From Georgenia sp. M64 (GTDB lineage Bacteria > Actinomycetota > Actinomycetes > Actinomycetales > Actinomycetaceae): a DNA stretch of 64,000 nt. Below the pieces are notes generated by a model that saw only the letters and a list, made by a program, of their open reading frames with translations, made no database searches and was not told the origin of the DNA. The DNA lies in NCBI RefSeq assembly GCF_038049925.1, contig NZ_CP145809.1:1674001-1738000 (forward strand), in the 5' to 3' direction. Position numbers and translations under genes: made by a program. Shown here piece after piece: positions 1 through 64,000 of the stretch (position 1 is the stretch's first letter; the number at the start of each line of letters is the position of its first letter).

Positions 1-1
1 G

Positions 2-1528
2 CGAACGTGGTCGGTGGTGCTCGCGGTGACCGGGGGGCTGGCGACCGAGACGGCGTTCCCGGAGCGGTCCTGGTGGCCGATGGCGTTCGTCGGCATCGCG
101 TTGCTCCTGCTTGCGCTCCGGCGTGAGTCTGCTCGCTGGGGCTTCGTGGTCGGCGCGCTGTACGGGCTCGCGTTCTTCCTGCCGCACGTGTGGTGGGCGA
201 ACGAGGCGGTGGGGCGGCCGATCGGCTGGGTGGCGTTGGCGATCTTCCAGGCGCTGTACCTCGCCGGGTTCGGCGCGGCCTGGGTGTGGGTGCGGCGTGG
301 GCCCTGGGTGCGCGGGCACCCGTGGGTGCAGGTGGTGGCGGTGGCGGTTCTGTGGGTCGGCGTCGAGCAGGTCCGCGGTCGGTGGCCCTTCGGGGGCTTC
401 CCGTGGGGGACGCTCGCGTTCTCCCAGACCGAGGGCCCGCTGCTGCCTCTCGCATCGGTGGGTGGGGAGCCGCTGGTCAGTGGGGCGGTGGTCGTTCTGG
501 GGGCGTTGCTGGCCCTGGTGGGGTTGCGGTTGAGCCGTCGGCGGTTCGCCGGGGCGGGAGCGTCCGCGACGGTCGCGCTGGCCCTCGCCTTCCTGCCCGC
601 GCTGGTGCCGCTGGGTACTGGCGCCGAGGCGGGCACCCTGCGGGTCGGCGTGGTGCAGGGCAACGTGCCCGTGCAGGGGGCCGAGGCGATGGGCCAGGCT
701 CGGGAGGTGGTCGAGAACCATGCGGACGGCACCCGAGCAATGCTCGAGCGCACGGAGCCTGGGGAGCTCGATCTGGTGCTGTGGCCCGAGTCCGCCTCGG
801 ACATCGATCCGCGCACGGATGCGGCCGTGGCGGCGGTGGTCGACGATGCCGCACGGGCCGTGGGTGCGCCGATCCTTCTCGGCACTCAGCAGTTCCTGCC
901 CGGGCTGCGGTACAACAACTACATCCTCTGGGAGCCGGGGACCGGCGCAGATCCGCAGGTGGAGTATACGAAGCAACGGCCGGTGCCGTTCGGTGAGTAC
1001 GTCCCCTACCGGGACTTCTTCCGCCGGATCACCTCGGCCGTGGACCTGGTGACCACCGACATGGTGGCGGGTACCGGTGAGGCACTGGTCCGGGTGGGGA
1101 TCGAGCGGCTGGGACGGGCGGTGCCGATTACCGCCGCGATCTGCTTCGAGGTCGCCTACGATGACCTGATCCGCGACGGTGTGCTCGCCGGCGGGGAGCT
1201 GATCGTGATCCCTACCAACAACGCCTCCTTCGGGCTGACGCAGGAGTCCGCCCAGCAGATGGCCATGTCCCGGTTCCGGGCTGCCGAGCACGGCCGCGCG
1301 GTGGTGCAGGTCTCGACCGTGGGGGTCAGTGGCCTGATCGGGCCCGACGGTGAGGTGCTGGATCGGACGGGCCTGTTCACCGCTGAGCAGATGGTGGCAG
1401 AGCTGCCGTTGCGCACCTCGCTCACGACGGCGGACCTGTTGGGGGAGTGGCCCGGGACGGTCGTGAACGTGCTCGCGGTGGTCCTCCTCGTCGGAGGACT
1501 CGCCGGCCGTCGCCGGCGTGAGCGGTGA
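2..1528 (+). CDS. lnt: Apolipoprotein N-acyltransferase, 5' end possibly outside window
   Basis: Transfers the third acyl chain to the N-terminal cysteine of lipoproteins at the outer face of the membrane. The N-terminal ~190 residues are hydrophobic with several membrane helices (for example AFVGIALLLLAL). A nitrilase-type domain fills roughly residues 210-470 and shows the catalytic triad in context: Glu in VLWPESAS, Lys in YTKQRPVPFGEY and Cys in ICFEVAYDD. A last helix (VVNVLAVVLLVGGLAG) closes the protein. The frame is open to the left window edge. A GTG at 14 gives 504 residues, close to full family length, but the true start may lie a little upstream. The stop overlaps the sortase start, so the two genes are probably cotranscribed. 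Confidence 0.9.
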   Translation, partial: RTWSVVLAVTGGLATETAFPERSWWPMAFVGIALLLLALRRESARWGFVVGALYGLAFFLPHVWWANEAVGRPIGWVALAIFQALYLAGFGAAWVWVRRGPWVRGHPWVQVVAVAVLWVGVEQVRGRWPFGGFPWGTLAFSQTEGPLLPLASVGGEPLVSGAVVVLGALLALVGLRLSRRRFAGAGASATVALALAFLPALVPLGTGAEAGTLRVGVVQGNVPVQGAEAMGQAREVVENHADGTRAMLERTEPGELDLVLWPESASDIDPRTDAAVAAVVDDAARAVGAPILLGTQQFLPGLRYNNYILWEPGTGADPQVEYTKQRPVPFGEYVPYRDFFRRITSAVDLVTTDMVAGTGEALVRVGIERLGRAVPITAAICFEVAYDDLIRDGVLAGGELIVIPTNNASFGLTQESAQQMAMSRFRAAEHGRAVVQVSTVGVSGLIGPDGEVLDRTGLFTAEQMVAELPLRTSLTTADLLGEWPGTVVNVLAVVLLVGGLAGRRRRER

Positions 1529-2327
1529 GATGAGGGCGGGCGCCACCGCCCGGCACCGCACGGCTCTCCTGCCGGACGCCGCCGACCCGGCGCGGGCCAC
1601 CAGCGCCTCTATCCGGCGTCCGCGCCGGGGTCTGGCGGTGCGGGCTGTCGGTCTCGCCGGTGAGCTGCTGCTGACCGGCGGAGTGCTGCTCGCGCTGTTC
1701 GTCGTCTGGCAGGTGTGGTGGACCGACGTCGTCGCCGCCAGGGAGCAGCGAGCGACGGTAACGGCGATGGAGGACAGCTACACCGTTCCCGAGGTGCTCG
1801 AGCCGGCCCGGGCGCGGACCGAGGAGCCGCCGCCCGAGGTTCGTGCGGTGAGCGAGGGGGAGCCGTTCGCGACGCTGCACGTGCCCCGATGGGGGCGGGA
1901 CTACGAGGTACCCATCACCGAGGGCGTCGGCACGGACGTGCTCGACACCGGAGCTGCCGGTCACTACCCCGACACCGCGTTACCCGGCGAGATCGGCAAC
2001 TTCGCCCTGGCCGCGCACCGCCAGACCTACGGTGCGGCCTTCCGGTACGTCGACACCCTCGAGGTCGGGGACCCCCTGATCGTCGAGACCGCCGACGCAT
2101 GGCTGGTGTACCGCGTGCGGGAGGACTACATCGTCGAGCCCGACAAGGTCGAGGTCCTGGCCCCGACCCCCAACCAACCGGACGTGCCGGCGACTGAACG
2201 CCTGATCACCTTCACCACATGCCACCCGCTGTGGAGCACCGCGCAACGGTGGATCACGCACGGAGTCTTCGAGCGGTGGATCCCCAGGTCGGAAGGCGTT
2301 CCTGCCGAGCTGTTGCAGGACGGCTGA
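1518..2327 (+). CDS. Class E sortase
   Basis: Membrane transpeptidase that anchors surface proteins to the cell wall; class E enzymes are typical of high-GC actinobacteria. There is one N-terminal membrane helix (about residues 40-65, GELLLTGGVLLALFVVWQV), then a sortase beta-barrel. The catalytic His is in LAAHRQTYGAAF, the catalytic Cys in LITFTTCHP and the Arg in AQRWITHG. The GTG at 1518 overlaps the lnt stop by 11 nt; an in-frame ATG at 1530 is an equally possible start. No sortase substrate with an LPXTG/LAXTG signal was noticed nearby. Confidence 0.88.
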   Translation: MSGEMRAGATARHRTALLPDAADPARATSASIRRPRRGLAVRAVGLAGELLLTGGVLLALFVVWQVWWTDVVAAREQRATVTAMEDSYTVPEVLEPARARTEEPPPEVRAVSEGEPFATLHVPRWGRDYEVPITEGVGTDVLDTGAAGHYPDTALPGEIGNFALAAHRQTYGAAFRYVDTLEVGDPLIVETADAWLVYRVREDYIVEPDKVEVLAPTPNQPDVPATERLITFTTCHPLWSTAQRWITHGVFERWIPRSEGVPAELLQDG

Positions 2328-2908
2328 CGCCAGCAGCGCCTGGGTGGACCGGGCGACAGTACCGCCATCACGAAGTACGGAACTCCTGCCCCAGGCTGTA
2401 CGCCAGGCACGAGGACACCCCGCGGGCCGGGTCGGCCTCCCGAACCGCAGGGTCAGCACGGTCGCCGCAAGGGTGGCACCCGAACCGACGAACGGGTGTG
2501 CCGGCAGCCGCCGGCGCACCAGAAGAGCACGGAGCCGGCTCGTCGCGAACCCGGCTGGTGACGCCTCGGCAGGTGGCGAACCCGCCGCAAGGGGGGCGTG
2601 GCTCCTACCCAACCCGCCAGGTCGTCGCTCACACGCCCAGTTCGCCCGTGCGTCGCGCGTGGCCGTGAGGAGTGTCGCAGCGTTCGGGCCGGCGGTTGAC
2701 ACCGTCGACGTCAAGGGAACCCGCCGGCCGGTGCAGGTCAGCGCGGCGCCGGCGTCGCGGTCGGCCGTGTCCAGTCCCAGCGGCACACCTCCCGCGCGCA
2801 ACCGCTCGGGCATGCACCGAGGTGCGAGCCGATGGTCCGACCGCGTCCCCGCACCACCATGTCCAGGCGGAGGATCACCGCCTCCCGTCATGGGACGGCA
2901 CCGGCTGG
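2328..2908. other. 581-bp stretch with no recognisable gene
   Basis: Between the sortase stop and the IS256 element. Open frames exist on both strands, but they are Arg/Pro/Ala-rich and resemble GC-driven shadow frames. None shows a domain I recognise or a clear ribosome-binding site. Confidence 0.5.
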
Positions 2909-4329
2909 AGTTGCGGCCTGCAGAGTGGTGTACCGGTAGCCCGGTGAGCGTGTCGTCGTAGACGAGTGCGGTCACCGCGTGATCCTTCGAGTGATCTCTC
3001 ACAACCGACTCGAAGAGGACCTACAGCGATGACCGCACCATCGATTATCGACCCTGCCCGCTTCCTGGAGGAGCACCTCGCCCAGGCGTCCCCGGACCTG
3101 TTGCGGCAGATGCTCACCACGTTCATCAACGCCCTGCTCTCGGCCGATGCCGACGCGGTCTGCGGGGCGGGTTACCGGGAGGTGAGCGAGGCCCGGTCGA
3201 ACCGGCGCAACGGTTACCGCCACCGCGACTTCGACACCCGCGTCGGGACCATCGACGTCGCGATCCCGAAGCTGCGCACCGGGTCGTACTTCCCGGACTG
3301 GCTGCTCGAGCGGCGCCGCCGCGCGGAGGCGGCCCTGACGAGCGTGGTGGCGACCTGTTACCTCCTGGGCGTCTCGACTCGGCGGATGGACAAGCTCGTC
3401 CAGTCCCTGGGGATCACCGGGCTGAGCAGGTCGCAGGTCTCACAGATGGCCAAGGATCTCGACGCCCAGGTCGAGGACTTCCGCACCCGGCCCCTGGACG
3501 CCGGCCCGTACACGTTCCTCGCCGCGGACGCGCTCACGATGCGGGTCCGGGAAGGCGGCCGGGTGGTCAAGGTCGCCGTCCTGGTCGCCACCGGGGTCAA
3601 CGCCGACGGCCACCGCGAGGTCCTCGGCGTCCAGGTCGCCACCGCCGAGTCCGGGGCCGGCTGGCTCGGGTTCTTCCGCGACCTCGTCGCCCGGGGCCTG
3701 ACCGGGGTCAAGCTCGTGACCTCCGACGCCCACGCCGGCCTGGTCGAGGCCATCGGGGCGACCCTGCCCGGGGCGGCGTGGCAGCGGTGCCGCACGCACT
3801 ACGCCGCGAACCTCATGGCCAAGTGCCCCAAGGCGCCCTGGCCGGCCGTGAAGGCCATGCTGCACTCGGTCTACGACCAGGTCGACGCCCCCGCCGTCCA
3901 GGCCCAGTTCGACAAGCTCCTCGACGCCGTCCAGACCCAGCTGCCCGACCTCCACGCCCACCTCGACGACGCCCGCGGCGACATCCTGGCCTTCACCGGC
4001 TTCCCCAAGGCCCTGTGGCGCCAGATCTGGTCCAACAACCCCAACGAGCGCCTGAACCGCGAGATCCGCCGCCGCACCGACGTCGTCGGGATCTTCCCCG
4101 ACCGCACCAGCATCATCCGACTCGTCGGCGCCGTGCTCGCCGAGCAGCACGACGAATGGGCCGAAGGCCGCCGCTACTTCGGCCTCGAGGCCCTGGCCAA
4201 AGCCCGCCTGACCCTCATCACCAACACCGAGACCGGACAGGAGGACCCCACCCTCGCCGGCGCCATCAGCGCCTGACACCCCACGAAGGAATCACGCCGA
4301 ACCCGTACACCACCCCAGAGGACTTGACC
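2909..4329 (+). mobile_element. IS256-family insertion sequence, ~1.42 kb, with 8-bp target duplication
   Basis: The ends carry 25-bp imperfect inverted repeats, 2909-2933 against 4305-4329 (16 of 25 matching, including GTGGTGTAC). They are flanked by an identical 8-bp direct repeat CCGGCTGG at 2901-2908 and 4330-4337. IS256 elements are known to duplicate 8-9 bp. The one internal gene is an intact Mutator-type transposase, so the element may be active. Matching by eye fixes the ends; the inner extent of the repeats is approximate. Confidence 0.88.
3029..4276 (+). CDS. IS256-family (Mutator-type) transposase
   Basis: A 415-residue DDE transposase. Landmarks are an N-terminal region around VCGAGYREVSEARSNRRNGY, the first Asp in FLAADALTMRV, the second Asp in LVTSDAHAGLV, the conserved C/H region WQRCRTHY and the catalytic Glu region NNPNERLNREIRRRTDVVG. 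Length is normal for the family and there is no internal stop. The ATG at 3029 follows AGAGGACCTACAGCG and matches the usual family N-terminus. A longer upstream frame runs into the terminal repeat and is rejected. Confidence 0.95.
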   Translation: MTAPSIIDPARFLEEHLAQASPDLLRQMLTTFINALLSADADAVCGAGYREVSEARSNRRNGYRHRDFDTRVGTIDVAIPKLRTGSYFPDWLLERRRRAEAALTSVVATCYLLGVSTRRMDKLVQSLGITGLSRSQVSQMAKDLDAQVEDFRTRPLDAGPYTFLAADALTMRVREGGRVVKVAVLVATGVNADGHREVLGVQVATAESGAGWLGFFRDLVARGLTGVKLVTSDAHAGLVEAIGATLPGAAWQRCRTHYAANLMAKCPKAPWPAVKAMLHSVYDQVDAPAVQAQFDKLLDAVQTQLPDLHAHLDDARGDILAFTGFPKALWRQIWSNNPNERLNREIRRRTDVVGIFPDRTSIIRLVGAVLAEQHDEWAEGRRYFGLEALAKARLTLITNTETGQEDPTLAGAISA

Positions 4330-4432
4330 CCGGCTGGTGCGGGCGTGACCACGGGCAGTGCCTCCAGGGGTGTCCCTATCTTCATCGTTCGACGAGCGGG
4401 GTTTGTGGGCTGCCTACGCACGCAGCCCACGG

Positions 4433-4843
4433 TCATTCCAGCGCAGACCCGCGGACAGTGGCTCGATGGGACCGGCGGTGCGCCTCGACACCGCGTCCCG
4501 GCTGTCCGGGAGGGCGCGGGCGAGGTGGGCCGATCTCGACTGCGCCGCGCAGCCTGCCCCGACCGCAGGAGAAGTCGTAGCGCCCTTCGGGTAGGCCGGG
4601 AAGCGGCACGGTCATGCTACCGAAAGCGGGAACTGCCACGTCCACCCCGAGGTCATGGACGATGAAGAACTCCGAACACGGATTGTCCTCCTCCCGGATG
4701 ATCTCCAGGCGCGTCGGGACGTACGCCTCCAGCCGCAGCGTCGGTGGCTGGTAGCCGTCCCGGACGGTGACCCCGGCCTCCTGCGTAGCGTTGACGCCTG
4801 GTGGCTCGGGGCGGGGCTCGGGCGTCCTCATCGCGTTTCTCAC
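4433..4843 (-). CDS. Small cupredoxin-domain protein
   Basis: The core (about residues 20-100) matches a one-domain cupredoxin: VTVRDGYQPPTLRLEA, then NPCSEFFIVHDLGV, a proline/glycine turn PLPGLPEGRYDFSCG and a final strand. The spaced Cys residues (NPCSE, FSCG) and the fold order are the same as in the cupredoxin segment of the P-type ATPase at 5986 ([20 protein letters not shown]), so the two appear related. It probably binds copper. The start is uncertain: a GTG at 4843 is 9 nt from a GGAGG, while longer frames begin at 4885 or 4927 and would add a short hydrophobic piece (PFVVWRWLTV). No clean signal peptide is visible, which may reflect decay at its 5' end. Confidence 0.6.
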   Translation of the reverse strand: MRNAMRTPEPRPEPPGVNATQEAGVTVRDGYQPPTLRLEAYVPTRLEIIREEDNPCSEFFIVHDLGVDVAVPAFGSMTVPLPGLPEGRYDFSCGRGRLRGAVEIGPPRPRPPGQPGRGVEAHRRSHRATVRGSALE

Positions 4844-4925
4844 AGTCAGCCACCTCCACACCACGAACGGGTAGGTACAGGTCATCGCAGACTGATGTCG
4901 GTGGCCACCGCCGGATGATGAAGAC

Positions 4926-5530
4926 ATGACGAAGACTCCGGCCGTCCGCCTCTTCAGGGCCTCGTGCCGGGGCGGGAGATCCGCGTGCGGCCGGGGACGA
5001 GCTGCGGGTCCGGTTGGTCAACGACCTGCCGGCGGAGACGACGGTGCACTGGCACGGTTCCACCCGCACGTGGGCGTCCAGCTCGACACCGGCCTCCAGG
5101 CCCCGCTGATCGTGGAGGACCCGGCCGAGCCGGGCGGCTACGACATGGAGGTCGTCTTGGTCCTGGACGACTGGACGGACGGGTGGGGCGACTCGCCGCA
5201 GACGATCCTCGAGCGCATGGCGCGAGAGGGCATGGTCGTGGGCGGCACGGCCATGGACGGCATGGGCCACGAGGGTAGCGCGATGGAGGACGCCATGCCG
5301 TCCCCGGACCGGCCACTGGGCGCCGACACCGGCGACGTCGCCCACCCCGCGCACCTGATCAACGGCCGCCTGCCCGAGGACCCCTACGTCATCCGCTCCC
5401 GGCTCGGGCACCGGGTGCGGCTACGGATCATCAACGCCGGGAGCGACACCGCCTGCCGTGGACGTGCATGGGGTGGAACAACCACGCGGGGATCGGCATG
5501 ACCACGGTCCTCTCCTTCGTCTCCTGGGCA
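4926..5530 (+). pseudogene. Multicopper oxidase remnant with internal deletions
   Basis: Pieces of a three-domain multicopper oxidase follow one another in different frames. First comes the region around VRLVNDLPAETTVHWHG (copper-ligand HWHG). It is joined directly to FHPHVGVQLDTG, without the ~45 residues normally between them. Then follows APLIVEDPAEPGGYDMEVV, a Met/Gly-rich stretch, and HLINGRLPEDPYVIRSRLG with RLRIINAGSDTA. This jumps to WNNHAGIGMTTVLSF, which resembles the C-terminal copper-binding end. At least one frameshift (near 5000) and two deletions make it non-functional. Intact homologues oxidise Cu(I) in the periplasm. Its place at the head of the copper block suggests it once belonged to this cluster. 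Confidence 0.75.
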
Positions 5531-5633
5531 CCCAGCCGTCACGAGTGGCCCGGGGTTGAGTGACAGCGACTGTACATCGGATCTTCACCGTCTTGCTGTC
5601 CTGACATTCAGGGCAGCAGAACTACCGTCATGG

Positions 5634-5650
5634 GTACCCCCTGGGGGTAC
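5634..5650. promoter_or_regulatory. Palindromic CsoR-type operator
   Basis: GTACCCCCTGGGGGTAC has 8-bp arms that pair perfectly around a single central T. It lies 24 bp ahead of the first start codon of the HMA protein / copper ATPase genes. G/C runs flanked by TA are the hallmark of CsoR sites, and a csoR gene lies 3 kb downstream in the same block. Copper-dependent derepression of the block is therefore likely (inference). Confidence 0.7.
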
Positions 5651-5674
5651 GAAGTCGGAGCAGCTGAGGAGGAC

Positions 5675-5989
5675 ATGATGGCCGTGAGTGAGTTCGGGGT
5701 CACCGGGCCCGTGTGCGGGGTGTGCTTGGCCGAGCTGTTGGAACAGGTGCGCACCATCGGCGGCGTCACGAACGCCGCTGCGGACCTCGGGTCGGCCGGT
5801 ACCGCGTTGTTGGTCCTCCGCGGCCCCGCTCAGGTGAGTACCTCCGAGCTTGGCGGAGCTGTGGCGAGGGCGGGCTTCGCGCTCACTCCGGCGCGCCGGG
5901 CGAGGAGTCGCGCCCGGTACCGGGAGCCCTTGCTGGCGGCCGGTGCAGCAGGGGATCGGGATGGAAACGATGTCGGAGGTGTTCGGTGA
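5675..5989 (+). CDS. Heavy-metal-associated (HMA) domain protein, probable copper chaperone
   Basis: A 104-residue protein whose first ~70 residues form an HMA ferredoxin-like fold: [19 protein letters not shown] contains a CxxC metal site (CGVC), then a helix, [20 protein letters not shown] and a second helix region. It probably hands Cu(I) to the ATPase encoded immediately downstream, whose GTG start overlaps its stop by 3 nt. ATG codons at 5675 and 5678 both follow GAGGAGG; the longer frame from 5630 would run through the operator and is rejected. The Arg/Ala-rich tail (about residues 72-104) has no recognisable domain. Confidence 0.75.
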
Positions 5990-8766
5990 TTTCAGGGTCA
6001 GAGGTTGTCGTGATTGTGGTCGGGGTCGTGCTGACCGCTCTGCTCTGGTGGTTCTTCTTCGGTCCGAAGAAGGTTCGCCAGGCTGAGATGGACGACGGTG
6101 TGCAGGTGGTCAGGATCAGGGTCCAGGGCGGCTACAGCCCGGACGTGGTCCAAGTCGCCCAGGGCATACCGGTGCGGCTCGAGTTCGACCGCCAGGAGGC
6201 CGGGGACTGCTCGTCCCGGGTAGTCATGCCCGACTTCAAGGTCAATCAGGTTCTGCCGGCGTGGGAGACCACGACCGTGGAGTTCGTTCCGCAAGCATCC
6301 GGCGACTTCGGGTTCGCCTGTGGCATGAACATGATGCGCGGTCGTTTGCAGGTGCTCGAACGAGCCCCTGAGCGCGGGGGAGTGGGAGCGCCTGCGCCAG
6401 CGGGCGGTACTGCGGAGACCACCGCCCACGTGGCGGACGTGCCGGCCCCCTCCCAGACCAAGGACGCCCGCCCCACAGCCGCCGGTGAGGGCGACGGCGA
6501 CGCCGAGGAGCGAGAACGGGCCGCGGAGATCGCCGACCTGGGACGGCGGGTGATCATCGGTTCGATCCTCAGTGCCCCCGTCGTCTTCGCCGTGATGGCG
6601 ATGGAGGTCTTCGGGGCAACATGGGTGCCGGAGATCTTCATGAACCGGTGGTTCCAGCTGGCCCTGATCGCCCCGGTGTTCTTCTACACGGGCTGGCCGA
6701 TCCACCGCACCGGCTGGCTCGCGCTGTCCCACCGAACCGCGGACATGAACTCGCTGATCACGCTGGGCACGATCGCGGCCTTCGGTTACAGCCTGGTGGT
6801 GACCTTCTTCCCTGGGGCGCTACCGGAGAACGTCCGTGAGGTGTACTACGAGGCGGTCGGTGTCATCATCACCCTGATCCTCCTGGGCCGGTTGCTCGAG
6901 ACCAAGGCCAAGGCCGGGACGGGCGAGGCGATCCGAGCCCTGATCGGGCTGCAGCCGCGTACCGCCCGGGTGATCCGCGGCGGCGAGGAGATCGAGGTCC
7001 AGATCGACGACGTCGTCGTCGGCGACGTCGTCGTGGTCCGCCCGGGGGAGAAGCTCCCGGTGGACGGCGAGGTGGTCGAGGGCACCTCCGCGGTGGACGA
7101 GTCCATGGTCACCGGCGAGCCCATCCCGGTGACGAAGCAGGTGGGCGACACCGTCATCGGCGCCACGATCAACCAGACGGGCGCGTTCCGGTACACCGCC
7201 ACGAAGGTCGGCGCGGAGACGATGCTCGCCCAGATCATCAAGCTGGTGCGCGAGGCACAGGGGTCCAAGGCTCCCATCCAGCGGGTCGTGGACAAGGTCT
7301 CCGGCTACTTCGTGCCCGCGGTCATCGCGATCGCCATCTGGTCCTTCGTGGTGTGGGCGCTGGTGGGCCCGCCGCCGGCGATCATCTTCGCCCTCGTCGC
7401 CGCGGTGTCGGTACTGATCATCGCCTGCCCCTGCGCCCTGGGCCTGGCCACACCGATGTCGATCACGGTCGGCACCGGCAAGGGCGCCACCAACGGCATC
7501 CTCATCCGCTCCGCCGAAGCCCTGGAGACCGCGCACAAGCTCGACACGGTCGTGCTGGACAAGACCGGCACCATCACCAAGGGCGCTCCGGCCCTCACCG
7601 ACGTCCTGCCGGCCGAAGGGTTCGCGCCGGACGAGCTCCTGGCGCTGGTGGCCGCCGTCGAGGCCTCTTCCGAGCACCCGCTGGCCACCGCGATCGTGAT
7701 CGGGGCACGGAATCGCGGTTTGAGCGTCCCCGAGACGGCCGCGTTCGACTCCATCACCGGCCAGGGTGTGCGCGCTCTGGTGGAGGGTCGGGAGGTCCTC
7801 GTCGGCAACACCCGGTTGCTGTCCGCAGCGGGGATCGAGCCGGCTCCGCTGACCGCCGACCTGCGCCGTCTGGCCGCGGACGGCAAGACCCCGATGCTCG
7901 TGGCCGTGGACGGGAAGGCCGCGGGCGTGATCGGCGTCGCCGACACCGTCAAGGAAGGATCGGCGGCGGCCGTGGCGGCCCTGCAGAAGCGCGGCATCGA
8001 GGTCGTCATGATGACCGGTGACAACCGTGACACCGCGGCAGCCATCGCCCGTCAGGTCGGCATCACCCGGGTCGTGGCCGAGGTCATGCCCGAGCACAAG
8101 GCCGCCGAGGTCAAGCGCCTTCAGGCGGAGGGCAAGGTCGTCGGGATGGTCGGTGACGGCATCAACGATGCTCCGGCCCTGGCCCAGGCCGACGTCGGCT
8201 CCGCCATCGGCACCGGCACGGACGTGGCCATCGAGTCCTCGGACATCACCCTGATCTCCGGGGCCCTGTCCGGGCTCGTCACGGCCGTGGACCTGTCCCG
8301 GGCGACCATGCGCAACATCCGCCAGAACCTGGTGTTCGCCTTCATGTACAACGGCGCCGGTATCCCCATCGCGGCGGGAGTGCTCTACCCCGTCTTCGGC
8401 CTGATGCTGAGCCCGGTGATCGCCGCGCTGGCGATGGCGCTGTCCTCGTTGTCCGTGGTCGCCAACGCCAACCGGCTGCGCCGCTTCAAGGCGCACCCGG
8501 TCCCCGACGTCGTCCATGTCCTGGCCACCGACCCGGTGGTGGAGATCGGGCGCGATGAGGAAGAAACCCACACCGAAACACCAATGGAGGAAGACATGTC
8601 CCAGAAGTCCGCGAAGGTCACCGACCCGATCTGCGGGATGAGCATCGACCCCGCGACCGCCGCCGACAGCGCCGAGTACGAGGGCGCCACGTACTACTTC
8701 TGCTCCAACCACTGCGCGGCGACCTTCAAGGCCGAACCGGCCAGGTACGCCACCACACCGGCATGA
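5986..8766 (+). CDS. Copper P-type ATPase with N-terminal cupredoxin and C-terminal YHS domains
   Basis: A P1B-type copper exporter of 926 residues with two extra domains. Residues ~5-25 form a membrane helix. Residues ~40-125 are a cupredoxin domain ([40 protein letters not shown]), followed by a Pro/Ala-rich linker. The ATPase core shows TGEPIPV, the copper-transport motif CPCALG (first Cys ~481), the phosphorylated Asp in DKTGT (~525), SSEHPLA, MTGDN and [14 protein letters not shown]. The end (~878-926) is a YHS domain: [13 protein letters not shown] then [12 protein letters not shown]. The usual N-terminal CxxC HMA domain is absent; the separate HMA protein upstream may replace it. GTG at 5986 follows GGAGG. 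A good internal ribosome-binding site (GGAGGAAG) stands before an ATG at ~8596, just ahead of the YHS domain. Confidence 0.9.
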
Positions 8767-8845
8767 CACCACCGCCTGCCGGGGCGGCACCGCCGCCCCG
8801 GCGGGCGCCGACAGCCGGCCGTGCCGGTCGAAGGAGAGCGGAGCC

Positions 8846-9148
8846 GTGGGAACGACGACACCGGTGGCCGGCGGCGACGCAATGGCCACTCACCAACTGA
8901 TCAACCGGCTGCATCGGATCGAGGGCCAGGTCCGCGGAATCGCGAGGATGGTCGAGCAGGACACCTACTGCATCGACGTCCTCACCCAGGTCTCGGCCGC
9001 CTCTCGAGCGCTACAGGGCGTGGCGCTGGTGCTCCTGGAACAGCACATGCGCCACTGCCTCGCCGAAGCTGCCCGGATCGGCGGGTCCGTCGAGGAGGCG
9101 AGGATCAAGGAGGCGTCCGATGCCATCGCGCGACTTGTGCGCAGCTGA
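8846..9148 (+). CDS. csoR: CsoR-family copper-sensing repressor
   Basis: A 100-residue all-helical repressor that releases DNA when Cu(I) binds. The family ligands are present with exact spacing: Cys42 (QDTYCIDVL), His67 and Cys71 (LEQHMRHC), that is C-x24-H-x3-C as in the mycobacterial protein. The N-terminal helix has the usual INRLHRIEGQVRGIARM. GTG at 8846 follows GGAGAGCGGAGCC; an in-frame ATG at 8882 would shorten the arm by 12 residues. It lies 80 bp after the copper ATPase on the same strand. Palindromes at 5634, 37986 and 41866 are plausible targets. Confidence 0.9.
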   Translation: MGTTTPVAGGDAMATHQLINRLHRIEGQVRGIARMVEQDTYCIDVLTQVSAASRALQGVALVLLEQHMRHCLAEAARIGGSVEEARIKEASDAIARLVRS

Positions 9149-9172
9149 GGCGAGGACACGTTCCGGACCTAC

Positions 9173-9193
9173 CCGCTCCCGGTCCGGGAGCGG
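9173..9193 (+). terminator. Hairpin after csoR, possible terminator
   Basis: CCGCTCCCGG and CCGGGAGCGG pair perfectly over 10 bp around one base, 25 bp after the csoR stop. No T-run follows, so intrinsic termination is uncertain. The remaining ~225 bp before the GAPDH gene hold no gene I recognise. Confidence 0.45.
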
Positions 9194-9420
9194 ACGAACC
9201 AGAGGCTGAGCCGGCCGATCTCGTCCGTCGCCGCAGCGGGCCGGCCACCGTCGTCGGTAGCCAACCGGGGCGTACCGGCCAGCCACGTCTCGGTAGTCCC
9301 GGTGCACGACGGCCTCCGGCTGACACTCGGCCACAAGATGAGGCACGAAACACCCAGCAACGACACGAGACACACCCACACACGAAAACGACACGAGACG
9401 AACGAGCACGGGAGGCTGTC

Positions 9421-10476
9421 ATGACCATCAAGGTCGGCGTCAACGGTTACGGAGTGATCGGCAAGCGGGTCGCGGACGCTGTCCGCGCCATGCCGGACAT
9501 GGACCTGCTCGGGGTGGCGGACGTCGCCACGGACTGGCGGGTGCGAACCGCCGCCGGGTTGGGTTTCGGGGTGTTCGCGGCCACCCCGGACGCGGACACA
9601 GCGATGCGGGCGGTCGGGGTGCCCGTGAGCGGCACATTGACAGACCTGCTTGACCAGGTCGACGTGGTGGTGGATACCACCCCCAAGAGGGTCGCCGCGG
9701 GCAACCTGGAGGCGTACCGGGCGGCCGGGGTCAAGTCCGTCTTCCAGGGCGGGGAGTCCCACGACACCACCGGGCACTCCTTCGTCGCCCAGGCCAACTA
9801 CGAAACCGCCGTGGGCCGCGACACCACGCGGGTGGTCTCGTGCAACACCACCAGCATCGTGCGCGTGCTCGGGGCCCTGGAGCAGGCCGGCCTGCTCGCC
9901 CGCGCGCGCGGGGTCCTGATCCGGCGGGCCACTGACCCGGGCGAGTCCCACCACGGCGGGATCATGAACACGGTGGTCCCCGAGGCCTCGATCCCCTCCC
10001 ACCAGGGCCCGGACGCTCGCACGGTGCTGCCCGACCTGGATGTGGTGACCATGGCGGCCAAGGCCGCGCACACCCAGTCCCACAACCACTTCTGGACCCT
10101 GCAGCTGACCCGACCGGCCAGTCGCGAGGAGGTTCTGGACGCACTGCGCGCCGCACCCCGGATCGCCTTCATCCGCATGTCGGACGGGCTGACCGCACTG
10201 AACACCACAGTGGAGCTGATGCGCGACCTGGGCCGGCCCCGCGGGGACATGTGGGAGGTGGCCGTGTGGGAGGACGTCCTGAGCGTCGCGGGGGATGAGG
10301 CCTACCTGACCTACCAGGTCTACAACGAGGCCATCGTCGTGCCCGAGACTATCGACGCGATTCGGGCGCTGACCGGGACTGTGACCGACGGCGCCGCATC
10401 CATCGCGACGACGGACGAAATCCTCGGCGTGCGCCGGGAGTTCCTTCCCGAACGGGTCGAGGCGATGCCGGCCTGA
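9421..10476 (+). CDS. Type II (archaeal-type) glyceraldehyde-3-phosphate dehydrogenase
   Basis: Catalyses oxidation of glyceraldehyde-3-phosphate; type II enzymes are the archaeal class, distinct from the usual bacterial GapA. The 351-residue protein begins with a Rossmann motif (VGVNGYGVIGKRVADAV). It has the family stretch VVDTTPKRVAAGNLEAY and the catalytic Cys ~141 in VVSCNTTSIVRVLG. It also has ATDPGESHHGGIMNTVVPE and a C-terminal QVYNEAIVVPETIDAIRA. Start ATG 9421 follows GGGAGGCTGTC. It sits between copper genes on the same strand. One possibility is a thiol enzyme form that tolerates metal or oxidative stress; this is inference. Confidence 0.85.
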   Translation: MTIKVGVNGYGVIGKRVADAVRAMPDMDLLGVADVATDWRVRTAAGLGFGVFAATPDADTAMRAVGVPVSGTLTDLLDQVDVVVDTTPKRVAAGNLEAYRAAGVKSVFQGGESHDTTGHSFVAQANYETAVGRDTTRVVSCNTTSIVRVLGALEQAGLLARARGVLIRRATDPGESHHGGIMNTVVPEASIPSHQGPDARTVLPDLDVVTMAAKAAHTQSHNHFWTLQLTRPASREEVLDALRAAPRIAFIRMSDGLTALNTTVELMRDLGRPRGDMWEVAVWEDVLSVAGDEAYLTYQVYNEAIVVPETIDAIRALTGTVTDGAASIATTDEILGVRREFLPERVEAMPA

Positions 10477-10555
10477 TCAGGGAAACGGGCCGGCACCCGC
10501 TGAGCCCGTCGGTGCACCACCTGTCGGCCACCGGCCGGGAAGGAAGGAATCGATC

Positions 10556-13075
10556 ATGAAGAATCGGACCACGGTCGTGGAGGTCGGTGGCCTGCACTGG
10601 GCCACCTCGGAACCGGTGATCGAGAAGACCCTGCTGAGCCGCCCCGGCGTGCTCGCCGTCGAGGCCAGCGCCGTCTCGCAGACCGCGACGATCACCTACG
10701 ACGCGGACAAGACGTCGGTGGCCGTGCTCGTCGGCTGGGTCAACGACTGCGGCTACCACTGCGCGGGGCAGTTGGTGCCCGACCACATGTGCCACCCGAT
10801 GACCGAACCGGGCGCCGCGGGCGGAGCGCATGACGCGCATGACGCGCACGCCGGGCATGACGCGCACGCCGGGCATGACGCGCACGCCGGGCATGACGCG
10901 CACGCCGGGCATGACGCGCACGCCGGGCATGACGCGCACGCCGGGCACGCCGGCCACGGCGGCGGCGCCGGCGAGGAGACGGACCGCTCCGCGCAGGCGG
11001 TGATGGGCCACGGCGGGCATCACGGCGGCGGGTCGGTGGAGGACATGGCACGGGACATGCGCAACCGTTTCCTGGTCGCCTTGATCCTGTCGATCCCCAT
11101 CACGATCTGGTCCCCGCTCGGGCGTGATGTCCTGGCGCTGAACCCACCGCTGGTCTTCGGACTTCGTGACGACATCTTCACGTTGATCCTGTCCGTGCCG
11201 GTGATCTTCTACTCGGCGTGGATCTTCTTCGACGGCGCCTACCGGGCGTTGCTGGCGAAGACGTTGGACATGATGGTCCTGGTGGCCGTGGCCGTGGGAG
11301 CCGGCTGGCTCTACAGCTTGGTGGTCACCCTCACCGGCGGTGGTGAAGTCTTCTACGAGGCAGCCACCGTGCTGACCACGTTCGTCCTCCTCGGCCACTG
11401 GCTGGAGATGCGCGCACGTGGCGGCGCCAACGACGCAGTGCGGACCTTGTTGCAGCTGGCGCCGTCGCAGGCCATCGTGCTGCGGGACGGCGAGCCCGTG
11501 GAGGTGCCCACATCGGAGGTGGTCGTCGGTGACCTGCTCCTCATCCGTCCAGGGGCGAAGATCCCCACCGACGCGGTCGTGGAGGAGGGCGAGTCCGAGC
11601 TCGACGAGTCCATGGTCACCGGGGAGTCCATGCCGGTGGAGAAGGGGCCGGGTGCGCAACTGATCGGTGCGTCGATCAACACCACAGGAACCCTGCGGGC
11701 GCGGGCGACCAAGGTGGGTGCGGACACCGCTCTGGCGCAGATCGTCAAGATGGTGCAGGAGGCGCAGAACTCCAAGGCCCCGGGCCAGCGCCTGGCTGAC
11801 CGGGCCGCGTTCTGGCTGGTGTTCGTCGCGCTCATCGGCGGCACCGTCACCTTCACCGTGTGGATGCTCGCCGGCGCGGGCGTCCCTCTGGCGATGCTGT
11901 TCGCGATCACGGTGGTGGTCATCACCTGCCCCGATGCCCTCGGCCTGGCGACCCCGACGGCGATCATGGTCGGCACCGGGCTCGGCGCCCAGCGCGGGGT
12001 CCTGTTCAAGAACGCCACCGCGCTGGAGGGCACGGCCAAGATCGACACCGTGGTGATGGACAAGACCGGCACCCTGACGAAGGGCGAGCCGGAGGTCACC
12101 GACGTGGTCGCGGCCGGCATGAGCGAGGAGGAGATGCTTGCCGTGGTCGCCGCCGTCGAACGCGAGTCGGAGCACCCCCTGGCCCGAGCCATCGAGGCCT
12201 ACGCGGCCGAACGGGGTCTGCCCGCGTTGAGCGCGAGCGAGTTCATGAACGTCCCCGGGCACGGCGCGACGGCAACGGTCCGAGGGCGCCGTGTGCTGGT
12301 GGGCAACCGCCGGTTGATGGCCAGCGAGAACGTCGAGCTCGGCGACCTGGCCGAGCGACGGGACGAGCTGGCCGCATCCGGGCGCACCGCGGTGCTCGCT
12401 GCGGTGGACGGGCGTGCGGTGGGCGCCATCGCGCTGGCCGACGCCGCCCGGGACACGGCCGCGGCGGCCGTAGCGGCCCTGCACGAGTCCGGGATCGAGG
12501 TCGCCATGCTGACCGGTGACAACGAGGCAACCGCTCGGCGTATCGCGGAGCAGCTGGGCATCGACACAGTCATCGCCGAGGTCCTGCCCGGCGACAAGGC
12601 GGACAAGGTCGCTGAGCTGCAGCGCGCCGGCAAGACGGTGGCGATGGTCGGGGACGGCGTGAACGACGCCCCGGCACTGGCGAAGGCGGACATCGGCATC
12701 GCGATCGGAGCCGGGACGGACGTGGCGATCGAGACCGCGGACATCGTCCTGATGCGCTCGGACCCGCTGGACGTGTCCGTCGCACTGCGCATCGGCAAGG
12801 GCACGGTGCGCAAGGAGCGCCAGAACCTGGCGTGGGCGATCGGGTACAACGCCATCGCGTTGCCCATCGCGGCCGGGGTGTTCTACCCGGCCTTCGGACT
12901 GATGCTGCGTCCGGAGATCGCGGCGCTGACGATGTCCGGTTCCACGGTGATCGTCACGATCAACGCACTGCTGCTCAAGAAGCTGCGGCTGCCGCAGCAG
13001 CACGCACCGGCCGCTCCGCAGGACGTGAGCCGCAAGGTGGAGCCCACGGCCCCCGTCCCGGCGGGCACCCGCTGA
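10556..13075 (+). CDS. Heavy-metal P-type ATPase with histidine-repeat N-terminus and CPD motif
   Basis: An 839-residue P1B ATPase. Residues 1-75 keep the HMA fold, but the CxxC metal site is replaced (VGGLHWATSEPVIEK). Residues ~92-133 are a repeated HDAHAG arm, followed by GHGGHHGGG. The core has TGESMPV, DKTGT (Asp ~502), SEHPLARA, MLTGDN and GDGVNDAPALAKAD. The membrane metal motif is TCPDALGLATP (Cys ~458), that is CPD instead of CPC or CPH, so metal preference cannot be assumed to be Cu(I). Cu(II), Cu(I) or another His-liganded metal are possible. ATG 10556 follows GGAAGGAATCG. The stop TGA shares its A with the ATG of the EamA gene. Confidence 0.88.
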   Translation: MKNRTTVVEVGGLHWATSEPVIEKTLLSRPGVLAVEASAVSQTATITYDADKTSVAVLVGWVNDCGYHCAGQLVPDHMCHPMTEPGAAGGAHDAHDAHAGHDAHAGHDAHAGHDAHAGHDAHAGHDAHAGHAGHGGGAGEETDRSAQAVMGHGGHHGGGSVEDMARDMRNRFLVALILSIPITIWSPLGRDVLALNPPLVFGLRDDIFTLILSVPVIFYSAWIFFDGAYRALLAKTLDMMVLVAVAVGAGWLYSLVVTLTGGGEVFYEAATVLTTFVLLGHWLEMRARGGANDAVRTLLQLAPSQAIVLRDGEPVEVPTSEVVVGDLLLIRPGAKIPTDAVVEEGESELDESMVTGESMPVEKGPGAQLIGASINTTGTLRARATKVGADTALAQIVKMVQEAQNSKAPGQRLADRAAFWLVFVALIGGTVTFTVWMLAGAGVPLAMLFAITVVVITCPDALGLATPTAIMVGTGLGAQRGVLFKNATALEGTAKIDTVVMDKTGTLTKGEPEVTDVVAAGMSEEEMLAVVAAVERESEHPLARAIEAYAAERGLPALSASEFMNVPGHGATATVRGRRVLVGNRRLMASENVELGDLAERRDELAASGRTAVLAAVDGRAVGAIALADAARDTAAAAVAALHESGIEVAMLTGDNEATARRIAEQLGIDTVIAEVLPGDKADKVAELQRAGKTVAMVGDGVNDAPALAKADIGIAIGAGTDVAIETADIVLMRSDPLDVSVALRIGKGTVRKERQNLAWAIGYNAIALPIAAGVFYPAFGLMLRPEIAALTMSGSTVIVTINALLLKKLRLPQQHAPAAPQDVSRKVEPTAPVPAGTR
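10829..10954 (+). repeat. In-frame 18-bp tandem repeat encoding HDAHAG
   Basis: Six near-identical copies of an 18-bp unit (10838-10945) with partial units at both ends encode (HDAHAG)6 inside the P-type ATPase. The copies look almost identical at DNA level, which suggests recent expansion and likely copy-number variation between strains. The histidines can bind metal at the cytosolic N-terminus. Confidence 0.9.
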
Positions 13076-14004
13076 TGTTCCACGCCCGCAGCGCCCCCGC
13101 CGCGCCCGCGGCCGGGACGCTGCGGTCGCCCCGGCCCTGGCGCATGGTGGGGATCACCGCCGCCTGGGGCGCCTGCTTCGTGGCGATCGAGTGGGGCCTG
13201 AGGGACGCGCCCCTGCTGTGGTACGCCGCGCTGCGGGCCCTGCTTGCCGGGGCCGCACTGCTGGCCCTGGGCGCCGCCCTCCGCCGCCCGGCCCCGTCGG
13301 GCGCGCGGGACTGGGGGCGGATCACCGGGCTGGGACTGATCAACGTGACGGTGGCGTTCGGGGCCATGTTCGCCGGCGTCGCCGGCCTGGCCACCGGAAC
13401 CGCCGCGGTGCTTGCCAATGCCCAGCCCCTGCTGATCCTGCTGCCGGCGTGGTGGCTGTACGGCGAGAAGGTCTCGGTACGTACGAGCGTGGCGCTGGTC
13501 GTCGGCTTCACCGGCCTGGTCCTCGTCGCCGTGCCCGGTGGCGGTGGCAGCGGCGCCGCGCTGTCGCTGCTGTCCGCCGCGGCGATCACCGCGGGGACCC
13601 TGCTGTCCCGGCGCCTGGGTGGCCTCGACGTGGTGGTGTTCACGGGATGGCACCTCCTCGTGGGCGGCGTCGCGCTCGCCGCGCTCGCCGCGGTGGTGGA
13701 GGGGGCCCCGGTGATCGCCTGGACCCCCCGGTTCGTCCTGTCCCTGCTGTTCCTGGCGCTCGTCGGTACGGCGGCTACCACCGTGGTGTGGTTCACGGAG
13801 GCGCGCCGCTCCCGCCTCGACGTCCTGACCGCCTGGACCTTCCTCACCCCCGTGTTCGGCATCGTGCTCGCGGCCGTGGCCTTTGCCACGGTGCCGGCCG
13901 GGTGGACCGCGGCGGGCCTGGCCGGGGTGCTGGCGGCCATGTGGGTCATCGTGCAACCTCACCCTCGTCCGACGGCACGCCCGGTTCGGGCGGGCCCGCC
14001 CTGA
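13075..14004 (+). CDS. EamA/DMT-family transporter
   Basis: A 309-residue membrane protein with about ten helices and two EamA repeats: ITAAWGACFVAIEWGL with LWYAALRALLAG in the first, and AAAITAGTLLSRRLGGLDVV with LTAWTFLTPVFGIVLA in the second. EamA proteins move small metabolites and the substrate here cannot be told. Its ATG overlaps the ATPase stop (TGATG), so it is probably cotranslated with it. A longer frame starting at 12832 is a shadow of the ATPase and is rejected. Confidence 0.8.
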   Translation: MFHARSAPAAPAAGTLRSPRPWRMVGITAAWGACFVAIEWGLRDAPLLWYAALRALLAGAALLALGAALRRPAPSGARDWGRITGLGLINVTVAFGAMFAGVAGLATGTAAVLANAQPLLILLPAWWLYGEKVSVRTSVALVVGFTGLVLVAVPGGGGSGAALSLLSAAAITAGTLLSRRLGGLDVVVFTGWHLLVGGVALAALAAVVEGAPVIAWTPRFVLSLLFLALVGTAATTVVWFTEARRSRLDVLTAWTFLTPVFGIVLAAVAFATVPAGWTAAGLAGVLAAMWVIVQPHPRPTARPVRAGPP

Positions 14005-14066
14005 GCTGGCCGGCCCGCCACCCGCGCGGTCCAGCGAAACCTGCTCGTCGACCCTGGAGGAGACCC

Positions 14067-17000
14067 ATGACGCGTACCGGTCACGCCGGCCCGACCCCGG
14101 CACCCGCCCCCACCGGGGCGGTCCCGCCACAGGAGGCGGTGATCTTCGACATGGACGGGGTGGTGACGGACACGGCGGCCGTGCACGCGGCCGCCTGGAA
14201 GCGCCTGTTCGACGACGTGCTGGCCGACCCGCGGCTGAGCGGCGGACCGTACGCCCCGTTCGACATCACCGAGGACTACCGGCTCTACGTCGACGGACGC
14301 TCCCGGGAGGACGGCGTGGCCGCCTTCCTGGCCGCCCGCGGCATCGACCTGCCGACTGGCGGCGCCGACGACGGGGCTGACGCCTGGTCGGTGCGCGGCC
14401 TCGCGGCGCGCAAGAACGCGATGTATCTGGATCTGCTCGCCGAGCAGGGCCTGCGGGTCTTTCCCGGCACCGTGGACCTGCTGCGCCGCCTCCGGGCAGG
14501 TGGGGTGCCGGTGGGCCTGGTCACCGCCAGCCGCAATGCCCAGGAGCTGCTCACGGCGGCGGGCCTCGGCGGGGTCTTCGACGTCGTCGTGGACGGCCGG
14601 GAGGCACACGAGATGGGGCTGCCCGGCAAGCCCGAGCCCGCCATGTTCCTGCGCGCCGCCGAGCTGCTGGGGGTCGATCCGGGCCGGGCGGCGGTGGTCG
14701 AGGACGCCATCGCCGGGGTGCAGGGCGCCCGTAGCGGTGGCTTCGGCCTCGTGGTCGGGGTGGACCGGGTGGGGCAGCGTCAGGCTCTCGAGGAGGCCGG
14801 GGCCGACGTCGTCGTCGCCGACGTCTCCGAGCTGGACCTCGGCTCCCTGCGCACCGACCCGTGGACGCTGGTCTACGAGGGGTTCGACCCGGCCCACGAG
14901 CCGCACCGGGAGGCGCTGACCACGCTGGGCAACGGCTACCTCGGCACCCGCGGCGCGGCCCCGGAGCGGGCGGCGGACGGGGTCCACTACCCCGGGACCT
15001 ACCTGGCCGGCGTGTACAACCGGCTGACCTCGACCGTCCACGGGCGCGACGTGGAGGACGAGCACCTGGTCAACGCCCCCAACTGGCTGCTGCTGGACCT
15101 GCGCATCGGTGGCGGAGGGTGGTGGTCGGCCGGGGGGCTCACCGCCGCCGACGAACGCCGGGAGCTGGACCTGCGCCGCGGGGTGCTCACCCGCACGGCG
15201 GTCCTCACCGACGGCGCCGGGCGCCGCCTGCGCCTGACGCAGCGCCGCGTCGTGTCCATGGCGCGGCCCCACCTGGCCTGCCTCGAGACGACGCTCGAGG
15301 CCGAGGGCTGGGACGGTGCCGTCGACGTGGCGTCCGGAATCGATGCCGGCGTGCGCAACCGCAACGTCGCGGAGTACCGCGCGCTGGCGGACCGGCACCT
15401 GCAAACCGTCGCGGTGGACGACGTCGACGAGAACACCCTCATGGTGGAGGTGGAGACCACCCAGAGCCAGGTGCGCATCGCGACCGCCGCCCGCACCACG
15501 GTCACCGGGACCGACGCCGCCCCGCCGGTGCACGAGCACCGCGGGGACCGCCACGTCCTGCATTTCGACCTGACGCTCCAGGCGGGCAGGCCGGTGACGA
15601 TCACCAAGACCGTCGCCGTGTTCACCTCCAAGGACCACGCCATCGCCTCCCCACCGCTGGCCGCCGTCGGGGAGCTGGAGCGGGCCGCCGGCGGGCTCGC
15701 CGACCTGCTGCCCGCGCACGAGGCAGCCTGGGCGCGGCTGTGGGACCGCTTCGCCATCGAGCTGGACGCGGACCGCCAGACCCAGTTGGTGCTGAACCTG
15801 CACGTCTTCCACCTGCTCCAGTCGGTCTCGGCGCACACCGCGGACGTCGACGCCGGCGTCCCGGCACGCGGACTGCACGGCGAGGGGTACCGCGGCCACG
15901 TGTTCTGGGACGAGTTATTCGTCCTGCCGGCGCTCACCGCCCACCTGCCCTGGGTGAGCCGGGCGATGCTGGAGTACCGGTACCGGCGCCTGGACATGGC
16001 GCGGCGGGCGGCGGCCGAGGCGGGACGGGAAGGGGCGATGTTCCCCTGGCAGAGCGGCAGCGACGGGCGCGAGGAAACCCCGAGCATGCTCTTCAACACC
16101 CGCTCGGGGCGCTGGATGCCGGACAACTCCCGCCGGCAGCGGCACGTCGGCCTGGCCGTGGCGTACAACGCCTGGCAGTACTACCAGACCACCGGGGACG
16201 TGGCGTGGCTGGCCCACCGCGGAGCCGACCTGATCATCGAGGTTGCCCGGTTCTTCGCGTCCCTGGCCACCTACGACGGCGCCGAGGACCGGTTCCACAT
16301 CGTGGGGGTGATGGGACCGGACGAATACCACGACGGCTATCCCGGTGCGCCGGGCCAGGGGCTGCGGGACAACGCCTACACCAACGTGCTCGCCGCCTGG
16401 GTGTGCGCCCGCGCGGCCGAGGTGTTGCGCGTGACCGACGGGCACGAGTGCGACGAGGTCTATGCGCGGCTGGGCGTCCGTCCCGAGGAGCCGGCCCTGT
16501 GGCAACGCCTCGGCCGCCGCCTGGCGGTGCCCTTCCACGACGGCGTCCTCAGCCAGTTCGACGGCTACGGAGCCCTGGCGGAGCTGGACTGGGCCCACTA
16601 CCGACGCACGTATGGCAACATCGGGCGCCTGGACCTCGTCCTCGAGGCGGAGGGCGACACCACCAACCGGTACCGGCTGGCCAAGCAGGCCGACGTCCTC
16701 ATGCTCGTCTACCTCCTGGGCCCCGACGGCGTCCTCAGCACCCTCGAGCGGCTGGGCTACCCGGCCGACCGGGAGCTGCTGGCCCGGACCGTCGACTACT
16801 ACCTGGCCCGCACGGCTCACGGGTCCACCCTCAGCCGGGTGGTACACGCGTCCGTGCTGGCCCGCATGGACCCGGCCCGCGCCTGGCAGACCTTCCGCGA
16901 CGCCCTGGCCGCCGACCTCGACGACACCCAGGGAGGGACCACCAGTGAGGGGATCCACCTCGGGGCCATGGCGGGCACCATCGACATCGTCACCCGCGCC

Positions 17001-17273
17001 TTCGCGGGGCAGCACACCGAGGGGGACACTGTCGCCCTCGACCCGAACCTCCCGGTCGGTCTCCGACGGGCCCGGTTCTCCCTCGTGCACCGTGGCCAGC
17101 GGCTGCGGATCAGCCTCGACCACTACTCGCTGACCGTGTCCGCTGACCCGTGCGCCGCCAACCCCCGGGTGCGGGTGCGGTTGGGTGGCCGGACGGAGGC
17201 CGTCTCGGCGGCTGGGGAGATGCTGTTCACCCCGTACGACCACGAATGTGGCGGCGATGAGCGCGACGACTGA
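14067..17273 (+). CDS. HAD phosphatase/beta-phosphoglucomutase fused to GH65 glycoside phosphorylase
   Basis: A 1068-residue two-enzyme fusion. Residues ~20-260 are a HAD-superfamily beta-phosphoglucomutase-like domain: nucleophile Asp28 in VIFDMDGVVTDTAAVH, VGLVTASRN, KPEPAMFLRAAELLGV and VVEDAIAGVQGARSGG. Residues ~270-1060 are a GH65 enzyme of the maltose/trehalose/kojibiose phosphorylase family, with TLGNGYLGTRG near its start, GHVFWDELFVLPAL and the general-acid Glu753 in MGPDEYHDGYPG. GH65 would split an alpha-glucoside with phosphate to beta-glucose-1-phosphate, and the mutase domain would convert that to glucose-6-phosphate, giving a one-polypeptide pathway. The disaccharide is unknown. 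ATG 14067 follows GGAGGAGACCC. Confidence 0.9.
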   Translation: MTRTGHAGPTPAPAPTGAVPPQEAVIFDMDGVVTDTAAVHAAAWKRLFDDVLADPRLSGGPYAPFDITEDYRLYVDGRSREDGVAAFLAARGIDLPTGGADDGADAWSVRGLAARKNAMYLDLLAEQGLRVFPGTVDLLRRLRAGGVPVGLVTASRNAQELLTAAGLGGVFDVVVDGREAHEMGLPGKPEPAMFLRAAELLGVDPGRAAVVEDAIAGVQGARSGGFGLVVGVDRVGQRQALEEAGADVVVADVSELDLGSLRTDPWTLVYEGFDPAHEPHREALTTLGNGYLGTRGAAPERAADGVHYPGTYLAGVYNRLTSTVHGRDVEDEHLVNAPNWLLLDLRIGGGGWWSAGGLTAADERRELDLRRGVLTRTAVLTDGAGRRLRLTQRRVVSMARPHLACLETTLEAEGWDGAVDVASGIDAGVRNRNVAEYRALADRHLQTVAVDDVDENTLMVEVETTQSQVRIATAARTTVTGTDAAPPVHEHRGDRHVLHFDLTLQAGRPVTITKTVAVFTSKDHAIASPPLAAVGELERAAGGLADLLPAHEAAWARLWDRFAIELDADRQTQLVLNLHVFHLLQSVSAHTADVDAGVPARGLHGEGYRGHVFWDELFVLPALTAHLPWVSRAMLEYRYRRLDMARRAAAEAGREGAMFPWQSGSDGREETPSMLFNTRSGRWMPDNSRRQRHVGLAVAYNAWQYYQTTGDVAWLAHRGADLIIEVARFFASLATYDGAEDRFHIVGVMGPDEYHDGYPGAPGQGLRDNAYTNVLAAWVCARAAEVLRVTDGHECDEVYARLGVRPEEPALWQRLGRRLAVPFHDGVLSQFDGYGALAELDWAHYRRTYGNIGRLDLVLEAEGDTTNRYRLAKQADVLMLVYLLGPDGVLSTLERLGYPADRELLARTVDYYLARTAHGSTLSRVVHASVLARMDPARAWQTFRDALAADLDDTQGGTTSEGIHLGAMAGTIDIVTRAFAGQHTEGDTVALDPNLPVGLRRARFSLVHRGQRLRISLDHYSLTVSADPCAANPRVRVRLGGRTEAVSAAGEMLFTPYDHECGGDERDD

Positions 17274-19110
17274 GGAGATCACCCCCCGCCCCCCGGCCGT
17301 GTCGGCGCGCTGGGACGATTCGTGGCGGCCGAGCACAGCAGCGCCCTGCTGATGCTCGTGGCCACCACGGCGGCTCTGGTGTGAGCCAACTCGCCCTGGG
17401 CTGGGGGCTACGAGGCGCTGTGGGGCACCGAGCTCGGCATCCGGCTCGCCGACGGCCACGTCTCACTCGAACTGCGTGAATGGGGCAACCAGGGGCTCAT
17501 GGCGCTGTTCTTCTTCGTCGCCGGCCTGAAGATCCGTCGCGAGCTCGACATGGGCGAGCTGCGCGAACGCCGCCGGGTCGCCGCTCCGGTGCTGGCCGCC
17601 CTGGGCGGGATGACCGTGCCCGTCCTGCTGTACCTCGCCCTCAACGCCGGGCAGCCCTCGGCGGCGGGGTGGGGCATCGTCATGGGTACCGACACGGCCT
17701 TCGCCCTGGGCGTGCTCGTCCTGGTGCGCGGCGCGTCCGCACGGGTGCGGACCTTCCCCCTGACCCTCGTCGTCGTCGACGACGCCGTCGCCCTGACCGT
17801 CGTCGCGCTGGCCTACACCGATGACGTCTCCTGGGCGGCGCTGCTGGTGGCCGTCGCCCTGTTCGCGGCGGCGGCGCTGCTCCGCGCGGCAGGCGTCACC
17901 CGGGGCGCTCCCTACGCGCTCCTGGGCGTCGGGGTGTGGGGAGCCACGCTGGCCTCGGGGGTGCACGCCACCGTCGCCGGCGTGGCCCTGGGACTGATGG
18001 CCACCGCCTACCCACCCAGGCAGGAGGGACTGCGCCAGGCCGGCGCCCGCTGGCGCGTCTTCCGCGTGAATCCGACGCCCGCGCTGGTCCGCCGCACCAG
18101 CTGTTCCGTCATCGCTCCGTCTCTTCCAACGAGCGTTACCAGCACCTCTTCCACTCCTGGACCAGCTACCTCGTCGTCCCGCTCTTCGCCCTGGCGACCG
18201 CCGGGCTCGCGCTCGACGCCGGCGTGCTCGCTCGTGCGGCAACGTCACCGATCACGATCGGGATCGTGCCGGGACTGGTAGCGGGCAAGGTGGTCGGGAT
18301 CGTGGGGGCCACCTGGGCGGCGGCATACAGGGGCGGCCTGCCGCTGCCCCTGCCGTGGGCACAGCTTGTAGGCACCTCCACCCTGGGAGGGATCGGGTTC
18401 ACCGTCTCGCTCCTGATCGCCGGCGTCAGCTTCACCGGCGAGGCCCTGGAGGAGGCCAAGGCAGGCATCCTCGCCGCCTCGCTCCTGGCCGCCGCCCTGG
18501 CCTGGGTGGTCTTCCGGGTGCTGACCCGGCTGCCGGGCCGGGCGCGCACGGCCGGGGCGGATCGCCGCGCCGATCACCGACCTGGCGGACCGCGTCGACC
18601 CCGAGGTCGACCCACATCCTCGGCGACCCGGACGCACCCGTGACCCTGGTGTGAGGGCGACGTCGAGTGTCCGCACTGCCGCCACGCCCACGAGGTGGTG
18701 AGCCGACCGCGCCGGGAGATCGGTGCGGAGCTGGCCGTGGTCTTCCGCCATCTGCCGCTGCCGGAGATCCACCCCCACGCCCAGCTCGCCGCTGAGGCCA
18801 GCGAGGCCGCCGCCGCGCAGGGGCGGTTCCGGCCGATGCTCGAGACGCTCTACAGGAGCGATGGAGGCCTGAGTCGCCAGGACATCACCGTGCGGGCCGC
18901 CGGTCCGGGGCTGGACGTCGAGCGGTTCACCAGCGACCTGTTCGAGCGGCGTCACACTCTGCGCGTCGAACGCGACATCGACAGCGCCTACGCCTCCGGG
19001 CAGCCAGGACCCCCACGTCCTCCACGGTCATCGCTACCGCGGCCGTCACGACGTCCCGGCCATGGGCGCTGAGATCCACCGCCTGCTCGGCGTCCGGGCG
19101 TCGCCGGGCT
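17257..19110 (+). pseudogene. Decayed NhaA Na+/H+ antiporter fused to DsbA-like thioredoxin domain
   Basis: Intact actinobacterial relatives are single proteins with NhaA followed by a DsbA/thioredoxin domain. The best NhaA segments here are GLMALFFFVAGLKIRRELD, VMGTDTAFALGVLVLV and LVVVDDAVALTVVALAY, then, in another frame, HLFHSWTSYLVVPLFALATAG and TSTLGGIGFTVSLLIAGVSF. The DsbA part shows VECPHCRHAHEVVSR (CxxC) and later GHRYRGRHDVPAMGAEIHR. Lesions include a one-base loss near 17320, TGA at 17382 where Trp is expected (LV*ANSPWAGG), a frameshift near 18110, another near 18560-18610, a stop before the CPHC site (18652) and more after 19000. The first codons overlap the GH65 3' end. Not functional. 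Confidence 0.85.
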
Positions 19111-19189
19111 CCGGCCGCGGAGATGACGTCCGAGGGCGATGACCACCGCTCCGCCCCGGTCGTCCTGTGCCCGCGGCCGTGCGGCGGCG

Positions 19190-19560
19190 GAATGATGGCG
19201 CTGCCCTCCCGGTGGCTGTGCCGCATCCTTCCTGGGGACCGCCCTGTCCTCGATGCTCCCGGGCGGTTGCGGATCGACGTCGGCCGCGGACTCAAGGACA
19301 GCTCGCAGCGGCACCCCGCCATCGACGTGCTGGTCAACCGCTTCGACCCCCAGCACAGTTCACTACCGAGGAGCAGGGACGATCGCAGAGTCGACGCAGC
19401 ACATCCACGAGTCGGCCCGGGGCCTGGACGGGGGCGACGCCTGGGTCATCTGCCCCGACGGCGGCACGTTCACCGAGGCGCGCGGGCGGCAACGCATCGT
19501 GGCTCCACCAGACGGCCTGCACCAGATGGAACGCGGGCCGAGGAATGCGCCATGTCATGG
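19190..19560 (+). pseudogene. PlsC-like acyltransferase remnant
   Basis: Fragments such as LKDSSQRHPAIDVLVNRFD, STQHIHESARGLDGGDAW and VICPDGGTFTEARGRQR line up with the central part of 1-acylglycerol-3-phosphate acyltransferases, where the motif would be FPEGGNFT followed by basic residues. The catalytic HxxxxD block and both termini are missing, and the pieces lie in two frames. Identification rests on one motif and its neighbourhood, so confidence is moderate. Confidence 0.45.
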
Positions 19561-19632
19561 CGCCTCGTCCGCGGGATTTCGGCGGCGCTCGACCTCCTGG
19601 CAGTACGTCGCCAGCGAGGCCTCAACCATCCG

Positions 19633-19917
19633 TCAGCCGCCGTTGGGCACGATCGCGCGCCTGATCGGGGTGTCGGTCTGCGGGCCGACGCCGAGCTCGT
19701 TGTCCTGGTCGATGTGACCGGGGGCGTAGGCGGTCGTGCCGGCGAGCGTCGGACGGCTCGTGAAGACGGGCAGCTCCAACTCACCCAGGTCTACGCCGAG
19801 CTCGGGCCGAAATCCGGGGTGGAGCCCGTCGGCCGTACCCGGGCTGGGGGCCGGCCCGCCCTGGCACGGGCACCGGCGCCTCGGGCTCCTGCGAAAAGGG
19901 GTCCGACCCTCTGGCAA
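19633..19917 (-). other. Unrecognised open frame, possibly a gene fragment
   Basis: A leftward frame of up to 94 residues. Its last ~60 residues (ELGVDLGELELPVFTSRPT, YAPGHIDQDNELGVGPQTD) have a natural protein-like composition, unlike the Arg/Pro-rich shadows around it. I do not recognise the family. No convincing ribosome-binding site was seen. It may be the 3' remnant of another decayed gene. Confidence 0.25.
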
Positions 19918-19924
19918 ACCGGGG

Positions 19925-20146
19925 TCAGTGCTGGTGTCCTCCGCCCGGCTGCCGACCGGTGCGGGCGGTGGTGTCGGGGCGCTGGACTCCGCCCTGTCCG
20001 TGAGTGTGCCCGCCGAGGTGCATGACCATCATGAGCGCCACGAGCGCGAGGGTGACGATCGTTGTCGTGGACACGCCGGCCGTCCACAGGACCACGCCGA
20101 GGACCACGACACCCGCGTAGAGCCACAGCTGCTTGCGGTTGATCAT
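19925..20146 (-). CDS. DUF2933-like small membrane protein with His-rich tail
   Basis: A 73-residue protein with a short basic start (MINRKQLWLY), two membrane helices (AGVVVLGVVLWTAGVS and IVTLALVALMMVMHL) and a histidine/glycine tail (HLGGHTHGQGG, GGGHQH). Such proteins recur next to copper genes in actinobacteria; the role is unknown, and metal binding by the tail is inferred. ATG 20146 follows GGAGGACGAC. A degenerate paralogue lies at 32175-32487. The upstream region holds a 10-bp palindrome CGAACGTTCG near 20224. Confidence 0.65.
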   Translation of the reverse strand: MINRKQLWLYAGVVVLGVVLWTAGVSTTTIVTLALVALMMVMHLGGHTHGQGGVQRPDTTARTGRQPGGGHQH

Positions 20147-20294
20147 GTCGTCCTCCGGCTGCTTGGCGCGCCGCGTACCGGTGCGCTCCCTCGATCCTCT
20201 CCCGAGGCGGGGGCCCGAGTCACGAACGTTCGTCGACAGTCCACCGAAAAGACGTCATTTCGTCAGGCTCGCCCTGAGCTCACCGCGGGAGCGG

Positions 20295-21330
20295 TCAAGC
20301 AGTCGCGTCGCCGCTCGGCTCGAGCATCCACGGGTGCGGTGCCGTGAGCCGCTGGGCCTCCGGCGGGCCCCACGACCCCGGCGGATAGGGGAGGGGGAGT
20401 GGACGGTCCGGCCCCTGCAGCGGCGCGAACGCGGTGAAGGCCGAGCGCAAGCTGTGCGAGGTGGTGAACAAGGTGTGATCGCCTGCGAGCACGTCGTAGA
20501 GCAAGGAGGCGTAGGCGGAGATCGGCTCACCGCCCGGCACGTCACCGGAGCGCAAGGCCTGCGCGGCCCAGGGGCAGCTCCGGGTCCGGCCCAGGAGTCT
20601 GGACGGTGACGCCGACGCTGATGTGCCCCGGGCCACTGAAGTCGATCTCGATGGTGTCCGGGGCTGGCGCCTCGCCGGCGAGCGGGCCCTCCGGCGCAGC
20701 GCATCACCAGGGTGATCCGTTGCGCCTTGAGCGCCATGCGCTTGCCTGTGCGGAGGACGAAGGGCACACCTCGCCACCGGTCCATGTCGATCCACAGCCG
20801 GGCCGCGACGAAGGTGTCCTGAGTGGAGTCCGACGGGACGCCGTCGATGTCGGTGTACCCGTCGAACTGGCCCAGCACGACGTCCCGGGCAGGATCGAGG
20901 GGGCGAAAGCGGCTCATGACGGCGTCCCGGGCAGCCACGATCGCCTGCGGGTCGCGCAAGTCGGCCGGCGGGTCCATCGCGGCCTGGCTGGCGACGTGGA
21001 ACAGGTGCGTGACCAGCATGTCCAGGGCGACACCGGTTGCCTCATAGAAGGCGGCTCGATCGGCGACGTCGAGCGCCTCGGGGACGTCGATCTGGACCTG
21101 CTCGATGCTCCGGGCGTCCCACTGGGACCCGAAGAGCCGGTTCGCGAAGCGGAGGGCGTAGATGGACTGCACGGCCTGCTTGCCGAGGAAGTGGTCGATG
21201 CGGAAGACCTGGCCCTCGGCCAGGAGCTGCCGGACGGTGGCGTCGAGCTCCTTCCGGACGACCGGCGTCCCGGGGTTCTTGCGGGCATCTGCCGGCTCAG
21301 CGGTGGGCCGAGGCTTCGTCGGAACTTCGT
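20295..21330 (-). pseudogene. zwf: Truncated, frameshifted glucose-6-phosphate dehydrogenase
   Basis: The 5' part reads clearly as G6PDH: ELDATVRQLLAEGQVFRIDH, then FLGKQAVQSIYALRFANRLF, followed by VDVPEALDV-type strands and LRTGKRMALKAQRI. The NADP-binding N-terminus (about 150 residues, with the GASGDL motif) is absent. A frameshift near 20690 moves the end into other frames, where EPISAYASLLYDVLAGDHTL and a typical C-terminus (PYPPGSWGPPEAQRL) can still be read. It cannot make active enzyme; presumably a functional zwf lies elsewhere. Confidence 0.85.
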
Positions 21331-21519
21331 CGTCGCCACACCGGACAAGCACGAATTGGGCGTTGACTTGTTGCTGATACATCACGGTTTCGGCAGTCAG
21401 CCGGTGCTTGTCGACGCGGGGGGCCCGGCCGACGAGGCGCGGCCTTCTCGGTCAGCGGGATCGTCCCTCGTCCGCCAGTCCATGGACCCCTTCGTCGCGC
21501 AGTAGACACTGGAGCCAGG

Positions 21520-22092
21520 ATGACAACCACCATCGGCACCGACCCCGGCACGGCGTCGGTGCAAGCCCATGACGCCGCTGTCGAGAGCGAGCTGATCAGG
21601 CTCACGGATGCGCTCCTGGCAGCCGTCGGTGCCCGCGAGACGCACGAGCTCGCTCAGCGAGCGCTCATGCCGGTCCTGTGTGACCAGATCCTGCCTCAGG
21701 TCGCCGCCGAGCAGATCGTCTTCGGGGACACGCCGGCCGCTCCACGCACCGACCTTGTCGGTGCCGCCATGGCGGCCCAGGAGCGTCACCTCATCGGTCT
21801 CGTCGCGGAGGTGGACCACGCCGCGACGGGCATCGAGGCTGTCCGGGCTGCCGACGCCGTCGCCGCCCTCCCCATGATCCGTGCCGAGGAGATGACGGTG
21901 CCAGCGCTCGCTGCCTACGGGTCCCCGGTCGGCGCCGCGGCGCCGACCGGGAGAACCCCGACGTCGTGGACCTGCACGCGATCGGCTACGCCCCGAGGAG
22001 GTCGCCGCCGACTTCTCCCTGCTGGCCGCCGCGCTCAACCTCGCCCGCCCGGGGCGTCGTCCGGCGCCCGCCCCAAGACCGGGTCGGGATGA
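21520..22092 (+). CDS. Degenerate hemerythrin (HHE)-like protein
   Basis: The first ~130 residues are helical and resemble actinobacterial HHE-domain proteins in layout (AVESELIRLTDALLAAV, MPVLCDQILPQVAAEQIVF, MAAQERHLIGLVAEVDHAA, then a helix ending MTVPALAAYGSP). Most of the metal-ligand histidines and glutamates expected in a hemerythrin are missing. The tail changes to low-complexity Arg/Pro/Gly after about residue 140, suggesting a frameshift near 21940 (another frame there reads VDLHAIGYAPEEVAADFSLL). Probably a decaying gene. ATG 21520 follows ACTGGAGCCAGG. Confidence 0.4.
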   Translation: MTTTIGTDPGTASVQAHDAAVESELIRLTDALLAAVGARETHELAQRALMPVLCDQILPQVAAEQIVFGDTPAAPRTDLVGAAMAAQERHLIGLVAEVDHAATGIEAVRAADAVAALPMIRAEEMTVPALAAYGSPVGAAAPTGRTPTSWTCTRSATPRGGRRRLLPAGRRAQPRPPGASSGARPKTGSG

Positions 22093-22313
22093 GCCGCGGC
22101 CCGGCCTGACCCGGGGCAGGCGGCACTGGCCGGCCCACAGGCCGCTCAAGGCCCACGGGCGACCACCACCCCGGGAAGACGCCTGGACGAGAGGACTTGG
22201 CCGAAACTTCATCGTCGCGACGGTGGATCGAGTATCAGGAGCGGCGTTGACTGATGCTTGATCAACTCCGGGCATCGAGAGAAGCGGATACGGACCAAGA
22301 AGGGACGCGAACC

Positions 22314-23030
22314 ATGATGGACCTCAACCACTGGCGCCGCGACGACGAACCGGAGGATCCGACAACCCCGCTGCCCGAGGTCAGCCGCGCAGCGCTCGCG
22401 TCGCTGCCGGAGCACGACGTCGAGGAGGCACACTTCAGCAGCGGTGACGTGGGCGTCACGGAGGACGGTCGCCCGGTGGGCCGGATCTCCGCGCTCCTCG
22501 CCGTGGCTGTCGTCTTCGCCCTCACCCTCTGGGGGCCGCCCGCCTGGGCGAACCCCGACGAGGAGGAGAGCGAGTTCGCGGTCGACCTCGTGCAGCAGGC
22601 GATCTCCCTGATCGCCAACAGGGGCGGTGCGGACCGGGCGCTGGAGAAGATGGAGGACGCCCTCGAGGCGCCTGATCCGTCCGGTGTCGACCTGGCGCTC
22701 GTGCAGCAGGCCGCGACCGTGGTGGAGGAGGCCGCACCCGGCGCGGCCCGGGAGGAGTCGCTCGCGCAGAGCCGGCAGATCCTGCTGCAGGCGGCACCGG
22801 CGCTGAACGAGCCCTCCCCGGTGGCCATGACCGGGGGCCTGATGACCGGCACGACCGTTGTGCTCGACGACCTCACGCCCGCCCGCGGAATCAGTGACGG
22901 AGGCGACATCGTGCTGCTCGTGCTCGCCGCCGCCTCCGCCGGGCTGGGCCTGTATCTGGCACGGCTGTGGCGCCCGCATCACAGCCTGCGGCAGCTGCGG
23001 GCACGCGGCGCTCGGAAGGGGGTGGCGTGA
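22314..23030 (+). CDS. Unrecognised membrane protein preceding cytochrome b
   Basis: A 238-residue protein. It has an acidic N-terminal cytosolic part (~50 residues), a membrane helix (ISALLAVAVVFALTLWG) followed by PPAWANPDEEE, a charged helical extracytoplasmic domain of ~130 residues, and a second helix (DIVLLVLAAASAGLGLYLARL) with a basic end. I do not recognise the family. Its stop overlaps the cytochrome b start (TGATG), and the third gene overlaps likewise, so these three genes form one operon. It may be a partner of the b-type cytochrome. ATG 22314 follows AGAAGGGACGCGAACC; a longer frame from 22254 is less likely. Confidence 0.6.
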   Translation: MMDLNHWRRDDEPEDPTTPLPEVSRAALASLPEHDVEEAHFSSGDVGVTEDGRPVGRISALLAVAVVFALTLWGPPAWANPDEEESEFAVDLVQQAISLIANRGGADRALEKMEDALEAPDPSGVDLALVQQAATVVEEAAPGAAREESLAQSRQILLQAAPALNEPSPVAMTGGLMTGTTVVLDDLTPARGISDGGDIVLLVLAAASAGLGLYLARLWRPHHSLRQLRARGARKGVA

Positions 23031-24106
23031 TGAGCGCGCGCACGGAAGGGCACACCTCGTCGCAGGCGGCGGGCCGGCGTCCCACACGGTGGCGTCGCGT
23101 CATCGACGCGGTGGACGAGCGGATGGGACTCAAGGCGCTGGCGTACGACGTGCCCGAGCACGCGAACAACCTGGCCTGGAGCATGGGGGCGCTGACGGCC
23201 ATCTCCTTCTTCCTCCTGCTGGTCTCGGGCATCTACATCGCGCAGTGGTACAACCCCATGCCCGAGGTCGCCAACCAGTCGGTCCGCACGATCATGACGC
23301 AGGCCCCACTCGGCGCCTTCGCCCGTGGGTTGCACTACTGGGCGGCGCAGGCGATGTACATCCTGGCGCTGGTGCACATGCTGCGCGTCTTCTTCACCGG
23401 CTCCTTCAAGCGTCCCCGCGAGGGCAACTGGATCGTCGGTGCGGCCATGCTGCTGCTGACCTTCCTCGCGGTATTCACCGGCACGGTTCTCAAGTGGGAC
23501 CAAGAGGGCTTCGAGGCCCTGACGCACAACCTGGACGTCGCCGAGCTGATCGGCGGTCTGGGCATCTGGTTCACGGGTGAGCTGGCACCGGAGGTGCCCC
23601 TCGTGCTGCGCCTGTACACCGGGCACGCCGTCATCATCCCCGGCCTCATCCTGGCGCTGTTCGTCATCCACGCGCTGCTGGTCAAGCGTCACAAGATCTC
23701 GCCGCATCCGGACATCCTGCCCACCACGCTGGAGGAGCCGGCGCCGTTCACCGAGCACCTCAAGAGGGCCGGCGCCTACGGTCTGGTGCTGCTCGGGATC
23801 CTCACGGCGTTGTCGGTGCTGCTGCCGCCGATCATCGGACCCACCCCGGTGGAGGGAATCGAGACCACCCGGCCGCTATGGATGTTCTGGTGGTTCTTCC
23901 CCTTCGAGCAGTGGTTCGGCGTCAGCTCGGTGGGCATCATCATGGGTGTCGTCTTCTTCGCACTGTTCTTGGTCCCGTTCCTGGACCGGAGCCCAGAACG
24001 TGGCTGGCGCCAGCGGAAGCTGGCCGTCACGCTATTCGGGTTGTTGGCGCTGTTCATGCTCGTGGTCAGCGTGTACGTGTGGATCAACAACGCCCAGGGC
24101 CACTGA
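23030..24106 (+). CDS. Cytochrome b (bc-complex type), without Rieske partner
   Basis: A 358-residue diheme membrane cytochrome of the cytochrome b/b6 family. Paired histidines on helices B and D fit haem ligation: LHYWAAQAMYILALVHMLRV and TGHAVIIPGLILALFVIHAL. It also shows the loop GSFKRPREGNWIVG, the helix C region GTVLKWDQEGF and further C-terminal helices (LLGILTALSVLLPPIIG). No Rieske or c-type cytochrome gene lies beside it; instead it is sandwiched between two unknown membrane proteins. It probably moves electrons between quinol and an extracytoplasmic acceptor, which is not identified here. The cytochrome c maturation operon next door fits a redox role for this area. Confidence 0.82.
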   Translation: MSARTEGHTSSQAAGRRPTRWRRVIDAVDERMGLKALAYDVPEHANNLAWSMGALTAISFFLLLVSGIYIAQWYNPMPEVANQSVRTIMTQAPLGAFARGLHYWAAQAMYILALVHMLRVFFTGSFKRPREGNWIVGAAMLLLTFLAVFTGTVLKWDQEGFEALTHNLDVAELIGGLGIWFTGELAPEVPLVLRLYTGHAVIIPGLILALFVIHALLVKRHKISPHPDILPTTLEEPAPFTEHLKRAGAYGLVLLGILTALSVLLPPIIGPTPVEGIETTRPLWMFWWFFPFEQWFGVSSVGIIMGVVFFALFLVPFLDRSPERGWRQRKLAVTLFGLLALFMLVVSVYVWINNAQGH

Positions 24107-24414
24107 TGGCCTCCGTGGCCGTCAGCGCCGCGCGGCGCCGTGCCCGACGGTGGTTCTGGTCGCTCCTCGTCATCGCCGTCCTGGGCATGGGGGTCGTCTA
24201 CCGGTCGATCGATGCCCCGTCCTCCCCTGCCGTAGGGACGGCCTTCCTGCTCGGCTCGGTGGTCGTGCTGGCTGCGCTAGTGCAGGCGACCCGGATCTGG
24301 GCGGCGCTCGAGGGACCGGTCCGCGTGCCGCGCTGGTTCCGGCGGCACAGGAGCGCGACCACCGCTGGTGGGCCCTCGCGGGACGACCCAGCGGGACCAC
24401 GGCGGGAACGATAG
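24106..24414 (+). CDS. Small two-helix membrane protein of the cytochrome b operon
   Basis: A 102-residue protein with a basic start, two membrane helices (FWSLLVIAVLGMGVVY and VGTAFLLGSVVVLAALVQA) and an Arg-rich cytosolic tail. It starts inside the cytochrome b stop (TGATG). No family recognised; likely an accessory subunit. A strong hairpin follows 20 bp after its stop. Confidence 0.6.
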   Translation: MASVAVSAARRRARRWFWSLLVIAVLGMGVVYRSIDAPSSPAVGTAFLLGSVVVLAALVQATRIWAALEGPVRVPRWFRRHRSATTAGGPSRDDPAGPRRER

Positions 24415-24434
24415 AAGGGCCCGCAACGGTAGAA

Positions 24435-24468
24435 GGCTCGCCCCGGGTTCCTGGACCCAGGGCGAGCC
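24435..24468 (+). terminator. Hairpin ending the cytochrome b operon
   Basis: GGCTCGCCC pairs with GGGCGAGCC (9 bp), with inner pairing GGGT/ACCC and a short loop. It lies ~20 bp after the operon's last stop. There is no T-run. Confidence 0.6.
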
Positions 24469-24479
24469 TGTACGCCACG

Positions 24480-24610
24480 GTGGTGCACGCCGCCGGATCC
24501 GCGTCGAACATCTCAGCGCAGTGCCCGCAGCAGAAGTAGAGCGCTCAGCCGGGTGGTCGCGCGCCAGCCCGTCCGCCTCGGCCCGTGAGCGACCGTCGCG
24601 TTTGCCCTTG
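24480..24610 (-). pseudogene. YHS-domain gene remnant
   Basis: About 100 bp match, base for base with few changes, the 3' half of the YHS gene at 41546-41824. Shared text includes CAGTGCCCGCAGCAGAAGTAG and GCCTCGGCCCG, the complement of codons for YYFCCGHC and the preceding SRAEAS segment. Here the frame is broken by small changes (for example loss of the second tyrosine codon) and no start remains. It is the relic of a second copy. Confidence 0.7.
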
Positions 24611-24730
24611 GCTCACCGGGGTTGCGGGTGGGTGAGTCCTCCGCCGACCATGATCATTCTCAGTCAGTTGTTGTCTTTGTCGCGGAAGAAACGGGCGATG
24701 CGGCGGTGTGGCTCGATGATGGCTCGAGCG

Positions 24731-25714
24731 TTATCCGATGCCGCTGTAGGAGTGGAGGCTGTTGAAGACGAGGTTGACGAGGAAGTAGTTGGCCAGGATG
24801 GCGACGAACCCGGCGATGGAGAGGTACGCGGCCCGGCGTCCTTCCCACCCGCGGGTAGCGCGAGCGTGCAGGTACGCGGCGTAGATGACCCAGATGACGA
24901 AGGACCACACCTCCTTGGCGTCCCAGCCCCAGGGGCGGCCCCAGGCGTACTCGGCCCAGATCGCACCCGCGACGAGGGTGAAGGTCCACATCATGAAGCC
25001 GACTGCGTTGAGCCGGAAGGCGAGGCGTTCGAGCTCGGCCGAGGAGGGCGCGACGTCGAGCAGGTGCCCCCACAGACCGTGCGGCTTTGTCCGCGCTCGT
25101 TCCTGGGCCAGCGTGGTGGTCGCCGCCGCACCGTCCGGCCGAGGCGCCGGAAAGGGGGGTGGGTGCGGGATGGCTGTACGGGACTGGCGCTGCTCGGCGC
25201 GTTCCTGGACGAGCTGGAGTGTCGAGAGGGTCGCGGCGATGGTGAAGACGCCGACGGCGAGGGTGGCTATGGAGACATGGATGATGAGCCAGTAGGTCTG
25301 CAGGGCCGGTTGGAGGCCGTCGGCGCGGACGTAGAGGACGGAGACGGCGACACCGAGCATGAGGAGCACGGGGCCGAGGACGAAGGTGCCGAGGAAGCGC
25401 ATGTCCCGGCCGCGTTGCAGGGCGAGGAAGATGACCATCGCGACGAGGGAGGAGAGGATGGAGAACTCGTACATGTTCGCCCACGGCACGCGCGCGGCGG
25501 CGACGGACCGGGTGATGACACCGAGCAGGTGCAGGGCGAAGCCGAGCCAGGTGGTGGTCATCGCGATGCCGACCGCGCGACGGCGATCGCGGTGCGGACC
25601 GCGGCCGCGCAGTCCGGAGAGGTCGATGGCGAAGGCGGTGAAGCCGACGGTGTAGGCGGCCATCGCTCCGTAGATGAGTACGAGGCTGATCTGGCCCAGG
25701 GCGGTCTCGGGCAT
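24731..25714 (-). CDS. ccsB: Cytochrome c biogenesis protein CcsB/ResC
   Basis: Haem-handling membrane subunit of the System II cytochrome c synthase. The 327-residue protein has about eight helices and the haem-binding Trp-rich signature WGWDAKEVWSFVIWVIYAAY, with conserved histidines (IIHVSIATLAV, YAAYLHARATRGW). A Pro/Ala-rich insert (residues ~175-215) separates its two halves. ATG 25714 shares one base with the resB stop, so the pair is translationally coupled. Upstream extension of the frame to 25948 lies inside resB and is rejected. Confidence 0.9.
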   Translation of the reverse strand: MPETALGQISLVLIYGAMAAYTVGFTAFAIDLSGLRGRGPHRDRRRAVGIAMTTTWLGFALHLLGVITRSVAAARVPWANMYEFSILSSLVAMVIFLALQRGRDMRFLGTFVLGPVLLMLGVAVSVLYVRADGLQPALQTYWLIIHVSIATLAVGVFTIAATLSTLQLVQERAEQRQSRTAIPHPPPFPAPRPDGAAATTTLAQERARTKPHGLWGHLLDVAPSSAELERLAFRLNAVGFMMWTFTLVAGAIWAEYAWGRPWGWDAKEVWSFVIWVIYAAYLHARATRGWEGRRAAYLSIAGFVAILANYFLVNLVFNSLHSYSGIG

Positions 25715-27459
25715 CAGTGTCCTTTCCGGGCTGGGTCGGGGTCGGCGGGTGCCGTTGTCGTTGGTCCGGTGGTGCCGTCTGCGTCGTGCGTTTCCGTCGT
25801 CGTCCGGCGCGGCGGGGCGACGGGGGAACCGGCGCTCCGGAGCACGCGTGCGAGGTCGCGGGCTAGGCCGGGGTCGTCCCCGCGGGCCAGGGCCGCCCCG
25901 GAGACGACGGTGCCCCCTCCGCTGGGGGTGTCGGTGAGTTTGACCCACAGGCGTCGGCGGGGGACGAACAGGGAGGCGAACAGGCCGAGCAAGGCGAAGA
26001 CGGAGGAGCCCAGCAGGTAGGGCAGGGTGGGGTCGTAGCGCAGGTCGAGGCCGACGAAGCGCGGGAGGGAGCCGAACGTCACGGTCCCGAGTCCCTCGGG
26101 CAGCTCCACGCTCTCACCCGGGGAGAGGAAGAGGGTCACCGGCTGTTGGCCCTCCTCGGCGGAGCCGGGGGAGCCGTCCGGGGCCTCTTCGTAGATCTGG
26201 CGCATGTCGTCGGTGTCCAGGACGTAGACGTTCTGGGGCACACCGTCGTCCAGGCCGAGATCACCGGCCCAGAGGGTCAGGGCCATCAGTGGGGCGTTGG
26301 GCTCGGGGTGGGCGGAGTACACCCCCGAGCCGTCCTCAGCCATCATGGCGGTGGGCAGGAAGGCGCCGGTGAGCCCGAGCTGCTCACCGACGCTGACGTC
26401 GGGCACCTTCACGACACCGCGGGAGGTGTAGACGGAGTCCTGGGGCAGGAACGGGACCGGCCCGGAGAAGGCGACCTGTCCCGCACCGTCGCGCACGGTG
26501 ATGTCGGGGGCGAAGCCGTTGCCCATCAGGTAGAGGTTCGCCCCGCCGGCGTCCATCGGGTCGTTGACCTTGATGACCTCTCGGCGGGTCGATCCGTCCG
26601 GCTCGCTCACGCGCACGGTCGCGGCGAAGTCACGCGCGAGGGCATCGGGGGTGAACTCCGACGCGAACTCCTCCAACGTGAACGTGAAGGGCGCGAGGGA
26701 GTCGGGGTCGAAGAAGGTGCCCGGTTCGAAGGTGTCGTAGTCGAGCACGGAGTTGGCGAAGGACTCCCCCTCCACGACGATGAACTGCCCGCGGTAGCTG
26801 TAGAGCTGGCCGGCCGCGAGAGAGAGGAGGACTCCGATGAGGGAGAGGTGGAAGACGAGGTTGCCGCTCTCGCGCAGGTACCCCCGCTCGGCGGTGATGC
26901 CCTCGGTCGTGACCGCCGCACGGTAACGCCCCTTCAGGGCGGCCATGAGGTTCGCCTCCACCGCCGGGCGGGACTCGGTGACCGCGAGCTCCTCCCGCAC
27001 CGGGAACCGCTGGAAGCTGCGGGGCACCCGCGGCGGCCGCGCGTGCAGCGCCCGCCAGTGGACCCGGACGCGCGGCACGATGCACCCGATCAGTGAGATG
27101 AACAGCAACAGGTACACCGCGGCGAACCACGGCGAGCCGTACACGTCGAAGAATCCGACCCGCTCGAGCCAAGGAGCAAGGCGCGGGTAGGCGGAGAAGT
27201 ACTCATCCACCCGTGCAGGGTCCTGCGGCCGCTGGGGAAACAACGACCCCGGCAGTGCGACCACGGCCAGCAGCAGCAGCAGCAGGATCGCGACCCGCAT
27301 GCTGGTCAGCTGGCGCCACATCCACCGGAGCCAGCCGGTCACACCCAGCGCGGGCGACTGCGCCCGGCCCGTCCCCACCTCGGGGCCATCTTCCCCCTGC
27401 CCAGCCTTGGAGCTCAGGTTCGTCGCATCGACCTCAGTGGCGGTCCTCAAGGCGCTCAC
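25714..27459 (-). CDS. resB: Cytochrome c biogenesis protein ResB
   Basis: Partner of CcsB in apocytochrome-haem ligation. The 581-residue protein has N-terminal helices (SMRVAILLLLLLAVVALPGS, then PWFAAVYLLLFISLIGCIVP), a helix after YLRESGNLVFHLSLIGVLLS and a large extracytoplasmic domain (~270-520). It ends with a last helix (YLLGSSVFALLGLFASLFVP) and a cytosolic tail. Length and order are typical of actinobacterial ResB. A GTG at 27459 overlaps the ccdA stop (GTGA), which fixes the start. Confidence 0.9.
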   Translation of the reverse strand: MSALRTATEVDATNLSSKAGQGEDGPEVGTGRAQSPALGVTGWLRWMWRQLTSMRVAILLLLLLAVVALPGSLFPQRPQDPARVDEYFSAYPRLAPWLERVGFFDVYGSPWFAAVYLLLFISLIGCIVPRVRVHWRALHARPPRVPRSFQRFPVREELAVTESRPAVEANLMAALKGRYRAAVTTEGITAERGYLRESGNLVFHLSLIGVLLSLAAGQLYSYRGQFIVVEGESFANSVLDYDTFEPGTFFDPDSLAPFTFTLEEFASEFTPDALARDFAATVRVSEPDGSTRREVIKVNDPMDAGGANLYLMGNGFAPDITVRDGAGQVAFSGPVPFLPQDSVYTSRGVVKVPDVSVGEQLGLTGAFLPTAMMAEDGSGVYSAHPEPNAPLMALTLWAGDLGLDDGVPQNVYVLDTDDMRQIYEEAPDGSPGSAEEGQQPVTLFLSPGESVELPEGLGTVTFGSLPRFVGLDLRYDPTLPYLLGSSVFALLGLFASLFVPRRRLWVKLTDTPSGGGTVVSGAALARGDDPGLARDLARVLRSAGSPVAPPRRTTTETHDADGTTGPTTTAPADPDPARKGH

Positions 27460-27947
27460 ACCACCGTCTCGAAGTCGGCGACCATGCCCTGCAGGTATCC
27501 CGAGAGCAGGCCCCACAGCCCGGTGACCATGGCCAGCCCGAGCGCGACGAGCAAGGCCCCGCCCAGACGTCCCATGAAGGCCAGCCCCATGAGGATGACG
27601 AGTACGCCCATCGCGCGCACGATCGCGTCCATCCAGGCGGCGAGAACTATTCCTGCCCAGGCGAACACCACGCCGAGCAGCACGAAGACGGCGGTGAAGC
27701 CCGCCACGAAGAGCACCACACCGGTGAGCATCCGCCCGTTGCCGACCCATGATCGACGGTCACGTTCGGAATCTCCTTGAGCGCCGACCATGCCACCGAG
27801 GTAGCCGACATAACCGGGAAGCAGGGGGAGCACGCACGGGGAGGCGAAGGAGATGGCTCCGGCGACCCCGGCCACGGGCAGGGCGGCGAGCATCGGTCCG
27901 GTGAGCACGGTCGACTGAAAGAGGTTGGCGATCTGGTCCCAGTCCAT
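27456..27947 (-). CDS. ccdA: CcdA thiol-disulfide transporter with central in-frame deletion
   Basis: CcdA passes electrons across the membrane to periplasmic thioredoxins such as the TlpA protein encoded upstream. This copy begins normally (GAISFASPCVLPLLPGYVGYL, first catalytic Cys in SPCVLP) and continues through two helices. After VLVILMGLAFMGR it goes straight to LGGALLVALGLAMVTGLWG, the last helix. Only 163 residues remain of an expected ~240-260. The missing centre holds the second catalytic site (normally G-W-T-P-C). The frame is kept, so downstream translation coupling to resB survives, but thiol relay should be lost unless another CcdA exists. Confidence 0.8.
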   Translation of the reverse strand: MDWDQIANLFQSTVLTGPMLAALPVAGVAGAISFASPCVLPLLPGYVGYLGGMVGAQGDSERDRRSWVGNGRMLTGVVLFVAGFTAVFVLLGVVFAWAGIVLAAWMDAIVRAMGVLVILMGLAFMGRLGGALLVALGLAMVTGLWGLLSGYLQGMVADFETVV

Positions 27948-27950
27948 AGG

Positions 27951-28607
27951 TCAGATCTCCTCGGCCAGGGCGTCGTCGATCAGGCCTCTGAGGATGGTCG
28001 GGTCGACCTGGCCCAGCATGCGGGCGGACACACGCCCCTGGCGGTCCATGACTACCGTCGTGGGCATCGCCTGGAGGGGGACGAGGCCTTCGAAGGCAGC
28101 CACCCCGCGGGCGTCGGCGTCGTTCAGCGAAGGGTAGGGGACTTCGAAGGTGCGCTCGAACGCCTGCGCCGTTCCTACATCGTCGCGGGGGTTCACGCCG
28201 AGCATCTCCACGCCGTCGGGGGAGTAGTCCTCGTAGATGGCCCTCAGATCTGGTGCCTCGGCACGGCACGGCGGACATGCGGCGTACCAGAAATTCACCA
28301 CCACCACGTCACCACGCCAGTCGGCCAGGTCCAGCTCGTCCCCGGCGTAGGTGGTGCCCACCAGGGAGATGGGCGCGGCGCGCTCCTCCGGGGCCCAGGT
28401 GGCGAAGGTGCCATCTCCGGCCACATAGCCACCGCCTGCGCTGTCGGACGCGGCGACTGTCGAACCGCCAGGCGCGCAGGCGCTGAGCAGCAGGGCCAGG
28501 ACCGCAGAGATGGCTACTGCGAGGTTTCTACGTGTGCGCAAGCGTGCCGGCCGGGGACGCCAGCGGTGGGACGAACTGCGGCTGACGACTGGGTTCACTG
28601 CAGACAC
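27951..28607 (-). CDS. TlpA/ResA-like thioredoxin lipoprotein
   Basis: Extracytoplasmic thiol oxidoreductase that keeps apocytochrome c haem sites reduced. It has a lipoprotein signal (LAVAISAVLALLLSACAPGG, lipobox LSAC) and then a thioredoxin-like domain. The active site is CPPC in VVVNFWYAACPPCRAEAPDL, and the cis-Pro region is LQAMPTTVVMDRQGRV. GTG codons at 28607 and 28598 are both possible starts; the longer open frame upstream has no typical signal. First gene of the tlpA-ccdA-resB-ccsB operon; ccdA begins 3 bp after its stop. Confidence 0.85.
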   Translation of the reverse strand: MSAVNPVVSRSSSHRWRPRPARLRTRRNLAVAISAVLALLLSACAPGGSTVAASDSAGGGYVAGDGTFATWAPEERAAPISLVGTTYAGDELDLADWRGDVVVVNFWYAACPPCRAEAPDLRAIYEDYSPDGVEMLGVNPRDDVGTAQAFERTFEVPYPSLNDADARGVAAFEGLVPLQAMPTTVVMDRQGRVSARMLGQVDPTILRGLIDDALAEEI

Positions 28608-28754
28608 TTCACAACTCTCGGTAACGGTCGACCCCGTGGGGCTTTGCCTGCCTGCCTGCCATGGGTGGATACCAAGACTCGGCCGGACATGCCGAAGACG
28701 GGACCATCGTCTCTGGTGGAACCAAAAAACTCCAACGACGCCCCTCACGCGACC

Positions 28755-28774
28755 TAATCTTCATTGAATCTTGA
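28755..28774 (-). promoter_or_regulatory. Direct-repeat box resembling a CopR site
   Basis: On the minus strand it reads TCAAGATTCAATGAAGATTA: two 9-base half-sites two bases apart. From memory, the copper response regulator CopR of Corynebacterium glutamicum binds TGAAGATTT-n2-TGAAGATTT; 7 and 8 of 9 positions agree here. It lies ~150 bp upstream of the tlpA start in the same orientation. The regulator encoded at 53143-53880 is a candidate binder. Confidence 0.5.
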
Positions 28775-28936
28775 TGAGCCCGAGCGGAAATCGAGGCGCC
28801 AGACGCAGACCCTGTCGGACCCTGAGGGGAGCTGGGCATCCGGGTTCTGGTTCTCTCCCTGCCCGTCACCACGAGTCGGGCAAGGTCCTACCACGCGCGG
28901 GAAGGTCCACCATGCGCGGGCAACGCCTTCATCGCC

Positions 28937-28953
28937 ATACCCAGTATGGGTAT
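28937..28953. promoter_or_regulatory. Palindrome ATACCCA-GTA-TGGGTAT, possible CsoR-type operator
   Basis: Two perfect 7-bp arms around a 3-bp centre, followed at once by TATAAAGT, which could be a -10 element. The nearest rightward gene starts ~410 bp away, so the regulated gene is unclear. It has shorter G/C runs than the sites at 5634 and 41866. Confidence 0.45.
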
Positions 28954-29366
28954 AAAGTCCTGCTGACTTTACGCGGATGTCGCCGGCGTGCGTGGTCGAC
29001 ACCCACGAACGTGAGCCGTGAGCTCGGTGGCCCGGGACCCGGTCCGCGCGTACCGGCCGGCGCCGACCGCGGCCGTGGCCTCGATCAGTTCCCGCATCGC
29101 GACATGAACACACTCACGGATGGGACACATCGGGTGTCTCGCCGGTGGCTCACCGAAGCCGCGCCACAACCTCCATCCGCACCACTCGACGGGGCTCTGT
29201 CGGCCGGCCGAGTCGTCTCACAGGTGCGAGCCACGGGATTTACGGGTCGACTTCACCGCCTCCCGCCTGCTTCCCTTATCGTGACACATAGTGGGGCGTG
29301 AACCGTTGGTTCGAACCGTCGCCGCACGACGTCCACACAGCGCCGACGAGCCCCGGGAGACGCCCG

Positions 29367-30152
29367 ATGTCCACTGAGCACGTCCGCCGCAACGTTGTCG
29401 ATCCGGACGCCGGCCCGACACTGCGCGACTCACCTCAGGCGGCCGCGGCGTGGCGATCGGCATCGGTCCGTCACAGCGTGCTCGCCGTCGCGACGCTGGT
29501 GCTCGTCTTCGCCTTCTGGCGCAGCAGAATGGAGTGGACGCCGGACATGAGGCTGTGGCGGGCCCTCGGTGATGCAGCGGTCGTCCTGCTCTTCGCCTCC
29601 CTGGCGATGGGGCCGGCGGCGCGGCTGTCGGCGGTCGCTGCTCGAGCGCTGTCCTGGCGGCGACAGGTCGGCGTGTGGGCAGCGCTGGCGGCGTTCGCGC
29701 ACTCGCTGCTCACGATCGACGGCTGGGCGAGGTGGAGCGTGCGGCGGTTTCTGGGCTACGAGTTCGTCCCTGAGCTGGGGCGGGAAGTCCGTCTGGAGCC
29801 CGGGTTTGGCCTGGCGAACCTAATCGGACTAGTTGCGGCCGGCTGGCTGCTGGTGCTGCTCGCGACGTCGTCCGACCGGGCCGTGCGCTGGCTGGGCCCA
29901 CGCGGATGGAAGTGGCTGCACGGAGGGTCCCACGTCGTGTTCTACCTCGTCGTGCTACACGCGGGATACTTCTTGTTCATGCACTACACCGCGTCCTTCC
30001 ACCGTGCTGTCCCGGCCGAGAACTGGTTCCGGTTTCCCATGCTCGTGCTCGCCGCGATGGTGCTGGTTCTCAAGTGGGCGGCGTTCACTCGAACCATCCG
30101 TCGCAGCCGAGCCCGCGCGGCTGGCCCGGCCCGGATGGACAGGAGGAGGTGA
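29367..30152 (+). CDS. Ferric-reductase-like (FRD/MsrQ-type) transmembrane protein
   Basis: A 261-residue membrane protein with about six helices. Histidines likely to hold haem are in ALAAFAHSLLTIDGW, WLHGGSHVVFYLVVLHAGYF and LFMHYTASFHRA, an arrangement typical of ferric-reductase-like/YedZ membrane domains. No FAD/NAD domain is attached. It could carry electrons across the membrane to a periplasmic acceptor. ATG 29367 follows GGGAGACGCCCG; the frame is open back to 29298 (GTG). Its stop overlaps the GTG of the next gene. Confidence 0.72.
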   Translation: MSTEHVRRNVVDPDAGPTLRDSPQAAAAWRSASVRHSVLAVATLVLVFAFWRSRMEWTPDMRLWRALGDAAVVLLFASLAMGPAARLSAVAARALSWRRQVGVWAALAAFAHSLLTIDGWARWSVRRFLGYEFVPELGREVRLEPGFGLANLIGLVAAGWLLVLLATSSDRAVRWLGPRGWKWLHGGSHVVFYLVVLHAGYFLFMHYTASFHRAVPAENWFRFPMLVLAAMVLVLKWAAFTRTIRRSRARAAGPARMDRRR

Positions 30153-31378
30153 CCGTCACCCCGGTTCCGGTCGCGGCGAGGAGCCGGCTGTTGGATCGGC
30201 GGCGGCTCCTCGGCGTGGACGTGGCGCGCGGCATCGCCTTGATCGGCATGATGTCGGTCCATGTCATGCCGTCCCTCGCGCCGGACGGGGCGGTTACGTG
30301 GGCTTACCGGCTGTTCGCAGGGCGGGCCTCTGCCCTCTTCGCCGTGTTGGCAGGGTTGTCGCTGATCCTGGCCCTGAAGGGGGAGAAGGACGCGCCGCCG
30401 GAGTTTGGGGCACGCCGAGGGATCCTTGGACGGGCTGCGGTTGTCGCTGCGGTGGGTCTGTTCCTCGGCTCTCTGGGCTCCGGTGTCGCGATCATCCTGG
30501 TGCACTACGCGGTACTCTTCGCGATCGGAGCGTTGTTCATCGGTATGGGTGCCCGGCCACTCCTGCTGACGGCAACTGCGTGGATGGTGCTGAGCCCGGT
30601 CGTTGGCCATCTGCTGCGTCAGGACATGCCCGCCGGTCCGGGAGCGAGTCCGTCGCTGGCCTCCCTGGCCGACCCGGGACAACTTGTTCTCACGATCCTC
30701 CTCACGGGCTACTACCCGGTGCTGCAGTGGACTGGGTACGTCCTCGTCGGGATGGCGTTGGGTCGCCTGCCGCTCCGGCGGACGGCAATAGGACTTTGGC
30801 TGCTGGTCATCGGCGTTTTGCTCGCCGTGGCTGCCAAACTTGTCTCGGCAGTGCTCCTCGGACCGGCGGGTGGCCTGGATCGGCTGACCGTGCCGCGATC
30901 GTCGGCGCTCGCCGGTCGTGAGCTCGGCACGATCCTTCAGACGGGAATGTACGGGACGACGCCGACCTCGTCGTGGTGGTGGCTTGCGGTGTCGACGCCG
31001 CACTCCGCCGTTCCCCTGGACCTGCTCCACACGACGGGGACGGCCGTGGCCGTGATCGGAGGCTGCCTCGTGCTCGTCACGGGCCTGCGCGCCCGGTGGC
31101 GGTGGCTGGTGCTTCCCGTCGCGGCCGCCGGGTCGATGACGCTGACCCTCTACACGCTGCACGTCACCAGTCTCGCGGTCATCCGCGGCGTGACCAGCGC
31201 GACGACAACGTCTCCGACGGCCCTCTGGGCGGTGAGCGTCGTCGTTGCCGTCCTACTGGCGCTGGCGTGGCAACTCACCGGTCGCCGAGGTCCGCTCGAG
31301 AACGTCGCGTCCGTCATGAGTGCCGCCGCGCGTGGGGGCGCGAGCGCTGGTTACCGCTCGTCCGCCCCGCCGCGCTGA
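30149..31378 (+). CDS. DUF418/DUF1624-type membrane acyltransferase-like protein
   Basis: A 409-residue protein with 10-11 helices. The N-terminal segment RRLLGVDVARGIALIGMMSV with VHVMP is the signature of the heparan-glucosaminide acetyltransferase-like / DUF1624 superfamily, and the C-terminal half (VLQWTGYVLVGMALGRLPL, AAGSMTLTLYTLHVTSLAVI) resembles DUF418. Substrate unknown. GTG 30149 overlaps the previous stop and follows AGGAGGAG. A second DUF418-type gene lies at the right window end. Confidence 0.7.
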   Translation: MTVTPVPVAARSRLLDRRRLLGVDVARGIALIGMMSVHVMPSLAPDGAVTWAYRLFAGRASALFAVLAGLSLILALKGEKDAPPEFGARRGILGRAAVVAAVGLFLGSLGSGVAIILVHYAVLFAIGALFIGMGARPLLLTATAWMVLSPVVGHLLRQDMPAGPGASPSLASLADPGQLVLTILLTGYYPVLQWTGYVLVGMALGRLPLRRTAIGLWLLVIGVLLAVAAKLVSAVLLGPAGGLDRLTVPRSSALAGRELGTILQTGMYGTTPTSSWWWLAVSTPHSAVPLDLLHTTGTAVAVIGGCLVLVTGLRARWRWLVLPVAAAGSMTLTLYTLHVTSLAVIRGVTSATTTSPTALWAVSVVVAVLLALAWQLTGRRGPLENVASVMSAAARGGASAGYRSSAPPR

Positions 31379-31716
31379 CTTCAGCACGTCCACCACCTGG
31401 GCTGCGTGTCAAGCCGGGGTTCCGCGCAATCGGTCTGGTCCAGGCGCCTTGTCGGGTTGGTGGCAGTGCGGCGGCGCCGAGTGCTCGGTATCACGACTCG
31501 TTCGGGCGGCCGGTGCGGTTCACACCGGCACGGTGGAACTCCTGGCTGCCCGAACCGGCTCGTCGAACCGGGTCTCGCACAGGGTTGTGGCAGGAAGTGC
31601 AGGCTCAGACCTGGACGGCCGGCGAGATTCTTCATCATCAATTGACCGGAGCGTGATCGGTCGTTTCTCCCGTGATGCCATGGTGGGTCGCACCGGAGGT
31701 CGGAGGGGGTGGACAC
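31379..31716. other. 338-bp stretch with no recognisable gene
   Basis: Lies after the acyltransferase-like gene. A half-site-like TGAAGAATC occurs on the minus strand near 31630, but nothing else stands out. Confidence 0.4.
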
Positions 31717-32010
31717 GTGACGGCATCGGGCAAGGCACTTGAGGTGACGGTGGTCGAGGCGCCCGAGGAGCTCTGCGCCGACCTTCAGGCGCCATCGGCG
31801 TCTCTTGCTGGGCGCTTCCCGATCGTGGTCGTCGCAATGGAGCAATGCACTGACGAGGACCGGGCGGTCGTCGAGCCGCTCCGGCCGGCGACAGACCTCT
31901 CGGTCATGCTCGACGGCAGGTACGCGGACTTCACCGGCGAGTACGGGCTCCGACTCGAGAAGATCATCCTCACCGCACTGAGGACCGCCATGGCCGCCGG
32001 GCGGCCGTAG
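31717..32010 (+). CDS. Hypothetical 97-residue protein
   Basis: GTG 31717 follows GGAGGGGGTGGACAC. The protein is soluble-looking with alternating strand and helix character (ALEVTVVEAPEELCADL, ASLAGRFPIVVVAMEQ, YGLRLEKIILTALRTAM). Composition is more natural than the neighbouring shadow frames. I do not recognise it. It sits among gene debris and may itself be a fragment. Confidence 0.35.
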   Translation: MTASGKALEVTVVEAPEELCADLQAPSASLAGRFPIVVVAMEQCTDEDRAVVEPLRPATDLSVMLDGRYADFTGEYGLRLEKIILTALRTAMAAGRP

Positions 32011-32084
32011 CCGCTCGGGGCTGCCACCGACCGAGGCCGCACGGTCGAAGGTCGGCCGGCGGAAGGCAGGCCCTCCCGGGTGAG

Positions 32085-32205
32085 GACCTGGCGACGGCGA
32101 CGCGCTGTTGTTTGCCGCCGGAGAGCTGCGGGGCGACGGCGGCCGCCGGGACCGGGCGCGGCGGTCGGGCTGGCTCACCCGCTCGACTCGAGCCCCGGTT
32201 GTGGT
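32085..32205 (-). pseudogene. ABC-transporter ATPase remnant
   Basis: On the minus strand a short segment reads LSGGKQQRVAVAR, the ABC signature motif. The ~110 bp around it closely match the corresponding part of the ABC ATPase gene at ~58718-58800 (shared CTGGCGACGGCGACGCGCTG and CGCCGGAGAGCTGCG). Walker A and B and both ends are missing. It is a relic of a paralogous ABC gene. Confidence 0.6.
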
Positions 32206-32487
32206 GGGGTCCTCGACGACGACGACGGCGACGACCAGTGCCAGGGGGTCAGTGGTAGCCGGGGTCGGCCCTGGGGGGCGGCGTCCGTTCGGTGGTGTTG
32301 GCGCGGCCGGTCGGTGCCGCCGGAGGCTCCGCTGCCCGCGCCGTGGCCGTCGAGGTGCATCACGACCATGGCGCCGAAGAGGGCGAGTGGCAGGATCGTC
32401 GCACCTGAGACGCCCGCCATCCACATCACCGCGGCGGCGACGGCGATACCGGCTTTACGGCGTGGCGGGAGCGCTCTTGATCGACAT
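32175..32487 (-). pseudogene. DUF2933-like gene with frameshift, cut from its promoter by IS21
   Basis: KAGIAVAAAVMWMAGVSG with ILPLALFGAMVVMHLDGHG aligns along its length with the DUF2933-like protein at 19925 (AGVVVLGVVLWTAGVS, LALVALMMVMHLGGH). The likely start, ATG 32487 (MSIK...), is in another frame: an extra base near 32458 brings a TAA after ten codons. The IS21 element at 32569 now separates it from the sequence that was probably its promoter (35198-35292). Confidence 0.55.
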
Positions 32488-32742
32488 CTCGGTCTTCTGC
32501 TTCCCGGGCAGCAGGGCGCCCGTCGGGGTGGATGCCCGGATTCCTCCGTCCGCATGACGCATGCTCGGTGCAAGCGGACATGCCAACCTCCCTGTAGGCG
32601 GACACGTACTTCCCTGTTGACGGACAGCTGATCTCCCTGTCTGTGGCCATGGACCGAGTCGTGTCGGTCCCGACGTAGGCGTCCCTCCGGGGATTTGCTC
32701 GAGGTCTTCGACCACCACGAGCAGGTTCCACCGGAGGGACGC

Positions 32743-34314
32743 GTGAAGAAGTCTGACAGGGAAATCATGGAGATTCTCGAGGCGTTCGACGCCACGGAGA
32801 GTGCGCACTCGGCCGCGCGGTTGGCCGGGGTCGATCCCAAGACGGTGCGGCGCTACGTCGCCGCCCGGGATTCGGGCCGTCCGGTGACGGGGCCGGGTCG
32901 GCGGCCACGGATGATCGACGGGTACATGCCCAAGATCGAGGAGTGGGTCGAGCGCGGCAACGGCAAGGTCCGCGCGGACGTGATCCACTCCCGCCTCGTC
33001 GCCCTGGGGTTCACCGGGACCGAGCGGACCACCCGGCGCGCGGTCGCACGCGCCAAGGCGGCGTGGCGGGCCGGGCACCGCCGCACGTACCGGCCCTGGA
33101 TCACCGAGCCGGGGCTGTGGTTGCAGTTCGACTGGGGCGAGGGCCCCAGGGTGCCGGGCCCGGACGGGACGCTGCGGCGGACGTTGCTGTTCTGCGCCTG
33201 GCTGGCCTGGTCGAGGTTCCGGGTGGTGATCCCGGTATGGGACCAGAGCCTGCCGAGCCTGATCGCGTGCCTGGACGCCACGCTGCGCCGTCTCGGTGGG
33301 GTGCCGACCTACGTGCTGACCGACAACCCCAAGACGGTCAGCGTCGACCACGTCGCCGGAGTACCGGTGCGTCATCCGCAGATCGTTCAGGTCGCCCGCC
33401 ACTACGGCACCCAGGTTCACACGTGCGTGCCGTACGACCCGGAGTCCAAGGGTGGGACCGAGGCCACGGTCAAGATCGCCAAGGCCGACCTGGTCCCGAC
33501 GGAGGCGAACCTGCGCGAGGCCTATGCCTCCTTCGCCGAGCTCGAGGCGGCCTGCGAGGAGTTCTGCGCCAAGGTCAACAGCCGCAAGCACCGCGAGTCC
33601 GCGCGGGTCCCGGCCGAGGCGCTGGTGGAGGAACGTGCCCGGCTGCATGTCCTGCCGGCCGCACCACACACGATGGCGTTGGGCCAGACCAGGAGCGTGA
33701 ACACCGATCAGACGGTGCGGTTCGGGTCGGTGCGGTACTCCACCCCGCCGGGCCTGGTCGGCGCCGAGGTCTGGGTCCGCGTCGCCGGGACCGAGCTGGT
33801 CATCGTCGCCGACCTGGACGCCCTCCCCGTCGTGCCGGACTGGGCCGGGGACCGGCGCGGGCTCGTCGAGGTCGCCCGGCACCGGCTCTCCACCCCGGGG
33901 AACCCGCGTATCGACCTGGGCCACTACCCCGGTCACCCGCAGGACCCCGACGGGGCGCCACGGACGCCGCGGCCGAGGGCGCGTAGCGCCGCGGAGCGGG
34001 ACTTCCTCGCCCTGGGCGACGGCGCGCACTCCTGGCTGGTGGAGGCCTCCGCGGCCGGGACCGTGCGGATCCGGGCGAAGATGGCCGCCGCCGTCGAGCT
34101 CGCCGCCCTGGTCGGCACCGAGACCGTCGACGCCGCCCTGGGCGTCGCGGCCACCGCCGGCAGGTTCGGTGAGGGCGACCTGCCCGCGATCGTCGAGCAC
34201 CAAGCGAGCGGCGCGACGTCCGCGGACCTCGTCATCGCCGACGAGACCCACTCCGCCCAGCCCGGCACCGCCGCCTGGGCCAACTTCGGCACCAGCAAGG
34301 AGACCACCCGATGA
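32743..34314 (+). CDS. istA: IS21-family transposase IstA (element 1)
   Basis: A 523-residue DDE recombinase. The N-terminal helix-turn-helix (SAARLAGVDPKTVRRYVAAR) reads the terminal repeats. The rve core has the first Asp in LWLQFDWGEGP, the second in TYVLTDNPKTVSVDHV and the Glu in DPESKGGTEATVKIAK. GTG 32743 follows GGAGGGAC and gives MKKSDREIMEIL, matching element 2. Overlaps istB by 4 nt (ATGA). Confidence 0.95.
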   Translation: MKKSDREIMEILEAFDATESAHSAARLAGVDPKTVRRYVAARDSGRPVTGPGRRPRMIDGYMPKIEEWVERGNGKVRADVIHSRLVALGFTGTERTTRRAVARAKAAWRAGHRRTYRPWITEPGLWLQFDWGEGPRVPGPDGTLRRTLLFCAWLAWSRFRVVIPVWDQSLPSLIACLDATLRRLGGVPTYVLTDNPKTVSVDHVAGVPVRHPQIVQVARHYGTQVHTCVPYDPESKGGTEATVKIAKADLVPTEANLREAYASFAELEAACEEFCAKVNSRKHRESARVPAEALVEERARLHVLPAAPHTMALGQTRSVNTDQTVRFGSVRYSTPPGLVGAEVWVRVAGTELVIVADLDALPVVPDWAGDRRGLVEVARHRLSTPGNPRIDLGHYPGHPQDPDGAPRTPRPRARSAAERDFLALGDGAHSWLVEASAAGTVRIRAKMAAAVELAALVGTETVDAALGVAATAGRFGEGDLPAIVEHQASGATSADLVIADETHSAQPGTAAWANFGTSKETTR

Positions 34315-35093
34315 ACCCCACCACCACGATGCCGGCACCGCCGCTGCCCGAGGACCTCACCGCGGTCCTGCGGCGCATGCGCCTGCCCTACCTGCGCGCC
34401 GCCGCCCCCGACGTCCTGGCAACGGCGAAAGCCCAACGCTGGGACCCCACCGAGGTCCTGCGCGTCCTGCTCGCCGAAGAGGTCCGCGGCCGCGACGAGG
34501 CCACCCGGGCCATGCGCCGCAAGGCCGCCGGCCTCCCAGCCGGGAAGACCTTCGCCTCCTGGCGCGAGGCCGACTCCTCCATCCCGGTCCCGACCCAGTC
34601 CGCCCTCGCCGCCCTGGAGTGGGTCCACCGAGCCGAGAACCTCGCCATCTCCGGGCCCTCGGGAACCGGGAAGACCCACTTCGTCGAGGCCCTGGCCCAC
34701 AAGGTCATCGACGCCGGCATGCGGGTCTCCTGGTTCACCCTGGAGTCCCTCACCACCGCCATCGGCCGCGCCGGCGCCGACGGCTCCATCAGCAAGGTCA
34801 TCGCCAAGATCACCCGCGCCGAGCTCATCGTCGTTGACGACATCGGCATGCTGCCCTCCGGCCAAGCCGCCGCCGAAGCCTTCTACCGCCTCGTCGACGC
34901 CACCTACGAACGCCGCAGCCTGGCCGTCACGAGCAACATCCACCCCTCCGGATTCGACACGATCATGCCGAAAACCCTCGCCACCGCTGCCGTCGACCGG
35001 CTCCTCCACCACGCCCACGTCATCATCACCGAGGGCACCTCCCTCCGGCTCAGCGAAGCCACCGCCGGACGCGGGGTGATCCCCTTGAACTAA
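34311..35093 (+). CDS. istB: IS21-family helper ATPase IstB (element 1)
   Basis: A 260-residue DnaA/DnaC-like AAA+ ATPase that assists IstA in target choice. Walker A is GPSGTGKTHF, Walker B LIVVDDIGML, and sensor-type residues lie in LAVTSNIHPSGFD. The arginine-finger region AAVDRLLHHAHVI is intact. Starts inside the istA stop. Confidence 0.95.
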   Translation: MNPTTTMPAPPLPEDLTAVLRRMRLPYLRAAAPDVLATAKAQRWDPTEVLRVLLAEEVRGRDEATRAMRRKAAGLPAGKTFASWREADSSIPVPTQSALAALEWVHRAENLAISGPSGTGKTHFVEALAHKVIDAGMRVSWFTLESLTTAIGRAGADGSISKVIAKITRAELIVVDDIGMLPSGQAAAEAFYRLVDATYERRSLAVTSNIHPSGFDTIMPKTLATAAVDRLLHHAHVIITEGTSLRLSEATAGRGVIPLN

Positions 35094-35192
35094 CAACCAG
35101 GGAGATCAACTGACCGCGGACAGGGAGATGAACTGTCCGCCCACAGGGAAATCACCTGTCCGCCCACAAGGACATCCCACTGTCCGTTGACA

Positions 35193-35292
35193 CTCGGGGA
35201 GGACGGTCCTTTGATCACGTCCGTCGGCCGTGGGTGGCCCGGAACAACGATTCACCGAACGTTCATCAGATGGTGCACGCCTGTACCCCCGA
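35193..35292. other. 100-bp island between the two IS21 elements
   Basis: Host DNA left between the insertions. The minus strand at 35246-35265 reads TGAACGTTCGGTGAATCGTT, a weaker version of the direct-repeat box at 28755. The right end (TACCCCCGA) joins to CGCGGGGGAG after removal of element 2, restoring a GC-rich near-palindrome. Confidence 0.45.
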
Positions 35293-35483
35293 TGTTGGCG
35301 GCCACGGGAGACTGCCCGGAGGCGGCCAGATAGCTGCCCGGTGGCGGTCGTGAGAGTTGCCCGCTGACGGTCATGGGATCTGCCCGACACGACATTCCTG
35401 CCCTGCCGCGCTGACGCGGTTCGGGGCCCCTCCTCGGGTGCGATGGCGGTGCTGAAGCGCCCATCGCCCCGAGGAGGGACAAC

Positions 35484-37016
35484 GTGAAGTCTGCCGAGGA
35501 GATCATGGAAATTCTCGAAGCGTTTGATCTGACTGGTTCGTACAGGGACGCCGGCGAGCTCGCCGGGGTCTCCCATCACACCGTCGCCCGATACGTCGCC
35601 GCTCGTGACGCGGGACGGTTGAGCGAGAGGCCGGCGGCCCGTCCGCAGCTGATCGATGAGTTCTTGCCCAAGGTCGAGGAGTGGGTGGACAAGAGCAACG
35701 GCAAGATCCGCGCCGACATCGCCCATGACAAGCTGGTTGCCCTGGGATTCACCGGGTCGGAGCGGACAACCCGCCGGGCGGTCGCGGCGGTGAAGAAGGC
35801 TTACCGGCAGGGCAGGGCCCGGGTGCATCGGCCCTGGGTCACCGAGCCGGGGCTGTGGTTGCAGTACGACTTCGGTGACGGCCCGGTCATCGACGGCGCG
35901 CGGACGGTGTTGTTCTGCGCGTGGCTGGCGTGGTCGAGGTTCCGGGTCGTGCTGGCGATCAGGGACAAGACGATGCCGAGCGTGTTCGCCGCCCTGGACC
36001 AGGTCTTCCGGGTTCTGGGTGGGGTGCCGACGTATGTGCTGACCGACAACGAGAAGACCGTCACCGTCGAGCACATCGCCGGGATGGCGGTGCGGAACCC
36101 GCAGATGGTGGCCTTCGCCCGGCACTACGGGGTCAGCGTGCTCACGTGCGAGCCGGCCGACCCGGCAAGCAAGGGCGGGACGGAGGCCACGGTCAAGGTC
36201 GCCAAGGCCGACCTGGTCCCGAAGGAGACGAACCTGCTGCCCGGTTACGCCTCGTTCGCCGAGCTCGAGGCGGCCTGTCAGGCGTTCACCGATCTGGTCA
36301 ATCACCGGGTCCACCGGGTCACCCGGCGGGTCCCGGCGGAGATGCTGGCCGAGGAACGCGCCCGCCTGCATGCCCTGCCGGCGGCCCCGCACACGGTCGC
36401 GTTCGGGCTGACACGGCAGGTGCCGGCGAACTCCCCGATGGTGACCTTCGAGGCCGGGCAGTACTCCGTGCCGCATCACCTCCTCGGGGAGAGGGTGTGG
36501 GTCCGCACCTACGGCGCCGGGCCTGGGGAGCAGGTCGTCATCGTCCACGCCGGCGAGTCCGGCCCGGTCGAGGTCGCCCGCCACGCCCGCGCCACACCGG
36601 GCTCCCCGAGCATCGACGACGCGCACTTCCCGCCCGCCCCGGCCGGTGCCCTGGAGCGCCGGCCGCGTCCGAAGAGCGCCGCGGAGATCGAGTTCCTCGC
36701 CCTGGGTGACGGGGCCCGGCTCTGGCTGAGCGAGGCCGCCGCGGCCGGCACGACGAAGATGCGGGTCAAGATGGCCGAGGCCGTCGCCCTGGCCAAGCTC
36801 TTCGATCCCGGTGAGGTCGACTGGGCCCTGGGCCACGCCGCCGTCCACGCCCGCTTCGCCGAGGCCGACCTGCCCTCGATCCTGAACCACGCGGGCACGA
36901 GCGACGGTGAGGTCCACCGCGCCGGGGAGGACCGCTCCTTGACCCAGGGCACCGCCGGCTGGGCCGCCCTGGGCCAGCAACCGCCCGCCAGCCCCGGCGT
37001 CGAGGAGGTGGCCTGA
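35484..37016 (+). CDS. istA: IS21-family transposase IstA (element 2)
   Basis: A 510-residue transposase. N-terminal helix-turn-helix DAGELAGVSHHTVARYVAAR; DDE residues in LWLQYDFGDGPVI, TYVLTDNEKTVTVEHI and DPASKGGTEATVKVAK. GTG 35484 follows GAGGAGGGACAAC. By eye it is clearly similar to, but not the same as, the IstA of element 1, so the two insertions are independent rather than a recent duplication. ATGA overlap with istB. Confidence 0.95.
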   Translation: MKSAEEIMEILEAFDLTGSYRDAGELAGVSHHTVARYVAARDAGRLSERPAARPQLIDEFLPKVEEWVDKSNGKIRADIAHDKLVALGFTGSERTTRRAVAAVKKAYRQGRARVHRPWVTEPGLWLQYDFGDGPVIDGARTVLFCAWLAWSRFRVVLAIRDKTMPSVFAALDQVFRVLGGVPTYVLTDNEKTVTVEHIAGMAVRNPQMVAFARHYGVSVLTCEPADPASKGGTEATVKVAKADLVPKETNLLPGYASFAELEAACQAFTDLVNHRVHRVTRRVPAEMLAEERARLHALPAAPHTVAFGLTRQVPANSPMVTFEAGQYSVPHHLLGERVWVRTYGAGPGEQVVIVHAGESGPVEVARHARATPGSPSIDDAHFPPAPAGALERRPRPKSAAEIEFLALGDGARLWLSEAAAAGTTKMRVKMAEAVALAKLFDPGEVDWALGHAAVHARFAEADLPSILNHAGTSDGEVHRAGEDRSLTQGTAGWAALGQQPPASPGVEEVA

Positions 37017-37825
37017 TGACCACCACGACCACACGCACGAGCGTGCCGGCCCTGGGAGTGCCGTCCGCGCCGCCGCTACCCGGCGACCTCGAGGCCCTGC
37101 TCCGCCGGCTGCGCCTGCCCCACATCCGCCACCAGGCACCCGAGGTCATCGCCACCGCCAAGGCCCAACGCTGGGAACCCGTCGAGGTTCTACGGGCCCT
37201 GTTCGCCGAGGAGGCCGCCGGCCGGGACCGGGCCTCCCTGGCCACCCGCCGGACCGCGGCCGGGTTCCCCACCGGCAAGACGTTCGACGCCTGGGACGAG
37301 GCCGCGTCCTCGATCCCGGTCCCGACCCAGCACGCGCTACGGACCCTGGAGTGGGTCCACCGCAAGGAGAACCTCGTCGTCTGCGGGCCGTCGGGGACCG
37401 GGAAGACGTTCCTGCTCGAGGCCCTGGGGCACCAAGCCGTCGAGCAAGGCCTGCGGGTCTCGTGGTTCACCCTCGAAGACCTCGGCGCCCTCCTGCGCAG
37501 GCACCGCGCCGACGACACCGTCACCAAGGCCATCGCGAAGGTGCTGCGCGCCGACCTCGTGGTCGTCGACGACATCGGCCTCCTCCCGGTCGCCACCGAC
37601 GCCGCCGAGGGCCTCTACCGCCTCGTCGACGCCGCCTACGAGAAACGAGCCGTCGCGATCAGCTCCAACCTCCACCCCGCCGGGTTCGACGAGCTCATGC
37701 CCAAGACCATCGCCACCGCGACCGTCGACCGGCTCCTCCACCACGCCCACGTCTGCCAGACCAGCGGCGAGTCCGTCCGCCTGTCCCAGGCCCTCTCCGG
37801 TCGAGGAGTGACGCCCTTGGCCTGA
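37016..37825 (+). CDS. istB: IS21-family helper ATPase IstB (element 2)
   Basis: A 269-residue AAA+ helper. Walker A GPSGTGKTFL, Walker B LVVVDDIGLL, then AVAISSNLHPAGFDELM and DRLLHHAHV. Starts in the istA stop codon. Intact. Confidence 0.95.
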   Translation: MTTTTTRTSVPALGVPSAPPLPGDLEALLRRLRLPHIRHQAPEVIATAKAQRWEPVEVLRALFAEEAAGRDRASLATRRTAAGFPTGKTFDAWDEAASSIPVPTQHALRTLEWVHRKENLVVCGPSGTGKTFLLEALGHQAVEQGLRVSWFTLEDLGALLRRHRADDTVTKAIAKVLRADLVVVDDIGLLPVATDAAEGLYRLVDAAYEKRAVAISSNLHPAGFDELMPKTIATATVDRLLHHAHVCQTSGESVRLSQALSGRGVTPLA

Positions 37826-37985
37826 CCACCCGGGCCGGTGATGGCCAGCCCCTGGGCAGATCCCATGGCCATCACCGGGCAGATCCCGTGACCGTCACCG
37901 GGCAGGTCTCACGACCGCCCCTGGGCAGTTCCCACTGTCCCTTGACACCCCCGACGCGGGGGAGACTTCACCCACCCGAAGCCCC

Positions 37986-38000
37986 TACCCCCTCCGGGTA
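37986..38000. promoter_or_regulatory. CsoR-type operator ahead of the SGNH hydrolase
   Basis: TACCC-CCTCC-GGGTA, two 5-bp arms around a 5-bp centre, 29 bp before the ATG at 38030. Same TACCC/GGGTA arms as the sites at 5634 and 41866. It lies between element 2 and the gene and is itself undamaged. Confidence 0.5.
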
Positions 38001-38029
38001 TTCGAACCTGTGACGAGAGGACGACGAAG

Positions 38030-38995
38030 ATGCGAACGGTTGACCTCCAGCGCCCCGGCGACGAGCTCGGCGCCCAACGCGCAGGAGACCGTGTGAGGGG
38101 TGGCGCGGTCGGGGCCATCGGAGGAGGGGCACTGGCCCTGATGACGGTGATGACGGCCCTGGCCGCGGCGCTCGCCCGGGCCCAGGTGGCCGCGTTGCGC
38201 CGACGGGACTGGCCCTCGACGGCCCCCCTGGCGGTGGATGTGACGGTGACCCCGTCCACGGGCGCCGGTGCCGACGCCGGCGTCGTCGAGCTCGGGGCGT
38301 TCGGTGACTCGGCCATGGCGGGCGTCGGCGTCGACCGGCTCGACGACGTCCTGTCGGTACAGCTTGCCCAGCGGGTGGCCGACGCGACCGGGCGTGCCGT
38401 GCACGTGGTGGGCTACGCCCGTTCGGGTGCGCGGACCCTGGACGTGCTGACCCGGCAGGTCCCGGCGGTGCGCCGGACACCTGACGTATCGGTCCTGGTT
38501 GTCGGGACGAACGACGTCATCCACGCCACCTCACCGCTCGCGTTGACCCGCACTTGTGAGGCGATGCTCGACGCGCTCGAGACGATCGGTGCGCCCGTGG
38601 TGATGTCGAGCCTGCCGGAGTTCCGGGCCATGCGGGCGCTGCCGGGCCCTGTGATGTCGGCGGCACGCGGGTACGGCAGCATGGTCGGGGCGGTCCAGCG
38701 CCGCGCAGCGGCCCCACGGCCGCGGGTGCGCCTGGTCGACGTCGTCGGTGCCGTGGGTGAGGAGTTCGTCGAGGACCCGGACATGATGAGCACCGACTCC
38801 TTCCATCCGTCGGCGATTGGCTACGGCCGGATCGCCGACGCGTTGGCGCCGGCCGTCCTCGCCCACCTGGGGTCGTCCGAGCGCTGGCGGGGCATCCCGC
38901 AGGGCGCTACCGGGCATCTCGCAGGCAGGCACGAGGAAGGTGTGGCAGGGGATGCCGGTACCTGTTCAGGTGCCGGGCCGTCCGGGGTCCCGTGA
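38030..38995 (+). CDS. SGNH/GDSL-type hydrolase
   Basis: A 321-residue esterase-fold protein with an N-terminal hydrophobic segment (AVGAIGGGALALMTVMTALA). The catalytic blocks are present: block I GAFGDSAMAGVGVDRL (Ser), the Gly in YARSGARTLDVL, block III LVVGTNDVIHA (Asn) and block V STDSFHPSAIGYGRIAD (Asp, His). It probably deacylates a lipid or cell-wall sugar. ATG 38030 follows AGAGGACGACGA. Its 3' end overlaps the convergent ABC1-kinase gene by 30 nt. IS21 element 2 lies 82 bp upstream of the start. Confidence 0.85.
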   Translation: MRTVDLQRPGDELGAQRAGDRVRGGAVGAIGGGALALMTVMTALAAALARAQVAALRRRDWPSTAPLAVDVTVTPSTGAGADAGVVELGAFGDSAMAGVGVDRLDDVLSVQLAQRVADATGRAVHVVGYARSGARTLDVLTRQVPAVRRTPDVSVLVVGTNDVIHATSPLALTRTCEAMLDALETIGAPVVMSSLPEFRAMRALPGPVMSAARGYGSMVGAVQRRAAAPRPRVRLVDVVGAVGEEFVEDPDMMSTDSFHPSAIGYGRIADALAPAVLAHLGSSERWRGIPQGATGHLAGRHEEGVAGDAGTCSGAGPSGVP

Positions 38996-40618
38996 GGAGG
39001 TACGCGTCAGGTAGGCGATCAGCGCCGCGAGGCCTCCGGCTCCCGTGAGGACCAGTCGTGCGCGCAGCGCGGACCACCGGTCAGGGGCGGTGAAGACCGC
39101 CCGGCCCAGACCATCGACGACAGTGGCTGCGACAACTGCGGCGAGGATGCGGTTGCCCACACGGTCGACGTGGTCGAGCACGGCACGGAGCTCGTCGGTG
39201 CGTCCTGGTCCGTCGACACTGCCTTGCTCGAGCGCCTCGATCAGGCCGCGCAGTGCGCGAGGCACGCCGGCACCGGCTGATCGTAGGTCGTGGGTGAGCG
39301 CGGTGATCAGCCGGGGCAGGGCGTCGGCGGAGAATCGCTGGGAGACCAGATTTTCGGCGTACGGCGCGAGGACGTCGACGAGTCGGAAGTCGGGGTCCAG
39401 CCGTTCCCCCAGCCCCTCGGCCATGATCAAGGTCTTGAACAGCAGAGCCATGTCGGTGGGCATGCGCAGGTGGTGACGGCGAAGGGTCACCAGGAGGTCG
39501 TTGATCAGGGCGGTGACCGGGAAGTCGGCGAGCGAGCGGTTGCTGAATGTCTGCACCAGCCGTGCGAGGTCAGCACGCAGGGCGGGCCGGTCGACGGTCC
39601 CGCCGGACCGGTTGAGGTGGAGGACTGCGTCGGTGGCCCCGTCGACGTCCGAGCCCATGACGGCGACGAGGAGGTCGCCCAGGTTCTCTCGGAGGGCGTC
39701 GTCGATCTCGCCCACCATGCCGAAGTCGATGATCCCGAGCCTGCCGTCGGCCTCGACGAAGAAGTTCCCGGGGTGAGGGTCGGCGTGGAAGAAGCCGTCC
39801 TCGAAGACCATCTTGCACAGCACGCTCGCGGCCCGCCGGGCCAGGGCGGGCCGGTCGATCCCTGCGGCGACCAGCGCGTCGGCGTCGTCGATCTTGACCC
39901 CCCGGATGCGTTCGAGCGTCAGGACCCGGGAGGTGGTGGTCTCCCACAGCACTGCCGGGATGTGGACCGCGGGATCTGCGGCGAAGGCGGCCGCGAATCG
40001 TTCGGCGTTGCGGCCCTCCCGGAGGTAGTCGAGCTCGTTGCGCAGCGTGGCGGCGAACTCCTGGGCGATCCCGACGACGTCGTGGTCGCGGGCGACCTCC
40101 CAGTGGCGGGTCGCGCGCGCCGCGAGGTCCTGAAGGATCTCCAGATCCTCGGTGACCACTGCCACCACGCCGGGCCGGCGGACCTTGACCACGACCCGCG
40201 CCCCCGCCACGGTGGCCGCGTGTGCCTGACCGATCGAGGCGCTGGCCAGGGGGTCGCGGTCGAGGGTGTCGAAGATGGTGACAGCGCCCAGCTCCTCGGT
40301 GATCGTCTCCAGCACCGCGGCGACCGGCACCGGCGCGACGTCGTCCTGGAGCCGGGCTACCTCGGTGAGGTAGCCCGGTGGCAGCAGGTCGGCACGGGTG
40401 GACAGGATCTGCCCGATCTTGACGAACGTGGGGCCCAGCTCCTCGAGCGCGAGCCGGAGGTGCTCCGGCTGCGCGTACGTCCGGCCCCTTTGGTGGCCGG
40501 GTAGTCCCCGCCGGAACGGGAACCTGCCGGTCATCCCCATGGCGCCGACCGCGAAACCGAAGCCATGCACGGACAGGATCTCCACGATCTCGCGGTAGCG
40601 CTGCGTCCTCGGGCTCAT
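38966..40618 (-). CDS. ABC1/UbiB-family atypical kinase
   Basis: A 550-residue protein of the AarF/UbiB/ABC1 kinase-like family. Family signatures are LGPTFVKIGQILSTRADLLP (KxGQ motif), ASASIGQAHAATVAGARVVVKV (Ala-rich nucleotide loop and Lys), DGFFHADPHPGNFFVEADG and IIDFGMVGEI. C-terminal helices (RILAAVVAATVVDGL, GAGGLAALIAYLT) suggest membrane association. UbiB homologues support quinone or lipid metabolism; the role beside a YHS gene is unknown. Begins 17 bp after the F510_1955-like gene in the same operon. Confidence 0.88.
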   Translation of the reverse strand: MSPRTQRYREIVEILSVHGFGFAVGAMGMTGRFPFRRGLPGHQRGRTYAQPEHLRLALEELGPTFVKIGQILSTRADLLPPGYLTEVARLQDDVAPVPVAAVLETITEELGAVTIFDTLDRDPLASASIGQAHAATVAGARVVVKVRRPGVVAVVTEDLEILQDLAARATRHWEVARDHDVVGIAQEFAATLRNELDYLREGRNAERFAAAFAADPAVHIPAVLWETTTSRVLTLERIRGVKIDDADALVAAGIDRPALARRAASVLCKMVFEDGFFHADPHPGNFFVEADGRLGIIDFGMVGEIDDALRENLGDLLVAVMGSDVDGATDAVLHLNRSGGTVDRPALRADLARLVQTFSNRSLADFPVTALINDLLVTLRRHHLRMPTDMALLFKTLIMAEGLGERLDPDFRLVDVLAPYAENLVSQRFSADALPRLITALTHDLRSAGAGVPRALRGLIEALEQGSVDGPGRTDELRAVLDHVDRVGNRILAAVVAATVVDGLGRAVFTAPDRWSALRARLVLTGAGGLAALIAYLTRTSSRDPGRPGT

Positions 40619-40635
40619 GTGTGCCGACCCCCGCG

Positions 40636-41544
40636 TTACCGGCCGAGCGTGATGGGGTAGCGGACCTCGAAGGTCCTACCGCCGTCGGTCGAGGTGTAGA
40701 CGCCCGTGTCGGTGGCGACGTGGACGGTGGCGAGGTCCTCGGCCGTCAGGGCTGCGGCCGGTCCGTCCAGGGTGCCGCGCGGCTGCCAGGTCGTGCCCCC
40801 GTCGGGGCTGGTGAGCACCGTCCCATCGGGGTCGGTGCCGTACACCACACCGGGGTCCGGCCACGCCAGCGTGGCCAGGACCGGGGTTCCCGGCAGCGGT
40901 GTGAAGGACCGACCGCCGTCTTCGCTGCGCCGCAGCCCGCCGTCGGCGGCGACGGCCAGGAGGGTTCCGGTGTCGGCCGGGTTGGCTGCCAGGGCAGTCA
41001 TCACCATCGTGGACCGCGGCTGCCACGTCTCCTGGTCAACGGTGACGAGCAGCCGGCCGGCGGTGCTGTCGTAGCCGTAGAGGAGGCCGCCCGCGGGCTG
41101 CAGGACGTGGAAGTCGCTCACGCCCTGCCGGGAGAGCGCCTCCCAGGTCCCCCCGGCGTCGCGGCTCTCGATGAGGCCGAGCATGTCCGGTTCATCCTCG
41201 CGCAGGTCCGGGTGGCCGCTGGCGAGGAACCGGTTGGGTCCGACCACGGTGAAGGCCATGGTGTCCTGCCATCGGTCGGCGACCCGCTCGGCCTTGCCCG
41301 AGGGGTCCTCAGGAAGGCGGAACAGGCCCGTGTGGCTCGCCGCGTACAGGACACCGTCGGCGGGGTCGACGCCGAGGCCGTGTACGTGCATGAGGACGTT
41401 GGCGAACTCGTCCGTCGGCTGCGCCTGCCCCGGCACCCCCCGCAGCACCAGCCACGTCGCGCCGCCGCCCAGTGCAAGGGCGATGGCTGCGACGGTAAGG
41501 GTCGCGTGCCGGACACGCCGCACGGGTCCTGCACCATCGGGCAT
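40636..41544 (-). CDS. F510_1955-like exported BNR/beta-propeller protein
   Basis: A 302-residue protein with one N-terminal membrane anchor (ATLTVAAIALALGGGATWLV) and repeated propeller motifs of the sialidase/BNR kind (SRDAGGTWEALS, SEDGGRSFTPLP, SPDGGTTWQPRG, STDGGRTFEV). This matches what databases call F510_1955-family glycosylhydrolases, often found near copper and YHS genes. The catalytic residues of true sialidases were not identified. It starts 1 bp after the YHS stop, so cotranslation is likely. Confidence 0.75.
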   Translation of the reverse strand: MPDGAGPVRRVRHATLTVAAIALALGGGATWLVLRGVPGQAQPTDEFANVLMHVHGLGVDPADGVLYAASHTGLFRLPEDPSGKAERVADRWQDTMAFTVVGPNRFLASGHPDLREDEPDMLGLIESRDAGGTWEALSRQGVSDFHVLQPAGGLLYGYDSTAGRLLVTVDQETWQPRSTMVMTALAANPADTGTLLAVAADGGLRRSEDGGRSFTPLPGTPVLATLAWPDPGVVYGTDPDGTVLTSPDGGTTWQPRGTLDGPAAALTAEDLATVHVATDTGVYTSTDGGRTFEVRYPITLGR

Positions 41545-41545
41545 G

Positions 41546-41824
41546 TCAGGCGGCGGTGTACGCCAGCGGGTCGGCGTCGAAGGTCTCGGCGCAGTGCCCG
41601 CAGCAGAAGTAGTAGCGCTCGCCCTCGAAGTCGCGCACGAGCCCGCTCGCCTCGGCCCGCGAGCGCACGGTCGGGTTGCCCATCACCGCGCAGGTGACCA
41701 CGTCGTCGCCGGGGCCAGCGACGACGTCGCCGTGGTGGCCGTGGTCGTGGCCCCCGTCGGAGCAACAGCCGCCCCCACCGTTACCCCCGTGCTTGTGGTC
41801 GTGGTCCTCGTGCTTGTGATCCAT
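41546..41824 (-). CDS. YHS-domain protein with His-rich N-terminus
   Basis: A 92-residue protein. Residues 1-33 are His/Gly/Cys-rich (MDHKHEDHDHKHGG, GCCSDGGHDHGHHGD), a likely metal-binding arm. The rest is a YHS domain: VTCAVMGNPTVRSRAEASG then YYFCCGHCAETFDADPLAY. YHS domains bind metals through cysteines and occur in copper ATPases. ATG 41824 follows GAAGGAGGAGCG. Heads the operon with F510_1955-like and ABC1-kinase genes. A CsoR-type palindrome and a direct-repeat box lie within 110 bp upstream. Confidence 0.85.
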   Translation of the reverse strand: MDHKHEDHDHKHGGNGGGGCCSDGGHDHGHHGDVVAGPGDDVVTCAVMGNPTVRSRAEASGLVRDFEGERYYFCCGHCAETFDADPLAYTAA

Positions 41825-41865
41825 CACGCTCCTCCTTCGGTCGTCGTGCCATCTCGTGTCGAGGC

Positions 41866-41880
41866 TACCCCCGCGGGGTA
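41866..41880. promoter_or_regulatory. CsoR-type operator upstream of the YHS operon
   Basis: TACCCC-CGC-GGGGTA: perfect 6-bp arms around 3 bp, 42 bp upstream of the YHS start. Closest relative in the window is the 5634 site. Confidence 0.6.
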
Positions 41881-41912
41881 TGGCGTCAGGCGCGCGGAAG
41901 CCCGAACGGGCC

Positions 41913-41932
41913 ATGTCTTCAGCGAACCTTCA
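41913..41932 (-). promoter_or_regulatory. Direct-repeat box resembling a CopR site
   Basis: On the minus strand TGAAGGTTC-GC-TGAAGACAT: two tandem half-sites two bases apart, each 7 of 9 to TGAAGATTT. It lies ~90 bp upstream of the YHS gene in its orientation. Together with the neighbouring palindrome it would give dual control by CsoR and a response regulator (inference). Confidence 0.5.
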
Positions 41933-42074
41933 CGAACTCTCGGCCGGCGCCGCCGTCAGGATCCAGCCGGTGCCGGCGGCCACTGGACGGCGGCACGGGC
42001 GATCCGTCCGTCGTGGACTACCGAGACGCGGGTCCGGGCTCCAGCCCACGGTGGGCACTCCGACACTGTGGGGC

Positions 42075-43490
42075 TCAGGCGGCGACCAGGGTCAGCCACG
42101 CGCCGGCGCCGACCCCGAGCACAACGGAAGTCACGGCTGCCGTGTGAGCGGTGAGCAGCGGAAGACTTCGCCGCGCCCGGGTGGTGCTGGATGGGCTGCT
42201 GCGCCTCACGGCCGGGCCGAACCACCGCAGGTAGTAGAACAGGCTGGCGACAGTGTTGACCGCTGCCAGCACCACCAACCATCCCAGCGCCCCGTCGGCC
42301 GCGGCCGAGAACACGGCCAGCTTCGCCACGAAAACCGCGGTGGGCGGTGTTCCTACCAGGCCGAGGAGGACGACGACAAGGCTGAGCACCAGACCGGGCT
42401 GGCCCCGAGAGGCGTCCGCCCACTGCGTCAGGGTCCGAGCCTGCGGTAGCGCCGCCCCCGCGGCAAAGGCGCCGATGTTGGTCACGGCGTATCCGGCGAG
42501 GTAGATGGCGAGGGCCGGGAAGGCGAGGTCGGTGCGGGCCGCGACCGCCACCACCATGAAGAGGTATCCCACCTGGCTGACCGTGGAGTACCCGAGCAGC
42601 CGCAACACCTCTTGCTGCTGGAACGCCGCGAGGTTGCCCAGCGTCATGCTGCCCGCCGCGATCACCGCGACCACCAGCGGGACGTCGAGCGCGATCCCGG
42701 AGAGGGGGTCGCGGACCAACCGGAATGCCGCCACCGCTGCACCGATCTTCGGGATGGTGGTGAGAAAGGCAGCGATGGCCGGGGTGGTTCCCGCGGTGAC
42801 GTCGGGCACCCAGAAGTGCACCGGTACCACGCCCGCCTTGAAGCCCACGCCGGCCAGCAGCCCGACCACGCCCACCGCGACCAGCGGGACCGGGGCTTCG
42901 GGCAGTCCGGCTCCCAGGCTCGCATAGTCGGTGACGCCTGCGGCAAGGACCAGGGCGGCCACACCGAGGAGCATGAGGACTCCCGCGAAGGCCCCCATGA
43001 GGTAGTACTTCAGCGTCGCCTCCACCCCGCGGTCGTCCTTGCGGAAGCCCGCCAGGGCATAGAGGGGCACGCTGGCCAGCAAGTACCCGGCGACGAGCAT
43101 GAGCAGATCCGACGCGGCCGCCAAGACCATCGCCCCGGTCGCGCCGAGGAGCATCAGGACGTAGGCCTCGGTCTGGCGCGGGTGTCCCCGCAGCGAGGAG
43201 GAAGCGAGGACGATGACGGCAGCGGTGGCCAACGTGATGGTCAACCGCGCCGCTCCCGCCGCGTCGTCGACGGTCCACGTACCGCCGTACACCACCCGCC
43301 CCGAGCCCAGCGCCGAGGCTGACGCGACCGCGCTGCCCAGTGCCGCCAGGACGGCCACCGCCCCGGCGCGGACCTGCAACGCCTGAGGCGTCCACAGGCC
43401 CAGAAGCAGGGTGGCGACGGCACCGAGCACCAGGACGAGCTCGGGAAGCAGGTCCACCGGGCTGCCCGACATCCCCTCCATCCCGGTCAC
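42075..43490 (-). CDS. nuoN: NuoN-like complex I membrane subunit
   Basis: A 471-residue antiporter-like subunit with about 14 helices. The pump landmarks include the Lys/His helix HFWVPDVTAGTTPAIAAFLT with IPKIGAAVAAFRL and the loop AFQQQEVLRLLGYSTVSQVG. GTG 43490 overlaps the nuoM stop (GTGA). Last gene of the leftward nuo operon; ~140 bp without a gene follow before the YHS regulatory region. Confidence 0.88.
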   Translation of the reverse strand: MTGMEGMSGSPVDLLPELVLVLGAVATLLLGLWTPQALQVRAGAVAVLAALGSAVASASALGSGRVVYGGTWTVDDAAGAARLTITLATAAVIVLASSSLRGHPRQTEAYVLMLLGATGAMVLAAASDLLMLVAGYLLASVPLYALAGFRKDDRGVEATLKYYLMGAFAGVLMLLGVAALVLAAGVTDYASLGAGLPEAPVPLVAVGVVGLLAGVGFKAGVVPVHFWVPDVTAGTTPAIAAFLTTIPKIGAAVAAFRLVRDPLSGIALDVPLVVAVIAAGSMTLGNLAAFQQQEVLRLLGYSTVSQVGYLFMVVAVAARTDLAFPALAIYLAGYAVTNIGAFAAGAALPQARTLTQWADASRGQPGLVLSLVVVLLGLVGTPPTAVFVAKLAVFSAAADGALGWLVVLAAVNTVASLFYYLRWFGPAVRRSSPSSTTRARRSLPLLTAHTAAVTSVVLGVGAGAWLTLVAA

Positions 43491-45523
43491 CGGGAGACGA
43501 GCGACACGAGGGCCGCAGCGGCCGGCTCGACGACGTCCAGCAGGAAGCGGGGCAGCAGGCCGACGATGACGGAGAGCGCGAGCAGGGGCAGGATCGCGGC
43601 ACCCTCCCGGCCGGAGAGGTCTGCGAATTGCGCCGCACGGAGCGGCCCGTCCGGCCCGTCCGGTGCGACAGGCGGAGCCTGGTCCACCGGGTCGGTCACG
43701 GGCGCAGCGTCGCCTGCCGTGAGGTCCTGGTGCTGGTCCTGATCCTGATCCTGATCGTGCCGAGGCGGGTCGTCCGCGGCCTCTTCGGGGGCGGTGTGAG
43801 TGTTGTGGTGGTCGGTGTGACCACCGTGAGGTGAATGGCCGGTGGGGTGATCCATCGCGCCGCCGGTGCTGTCACCCCTGGCGTGTCCGTCGTGGCCTCC
43901 GTGGTCAGCGGTGTGTCCGTCGTGTCCGTCGTGGTCGGCGGGCCCCCCGCCGTGGGTCTGGTGTGCACTGTCGTGGCCGCTGGTGCTGCTGTCGTCACGG
44001 CGACTGTTCAAGCGGGGACCGTCGGGGTGGTGGTGGCCACCGGCCATGTGACCCGCGTGCCCACCAGCGGTGATGACGGCCGGGACCACGGTGTCGTCCA
44101 CACCGAACTCGTCCGCGCCGAACTCGTCCCCGTCGTCATCTCGGGCCTCGTCGCGCTCCGTCGCGCTCAGCAGGGTGCGGCCCGTGAGCAGTCGCTGCAC
44201 CGCAAGCAGGAAGAGCCCGGCGGTAACAAGGATCCCGGTCACGGCGATGACCCCCGCCACCGGGGCCGCCTGCAGCGTGCCGGTGAAGATCTGGAACTCG
44301 GCGATGAAAGAAGAGAACCCGGGCAGGCCCAGCGAGCCAAAGGCGGCCACGGCGAAAGCGGCGGCGAACAGCGGCGCCGGGCGCGCGAGGCCGCCCCACC
44401 GGCTGAAGTCATAGGTCCGGCCGCGCGTCCAGAGGACCCCGGCGAGCAGGAAGAGCGCCCCCGTGAGCAGCCCGTGGCTCACCATCTGCACCAGCGCTCC
44501 GACGGTCGCGATGGTGCGCGCCTGCTCGTCGGCCGCCACGAGGCCGGCCGCCCCCAGCCCGAGAATCACGTAGCCCATGTGGTTCACCGAGGTGTAGGCG
44601 ATCATCCGCTTGGCGTCGCGCTGTGCCAGGGCCACGAAAGCCCCCCACAGCACGCTGATCACCCCGATCACCACGGCGACCATGGCCCAGCGCTGCCAAG
44701 CCCCCGGGAGCATCGGCATGGCGATCCGGACGAAGCCGTACGTGCCCAGCTTCAGGAGGACACCGGCGAGGATGGCCGAGCCGGCTGCCGGGGCGTCGGT
44801 GTGCGCGTCGGGCAACCAGGTGTGGAACGGGAAGAGCGGCGTCTTCACCGCCAGGCCGAGACCGATCGCCAGCAGTACCAACCCTCCGAGCAGCGGGGAG
44901 TCCTCCAGCGGTGGGTTCGCGGCGAGCCGGACCATGTCGAAGGTGCGCTCCTCCCCGCCGAGGAACAACCCGATGAAGCCGACGAGCAGCGCGAGCGAGC
45001 CGACGAAGGTGTACAGGAAGAACTTCAGTGCGCTGCGCCGGTTGTTGCCGTGGCCCCATCCCGCGATGACGAAGTACATCCCCACGATCGACAGGTCGAA
45101 GAAGACGAAGAAGAGGATGAGGTCCAGCGCCGCGAAGGTGCCCAGGCTGGCGGTCTGGAGGAAGAGGAACAGTGCGGCGTAGCGGCGTGGGCGCCGGTCC
45201 TCACGCAGCGACCAGACCGCGGTCGCCAGGAACAGGACCGCGGTCAGAGCGATGAGGGGGAGGGACAGCCCGTCCACGCCCACGTGGTAGGACGCGTCGA
45301 CGGTCGGGATCCACTGCACGCTCGTCTCGTAGGCGATCCCGTCCACGATGCCGCGGGCGCCGGTCCCGGGGTCGAAGTTCACCCACATCCACACCACGAG
45401 GGCGAGGTCGACGGCGGCCGCCCCGACCCAGACGCGCAACGCGGCGCGGTCCGAGACCGGCAGCACCAGCAGGGCGCCGGCCACCACGACCGGGAGCAGG
45501 ACGACAACGGTCAGCATGGTCAC
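43487..45523 (-). CDS. nuoM: NuoM-like subunit with large His/Asp-rich insert
   Basis: A 678-residue antiporter-like subunit, unusually long. The core is typical (LFPFHTWLPDAHTDAPAAGS, AILAGVLLKLGTYGFVRIAM). After the helix ending VQRLLTGRTLLSAT, and before the last helix (LLALSVIVGLLPRFLLDVV), there is an insert of ~170 residues. It is rich in His, Asp and Gly (GGHAGHMAGGHHHPDG, DHDGHDGHTADHGGHDGH, HDQDQDQDQHQD). NuoM normally has ~500 residues with only a short loop there. The insert can plausibly bind metal; its side of the membrane is not settled. GTG 45523 overlaps nuoL's stop; an ATG at 45517 is an alternative. Confidence 0.9.
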   Translation of the reverse strand: MTMLTVVVLLPVVVAGALLVLPVSDRAALRVWVGAAAVDLALVVWMWVNFDPGTGARGIVDGIAYETSVQWIPTVDASYHVGVDGLSLPLIALTAVLFLATAVWSLREDRRPRRYAALFLFLQTASLGTFAALDLILFFVFFDLSIVGMYFVIAGWGHGNNRRSALKFFLYTFVGSLALLVGFIGLFLGGEERTFDMVRLAANPPLEDSPLLGGLVLLAIGLGLAVKTPLFPFHTWLPDAHTDAPAAGSAILAGVLLKLGTYGFVRIAMPMLPGAWQRWAMVAVVIGVISVLWGAFVALAQRDAKRMIAYTSVNHMGYVILGLGAAGLVAADEQARTIATVGALVQMVSHGLLTGALFLLAGVLWTRGRTYDFSRWGGLARPAPLFAAAFAVAAFGSLGLPGFSSFIAEFQIFTGTLQAAPVAGVIAVTGILVTAGLFLLAVQRLLTGRTLLSATERDEARDDDGDEFGADEFGVDDTVVPAVITAGGHAGHMAGGHHHPDGPRLNSRRDDSSTSGHDSAHQTHGGGPADHDGHDGHTADHGGHDGHARGDSTGGAMDHPTGHSPHGGHTDHHNTHTAPEEAADDPPRHDQDQDQDQHQDLTAGDAAPVTDPVDQAPPVAPDGPDGPLRAAQFADLSGREGAAILPLLALSVIVGLLPRFLLDVVEPAAAALVSLVSR

Positions 45524-47451
45524 CTCACCAGGAGCACAACAAGAAGGACACCCAGACCGAGCAGTGCCTGGGCGTAGTACTGGTGCAGCAGGCCGGTCTG
45601 CGGTCGGCGCATGAATCCGCCGAGGCGTCGAACTGCCGCACCGAAGGCCATCACGGCGGCGTCGACGACGCGGCCGTCGACGGCGGCCATGACATGGCCT
45701 CCCCGTCGCGTGCCGGCGGCGAGCGCTCCCACGGCACCATCGACGATGGTGTCATCGGCACGGCGCAGGAGCGCAGCAACGCGCAGCGCAAGGGCACCGG
45801 CCGCGTGCACGCCGCGGTCGATGACCTGCTCGTCCACGGTCGCGGCGCCGCGCGCGACCGCCAGCCACGGCCGGGGGCTCAGCAACGACCCCAACCCCGC
45901 CCACCCGGCGAGTCCGCCGTGCCGCAACGGCGCGAGTACGTGAGGCCGGGACACGACCAGGCCGAGCGTCACCACGGCGATCCCACCGCTCACGGCGAGC
46001 TCACCCAGGCTCGGCGGGTGCGCCGCATCCCCGACCGCGAGGGCAAGCCGCTCGGCGACCGCTGGTACGCCGAGCAGGGCGAGCGCCGGCGTCGCCAGGG
46101 CGAACATCCACGCCACGGCGGTGACCGAGACCGGGACCCGACCGGTCCCGCGCGGTTCACGAGCCGGTTCGCCGTCGCCCGCCCCGGGCGGGGCGGCCAG
46201 GACCACGGCGAGTACACGCCCGGCGTACACGGCGGAGAGCGCCGCAGCAACCAGGGCCGTCAGGCGCAGCGGGCCCTCCGCCCCGGCCATCGCCCAGTCC
46301 TTGGTGACCCACAGGGACAACGGAGGGACCCCGGCCAGCGCGAGCGCTGTCACGGTCACTGCCGCGCCCACGCCGCGATGACGGCGGGCCGCTCCCCGCA
46401 GCTCGGAGAGCTTCTTGGTGCCCAGGGAGGTCAGCCACACCCCGGCGATGACGAACAGCCCCGCCTTGACCGCGGCGTGGGCGAGGAGCTGGGCCGTGCC
46501 ACCCGCCACGGAGCCGACCCCGGCCGCGAGCACGACGAACCCGATCTGCGCCGCGGTGCTCGCGGCGAGGAGCTGCTTGAGGTCGGTCTGGGCCGCAGCC
46601 ACGAGGCCCAGCACGACGGCAGTCAGGGCCCCGATCCAGGCCGCCGCAGGGCCGGCCCATCCCTCGAGCAGCGGCTCCAGGCGCAGCAGCAGGTACCCGC
46701 CGGCTGCGACCATGGTCGCCGAGTGAAGGAGGGCGCTGACGGCACTGGGACCCTCCATCGCGGCAGAGAGCCACGCCGAGAACGGCAGCTGGGCGGACTT
46801 CCCCAGCGCCGCGAGGAGGACACCGGCGGCGGCCACGTCCCGCCACCCCCCGGACGCCGTCGCCAGACTCGTCAGCTCCAGGGAGCCCGTCCCGGCGAGC
46901 GCCGCCCCGGCCGCGACATACAGGCCCAGATCACCTGCCCGGGTGGCGAGGAAGGCGGTGGTGCCGGCGGCCACCTTGCCGGCCTGGTACCAGTGGAACC
47001 CGATGAGCGCGTAGCTGGTCGCACCCATGACCTCCCAGGCCAGCAGCAGCGTCGGCAGCGTCGTCGCGGTGACCGTGGCGAGCATCGCGGCGGTGAAGAG
47101 CAGGAGGTAGCCGAAAAAGCGTGCCCGGGCCGCCGCGCGCGCCGTGTCGGCGACGGCGAAGATCATCACCGCCGCGGCGACGACGGCCACCCCCACCACC
47201 AGCACCGCGGAGAGGCCGTCGACGGCCAGTGCGAGCTCACCGCCGTCGACCAGACCCAGGAACGGTGCCGTGGCCCTGGGCCGGAGCGTCGCGACGACGG
47301 CGGCCAGGGCGCCGGTGAGCGCGGCGGCGACGACGGCCACCGGGCCGGCCGCCCGGTCCGCCCGGCGGCCGGCCAGGAGCAGGGCCAGCCCGGCAAGGGC
47401 GGGCATCAGCACCAGCGCGGCCAGGGCGGCGGGCGCGGCCTGGGCGGTCAC
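45520..47451 (-). CDS. nuoL: NuoL-like complex I membrane subunit
   Basis: A 643-residue antiporter-like subunit with the helices and residues of proton channels: Glu in LAWEVMGATSYALIGFHWY, and the Lys/His helices SAWLSAAMEGPSAVSALLHS with ATMVAAGGYLLLRL. The C-terminal part includes a lateral-helix region and a final helix (QALLGLGVLLVVLLVR). GTG 47451 overlaps the nuoK stop. Confidence 0.9.
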   Translation of the reverse strand: MTAQAAPAALAALVLMPALAGLALLLAGRRADRAAGPVAVVAAALTGALAAVVATLRPRATAPFLGLVDGGELALAVDGLSAVLVVGVAVVAAAVMIFAVADTARAAARARFFGYLLLFTAAMLATVTATTLPTLLLAWEVMGATSYALIGFHWYQAGKVAAGTTAFLATRAGDLGLYVAAGAALAGTGSLELTSLATASGGWRDVAAAGVLLAALGKSAQLPFSAWLSAAMEGPSAVSALLHSATMVAAGGYLLLRLEPLLEGWAGPAAAWIGALTAVVLGLVAAAQTDLKQLLAASTAAQIGFVVLAAGVGSVAGGTAQLLAHAAVKAGLFVIAGVWLTSLGTKKLSELRGAARRHRGVGAAVTVTALALAGVPPLSLWVTKDWAMAGAEGPLRLTALVAAALSAVYAGRVLAVVLAAPPGAGDGEPAREPRGTGRVPVSVTAVAWMFALATPALALLGVPAVAERLALAVGDAAHPPSLGELAVSGGIAVVTLGLVVSRPHVLAPLRHGGLAGWAGLGSLLSPRPWLAVARGAATVDEQVIDRGVHAAGALALRVAALLRRADDTIVDGAVGALAAGTRRGGHVMAAVDGRVVDAAVMAFGAAVRRLGGFMRRPQTGLLHQYYAQALLGLGVLLVVLLVR

Positions 47452-47765
47452 CCGCGCAGCTCCGTCGCCATGTCCACCATGTCGACCTGCCTGGCCCGGT
47501 AGATCGCGATGGTCGCGGCGAAGCCCATGACCATCTCCACCGCCATGACCACCAGGGCCAGGACGACGAGCATCTGCCCGTCCGGTGCGTCCGGACTCAG
47601 GAAGTACCAGGCGGAGGCGCCGGCGAGGAGGATGCCGTTGACCAGGAGCTCCAGGCCCATCATCACCATGACGATGGACTGCTGGGACAGGGCCCCGAAG
47701 ATCCCCACCCCCACCAGGGCCGCAGCCACGGTGAGAAGCAGCTGGAGCAGCAGCGTCTCGCTCAT
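47448..47765 (-). CDS. nuoK: NuoK-like complex I membrane subunit
   Basis: A 105-residue, three-helix subunit. Both membrane glutamates important for proton transfer are kept: MGLELLVNGILL and VVMAVEMVMGFAATIAIYRAR. Start overlaps the nuoJ stop by 4 nt. Confidence 0.92.
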   Translation of the reverse strand: MSETLLLQLLLTVAAALVGVGIFGALSQQSIVMVMMGLELLVNGILLAGASAWYFLSPDAPDGQMLVVLALVVMAVEMVMGFAATIAIYRARQVDMVDMATELRG

Positions 47766-48337
47766 CGCGCCAACCCCCCGGGCACCGGGTCCTGCGGCTG
47801 TCGACGGCTCAGATCAGGGCCGAACCGGTCGTAGCGGCCCCGTCCGGTGGCCAGCACGGTCCCCGCGAGAATGGTGGCGAACAGGCTCACGCCCACCACG
47901 ATCATGACGAGCATGTACTCGCCCATCACTGCCTGGCCGATCTGCACGGTGGCGTCCGCCGGGGTGGTACCGCGGCGGGTCGGCCAGTCGGCCAGCCACA
48001 CCCCGGCGGTCAGGGCGGCGAACACCGCTGCCCCGGCGACCGCCGAGCCCCTCGCGTTGTGCACCATGGTCATGGGCATCAGCCCCGCCGGGTTCATCAT
48101 GAACATGATCATGAACACCGCCATGACCGCCATCTCCATGGTCATCATCAGCGCGGTGACAAGCGCCAGGTAGTGCAGGTCGAGAACGAGCATGATGCCG
48201 GCGACGGCGAGGAAGGAGCCCAGGAGGGCGAAGGTGGCCCGGGCCATGGAGTCCACCACGAAGACGAAGACGCCCAGGACGACGGCGACCACCCCCAGCG
48301 TCAGCGCTGCGACGGGAAGGATCTCACTCATCGACAT
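47762..48337 (-). CDS. nuoJ: NuoJ-like complex I membrane subunit
   Basis: A 191-residue five-helix subunit (FALLGSFLAVAGIMLVLDLH, then YLALVTALMMTMEMAVMAVF). It is methionine-rich in TM3 and the following loop (FMIMFMMNPAGLMPMTMVHN). ATG 48337 lies 14 nt inside the small ORF that replaces nuoI. Confidence 0.88.
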   Translation of the reverse strand: MSMSEILPVAALTLGVVAVVLGVFVFVVDSMARATFALLGSFLAVAGIMLVLDLHYLALVTALMMTMEMAVMAVFMIMFMMNPAGLMPMTMVHNARGSAVAGAAVFAALTAGVWLADWPTRRGTTPADATVQIGQAVMGEYMLVMIVVGVSLFATILAGTVLATGRGRYDRFGPDLSRRQPQDPVPGGLAR

Positions 48338-48449
48338 CGGTACTGACCTCCACGCTCGACTGTGTGTCCCTGCCTGCGGCGGCCGGACCCGACCTCCCCG
48401 TCGGCGGGTGCTCCTCCGCTTCGCGCATGCTCCTCGGTCCGGCCCTCAT
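48324..48449 (-). CDS. 41-residue ORF in the position of nuoI
   Basis: Starts in the nuoH stop (ATGA overlap) and ends 14 nt inside nuoJ. It therefore fits the operon's coupled arrangement exactly. The peptide starts MRAGPRSMREAEEHPPTG and ends SSVEVSTDVDE. It is hydrophilic with no cysteine, so it is not a NuoI ferredoxin, and I recognise no family. It may be a real microprotein or only a translational bridge left after loss of nuoI. Confidence 0.4.
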   Translation of the reverse strand: MRAGPRSMREAEEHPPTGRSGPAAAGRDTQSSVEVSTDVDE

Positions 48450-49390
48450 GGGTAGAACCCGTTCACCGCAAGGACGGCCACCACCAGGGCCTGGAGCAGC
48501 GTCAGCGGCACAAGAACCATCCAGGCCACCTCGACGAACCGGTCCGGCCGGATCAACGGCAGCCGCCGACCTGTGACGACGACGAGCACGACCACCGCCG
48601 CCGTCTTGAGCAGGAACCACACCGGGCCGGGCAGGACCGGGCCGGTGTGCCCCCCGAGGAACAGCGTCGTCGCCATGGCGGCAGTAGCGCCGAGGAAGAC
48701 CGCCCGGCCGGTCTCGACGAGCAGGCGGTCCGGTCCGGAGAGCTCGGCGAGCACACCGCCTGCGATGTCAGCCCCGGCCGGTGCAGCGAACGGACCCCAG
48801 AACGCGAACGCGGCACCGCTGGCGAGGAAGACCGCGAACGCCAGCGGCATGGAGACGATGAACCACAGATCGGCCTGCGCGGCCACGATGTCGGTCGTGC
48901 GCAGAGAGCGGGCCGCGACGGCGGTGGTGATGAGCGTGAACATCAGGGGCAGCTCGTACGCCAGCCCCTGGGCAAGGAACCGGTACCCCCCGACGAGCGG
49001 GTGAACCGCGTTGGGGGCCCATCCCACGAGCCACACGGCCGCCCACAGCAGCGCCTCGGCGGCGTTGAACCAGACGATGTCCGCGCTGGTGGAGACCAGG
49101 CTCCGCCCGGTCAGGGGGATCACCGCCACCGAGAGCAGGGCGAGCACCAGCACGGCACCGGCACCGATGCGGCCGAGCAGTCGGTCGGGCGCGAGAGTGG
49201 TGCGTCGCTGCTCGATGAGGGCACGGAGGGCCGACCGCACGGGATCCACCGCCCCGCCGAGCCGCCCACCGTTGAGGACCACACGGTCGACGGCCGCGAC
49301 CAGCAGGCCCAGCGCCAGGCCGACCGCAACGACCAGGACGACGGCGAGAAGCATGCCGACGGAGTCGGACAGGGTGAGGGACTCAGGCAT
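48446..49390 (-). CDS. nuoH: NuoH-like subunit with altered quinone-site loop
   Basis: A 314-residue subunit with about eight helices, matching NuoH in size and order (YRFLAQGLAYELPLMFTLIT, VWFLLKTAAVVVLVVVTGRR with LPLIRPDRFVEVAW). The usual acidic signature E-T-N-R-x-P-F-D-x-P-E-A-E is replaced by FLASGAAFAFWGPFAAPAGA. The expected quinone-channel glutamates and aspartates of that loop are thus largely missing. ATG 49390 overlaps the end of the upstream gene. Confidence 0.85.
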   Translation of the reverse strand: MPESLTLSDSVGMLLAVVLVVAVGLALGLLVAAVDRVVLNGGRLGGAVDPVRSALRALIEQRRTTLAPDRLLGRIGAGAVLVLALLSVAVIPLTGRSLVSTSADIVWFNAAEALLWAAVWLVGWAPNAVHPLVGGYRFLAQGLAYELPLMFTLITTAVAARSLRTTDIVAAQADLWFIVSMPLAFAVFLASGAAFAFWGPFAAPAGADIAGGVLAELSGPDRLLVETGRAVFLGATAAMATTLFLGGHTGPVLPGPVWFLLKTAAVVVLVVVTGRRLPLIRPDRFVEVAWMVLVPLTLLQALVVAVLAVNGFYP

Positions 49391-50558
49391 GGCCCTGCCC
49401 GCCGCCCGCCGGAACAGGAGCGTGTCGCAGCTCCACACTGGCTACCGCCAGCCGGGCAGCGGCGAGTTCCATCCCCTCGAGGGCAGGTGCGAGCTCTTCC
49501 AGGGTGACGGCGTGGGCGGGTGCCCCGTGCTCAGCCGTGTCGCACCACCGGCGCACCCGTCCCAGCACGTCCCCGCCGCCGAGCGTGGGGGCGATGCCGC
49601 GGACCGACCAGGCCAGCGTCCGGGAGCGGCTCACCTTTCGGGTGAGGCGGTTCACCAGCTTCAGGGCCTCCGCCTGATCGGGCGACGAGCGCCGAGCGTC
49701 TCGAGCCTCGCGTGCCTCCCGCGCCGCGGCGGGCCAGCCCGCCACGATGAGGAAGCGGCTCAGCGCGTCAAGCGCGCGGACGGCCGGTTCGGTCCCCGCG
49801 TCCAGGGGTGGAGCGGCGTCGGCCCAGCTCAGGTTGACGTCAGTGAGCACATCCCCCTGCATGGAGCTTCGAAGCACGAGGCCGGTGGGCCAGCCGGGCA
49901 GCACCGGTCCGAGCCGGACGGTCAGGGCGTCGAGCGTAAGTCCGTCACGATCTGCCGAGGTCTTTGCCATCGGCAGACCCGCTACGTCGCCGCCGTGACC
50001 GCCGTGGCCGCCGTCGCCGCCGTGACCGCCGTGGCCGCCGTCGCCGCCGTGACCGCCGTGACCGCCGTGACCGCCGTGACCGCCGTGGTCTGCGTGGCCG
50101 CCGTGGTCTGCGTGGTCTGCGCCGTGGTCGGCGCCGTGGTCTTCGCCGTGGCCGCCGTGGTCTGCGCCGTGGTCGGCGTGGGCTCCGGTTGAACGCCTCA
50201 CCGCGAGCAGGACCACGGGGTCGTGGTTGGACTCGTCCCGGGCCCACGCGCCTGCGCTCATCAGGGCTTCGGCGGCGGTGTCGAGCTGGCTGGCAACCGG
50301 CCCAGCGGTGAGCGATGTCCGGTGACAGGGCGTCGGTACCTGGGACCACAGCACGTCTGCGGCCGCGGAGAGCTCGTCGCCGAGCCGGCCCACGGTGAGG
50401 AGAATGTCCGTGCGGGCCGGCGACTTCGCCAGGACCCATCCCCGCCGGTCGAGCTCCGCCTCGAGATCCCACCGGAGCTCGTTTGTCCCCGGCCCGTCCA
50501 CGACCAGGACCCTGGGCCGTGCCAGAGCCCAGGGTGCGAGCCGCGCGATCAGGTCCAC
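49383..50558 (-). CDS. His/Gly-rich protein between nuoA and nuoH, possible cofactor-less NuoB-NuoD relative
   Basis: A 391-residue protein. Residues ~1-100 (RPRVLVVDGPGTNELRWDLE, TDILLTVGRLGDELSAAADV, LWSQVP) recall the NuoB / hydrogenase-small-subunit fold, but the four cluster cysteines are missing. Residues ~125-192 are a low-complexity HGGHGGDGGH-type tract. The C-terminal half (LTVRLGPVLPGWPTGLVLRS, then RTLAWSVRGIAP and DVLGRVRRWC) faintly recalls NuoD. Position between nuoA and nuoH is where nuoB-nuoC-nuoD normally lie. GTG 50558 overlaps nuoA by 10 nt. The NuoB/D link is inference from position and weak resemblance. Confidence 0.55.
   Translation of the reverse strand: MDLIARLAPWALARPRVLVVDGPGTNELRWDLEAELDRRGWVLAKSPARTDILLTVGRLGDELSAAADVLWSQVPTPCHRTSLTAGPVASQLDTAAEALMSAGAWARDESNHDPVVLLAVRRSTGAHADHGADHGGHGEDHGADHGADHADHGGHADHGGHGGHGGHGGHGGDGGHGGHGGDGGHGGHGGDVAGLPMAKTSADRDGLTLDALTVRLGPVLPGWPTGLVLRSSMQGDVLTDVNLSWADAAPPLDAGTEPAVRALDALSRFLIVAGWPAAAREAREARDARRSSPDQAEALKLVNRLTRKVSRSRTLAWSVRGIAPTLGGGDVLGRVRRWCDTAEHGAPAHAVTLEELAPALEGMELAAARLAVASVELRHAPVPAGGGQGHA
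49987..50190 (-). repeat. 9-bp-based low-complexity tract encoding His-Gly/Asp repeats
   Basis: Long run of CCGCCGTGA/CCGCCGTGG/CCGCCGTCG units on the plus strand, coding HGG and DGG triplets on the minus strand, then less regular HADHGAD units. Prone to slippage, always in steps of 9 bp within the regular part, so the frame is kept. Confidence 0.85.
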
Positions 50559-50932
50559 CGCAGTGCCCCCTCTCGCCACACGTACAGCACGCCGACGAGC
50601 AGCAGCAGAAGGAAGACGAACATCTCCACCACGGCGGCGGCGCCGAGCTGGGCGACCACGACCGCCCAGGGGTACATGAAGATCATCTCCATGTCGAAGG
50701 CGAGGAAGAGCACCGTCACGGTGTACCAGCGCACGTGGTAGCGCGAGACTGCGTGTTGCTCGGGAAGGCCACCCGACTCGAACGGCAAAGACTGCGCGGG
50801 CTGCCGCGTCCGGGTGGCAGCACGAGCCAGCCCGAAGATGCCGCCGACCAGGGCGAGCGTCGCAAGGAGCATCGACGCCGCCGCTGCCATCGGACCTCCT
50901 GCGGGCAAATCGTCGGGACTGGGCGGGACCAA
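50549..50932 (-). CDS. nuoA: NuoA-like complex I membrane subunit
   Basis: A 127-residue three-helix subunit. The conserved loop and second helix are clear: ESGGLPEQHAVSRYHVRWYT and LFLAFDMEMIFMYPWAVVV, with the Asp/Glu pair of the membrane helix kept. The usual Y-E-C-G loop motif reads FESG, so the loop cysteine is absent. First gene of the leftward nuo operon. ATG 50932 follows CCGATGGCAG-like sequence without a strong ribosome site; a later in-frame ATG is possible. Confidence 0.85.
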   Translation of the reverse strand: MVPPSPDDLPAGGPMAAAASMLLATLALVGGIFGLARAATRTRQPAQSLPFESGGLPEQHAVSRYHVRWYTVTVLFLAFDMEMIFMYPWAVVVAQLGAAAVVEMFVFLLLLLVGVLYVWREGALRWT

Positions 50933-51047
50933 CAGGGCGCCCCAAGCGAGTGGGTGCCAGGTTAGGTGACGTGTCCGTCCGCGGCCAGCGGAACGGTTGG
51001 GGCCGCCGGCGCGCCGCAGCCGGATCGCTCAGGTTCTGACGGACCGA

Positions 51048-51929
51048 TCAGCCGCGACCTCGCGCTGACTCCGCGTGGTCGGCGGTGTAGACGCTCAAGA
51101 CGTCCGTCGTCTCGCGTCCGGTGTGGAGGAACTGAGCGTCCAGCACGTGCGCCAAGCCCACCAGGGTGTGCTCGAGGACGTCCGCCGCTAGGCGGACGTC
51201 CTCTCGGGAGGAGCGCTGGCCTGCCGCGGCCAGCTCGGCGGCGTACCCGATGGTTCGTGCCAAGGAGCCTTCCGGCGTGACCTCGCGGAAGTAGTAGGTC
51301 TCCGTGTACTGCGTCAGGTCCATCCGTACCTCGGTCAGCCCGGCGGCGAGGTTCTCCAGGAGCCGAGCGGCGGTGCACTCACTCAGCTGGTCGAGTCGCT
51401 CAGCCGTGTGTGCCTTCGCCAGGGCAGCGAGCCTGAGGGAGAGCACTCGTCTGCGGGTCAGTGCCGGGTAGATCTGGAGCGTCCAGGTGACCGCACCGGT
51501 CAGGAGCGTGAAGCCGATGAGGGCCTGCAGGGGGATGAGGAGTCGAAGCCACGGGGCGGTGGGCACGATGTCCCCGAAGCCCAGCGTGGCCACGGTGACC
51601 AGGGAGAGGTAGAGGGCGTCGACAAGCATGTTGCGGCTCGGCGGGTCCAGGCCGGCGCCGTAGCTGAACGACTCGGGGAGGTGAGGGAGGTAGACGAGGG
51701 CTGCGCCGACGACGACGAGCAGTCCCCACGTACCGATCACCATCAGTACACCCGCCGGTCCGGCGAGCCTTCTGGCTGATCGGCCCAGCCGCTTGGACAG
51801 CCGCCACGCCAGGGCCAGCAGCCGGCTGCTGAGGGCGCCGTGCCCGCTGGGATGGGCAAGTGTGTGGAAGAGGTCCCACAGTGCGGTCGCCACCAGGGTG
51901 CCGCCGAGGATCTGGGTCAGGACGTTCAA
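51048..51929 (-). CDS. Two-helix potassium-channel-like protein
   Basis: A 293-residue protein. An N-terminal membrane region and further helices (GVLMVIGTWGLLVVVGAALV) precede a pore with selectivity filter TVATLGFGDIVP and the second pore helix LIPLQALIGFTLLTGAVTW. A ~150-residue cytosolic helical domain follows (LAKAHTAERLDQLSECTAAR...). The filter TLGFGD differs from TVGYGD by Val-to-Leu and Tyr-to-Phe, both tolerated in ion channels. ATG 51929 overlaps the histidine-kinase stop, so channel and kinase are cotranslated. Confidence 0.82.
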   Translation of the reverse strand: MNVLTQILGGTLVATALWDLFHTLAHPSGHGALSSRLLALAWRLSKRLGRSARRLAGPAGVLMVIGTWGLLVVVGAALVYLPHLPESFSYGAGLDPPSRNMLVDALYLSLVTVATLGFGDIVPTAPWLRLLIPLQALIGFTLLTGAVTWTLQIYPALTRRRVLSLRLAALAKAHTAERLDQLSECTAARLLENLAAGLTEVRMDLTQYTETYYFREVTPEGSLARTIGYAAELAAAGQRSSREDVRLAADVLEHTLVGLAHVLDAQFLHTGRETTDVLSVYTADHAESARGRG

Positions 51930-53146
51930 TGGGTGGTCCTTCCGGGATCGGGGTGGTGTGGCGGCCCTCCGCGTCCGCTCGGCGGGTCCTCCGGCCGGGT
52001 CCGCGCCGACCGGGGCCGTGGCGGAGGGCTCGGTCTGTCGAGGTCGGTCGGTAGCTTCACGGAGAATGTCGTGCCTTGGCCCGGGCCTGCGCTCTCCGCT
52101 GCGACGTGCCCGCCGTGGGCCTGCGTCAGTGCGCGGACGATGGCCAGGCCGATGCCGCTGCCGCCCTTCTGGCGAGAGCGACCTGGGTCCACGCGGTAGA
52201 AGCGCTCGAACACCCGTCGCAGGTGCTCCGGTGCCAGGCCCTCACCGGTGTCGGTCACTGCGAGCTCGACGACGCCGGGCCCGGGCCGTGCGCTGACCGT
52301 GACGACGCCCTCGGGCGGGGTGTGCCGCAGGGCGTTGTCCAGGAGGTTGGCCAGCACCTCCTGTATCCGGTCCTCATCAATGCTGATCGGAGGCAGGTCG
52401 TCGGCGACGGCGAGCTGGAGGTCCACACCGGCCCGCGCGAACCGTGCCCGCGCCGCGTTGACGGCGGCGGCCACCACGTCGCGCGGTGCCACCGCCCGCA
52501 GATGGAGGTCCAGGCGGCGTTCCTCCGCGCGGGACACGGTGCTCAGGTCGTCCACGAGCCGCTCGACGCGCGCGAGCTCGGCGTGCATGGTGTCGACGGC
52601 GTCCCCGTCGAGGGGCAGCACCCCGTCAGCCAGGGCATCGATGTAGCCTCGCAGCGCGGTCAGCGGCGACCGCAGCTCGTGCGCGACGTCGCGAAGCATC
52701 TCCGCCCGCGTCCGCTCGGTGGCTGCCAGCTCGTGCGCCGTCAGGTCGAGCGCACTGGCCAAGGAGGCCAGCTCGGGGCCCGACCTCGTCATGTGCACCC
52801 GTGCCGTGTAGTCGCCCGCCGCGATCCGCCCGGCCGCTGTCGCCATGGCCTCGACGGGCCGGACGACACGCCGGGTCACGAACCAGCTGACGGCCAGCGC
52901 GGTGATCAGCGAGGCAAGGATCGCCACGGACAGGGAGGTGAAGGTGGCCCCGCTGAATGCCGCGTCGATGTGCTGCCGGGTCGTGTCGTCGATCGGCTCG
53001 GGAACCCTTCGGAGGTGCTCCTCGAAGAGGCCTGGTGCGAGGATGAGCGCGACGACGGCGAGGGTCGATGCTCCGGCCACGATGACGAGGGCCTGGGCGA
53101 GGAAGAGTCTCGCCCCCAACCGGGGCCCCTCGGGGGAGCGTTTCAC
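51926..53146 (-). CDS. HAMP-containing sensor histidine kinase
   Basis: A 406-residue sensor with two membrane helices (ALVIVAGASTLAVVALILAP and SVAILASLITALAVSWFVTR). They enclose a ~40-residue extracytoplasmic loop (LFEEHLRRVPEPIDDTTRQH). HAMP region VVRPVEAMATAAGRIAAGDY; dimerisation box with the phosphorylated His in LRDVAHELRSPLTALRGYID; ATP-binding N box LLDNALRHTPP; G boxes DTGEGL and GGSGIGLAI. The loop has no obvious Met/His cluster, so the signal cannot be read from sequence. GTG 53146 overlaps the regulator stop. Confidence 0.93.
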   Translation of the reverse strand: MKRSPEGPRLGARLFLAQALVIVAGASTLAVVALILAPGLFEEHLRRVPEPIDDTTRQHIDAAFSGATFTSLSVAILASLITALAVSWFVTRRVVRPVEAMATAAGRIAAGDYTARVHMTRSGPELASLASALDLTAHELAATERTRAEMLRDVAHELRSPLTALRGYIDALADGVLPLDGDAVDTMHAELARVERLVDDLSTVSRAEERRLDLHLRAVAPRDVVAAAVNAARARFARAGVDLQLAVADDLPPISIDEDRIQEVLANLLDNALRHTPPEGVVTVSARPGPGVVELAVTDTGEGLAPEHLRRVFERFYRVDPGRSRQKGGSGIGLAIVRALTQAHGGHVAAESAGPGQGTTFSVKLPTDLDRPSPPPRPRSARTRPEDPPSGRGGPPHHPDPGRTTH

Positions 53147-53880
53147 AAGTCCCCGCCGAGGCCGTAGCCGAACCCGCGGAGGGTGCGGATGTAGCGCGGG
53201 GACTGCGCGTCGTCGCCGAGCTTGCGACGGAGGTTCGCCACGTGCACGTCCACCACGTGACGGTCACCGAACCACTGGCCGCCCCATACCTGCTCGAAGA
53301 GCTGGTCGCGGCTCAGAACCCGTCGGGGATGCTCGGAGAGGGCGTCCAGCAGGTCGAACTCCGTGCGCGTGAGCTCCACACGATGCGCACCGCGACGCAC
53401 CTCCCGGGCCCCGACGTCGATGGTGAGGTCACCGAGCTGCCGGACCGACTGGCCCTGTCCCGCGCCGGACCGGGGCCGGCGGAGCATGGCCTTGACCCGT
53501 GCCACCAGCTCTGGGGCGGAGAACGGCTTTCCGACGTAGTCGTCCGCACCGCTCGACAGTCCCACCAGCCGGTCGATCTCCTCGGTGCGGGCGGTGAGCA
53601 TGATGACGTAGGCGTCGGAGAAGGTCCGGAGCCGGCGGCACACCTCCAGCCCGTCGATGCCCGGCAGCATGAGGTCCAGCACGACGACGTCCGGCGAGCT
53701 CTCCCGTGCAGCGGTCACACCGGTCTCGCCGTCGGCCATGACCACGACCTCGAAGCCCTCGCGCTCGAGGTAGCCACGGACGACCCGGGCGATCGCAGCC
53801 TCGTCCTCGATGACGAGGACCCGCGGACGTGAGACCTCGCCACGGTCCGCGGGCTGTCCCGCGCGGCCACCAACGGTCAC
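53143..53880 (-). CDS. OmpR-family response regulator
   Basis: A 245-residue regulator. Receiver domain residues ~15-130: acidic pocket VIEDE, phospho-acceptor Asp in VVVLDLMLPGIDG, Lys in YVGKPFSAPEL. Winged-helix DNA-binding domain ~150-240 with ELTRTEFDLLDALSEHPRRV and VDVHVANLRRKLG, ending YIRTLRGFGYGLG. GTG 53880 overlaps the upstream gene (GTGA). Operon context and the direct-repeat boxes near copper genes suggest a copper or redox response (inference). Confidence 0.93.
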   Translation of the reverse strand: MTVGGRAGQPADRGEVSRPRVLVIEDEAAIARVVRGYLEREGFEVVVMADGETGVTAARESSPDVVVLDLMLPGIDGLEVCRRLRTFSDAYVIMLTARTEEIDRLVGLSSGADDYVGKPFSAPELVARVKAMLRRPRSGAGQGQSVRQLGDLTIDVGAREVRRGAHRVELTRTEFDLLDALSEHPRRVLSRDQLFEQVWGGQWFGDRHVVDVHVANLRRKLGDDAQSPRYIRTLRGFGYGLGGDL

Positions 53881-54593
53881 CCGTCCTCCGACATCGCGAC
53901 GAACGCACCGTGCCAGCTGTGGTGCCACACCTCACCTGTCACGGCGTTGACGGAGAGCATGCCCTCGATCTCGCCCTCGCGGACGGTGTGCAGGGTGTAG
54001 TACCCGGGGAACTCTTCCGGCGCCCCCACGGTGAGGCCTTCCTCGTCGACCTCGCGCTCGGCCACGGCCAAGGCCTCGTCCGCCGAGAGCTTAGGTGCGG
54101 TGTCGGCGCCGCGCACCATCCCGTAGCGGGTGTTCCACATCATGGCCGGCCCGTACTCCGGTCGTACCACTCCTGTCCGGGAGTCGACCAAGATCTCGGT
54201 GACGCCCGCGCCGTCGGCGTCCAGAAGGTCGGCGTAGTAGTGGTTCTCGAACTCCATGATCTCGCCGACCTGCAGCTCGCCGTCGAGGTCGCCGGCGTAC
54301 AGCTCTGCCCGATCACGAGCCTCAGCGAGATCGTCGACGGGCGTGCCGTTCCCACTCGACCCACCTCCCGTCATCATGCCGTTGACGCCGTAGCCCATCA
54401 TGCCGGTGCTGCCGTAGCCCATCATGCCGGTGCTGCCGTAGCCCATCATGCCGGTGCTGCCGTAGCCGTCGCTGGCTCGCGAGGTGGTGGAGGCCCATGC
54501 GGGGCTCTCCTGGGTCAACAGCCAGGTGCCGGAGCCGAGCGCTCCGGCCAGGGCGACCGTCGGCACCAGGAAGCGTGTGATGCCGATCCTCAT
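53877..54593 (-). CDS. Exported Met-rich repeat protein, PepSY-like
   Basis: A 238-residue protein with signal peptide (LVPTVALAGALGSGTWLL). Three tandem GYGSTGMM repeats then GYGVNGMMTGGG follow (residues ~43-75, 24-bp DNA units). The remainder carries PepSY-like strands and helices (YYADLLDADGAGVTEILVDS and LSADEALAVAEREVDEEGL). Methionine pairs bind Cu(I) in periplasmic proteins, so a copper-handling role is plausible; its cotranscription with the two-component system suggests an accessory sensor or buffer. Stop overlaps the regulator start; start overlaps the SHOCT gene stop. Confidence 0.7.
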   Translation of the reverse strand: MRIGITRFLVPTVALAGALGSGTWLLTQESPAWASTTSRASDGYGSTGMMGYGSTGMMGYGSTGMMGYGVNGMMTGGGSSGNGTPVDDLAEARDRAELYAGDLDGELQVGEIMEFENHYYADLLDADGAGVTEILVDSRTGVVRPEYGPAMMWNTRYGMVRGADTAPKLSADEALAVAEREVDEEGLTVGAPEEFPGYYTLHTVREGEIEGMLSVNAVTGEVWHHSWHGAFVAMSEDG

Positions 54594-54847
54594 GGCAGCT
54601 TCCTTCCGAGCTGGCCTGCGGCGAGCGTGTCCTGCATCGACCGATAGGTCTCGACGTCCAGCTCACCGGCGGCGAAGCGCCGGTCCAGAATCTCCTGGGG
54701 GGTCTCCGGTCGCGCTCCGGGCTCATCCTTCGCCGCGCTCGGGAACACGCGCATGACCGCCCAGACGATCAAGGCGATCAGCGCCACCCAGAACACCACC
54801 ATGGCGATCCAGCCGCCGACACCCATGCCCCATCCCCAACCCATCAT
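54590..54847 (-). CDS. Small SHOCT-domain membrane protein
   Basis: An 85-residue protein with a Gly/Trp/Met start (MMGWGWGMGVGGW), one helix (IAMVVFWVALIALIVWAVM) and a C-terminal SHOCT motif (ETPQEILDRRFAAGELDVET, then YRSM). Common next to copper and Csp genes in actinobacteria; function unknown. ATG 54847 follows AGAGGACAGGACG. Leads the operon SHOCT / Met-rich / regulator / kinase / channel. Confidence 0.82.
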   Translation of the reverse strand: MMGWGWGMGVGGWIAMVVFWVALIALIVWAVMRVFPSAAKDEPGARPETPQEILDRRFAAGELDVETYRSMQDTLAAGQLGRKLP

Positions 54848-55006
54848 CGTCCTGTCCTCTCTCGTGGTTGACCGCTAACGAGGACAACGATGCAGGGCCA
54901 GGGTGAAGCGACTGTCAGACGAACCTCTAGATCGGATCAAGATGGCCGGATCGGTCGGCGCCTGTCTGTGGTCCCCGAGGAGCGGACCCCGGGGACCGGT
55001 CGCTCC

Positions 55007-55615
55007 CTACGCGGTCTCGACCGGCCGACCGCCGCGCACGTCGTACCACTGGGCGAGCCAGGTCTGCATCTGCTCAATCTCACCGAGCTGGGCCGCGTAG
55101 ATGTCCTCGCACAGGCCGAGCAGCTCGGGGTGCTCAGCGTTGTGGAGGCACGTCTCGGCCTCCCGGATCGCACCCCAGTGGTGGCGGATCATCGAGCGCA
55201 TGAATGCGATCTCGAACTCCGCGCCGTCGAGCTCCATGAGGCGGTGCATGGACTGCATGCCGGTCATGTCCGGTTCGTGGGTTGCGCCGTACCAGTCCTG
55301 AAGCCAGCCCTGCATCTGCTCGATCTGCGCGGACTGTGAGGCGATGATCGACTCACAGGTGCTGACGAGCTCAGGGTGGACGGCCTTGTCCACGCACATC
55401 TCGGCCATCATCACCGCCATGGCGTGATGGTCGATCATGTCCTTGAGGAAGTCCTCCTCGAACCTGGCGGCCTGCGCGTCGGCGGCCGGGGCCTCGGCGA
55501 ACGCCGGCACTGCGGTGACAGCGATGCCGGCACCCGTGAAGGCGCTCACACCGAGCGCTCCGGCGGCGAGGAAGGCCGCGGGGCGGCGGGTGCGACGGTG
55601 GTGACTGACGTTCAT
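55007..55615 (-). CDS. DUF305-family exported protein
   Basis: A 202-residue secreted protein. Signal peptide (AAFLAAGALGVSAFTGAGIA) then two ferritin-like DUF305 helical repeats: FLKDMIDHHAMAVMMAEMCV and IAFMRSMIRHHWGAIREAET, each with HH and Met/Glu residues suited to copper. DUF305 proteins are frequent in copper islands. ATG 55615 follows GAAGGAGCGAGTC. Stands alone between SHOCT and csp genes, same strand. Confidence 0.88.
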   Translation of the reverse strand: MNVSHHRRTRRPAAFLAAGALGVSAFTGAGIAVTAVPAFAEAPAADAQAARFEEDFLKDMIDHHAMAVMMAEMCVDKAVHPELVSTCESIIASQSAQIEQMQGWLQDWYGATHEPDMTGMQSMHRLMELDGAEFEIAFMRSMIRHHWGAIREAETCLHNAEHPELLGLCEDIYAAQLGEIEQMQTWLAQWYDVRGGRPVETA

Positions 55616-55688
55616 GACTCGCTCCTTCGTTGACTCCTGCTGTTCGGTCGGGATGTGTGTGCTCCAGTGGTGACAGAAGCGACCGGGG

Positions 55689-56090
55689 TCAGCCGATCGC
55701 GGCGAGGAGCTCGGTGCACGCCTGCTCGCAGCGGCGGTAGCTCTCGGCGCAGACCTTGCAGTGCTCGTGCATCTCCGCGTGCGCGGAGCACTCGTCCCCG
55801 CAGGAGCGGCACGCCCGGACACAAGCCTCCAGCTGGGCGCGGGTGATGTTGGCGTCGTAGCCGGTGTGCCGGGAGAGCACACGTGCGCTGGTGCCGCAGA
55901 TGTCCGCGCAGTCGAGGTTGGTGCGGACGCACTGACGGAGCTCGGCGACCATGTCCTCGCTCAGGCACGCGTCGCCGCAGGCGGTACACGCCTGGCTGCA
56001 CTCGACAAGGGCGTCGACGGTGCGGGCGAGGAGGTCACGGTCGAGGTTGATCTCGGCCGGGTAGGTCTTCATCATCGCTGCTGTCTGCAC
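55689..56090 (-). CDS. Four-helix-bundle Cys-rich copper-storage protein (Csp3-like)
   Basis: A 133-residue protein with 15 cysteines spaced to line the inside of a four-helix bundle: ECSQACTACGDACLS, RQCVRTNLDCADICG, EACVRACRSCGDECSAH and EHCKVCAESYRRCEQAC. Csp proteins store many Cu(I) ions; with no signal peptide this fits the cytosolic Csp3 type. Start: a GTG at 56090 lies 5 nt from GGAGG, whereas the ATGs at 56075 and 56072 are too far from it. The upstream region is one arm of the long IS1634 direct repeat, so its promoter was duplicated, not lost. Confidence 0.85.
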   Translation of the reverse strand: MQTAAMMKTYPAEINLDRDLLARTVDALVECSQACTACGDACLSEDMVAELRQCVRTNLDCADICGTSARVLSRHTGYDANITRAQLEACVRACRSCGDECSAHAEMHEHCKVCAESYRRCEQACTELLAAIG

Positions 56091-56135
56091 CGGTTCCTCC
56101 GTGTGTCGTCGCTGAGACCGCACGAGGGGCAGTGC

Positions 56136-56359
56136 CCTGACCAGGTCGACGCTAGACACGGGCCCGCTGGGCCGCACCCCGGGATACCGGTGGGCACCAT
56201 CAAGATTTGATGAACATGGTGAACACTCCACGACTCGTAGCAGACGTCGGCGGCAGGAGCGGTCGCTCACCAGGTCAGGTGCCCCGCGTGCCCTCGGTCG
56301 CACCGTTCGACCGCGCGCCCCCCGTCCGCGGTTCGGCAGGCATCCTGTGCCGATGGAGC
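56136..56359. repeat. 224-bp direct repeat, left copy (IS1634 target duplication)
   Basis: Repeats at 58145-58368 with a single difference seen (C against T in GTGCCCCGCGTGCC). It begins CCTGACCAGGTCGACG and ends GCCGATGGAGC, exactly at the IS edge. It contains the csp upstream region and a displaced copy of the last 28 codons of the ABC-YHS ATPase gene. Confidence 0.93.
56200..56219 (+). promoter_or_regulatory. Direct-repeat box upstream of csp (copy at 58209-58228)
   Basis: TCAAGATTT-GA-TGAACATGG: the first half is 8 of 9 and the second 6 of 9 to TGAAGATTT. It also contains the inverted repeat ATCAA-GAT-TTGAT, so an ArsR-type dyad site is an alternative reading. It lies ~110 bp upstream of the csp GTG. 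Confidence 0.45.
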
Positions 56360-58144
56360 CCTGAGTTTGGTCACTGGGTCGCGCTCCGGGGTCGTGTAGT
56401 TCGCTGACCTGCGGTGATGGGAGCGTGGGAGGCGGTTCTGAGGCACTAATTGGTGCTCTACCGTGGGGTTTGTGGCGTGGATCCGGCGGGTGCGGACGGC
56501 CTCGGGGGCGACGGCGGTGCAGATCGCTGAGTCCGTCGGGGGTCGTCGGCGGATCGTCGTGCACGTCGGGTCGGCGCATACCGAGGCCGAGCTCGGGCTG
56601 CTCGTCGAGCGGGCGCGGGAGCTGCTGGACGACCCGGGCCAGGGCGAGCTCGACCTCGGCCTCGAGCCGGCGGCGCCCCGAACGGCGCTGATCGGCCGGC
56701 CCGGAGTGGCGGCTCTCTTCGGCGAGCCGGGCTCCCCGGTACGGGAGCGGGGAGCGGTCGCACCGCCTCGGGTGGTGGCGACCTCCTCTCGGGTGCTCTA
56801 CGACGCACTCGCCGCGGTGTTCACCGATCTGGGGTTCGACGCCCTGGGTGACGAGGTGTTCCGGGACCTGGTGATCGCCCGGATCGTGGAGCCGACCTCG
56901 ATCCTGGATACCGCCCGGGTGCTGACCGACCTGGGGGTGAGGCCGGTGAGTGAGAAGACGATGCGCCGCACCCTGGCCCGGGCCGCGGCCGGCGAGGGGC
57001 CAGGTGCGTACCGGGACAAGGTCGCCGCGTTGTGCTTCACCCGCGCGGTGACCAGCGGTGACGTCTCGCTGTGCTTGTACGACGTGACGACGTTGTACTT
57101 CGAGGCGGAGAAGGAGGACGACCTGCGCAAGGTCGGCTACTCCAAGGAACGCCGCGTCGACCCGCAGATCGTCGTCGGCCTGCTCGTCGACCGGCACGGG
57201 TTCCCGCTCGAGATCGGCTGCTACGAGGGCAACCAGGCCGAGACCGCCACGATCGTGCCGATCGTCAAGCAGTTCCAGGACCGGCACGGGATCGAGGACA
57301 TGGTCGTCGTCGCCGACGCCGGGATGCTCTCGGCGGGCAACCTGGCCGCGCTGGAGGAGGCGAACCTGCGCTTCATCGTCGGCTCGCGGGTGACCAAGGC
57401 GCCGATGGACCTGGCCTCGCACTTCCGCTGGCACGGGGACGCGTTCACCGACGCCCAGGTCATCGACACCCTCACGCCCCGGACCGGGCGGCACCGCAGC
57501 GAGAACAACGAAGCGGTCAAGGTCGAGCCGATCTGGGACCGTGACCGCCACCCCGGGTCGTGGCGGGCGGTCTGGGCCTACTCGACCAAGCGGGCGGCGC
57601 GGGATGGGAAGACGTTGACGTTGCAGGAGAACCGGGCCCGCGCAGTCATCGCCGGGGAGAAAGCCACCCGGACCCCGCGGTTCGTCAAGACCACCGGTGA
57701 CGCGCGCAGCCTGGACGAGGCCGCCCTCGCCAGGGCGCGGCGCCTGGTCGGGCTCAAGGGCTACGTCACGAACATCCCCGCCCGGCTGATGCCCGCGGGT
57801 GAGGTCATCGGGTCATACCACGAGCTCTGGCACGTCGAGCAGTCGTTCCGGATGTCCAAGACCGATCTGGCCGCCCGGCCCATGTTCGTTCGCACCCGGG
57901 ACGCGATCGAGGCACACCTGACCATCGTGTTCACCGCACTGGCCGTCTCCCGCGAGGTCCAGGCCCGCTCCGGGCTCGCGATCCGCAACGTCATCCGCCA
58001 GCTCCGGCCGCTGCGCTCAGCGACCATCACGGCCAACGGCGCCACCCAAACCATCCCGCCGCAGATCGACCCCGACCGACGAACCATCATCGACGCCCTC
58101 ACGACCGGGAAATCTCAGGCACTAAGCGAATGACCGAACTCAGG
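56360..58144 (+). mobile_element. IS1634-family element, 1.79 kb, with 224-bp target duplication
   Basis: Ends are CCTGAGTTTGGTCACT and, on the other strand, CCTGAGTTCGGTCATT (14 of 16). They sit exactly between the two 224-bp repeats. One intact transposase gene. IS1634 of Mycoplasma is known for very long, variable target duplications, and this element shows the same behaviour in an actinobacterium. Confidence 0.92.
56463..58133 (+). CDS. IS1634-family (IS4 superfamily) transposase
   Basis: A 556-residue DDE transposase. First Asp in LCLYDVTTLYFEAE, second in MVVVADAGMLSAGN, and Glu in the Y-REK-like block LWHVEQSFRMSKTDLAARPM followed by EAHLTIVFTALAV. GTG 56463 starts a frame intact to the stop 11 bp before the right IS end. 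Length is normal for the family. Confidence 0.93.
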   Translation: MGFVAWIRRVRTASGATAVQIAESVGGRRRIVVHVGSAHTEAELGLLVERARELLDDPGQGELDLGLEPAAPRTALIGRPGVAALFGEPGSPVRERGAVAPPRVVATSSRVLYDALAAVFTDLGFDALGDEVFRDLVIARIVEPTSILDTARVLTDLGVRPVSEKTMRRTLARAAAGEGPGAYRDKVAALCFTRAVTSGDVSLCLYDVTTLYFEAEKEDDLRKVGYSKERRVDPQIVVGLLVDRHGFPLEIGCYEGNQAETATIVPIVKQFQDRHGIEDMVVVADAGMLSAGNLAALEEANLRFIVGSRVTKAPMDLASHFRWHGDAFTDAQVIDTLTPRTGRHRSENNEAVKVEPIWDRDRHPGSWRAVWAYSTKRAARDGKTLTLQENRARAVIAGEKATRTPRFVKTTGDARSLDEAALARARRLVGLKGYVTNIPARLMPAGEVIGSYHELWHVEQSFRMSKTDLAARPMFVRTRDAIEAHLTIVFTALAVSREVQARSGLAIRNVIRQLRPLRSATITANGATQTIPPQIDPDRRTIIDALTTGKSQALSE

Positions 58145-58368
58145 CCTGACCAGGTCGACGCTAGACACGGGCCCGCTGGGCCGCACCCCGGGATACCGGT
58201 GGGCACCATCAAGATTTGATGAACATGGTGAACACTCCACGACTCGTAGCAGACGTCGGCGGCAGGAGCGGTCGCTCACCAGGTCAGGTGCCCCGTGTGC
58301 CCTCGGTCGCACCGTTCGACCGCGCGCCCCCCGTCCGCGGTTCGGCAGGCATCCTGTGCCGATGGAGC
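58145..58368. repeat. 224-bp direct repeat, right copy (IS1634 target duplication)
   Basis: Matches 56136-56359. This copy carries the true 3' end (last 28 codons and stop) of the ABC-YHS ATPase gene. Confidence 0.93.
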
Positions 58369-59195
58369 GGTTCCCTCCGGGAGCCCTCGGTGAACTCGTC
58401 GCGGCAGCCCGCTGAGCAGAACCAGTAGATGACTCCACCCCGCTCGAGGTGCGGGCCGGTGCGCTCGACATCCATGCCGCAGACCGGGTCCCGCGCCAGG
58501 GATGCGAGCTCACGGAACTGGCCGTCCTCCAGCCACAGCACCCGGTCGGCGATCTCGCGCAGGCGGGTGTCGTGGCTGACGATGACGACGGCCCTGCCCT
58601 CGTCAGCGAGCACCCGCAGCAGCCGGGCGAGGTCGCGTCCGTGTGCGGCGTCGAGGTTGGCGGTGGGTTCGTCCGCCAGCAGGACCTGCGGGTCGTTGGC
58701 CAGGGCTCTGGCGACGGCGACGCGCTGCTGCTCCCCGCCGGAGAGCTGCGCGGGCCGGAACCGGGCGCGGTCGGCGAGCCCGACCCGGTCGAGGAGGGAA
58801 GCCGCCCGTGCGGAGGCCGCCCGGCCCGCGACCCCGGCGAGGGTGCAGGCCACCTCGACGTTCTCCGCCGCGGTCAACGCGCCCAGCAGTGCGTAGTCCT
58901 GGAAGACGAACCCGAACGTGACGGCCCGCAGGGCCGGTAGCGCGCGCTCCCCGGCGGCGGTGACGTCCACCGGGCCCACCGGGCCTTGCACGGTGACGTT
59001 CCCGGAGGTGGGACGTAGCAGCGCTCCGAGCATGAGCAGCAGGGTGGTCTTGCCCGAGCCGCTCGGACCCATGACCAGGACGACCTCACCGCCGCCGACG
59101 TCCAGGTCGACGTCCCGCACCGCGTGCACGACGCTCGGCCCGGACCGGAAGTCCTTGGTCAGTCCGCGCACGGCAAGGATCGCAGAAGGTGTCAT
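58284..59195 (-). CDS. MacB/LolD-type ABC ATPase with C-terminal YHS domain
   Basis: A 303-residue fusion. Residues 1-225 are an ABC ATPase of the lipoprotein/macrolide-export type: Walker A GPSGSGKTTL, signature LSGGEQQRVAVARAL, Walker B VLLADEPTANLD, His switch IVSHD. Residues ~240-275 are a YHS domain: DPVCGMDVERTGPHLERGG, then IYWFCSAGCRDEFTEGS. A ~30-residue basic tail follows and lies in the IS-duplicated segment. Together with two FtsX-type permeases it forms an exporter or extrusion machine; the YHS domain implies metal sensing or metal cargo. ATG 59195 overlaps the permease stop. Confidence 0.9.
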   Translation of the reverse strand: MTPSAILAVRGLTKDFRSGPSVVHAVRDVDLDVGGGEVVLVMGPSGSGKTTLLLMLGALLRPTSGNVTVQGPVGPVDVTAAGERALPALRAVTFGFVFQDYALLGALTAAENVEVACTLAGVAGRAASARAASLLDRVGLADRARFRPAQLSGGEQQRVAVARALANDPQVLLADEPTANLDAAHGRDLARLLRVLADEGRAVVIVSHDTRLREIADRVLWLEDGQFRELASLARDPVCGMDVERTGPHLERGGVIYWFCSAGCRDEFTEGSRREPLHRHRMPAEPRTGGARSNGATEGTRGT

Positions 59196-60334
59196 CGTGA
59201 GCTCCGGAAGGCTGTGGCGGCGTCGATCCGAGCGAGACGCCAGACGGGGATCAGGGCGCCGGCGAGGCCCGCCGCGAGGGCGCCGATCGCGGCGCTCGCG
59301 ACGCTTCCTGCCGTCACGCTGAGCCCTACCGTGGAAGCGAGGAGGGGCACCAGGGCCGAGAGGACCACCGCCAGCATCGTCGCGATCGCGACGGCGAGGC
59401 CGGTGATCCAGAGCACCTGGCTGGTCACCGTTCCGGCGAGCCGGCGGGTGGGCGCTCCCAGTGCCTTGAGGACGCCGTAGTCACGCAACCGGTCCAGGGT
59501 CGACGTCATGAGGCCGAGTGCGATGACGGCCAGCGCGATCAGGTACCCGACGAGGTCCATCAGCGTGAGCAGGTCGGCACTCATGTCGCCGACGACGGCG
59601 GACTCCGAGGCGATGAACTGCTCCCGTGTCTGCACGGTGGTTCCCGGGAGCACCTTCTCCACCTCCGCAGCCAGCTCATCGGAGTGCGCCGAACCGTCGC
59701 CGGCGACCAGGACGTAGGAGACCGTGGGCGCGACGAGATCAGCGAACTGCTCGGCGGAGACGAAGACGGTGGTGTTGGTGATGCTCGTGCCACCCGAGGC
59801 GAGACCGACGACGGTCAGCGGGACACCCTGCACCGTGGCGGCCGAACCGACGGCCAGGCCCAGCGCCGAGGCAGCGGCGTCGTCGACCAGGGCCTCTCCC
59901 CGCCCGGGGGCCCGTCCCTCCTCGATGCGCACCGGGCCGCCACGGCCGGTCAGCGTGTCGTAGCCGATGAGGTAGGTGAGCAGGCGTCCGTCGGGGCCAT
60001 CGACAGCGGTGGAGGTGAACGCCACCGGCACCGCCCACGCCACCCCAGGGACGGCGGCCGCCTTCTCCGCGGTGTCCTCGGGGAGCGCGGAAGCACTCAT
60101 GTGCATGGTGCGCACGCCCTCCTGGGACACGACGACGTCGGCGCTCGAGGTTCGGATGTAGGCCGTGACGCGCTCCAGGGCACCGACCCTGAGGGCATCG
60201 AGGACGAGGACCAGCAGGAGCGCCACGGCCACCCCCGTGATGGTGAGAACCCCGCGCCGCCGGTCACCGAAGAGCACCCGGCGACCCAGGGGTACCCGTC
60301 GGCGAAGGTCCGTGAGAAGCCGGAGGTGGCTCAT
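59192..60334 (-). CDS. FtsX/MacB-type ABC permease 1
   Basis: A 380-residue permease: N-terminal helix (VLTITGVAVALLLVLVLDAL), a periplasmic MacB-core-like domain (~60-250), then three C-terminal helices with the FtsX coupling sequence RLRDYGVLKALGAPTRRL. ATG 60334 overlaps the stop of permease 2. The frame upstream to 60394 belongs to the neighbour. Confidence 0.88.
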   Translation of the reverse strand: MSHLRLLTDLRRRVPLGRRVLFGDRRRGVLTITGVAVALLLVLVLDALRVGALERVTAYIRTSSADVVVSQEGVRTMHMSASALPEDTAEKAAAVPGVAWAVPVAFTSTAVDGPDGRLLTYLIGYDTLTGRGGPVRIEEGRAPGRGEALVDDAAASALGLAVGSAATVQGVPLTVVGLASGGTSITNTTVFVSAEQFADLVAPTVSYVLVAGDGSAHSDELAAEVEKVLPGTTVQTREQFIASESAVVGDMSADLLTLMDLVGYLIALAVIALGLMTSTLDRLRDYGVLKALGAPTRRLAGTVTSQVLWITGLAVAIATMLAVVLSALVPLLASTVGLSVTAGSVASAAIGALAAGLAGALIPVWRLARIDAATAFRSSR

Positions 60335-61464
60335 GACCCGCTCCGGAACGCGGTCGCGGCATCGACCCGGCTGACCTGCCGGGCCGGGACCCACGCGGCA
60401 AGCAGCGCCATGGCCGCCGCGGCGGCGGCGGTCCGGCCCAGCGCCGCCGGGGTGACCGCGACGATGAACGCGGGCTGCCAGGCACTCACCGCGAGCCGGG
60501 CCACGACGAGAAGGCCGACGGCCACCAGTGCCCCGACGACACTGAAGCCCAGCGTCAGCGTCAGGGTCACGAGCCGCAGGCGCGCGGCCGGCGCACCGAT
60601 GGCCTTGAGGACACCCAGGTCGCGGCGGTGCTCCGCGACAATGGTGTAGGAGACGAGCGCGACGATGAGGACGCCCGCGGCGAAGGCCACGGCGACCATC
60701 AGCCTGATCGGCACACCGAAGATCCGTGTCGTCAACTCACGTGCGGCACCGGCCAGCTCCTCGGGGGTGCGCACCGTCAGTCCCTGCGACCGCAGGCGCT
60801 CGGCCGTGGCTTCCGGGTTTCCGGTGGTCACCAGGACGACACCGGTCGTGCCTGCAGCGCCGAGGACGTCGGTCAGCGTCGACTCGGTGACGAAGACGAG
60901 CGGCGTCATGAACATCGCCGTGTCGTCGGTGAGACCCACGACGGTGAGGTTGCGCCCCATCAGCGGCAGGGTGTCGCCGAGCGCGAGCGCGAGCCCGTGC
61001 TCCTGGGACAGCAGCCGGTCGACGGCGACCTCGCCGTCCGCCGGGGCGCGGCCCTCGGCGAGGTCCCACGGCTCCCCAGGTCCACCCGGAGCGAAGCCGA
61101 CGACGGCGGCCGCTGCCTTGTCGCCGTGCAGCTCGAGGATCGTGTACATCGTCCGGGCCCGGCTGGTCCCGGTCACGCCGGGCACGGCAGCGACGACGTC
61201 GGCGAGCTCGGCCGGGAGGGTGCTGCGATCGGAGAAGAGCGACTCCGTCCCGGGCGCCACCACGACGAGATCCGCCCCGAGGTGGTCCTCGTAGGTGGTC
61301 GCGCGCTCCTGCACGCCTGCCCACAGGCCGTCCAGGAGCAGGATCATCATCAGCGCCAGCCCGATCGCGAGCACACCGGCAACCAGCCGCCCCGGGCGCG
61401 CAGTCATCAGCCGACGTCCCAGTGGGACCTTGCCTGCCGTCGCCCACCGCACCACTGCGACCAC
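60331..61464 (-). CDS. FtsX/MacB-type ABC permease 2
   Basis: A 377-residue permease with the same plan: first helix GVLAIGLALMMILLLDGLWA, extracytoplasmic domain, coupling motif HRRDLGVLKAIGAPAARLRL and final helices. It ends DAATAFRSGS against DAATAFRSSR in permease 1, so they arose by duplication. First gene of the exporter operon; 110 bp with no gene precede it. Confidence 0.88.
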   Translation of the reverse strand: MVAVVRWATAGKVPLGRRLMTARPGRLVAGVLAIGLALMMILLLDGLWAGVQERATTYEDHLGADLVVVAPGTESLFSDRSTLPAELADVVAAVPGVTGTSRARTMYTILELHGDKAAAAVVGFAPGGPGEPWDLAEGRAPADGEVAVDRLLSQEHGLALALGDTLPLMGRNLTVVGLTDDTAMFMTPLVFVTESTLTDVLGAAGTTGVVLVTTGNPEATAERLRSQGLTVRTPEELAGAARELTTRIFGVPIRLMVAVAFAAGVLIVALVSYTIVAEHRRDLGVLKAIGAPAARLRLVTLTLTLGFSVVGALVAVGLLVVARLAVSAWQPAFIVAVTPAALGRTAAAAAAMALLAAWVPARQVSRVDAATAFRSGS

Positions 61465-61575
61465 CTCCGGGCCGGTCCCGGCCCGGGTTTCTGTGGGGCG
61501 CTGACGGCCTGTTCACCAGTGTGCGAAGACGGACCACCGGCCAGGGTCAAGACCCGATGAGCGTTCGATCAACTC

Positions 61576-63375
61576 TTACCGGGCGGTGGCCGTCACGGCG
61601 AACGTCGCCTCCCGGCGGTTGTCCTCGGCCCCGGTGATCTCTCCGCTGTCGTGGTCGACCTCGAGGGCCTGGACCGACCCGAAGACGGCCTCCTCGACGG
61701 TGACGACGTCGCTGGCCCAGCCGAGGTCGTCCAGTCGTGCGGAGAGCTCGGGGGAGGGGGGCTCCTCGAGGGTGAGCGTGCCGTCCTGGAGGTGGAAGCG
61801 GGGCGCCGCGACGGCATCCTCGAGCGGCTGGTCGTGCAGCGCCCAGCGGGCAAGGACATTGGCGAGGATGGTCGGGATCTGGTGGCCACCGGGGGTGCCC
61901 ACTCCCAGGACCGGGCGGCCCTGTTCGTCGAGGACGACGGTGGGGGTGGCCCAGCTGACCGAACGCCGGCCCGGTGCGGGCTGGTTCTGCGGGGTGTCGA
62001 GCGCGGCGAAGCGGGAGAGCTGGTTGTTCAGGAAGAACCCGCCGACGGCCTGGGCGTCGCCGCCGCCCCAGAAGCTCGTGATCGTGTTGGTCATCGAGAC
62101 CATCAACCCGTCGGCGTCGACGACCGTGATATGGGTCGTGTTGCCCGGGACCAGGTCCGCGGCGCCGGCGACGTTGTCCGACCCGAACACTTCGGCGGAC
62201 GCGGCGGAGGTCGTGATGTCGTCGGCGAGGTCGGCGTTCCTGGCCTGGTCGGTGAGCTCGTCGACCGGGACGTCGACGAACGCGGGGTCTCCGAGGTGCT
62301 GCGCGACCGACCCGTCCGCGACCAGCCAGCTGTTGGAGAGCGTCTCGACGTAGTCCGCCGAACCCGGTTCGGTGCCGGCGATGCCCATCGCCTCGGCGAC
62401 CTGGAGCATCTGGACGAGGGCCACGCCGGGCAGGGCCGGGGCGGCCGAGACGATCTCGTAGTCTCCGACCCTCCCGCGGACCGGCTCCGAGCGGACCACG
62501 TCGTACGCGGCGAGCGAGGCGAGGTCGATCCCGTCGACGTCGTCGAGCCGGTCGGCAATCGAGCCGGTGTAGAAGCTTTGTGGCCCGTCCTCGGCGAGGA
62601 CGGTGAGCGTCTCCGCGAGCTCTTCTTGGACGAGCTCGTCGCCCGCGCCCAGGGGGAAGATGCCTCCGAGGCCGTTGAACTGCCGCTGGTCGGAGACGGC
62701 GGCCGGTCCGTAGTCGCTGCGCATCCGCAGGGCGAGGAAGTCCGAGATCGGGAAGCCGTCGGCGGCGAGGTCGATCGCGGGCTGGACGAGCTGTGCCCAG
62801 TCCAGTCGGCCGTGGTCCTCGTGGAGGGCGGCCATACCAGCGACGAACCCGGGGATGCCGGTTCCGGACTCGGGGATGGTGCCGTCCTGGGCGACGACCT
62901 CCCGATAGTCGTAGTTCAGCGGCTCGCCGCCCGTGGATGCCACGATCGCCGACCCGCCGCCGCCGACCCCCGATGCGAACGGCTCGACCACCGACACCGC
63001 GAACGCTGCGGCGATCGCCGCGTCGACCGCGTTGCCGCCGCCCGCCAGCACGCTCATGCCCGCCTCGACCGCTGCCGGATGCGCCGCACTGACGGCTTGG
63101 TTCACCAACGCCGATGGGGACTGCGTCGTCGGTCCCGGGCTCGTCGGCGGCTCCGACGCGTTGGGGGCGGCTGAGGGTGCGGGGGCTGGTGTCGGCGAGG
63201 GCGCAGGGGCCGGTGTCTGGGAGCATCCGGCCACGAGGGCGAGGGCGAGCGCCGCGCCGGCGGCAGGGACAGATCGGCTCAGGCGGGCTAGCAACGGGTT
63301 TCCTCCTCTGCGCAGCTCACGACGCCGAGACTGCAGAGCGTCTCGTGACGGGCGGCGACGGTTGATGGTCGGCAT
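61576..63375 (-). CDS. ggt: Gamma-glutamyltransferase, lipoprotein
   Basis: A 599-residue enzyme cleaving gamma-glutamyl compounds such as glutathione outside the membrane. Lipobox LALALVAGCS (Cys ~51) then a Pro/Ala-rich spacer. Large-subunit landmarks: LAGGGNAVDAAIAAAFAV and EPFASGVGGGGSAIV. Autocleavage site with the catalytic Thr in VPGNTTHITVVDADG, then MTNTITSFWGGG and GTPGGHQIPTILANVL. ATG 63375 has no strong ribosome site, so the start is uncertain. No apparent link to the metal genes. Confidence 0.9.
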   Translation of the reverse strand: MPTINRRRPSRDALQSRRRELRRGGNPLLARLSRSVPAAGAALALALVAGCSQTPAPAPSPTPAPAPSAAPNASEPPTSPGPTTQSPSALVNQAVSAAHPAAVEAGMSVLAGGGNAVDAAIAAAFAVSVVEPFASGVGGGGSAIVASTGGEPLNYDYREVVAQDGTIPESGTGIPGFVAGMAALHEDHGRLDWAQLVQPAIDLAADGFPISDFLALRMRSDYGPAAVSDQRQFNGLGGIFPLGAGDELVQEELAETLTVLAEDGPQSFYTGSIADRLDDVDGIDLASLAAYDVVRSEPVRGRVGDYEIVSAAPALPGVALVQMLQVAEAMGIAGTEPGSADYVETLSNSWLVADGSVAQHLGDPAFVDVPVDELTDQARNADLADDITTSAASAEVFGSDNVAGAADLVPGNTTHITVVDADGLMVSMTNTITSFWGGGDAQAVGGFFLNNQLSRFAALDTPQNQPAPGRRSVSWATPTVVLDEQGRPVLGVGTPGGHQIPTILANVLARWALHDQPLEDAVAAPRFHLQDGTLTLEEPPSPELSARLDDLGWASDVVTVEEAVFGSVQALEVDHDSGEITGAEDNRREATFAVTATAR

Positions 63376-63403
63376 GGGATCCGGAATGGGGATCCTGGGC
63401 GGG

Positions 63404-64000
63404 TTACCGGGAGGCAGAAAGTCGTCCGGGAGCGGCCGACCGCTGGGTGAGGATCTCGCCGAGCCCGTCCGGGGCGTTCGCCTCTCTCCACGGCGGCCGG
63501 AGCAGCCGTTCAAGCGGTCCGCGGTCGAAGTTCCGGCGCCACCAGGTCGCGAAGATCAGTGCTGAGGCGCTCAGGGCGAGGCTGATGGCGATGCCCTCGG
63601 CGAGGACGTGAGGCTCGGGCCGGACGAGCAGATCGAGAACCAGGAGGTGGGCCACGTAGATCGTCAGTGCCAGCTGTCCCGCGGCGACCAGCGGCCGCAG
63701 TCGGCGTTCCACAACGGTGCCGGCTCGCAACAGCAGACCGAGGACGAGGACACCGCTCCCCGTGCCACTGATCAACCAGAGCGGCATCTGTGAGTGGGCA
63801 ACCGAGGTCACCAGTCGGTCGAACCCGACGGCCTCTGCTGGATCACCCTGCCATGCGACCAGGACCAGAGACACAGCGCGACCGATCACTGTCGCAAACG
63901 CACCGAACAGGATCATCCGGTGCTGAAGGGCCCGGTCAGCCAGATCGAGTCGGCCCAGCCACATGCCGAGCAGGAAAGGCCCGGCCCACGTGATGACGGG
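63404..64000 (-). CDS. DUF418-type membrane protein, cut by window edge
   Basis: C-terminal 198 residues of a membrane protein whose frame stays open to the right window edge. About five helices remain (PLWLISGTGSGVLVLGLLLR, then LVAAGQLALTIYVAHLLVL, a DUF418/acyltransferase-type segment). Its N-terminus lies outside. It precedes ggt by 28 bp on the same strand. Confidence 0.7.
   Translation of the reverse strand, partial: PVITWAGPFLLGMWLGRLDLADRALQHRMILFGAFATVIGRAVSLVLVAWQGDPAEAVGFDRLVTSVAHSQMPLWLISGTGSGVLVLGLLLRAGTVVERRLRPLVAAGQLALTIYVAHLLVLDLLVRPEPHVLAEGIAISLALSASALIFATWWRRNFDRGPLERLLRPPWREANAPDGLGEILTQRSAAPGRLSASR

Follow-up and report, generated by a model that had tools for sequence, protein, structure and literature searches.

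What drives a complex I-like membrane arm that is encoded without visible electron input? This question is raised by an eight-gene operon in Georgenia sp. M64, which was analysed within a window of 64 000 nt (contig NZ_CP145809.1, positions 1,674,001 to 1,738,000; coordinates below are those of the window). The genes are ordered nuoA-X-H-J-K-L-M-N, all on the minus strand, with neighbours overlapping or nearly so. They comprise nuoA-like (50549..50932; Pfam PF00507, E 1.6e-28), X (391 aa, 49383..50558), nuoH-like (~48446..49390, start inferred; PF00146, E 1.2e-40), a Met-rich nuoJ-like gene (47762..48337; PF00499, E 4.7e-12), nuoK-like (47448..47765; PF00420, E 2.7e-13) and the antiporter subunit genes nuoL-like (45520..47451), nuoM-like (43487..45523) and nuoN-like (42075..43490), all three matched by PF00361 (E 6.3e-45, 3.3e-64 and 5.8e-43, respectively). 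The overlapping membrane-arm genes A, H, J, K, L, M and N listed in an earlier note on this DNA were hence each matched in Pfam. The synteny comparison proposed in that note revealed that the arrangement recurs, the same order being found in 77 of 87 loci and interrupted by contig ends in the remaining 10.

An operon of this kind has been described as a partial NDH-1 operon 2 or partial nuo-operon (nuoA-hyp-HJKLMN) in Salinispora, Streptomyces SM17 and SM18, and Kocuria flava S43 (PMC6676996, PMC3314556, PMC6002675), with the same gene order and the same hypothetical second gene as here. In the sections of these accounts available to us it was read as a proton pump, was proposed as a marine adaptation and was tied to marine or hyperosmotic life; no copper link was found in those sections, and in K. 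flava the nuo genes lie apart from the copD cluster (PMC6002675). The gene order was therefore already known, whereas the identity of X is newly assigned in this work.

X alone gave no Pfam and no NCBIfam matches, and the earlier note had seen no recognisable B, C or D; alignment of its family nevertheless made the 391-residue protein recognisable. The X family profile matched NuoB (E 1.5e-6), and when the structure model of X was compared using Foldseek, the top fold matches were NuoB-type. Five of the 10 distant X relatives scanned possessed NuoD (PF00346) and a heavy-metal-binding domain (HMBD, PF19335) within one protein. The N2 cysteine positions were deleted in X, the Cys-bearing stretches being missing from the aligned X proteins, which bears out the claim that the only B/C/D candidate lacks cluster cysteines. 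The NuoD quinone motifs HPxTHG and YLHxG were not found in X in the alignment, from which the L090 row, nearly empty in the NuoD part, was excluded. On the basis of profile, fold, relatives' domains and alignment, which together rule out an unrelated protein, X is identified as a shrunken NuoB-NuoD fusion that has lost the FeS and quinone ligands and carries a metal-binding linker between its two parts. This assignment is new, the second gene having been left as hypothetical in the earlier literature. Among the 34 entries, at least G168 and G338 are doubtful, since only a 42-residue NuoB-like stretch was matched in them and locus L204 of G168 carries canonical-type nuo genes.

The His-rich linker of X lies at 49980..50183 (minus strand; about residues 126–193, with low model confidence at 132–188). 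Of the two His-rich segments that had been pointed out in the operon, this one is widespread, with at least five His within 30 aa in 62 of the 70 X proteins, whereas the other, an insert between the last two TM helices of NuoM (43649..44128, minus strand), is local, being present only in close relatives (4 of 87 NuoM), and was ruled out as a general feature.

Compared with respiratory complex I (NDH-1), the subunits A, H, J, K, L, M and N are homologous, with the antiporter residues mostly kept, whereas E, F, G and I are lacking and B and D survive solely as X, in which the cluster and quinone ligands are missing. The five queries NuoF, NuoG, NuoI, NuoB and NuoD gave one match over the 87 loci, to NuoG at L100. 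The reported absence of nuoE, nuoF, nuoG and nuoI, and of any gene named B, C or D, from the operon in the window stands, but B and D become recognisable, fused in X, once the family is aligned. The antiporter chain (K, N, M and L) and the A/H/J junction are kept at the sequence level, with X as the only peripheral arm.

The loss of the NuoA loop Cys (FESG.. here, YECG.. in canonical NuoA) was found as the earlier note had it, and H60 and H66 in the TM1-2 loop of NuoA were conserved at 0.96–0.97 of 77 rows, a few of which are fragments. NuoH lacked the acidic quinone loop in the alignment to E. coli NuoH, again as described; two Glu, one within the loop and that of ‘YE’, were nonetheless kept in 87 of 87 rows, the latter Glu being missing in proteobacterial rows. 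The pump residues, said to be kept in K, L, M and N, were mostly so: NuoK E39/E77, NuoL E140/K218/K329/K384, NuoM K227/K258/E409 and NuoN K218/K248/K390 were each present in at least 92 % of rows, but the TM5 Glu of NuoM was replaced by Asp (97 %) and that of NuoN by Leu.

A redox-free assembly with NuoL/M/N-, K- and J-like parts resembles the Mrp cation/proton antiporter as described in the part of the literature available. The Mrp-like Glu/Lys channel residues are kept in L, M and N, save for the two TM5 positions above, and, as in Mrp, a Glu is present in NuoJ TM3. In the published comparison, as far as available, Mrp E706 stands at the place of complex I Y59 in this helix; E68 of the present NuoJ aligns two residues after Y59. 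Unlike Mrp, the operon has no MrpE, MrpF or MrpG among its eight genes, all of which are accounted for as A, X, H, J, K, L, M and N, and it includes NuoA, NuoH and X, which are not known from Mrp.

A Met-rich membrane feature was found in NuoJ residues 64–93 (48059..48148, minus strand), covering TM3 and the next loop. M64, M65, E68, M69, M72, M76, M80, M81, N82, P83 and H93, among them seven Met, a Glu and a His, are invariant there across all 87 rows. The MxxxM count was 4–7 per NuoJ of the operon, compared with 0–1 in 19 canonical NuoJ. The motif was also found in three proteobacterial plasmid copies, and most of it is kept in proteobacterial and deep actinobacterial members. A helix-stripe test was not significant with all eight positions (P 0.12) and gave P 0.007 with six hand-picked positions only; the NuoJ model (pLDDT 73.8, pTM 0.55) served for helix limits only.

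The genes surrounding the 87 loci point to a metal. Copper-type genes flanked 56 of the 87 loci and none of 20 control regions, and a stricter set (CsoR, CopA, CopZ or multicopper oxidase) was found in the flanks of 45 loci and again of no control; CopA was a neighbour at 23 loci. Of the neighbour clusters, 19 of 22 had the CsoR-type C-x24-H-x3-C motif and 15 of 20 had CPC, motifs that presumably mark copper. Copper genes were carried by five of the six plasmids examined, the Rhodococcus plasmid having no copper-type match; three proteobacterial plasmids carry the operon with copper genes, in line with the actinobacterial loci, and on the plasmid of Arthrobacter sp. FB24 a multicopper oxidase gene adjoins it. 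No copper-type match was found in the flank examined at 31 of the 87 loci, among them all four from Streptomyces. Upstream of nuoA, a CsoR-like palindrome was detected in five of 79 stretches, compared with 0.1 in shuffles, and CueR patterns in none of the 79. A zinc ABC link was also considered, but ZnuC-type matches (9 of 87 loci, 5 of 20 controls) were equally common in controls and the link was dropped.

Within the window itself neither CopA nor CsoR was found, the matches there being DUF305, DUF326 and YHS. Downstream of the operon lies a His/Cys-rich YHS/TRASH-like protein (41546..41914, minus strand; PF04945, E 1.8e-6, 28.3 bits, below the cut-off of 30.3). Upstream lie a two-TM ion channel (51048..51929; PF07885, E 2.4e-11), a sensor kinase with a response regulator (51926..53874; Pfam HATPase_c/HisKA/HAMP and Response_reg/Trans_reg_C) and a DUF305 protein (55007..55882; PF03713, E 8.3e-36), all on the minus strand. 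DUF305 occurred in the flanks of 28 of the 87 loci.

The copper link of the operon is well supported. The involvement of a metal, as suggested earlier, is probable, and the driver, which the earlier note had called unknown, need not be wholly so, since the gene context and the conserved Met/His features point to copper. The operon most likely encodes a redox-free, proton-coupled machine that handles Cu(I), perhaps an exporter. In its specific form, to which we give a probability of about 0.4, this reading is of a redox-free branch of complex I/Mrp adapted to copper, with Cu(I) moving out and protons moving in via the antiporter subunits. X, sitting at the docking place of the complex I quinone module, would collect cytosolic Cu(I) via its His/Met (or HMBD) linker and hand it to the NuoJ Met residues, from which it would leave the cytoplasm; inward proton flow through the antiporter subunits would pay for this, as H+/Cu+ antiport with Mrp-like logic. 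We infer Cu(I) transport and its direction from the features above: the origin of X, the HMBD fusion (5/10), the His-rich X proteins (62/70), the NuoJ Met, the copper flanks (56/87) and the carriers that lack a complex I partner (7/50) favour the copper-adapted branch, and the 31/87 empty flanks, the Rhodococcus plasmid, the lack of CopA and CsoR in the window, the distance of the nuo genes from copD in K. flava, the lost NuoN TM5 Glu, the rarity of operators and the helix-stripe result for all eight positions count against it. Membrane ligands rich in Met, together with HMBD-type or His/Met domains, are shared with the Cu(I) transporters CopA, CusA and CTR1, but those proteins are unrelated and the operon lacks an ATPase or RND subunit.

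Were this reading correct, a metal ion could take the place of electrons in coupling to the complex I proton-pumping chain, which would offer a direct route to studying the communication between junction and antiporters. A large unrecognised machine would join bacterial copper handling, the operon published as a marine adaptation would receive a new reading, and X and its longer relatives would show an FeS/quinone module decaying into a metal-binding subunit. Tentatively, and at less than even odds, we suggest a transition-metal branch of the complex I/Mrp superfamily: a giant Cu(I) exporter coupled to protons, with copper entering where the quinone/FeS junction used to be, by way of the X linker or HMBD, the two His of NuoA and the NuoJ Met.

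The same metal features and gene context would also suit a copper-gated ion translocator, in which Cu(I), sensed by X and NuoJ but not carried, would open or close a proton (or Na+/K+) flux, so protecting pH or membrane potential under copper stress. A two-TM ion channel gene flanks 11 of the 87 loci, in keeping with such gating, and on sequence grounds gating and Cu(I) transport would look alike; the invariant TM-helix Met, however, seem to resemble a path more than a sensor, and we regard gating as possible but rather unlikely. An antiporter of the Mrp kind that exchanges Na+(K+) for H+ in saline or marine habitats, with a copper context that hitch-hikes on mobile islands, would agree with the marine/hyperosmotic association in the published sections available, with the kept antiporter residues and with the plasmid and IS contexts. 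It leaves unexplained the HMBD fusion, the His-rich X, the NuoJ Met and the copper genes near members from different phyla, and is improbable. A metal linker where the redox module would otherwise sit could instead indicate a hidden redox enzyme, in which X-bound copper replaces the FeS chain, for example passing electrons from Cu(I) to quinone, and drives proton pumping, but neither the quinone motifs of NuoD nor the acidic loop of NuoH remains and Cu(I) is ill suited to reducing menaquinone, which makes this very unlikely.

The rest-of-genome check proposed earlier located a canonical nuo operon, from about 727.8 kb, and the source genome also has NuoD, NuoB and NuoF; a NuoD-family match was present in 43 of 50 carrier genomes searched. 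That the membrane arm of the present operon borrows its hydrophilic arm from this canonical complex I is nevertheless scarcely credible, because NuoD and NuoF were both missing in seven of the 50 carriers (completeness of genomes not stated) and X already stands for NuoB/NuoD. In general, the present operon does not require the canonical one as its partner, and the earlier observation of no visible electron input holds. Six of the seven genomes also had no NuoB-family match, and the seventh had one partial, hydrogenase-like match.

The genes nuoA, X, nuoH, J, K, L, M and N occupy positions 50932-42075 of the window on the minus strand, overlapping or almost so, and all of them except X, which encodes a 391-residue protein, were assigned by Pfam. 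Matches of the operon proteins to NCBIfam were mostly under the curated cut-offs, with the NuoM subfamily model above its own. The membrane-arm operon described in the earlier note stands, with seven nuo genes named by Pfam, and its order is already in print: the excerpt of PMC6676996 gives nuoA, hypothetical, nuoH, J, K, L, M, N, the white hypothetical genes of its figure being those lacking homologues in UniProt or PDB. Excerpts of PMC6002675 and PMC4018334 likewise report seven nuo genes; the former lists copD copper resistance genes among marine adaptation genes, but in a different genomic region. No link between the operon and copper was found in the titles and abstract beginnings of the literature searched.

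The 4.18 Mb, single-contig genome of Georgenia sp. M64 also holds a canonical nuo operon, for which the earlier note had proposed to look; it starts at about 727.8 kb and includes NuoD, NuoB and NuoF. The stretch examined ends in NuoL, so the canonical M and N lie outside view. Besides the canonical NuoF, two extra PF01512 (NuoF-type) matches were present in this genome (G000:C1:3661596-3662117 and 3694929-3695438).

X was present in seven of the 59 genomes searched, including Georgenia sp. M64 itself (six of 58 relatives), and the operon order was identical in all six relatives examined. A genome scan with a NuoH profile gave 505 relatives out of 524 pattern matches; the best 80 of these, the window and the six relatives formed a set of 87 loci in which some genomes are represented twice. 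The synteny search suggested earlier bore out the arrangement, the set of nuoA, the C-terminal part of X and H to N being complete in 77 loci and cut by contig ends, with loss of the end genes, in the other 10; in one locus (L020) a run of N interrupts X. Within the phylum, the X profile matched 34 of 396 sampled genomes at E ≤ 1e-6, own genome counted and at least two doubtful. A NuoH tree built from 75 rows separated (100/99) the 20 canonical ones from the 55 of the family, which include three proteobacterial members; the program warned of long branches. A NuoH relative was found on 18 plasmid records, including those of Roseivivax, Acuticoccus and Halomonas. Two IstB-type (IS21) transposition ATPase genes (34311-35093 and 37016-37825, plus strand) lie less than 8 kb beyond the downstream end of the operon, as would fit a mobile island.

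To judge from the sequences, the redox parts have been lost from the operon. Five canonical subunits used as queries (NuoB, D, F, G and I) gave nothing in the 87 loci but one NuoG match (L100). Among 50 genomes searched from those of the 80 loci, 43 had a PF00346 (NuoD) match, the sole one in G082 being weaker (73 bits). The seven carriers in which PF00346 was not matched, mostly draft genomes that may be incomplete, were four Arthrobacter, one Agrococcus and two Kocuria; PF01512 was found in none of these seven and PF01058 was not found in six. In the seventh (G096), a single PF01058 match spans no more than profile positions 37-128 and resembles the small subunit of a hydrogenase.

A profile built from 56 X proteins matched NuoB/NDUFS7 chains in PDB (best E 1.5e-6, X residues 38-86). 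Weaker entries, XPA and CueO (the latter aligned to the His-rich linker), were attributed to composition. As single sequences at E ≤ 1, three of the 56 matched NuoD and two NuoB. The AlphaFold model of X (pLDDT 82.3, pTM 0.79; residues 132-188 below 50) was searched with Foldseek: its first 23 matches were NuoB-type chains from entries for complex I, NDH-1 or membrane hydrogenase, followed by one unrelated chain and then NuoD/49-kDa-type chains, with weak E-values (best 0.012) and probabilities of 0.93-1.00 for the first 23. Several of the NuoB-type chains were named as such in the PDB search with the X profile; the remainder we take to be of that type. Of 10 distant X proteins, eight were above the cut-off for NuoD (PF00346) and five for the heavy metal binding domain (HMBD, PF19335); five had a sub-threshold NuoB match, and L199 alone had no match. 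Aligned with NuoB and NuoD of its own genome, X keeps the strand-helix core of NuoB and the start and end of NuoD; it has neither the NuoB stretches that bear Cys nor the HPxTHG and YLHxG motifs of NuoD. NuoB-like, HMBD and NuoD domains occur in single long X chains (L187:7402-9147, L188:4953-6530, L189:7583-9277, L191:9189-10844 and L192:9186-11039), which are likely intermediates in decay of the peripheral arm.

A 30-residue stretch with five or more His occurs in 62 of 70 X proteins. In X of a Pseudonocardia autotrophica plasmid (L181:9776-11881) the linker holds a long HGE repeat tract, the region being annotated as broken hypothetical genes. NuoJ residues L63, M64, M65, E68, M69, M72, M76, M80, M81, N82, P83 and H93 were invariant in 87 rows, and M87, M89 and M91 were changed in one to five. 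Each family NuoJ had four to seven MxxxM motifs, compared with none or one in the 19 canonical NuoJ proteins taken from Georgenia sp. M64 and other carriers, and 9-14 Met in its richest 40-residue stretch (canonical 3-7). Met was mildly enriched in NuoK (9.2 versus 6.0 %) and NuoA (5.6 versus 3.6 %), with no enrichment over canonical composition in NuoH or NuoL. Most of the NuoJ motif was kept in proteobacterial and deep actinobacterial members, the latter with DPGG in place of NPAG. The His-rich C-terminal tail of NuoJ is long in Roseivivax and Acuticoccus and short in Halomonas; in two alphaproteobacterial loci (L177:15810-16712 and L180:12552-13262) the long His-rich segment lies there and not in X. 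NuoA has two conserved His at the site of the canonical loop Cys. The antiporter chain is mostly conserved, the exceptions being NuoN TM5 Glu to Leu and NuoM Glu to Asp. According to the excerpt of PMC7419157, the NuoJ-like part of Mrp has an essential Glu, E706, where complex I has Y59; by profile alignment to E. coli NuoJ, E68 of the operon lies two residues past that place.

Clustering of the 764 ORFs around the loci gave as its most frequent groups DUF305, a CsoR-type repressor and an HMA-domain P-type ATPase. In tblastn searches, with queries drawn from the flanks themselves and so biased towards matches there, CsoR, CopA, HMA/CopZ, DUF305, multicopper oxidase or DUF326 flanked 56 of the 87 loci and none of 20 control regions (20 kb each, arbitrary places in 10 carrier genomes). 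By genus label the count was 30 of 40, the window and some relatives being separate labels. With CsoR, CopA, CopZ and multicopper oxidase only, it was 45 of 87 versus 0 of 20, and 25 loci had two or more of these. The window's flanks matched DUF305, DUF326 and YHS, plus some queries outside the copper count; none of the copper-type queries matched in the four Streptomyces loci. In 18 further distant loci, CopA was found in nine and CsoR in eight, and five (L197, L198, L199, L202 and L204) had no match to the neighbourhood queries. Copper genes were carried by five of six plasmid records examined out of the 18 (Arthrobacter FB24, Roseivivax, Halomonas, Acuticoccus and Pseudonocardia autotrophica); the examined stretch of the sixth, from Rhodococcus, had IS elements and no copper gene.

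The earlier note had read the operon as an unexplained pump. The absence of any electron input found with it holds, but its driver need not be wholly unexplained, and the operon is re-read as a pump probably tied to copper (probability of the link about 0.85), given the apparent metal linker, the unvarying Met, Glu and His of NuoJ and the copper context. That the complex itself transports Cu(I) is, on sequence grounds, somewhat short of an even chance; a proton-coupled Cu(I) exporter is a more tentative proposal, and the full case for a transition-metal branch, a giant exporter of this kind with the former quinone/FeS junction as copper entry, is slightly more doubtful again. In such a mechanism copper would be the ligand, X would dock at the position of NuoB and NuoD, Cu(I) would enter at the A/H/J junction and export would be driven by proton inflow.

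Elsewhere in the window, two ORFs lie between the response regulator and the DUF305 gene (53877-54847, minus strand): one for a protein that looks secreted and carries MMGYG repeats, the other for a membrane protein of 85 aa that Pfam did not match. An ABC ATPase with a C-terminal YHS domain adjoins a MacB/FtsX permease (58284-60394, minus strand), the two possibly forming a metal-linked exporter.
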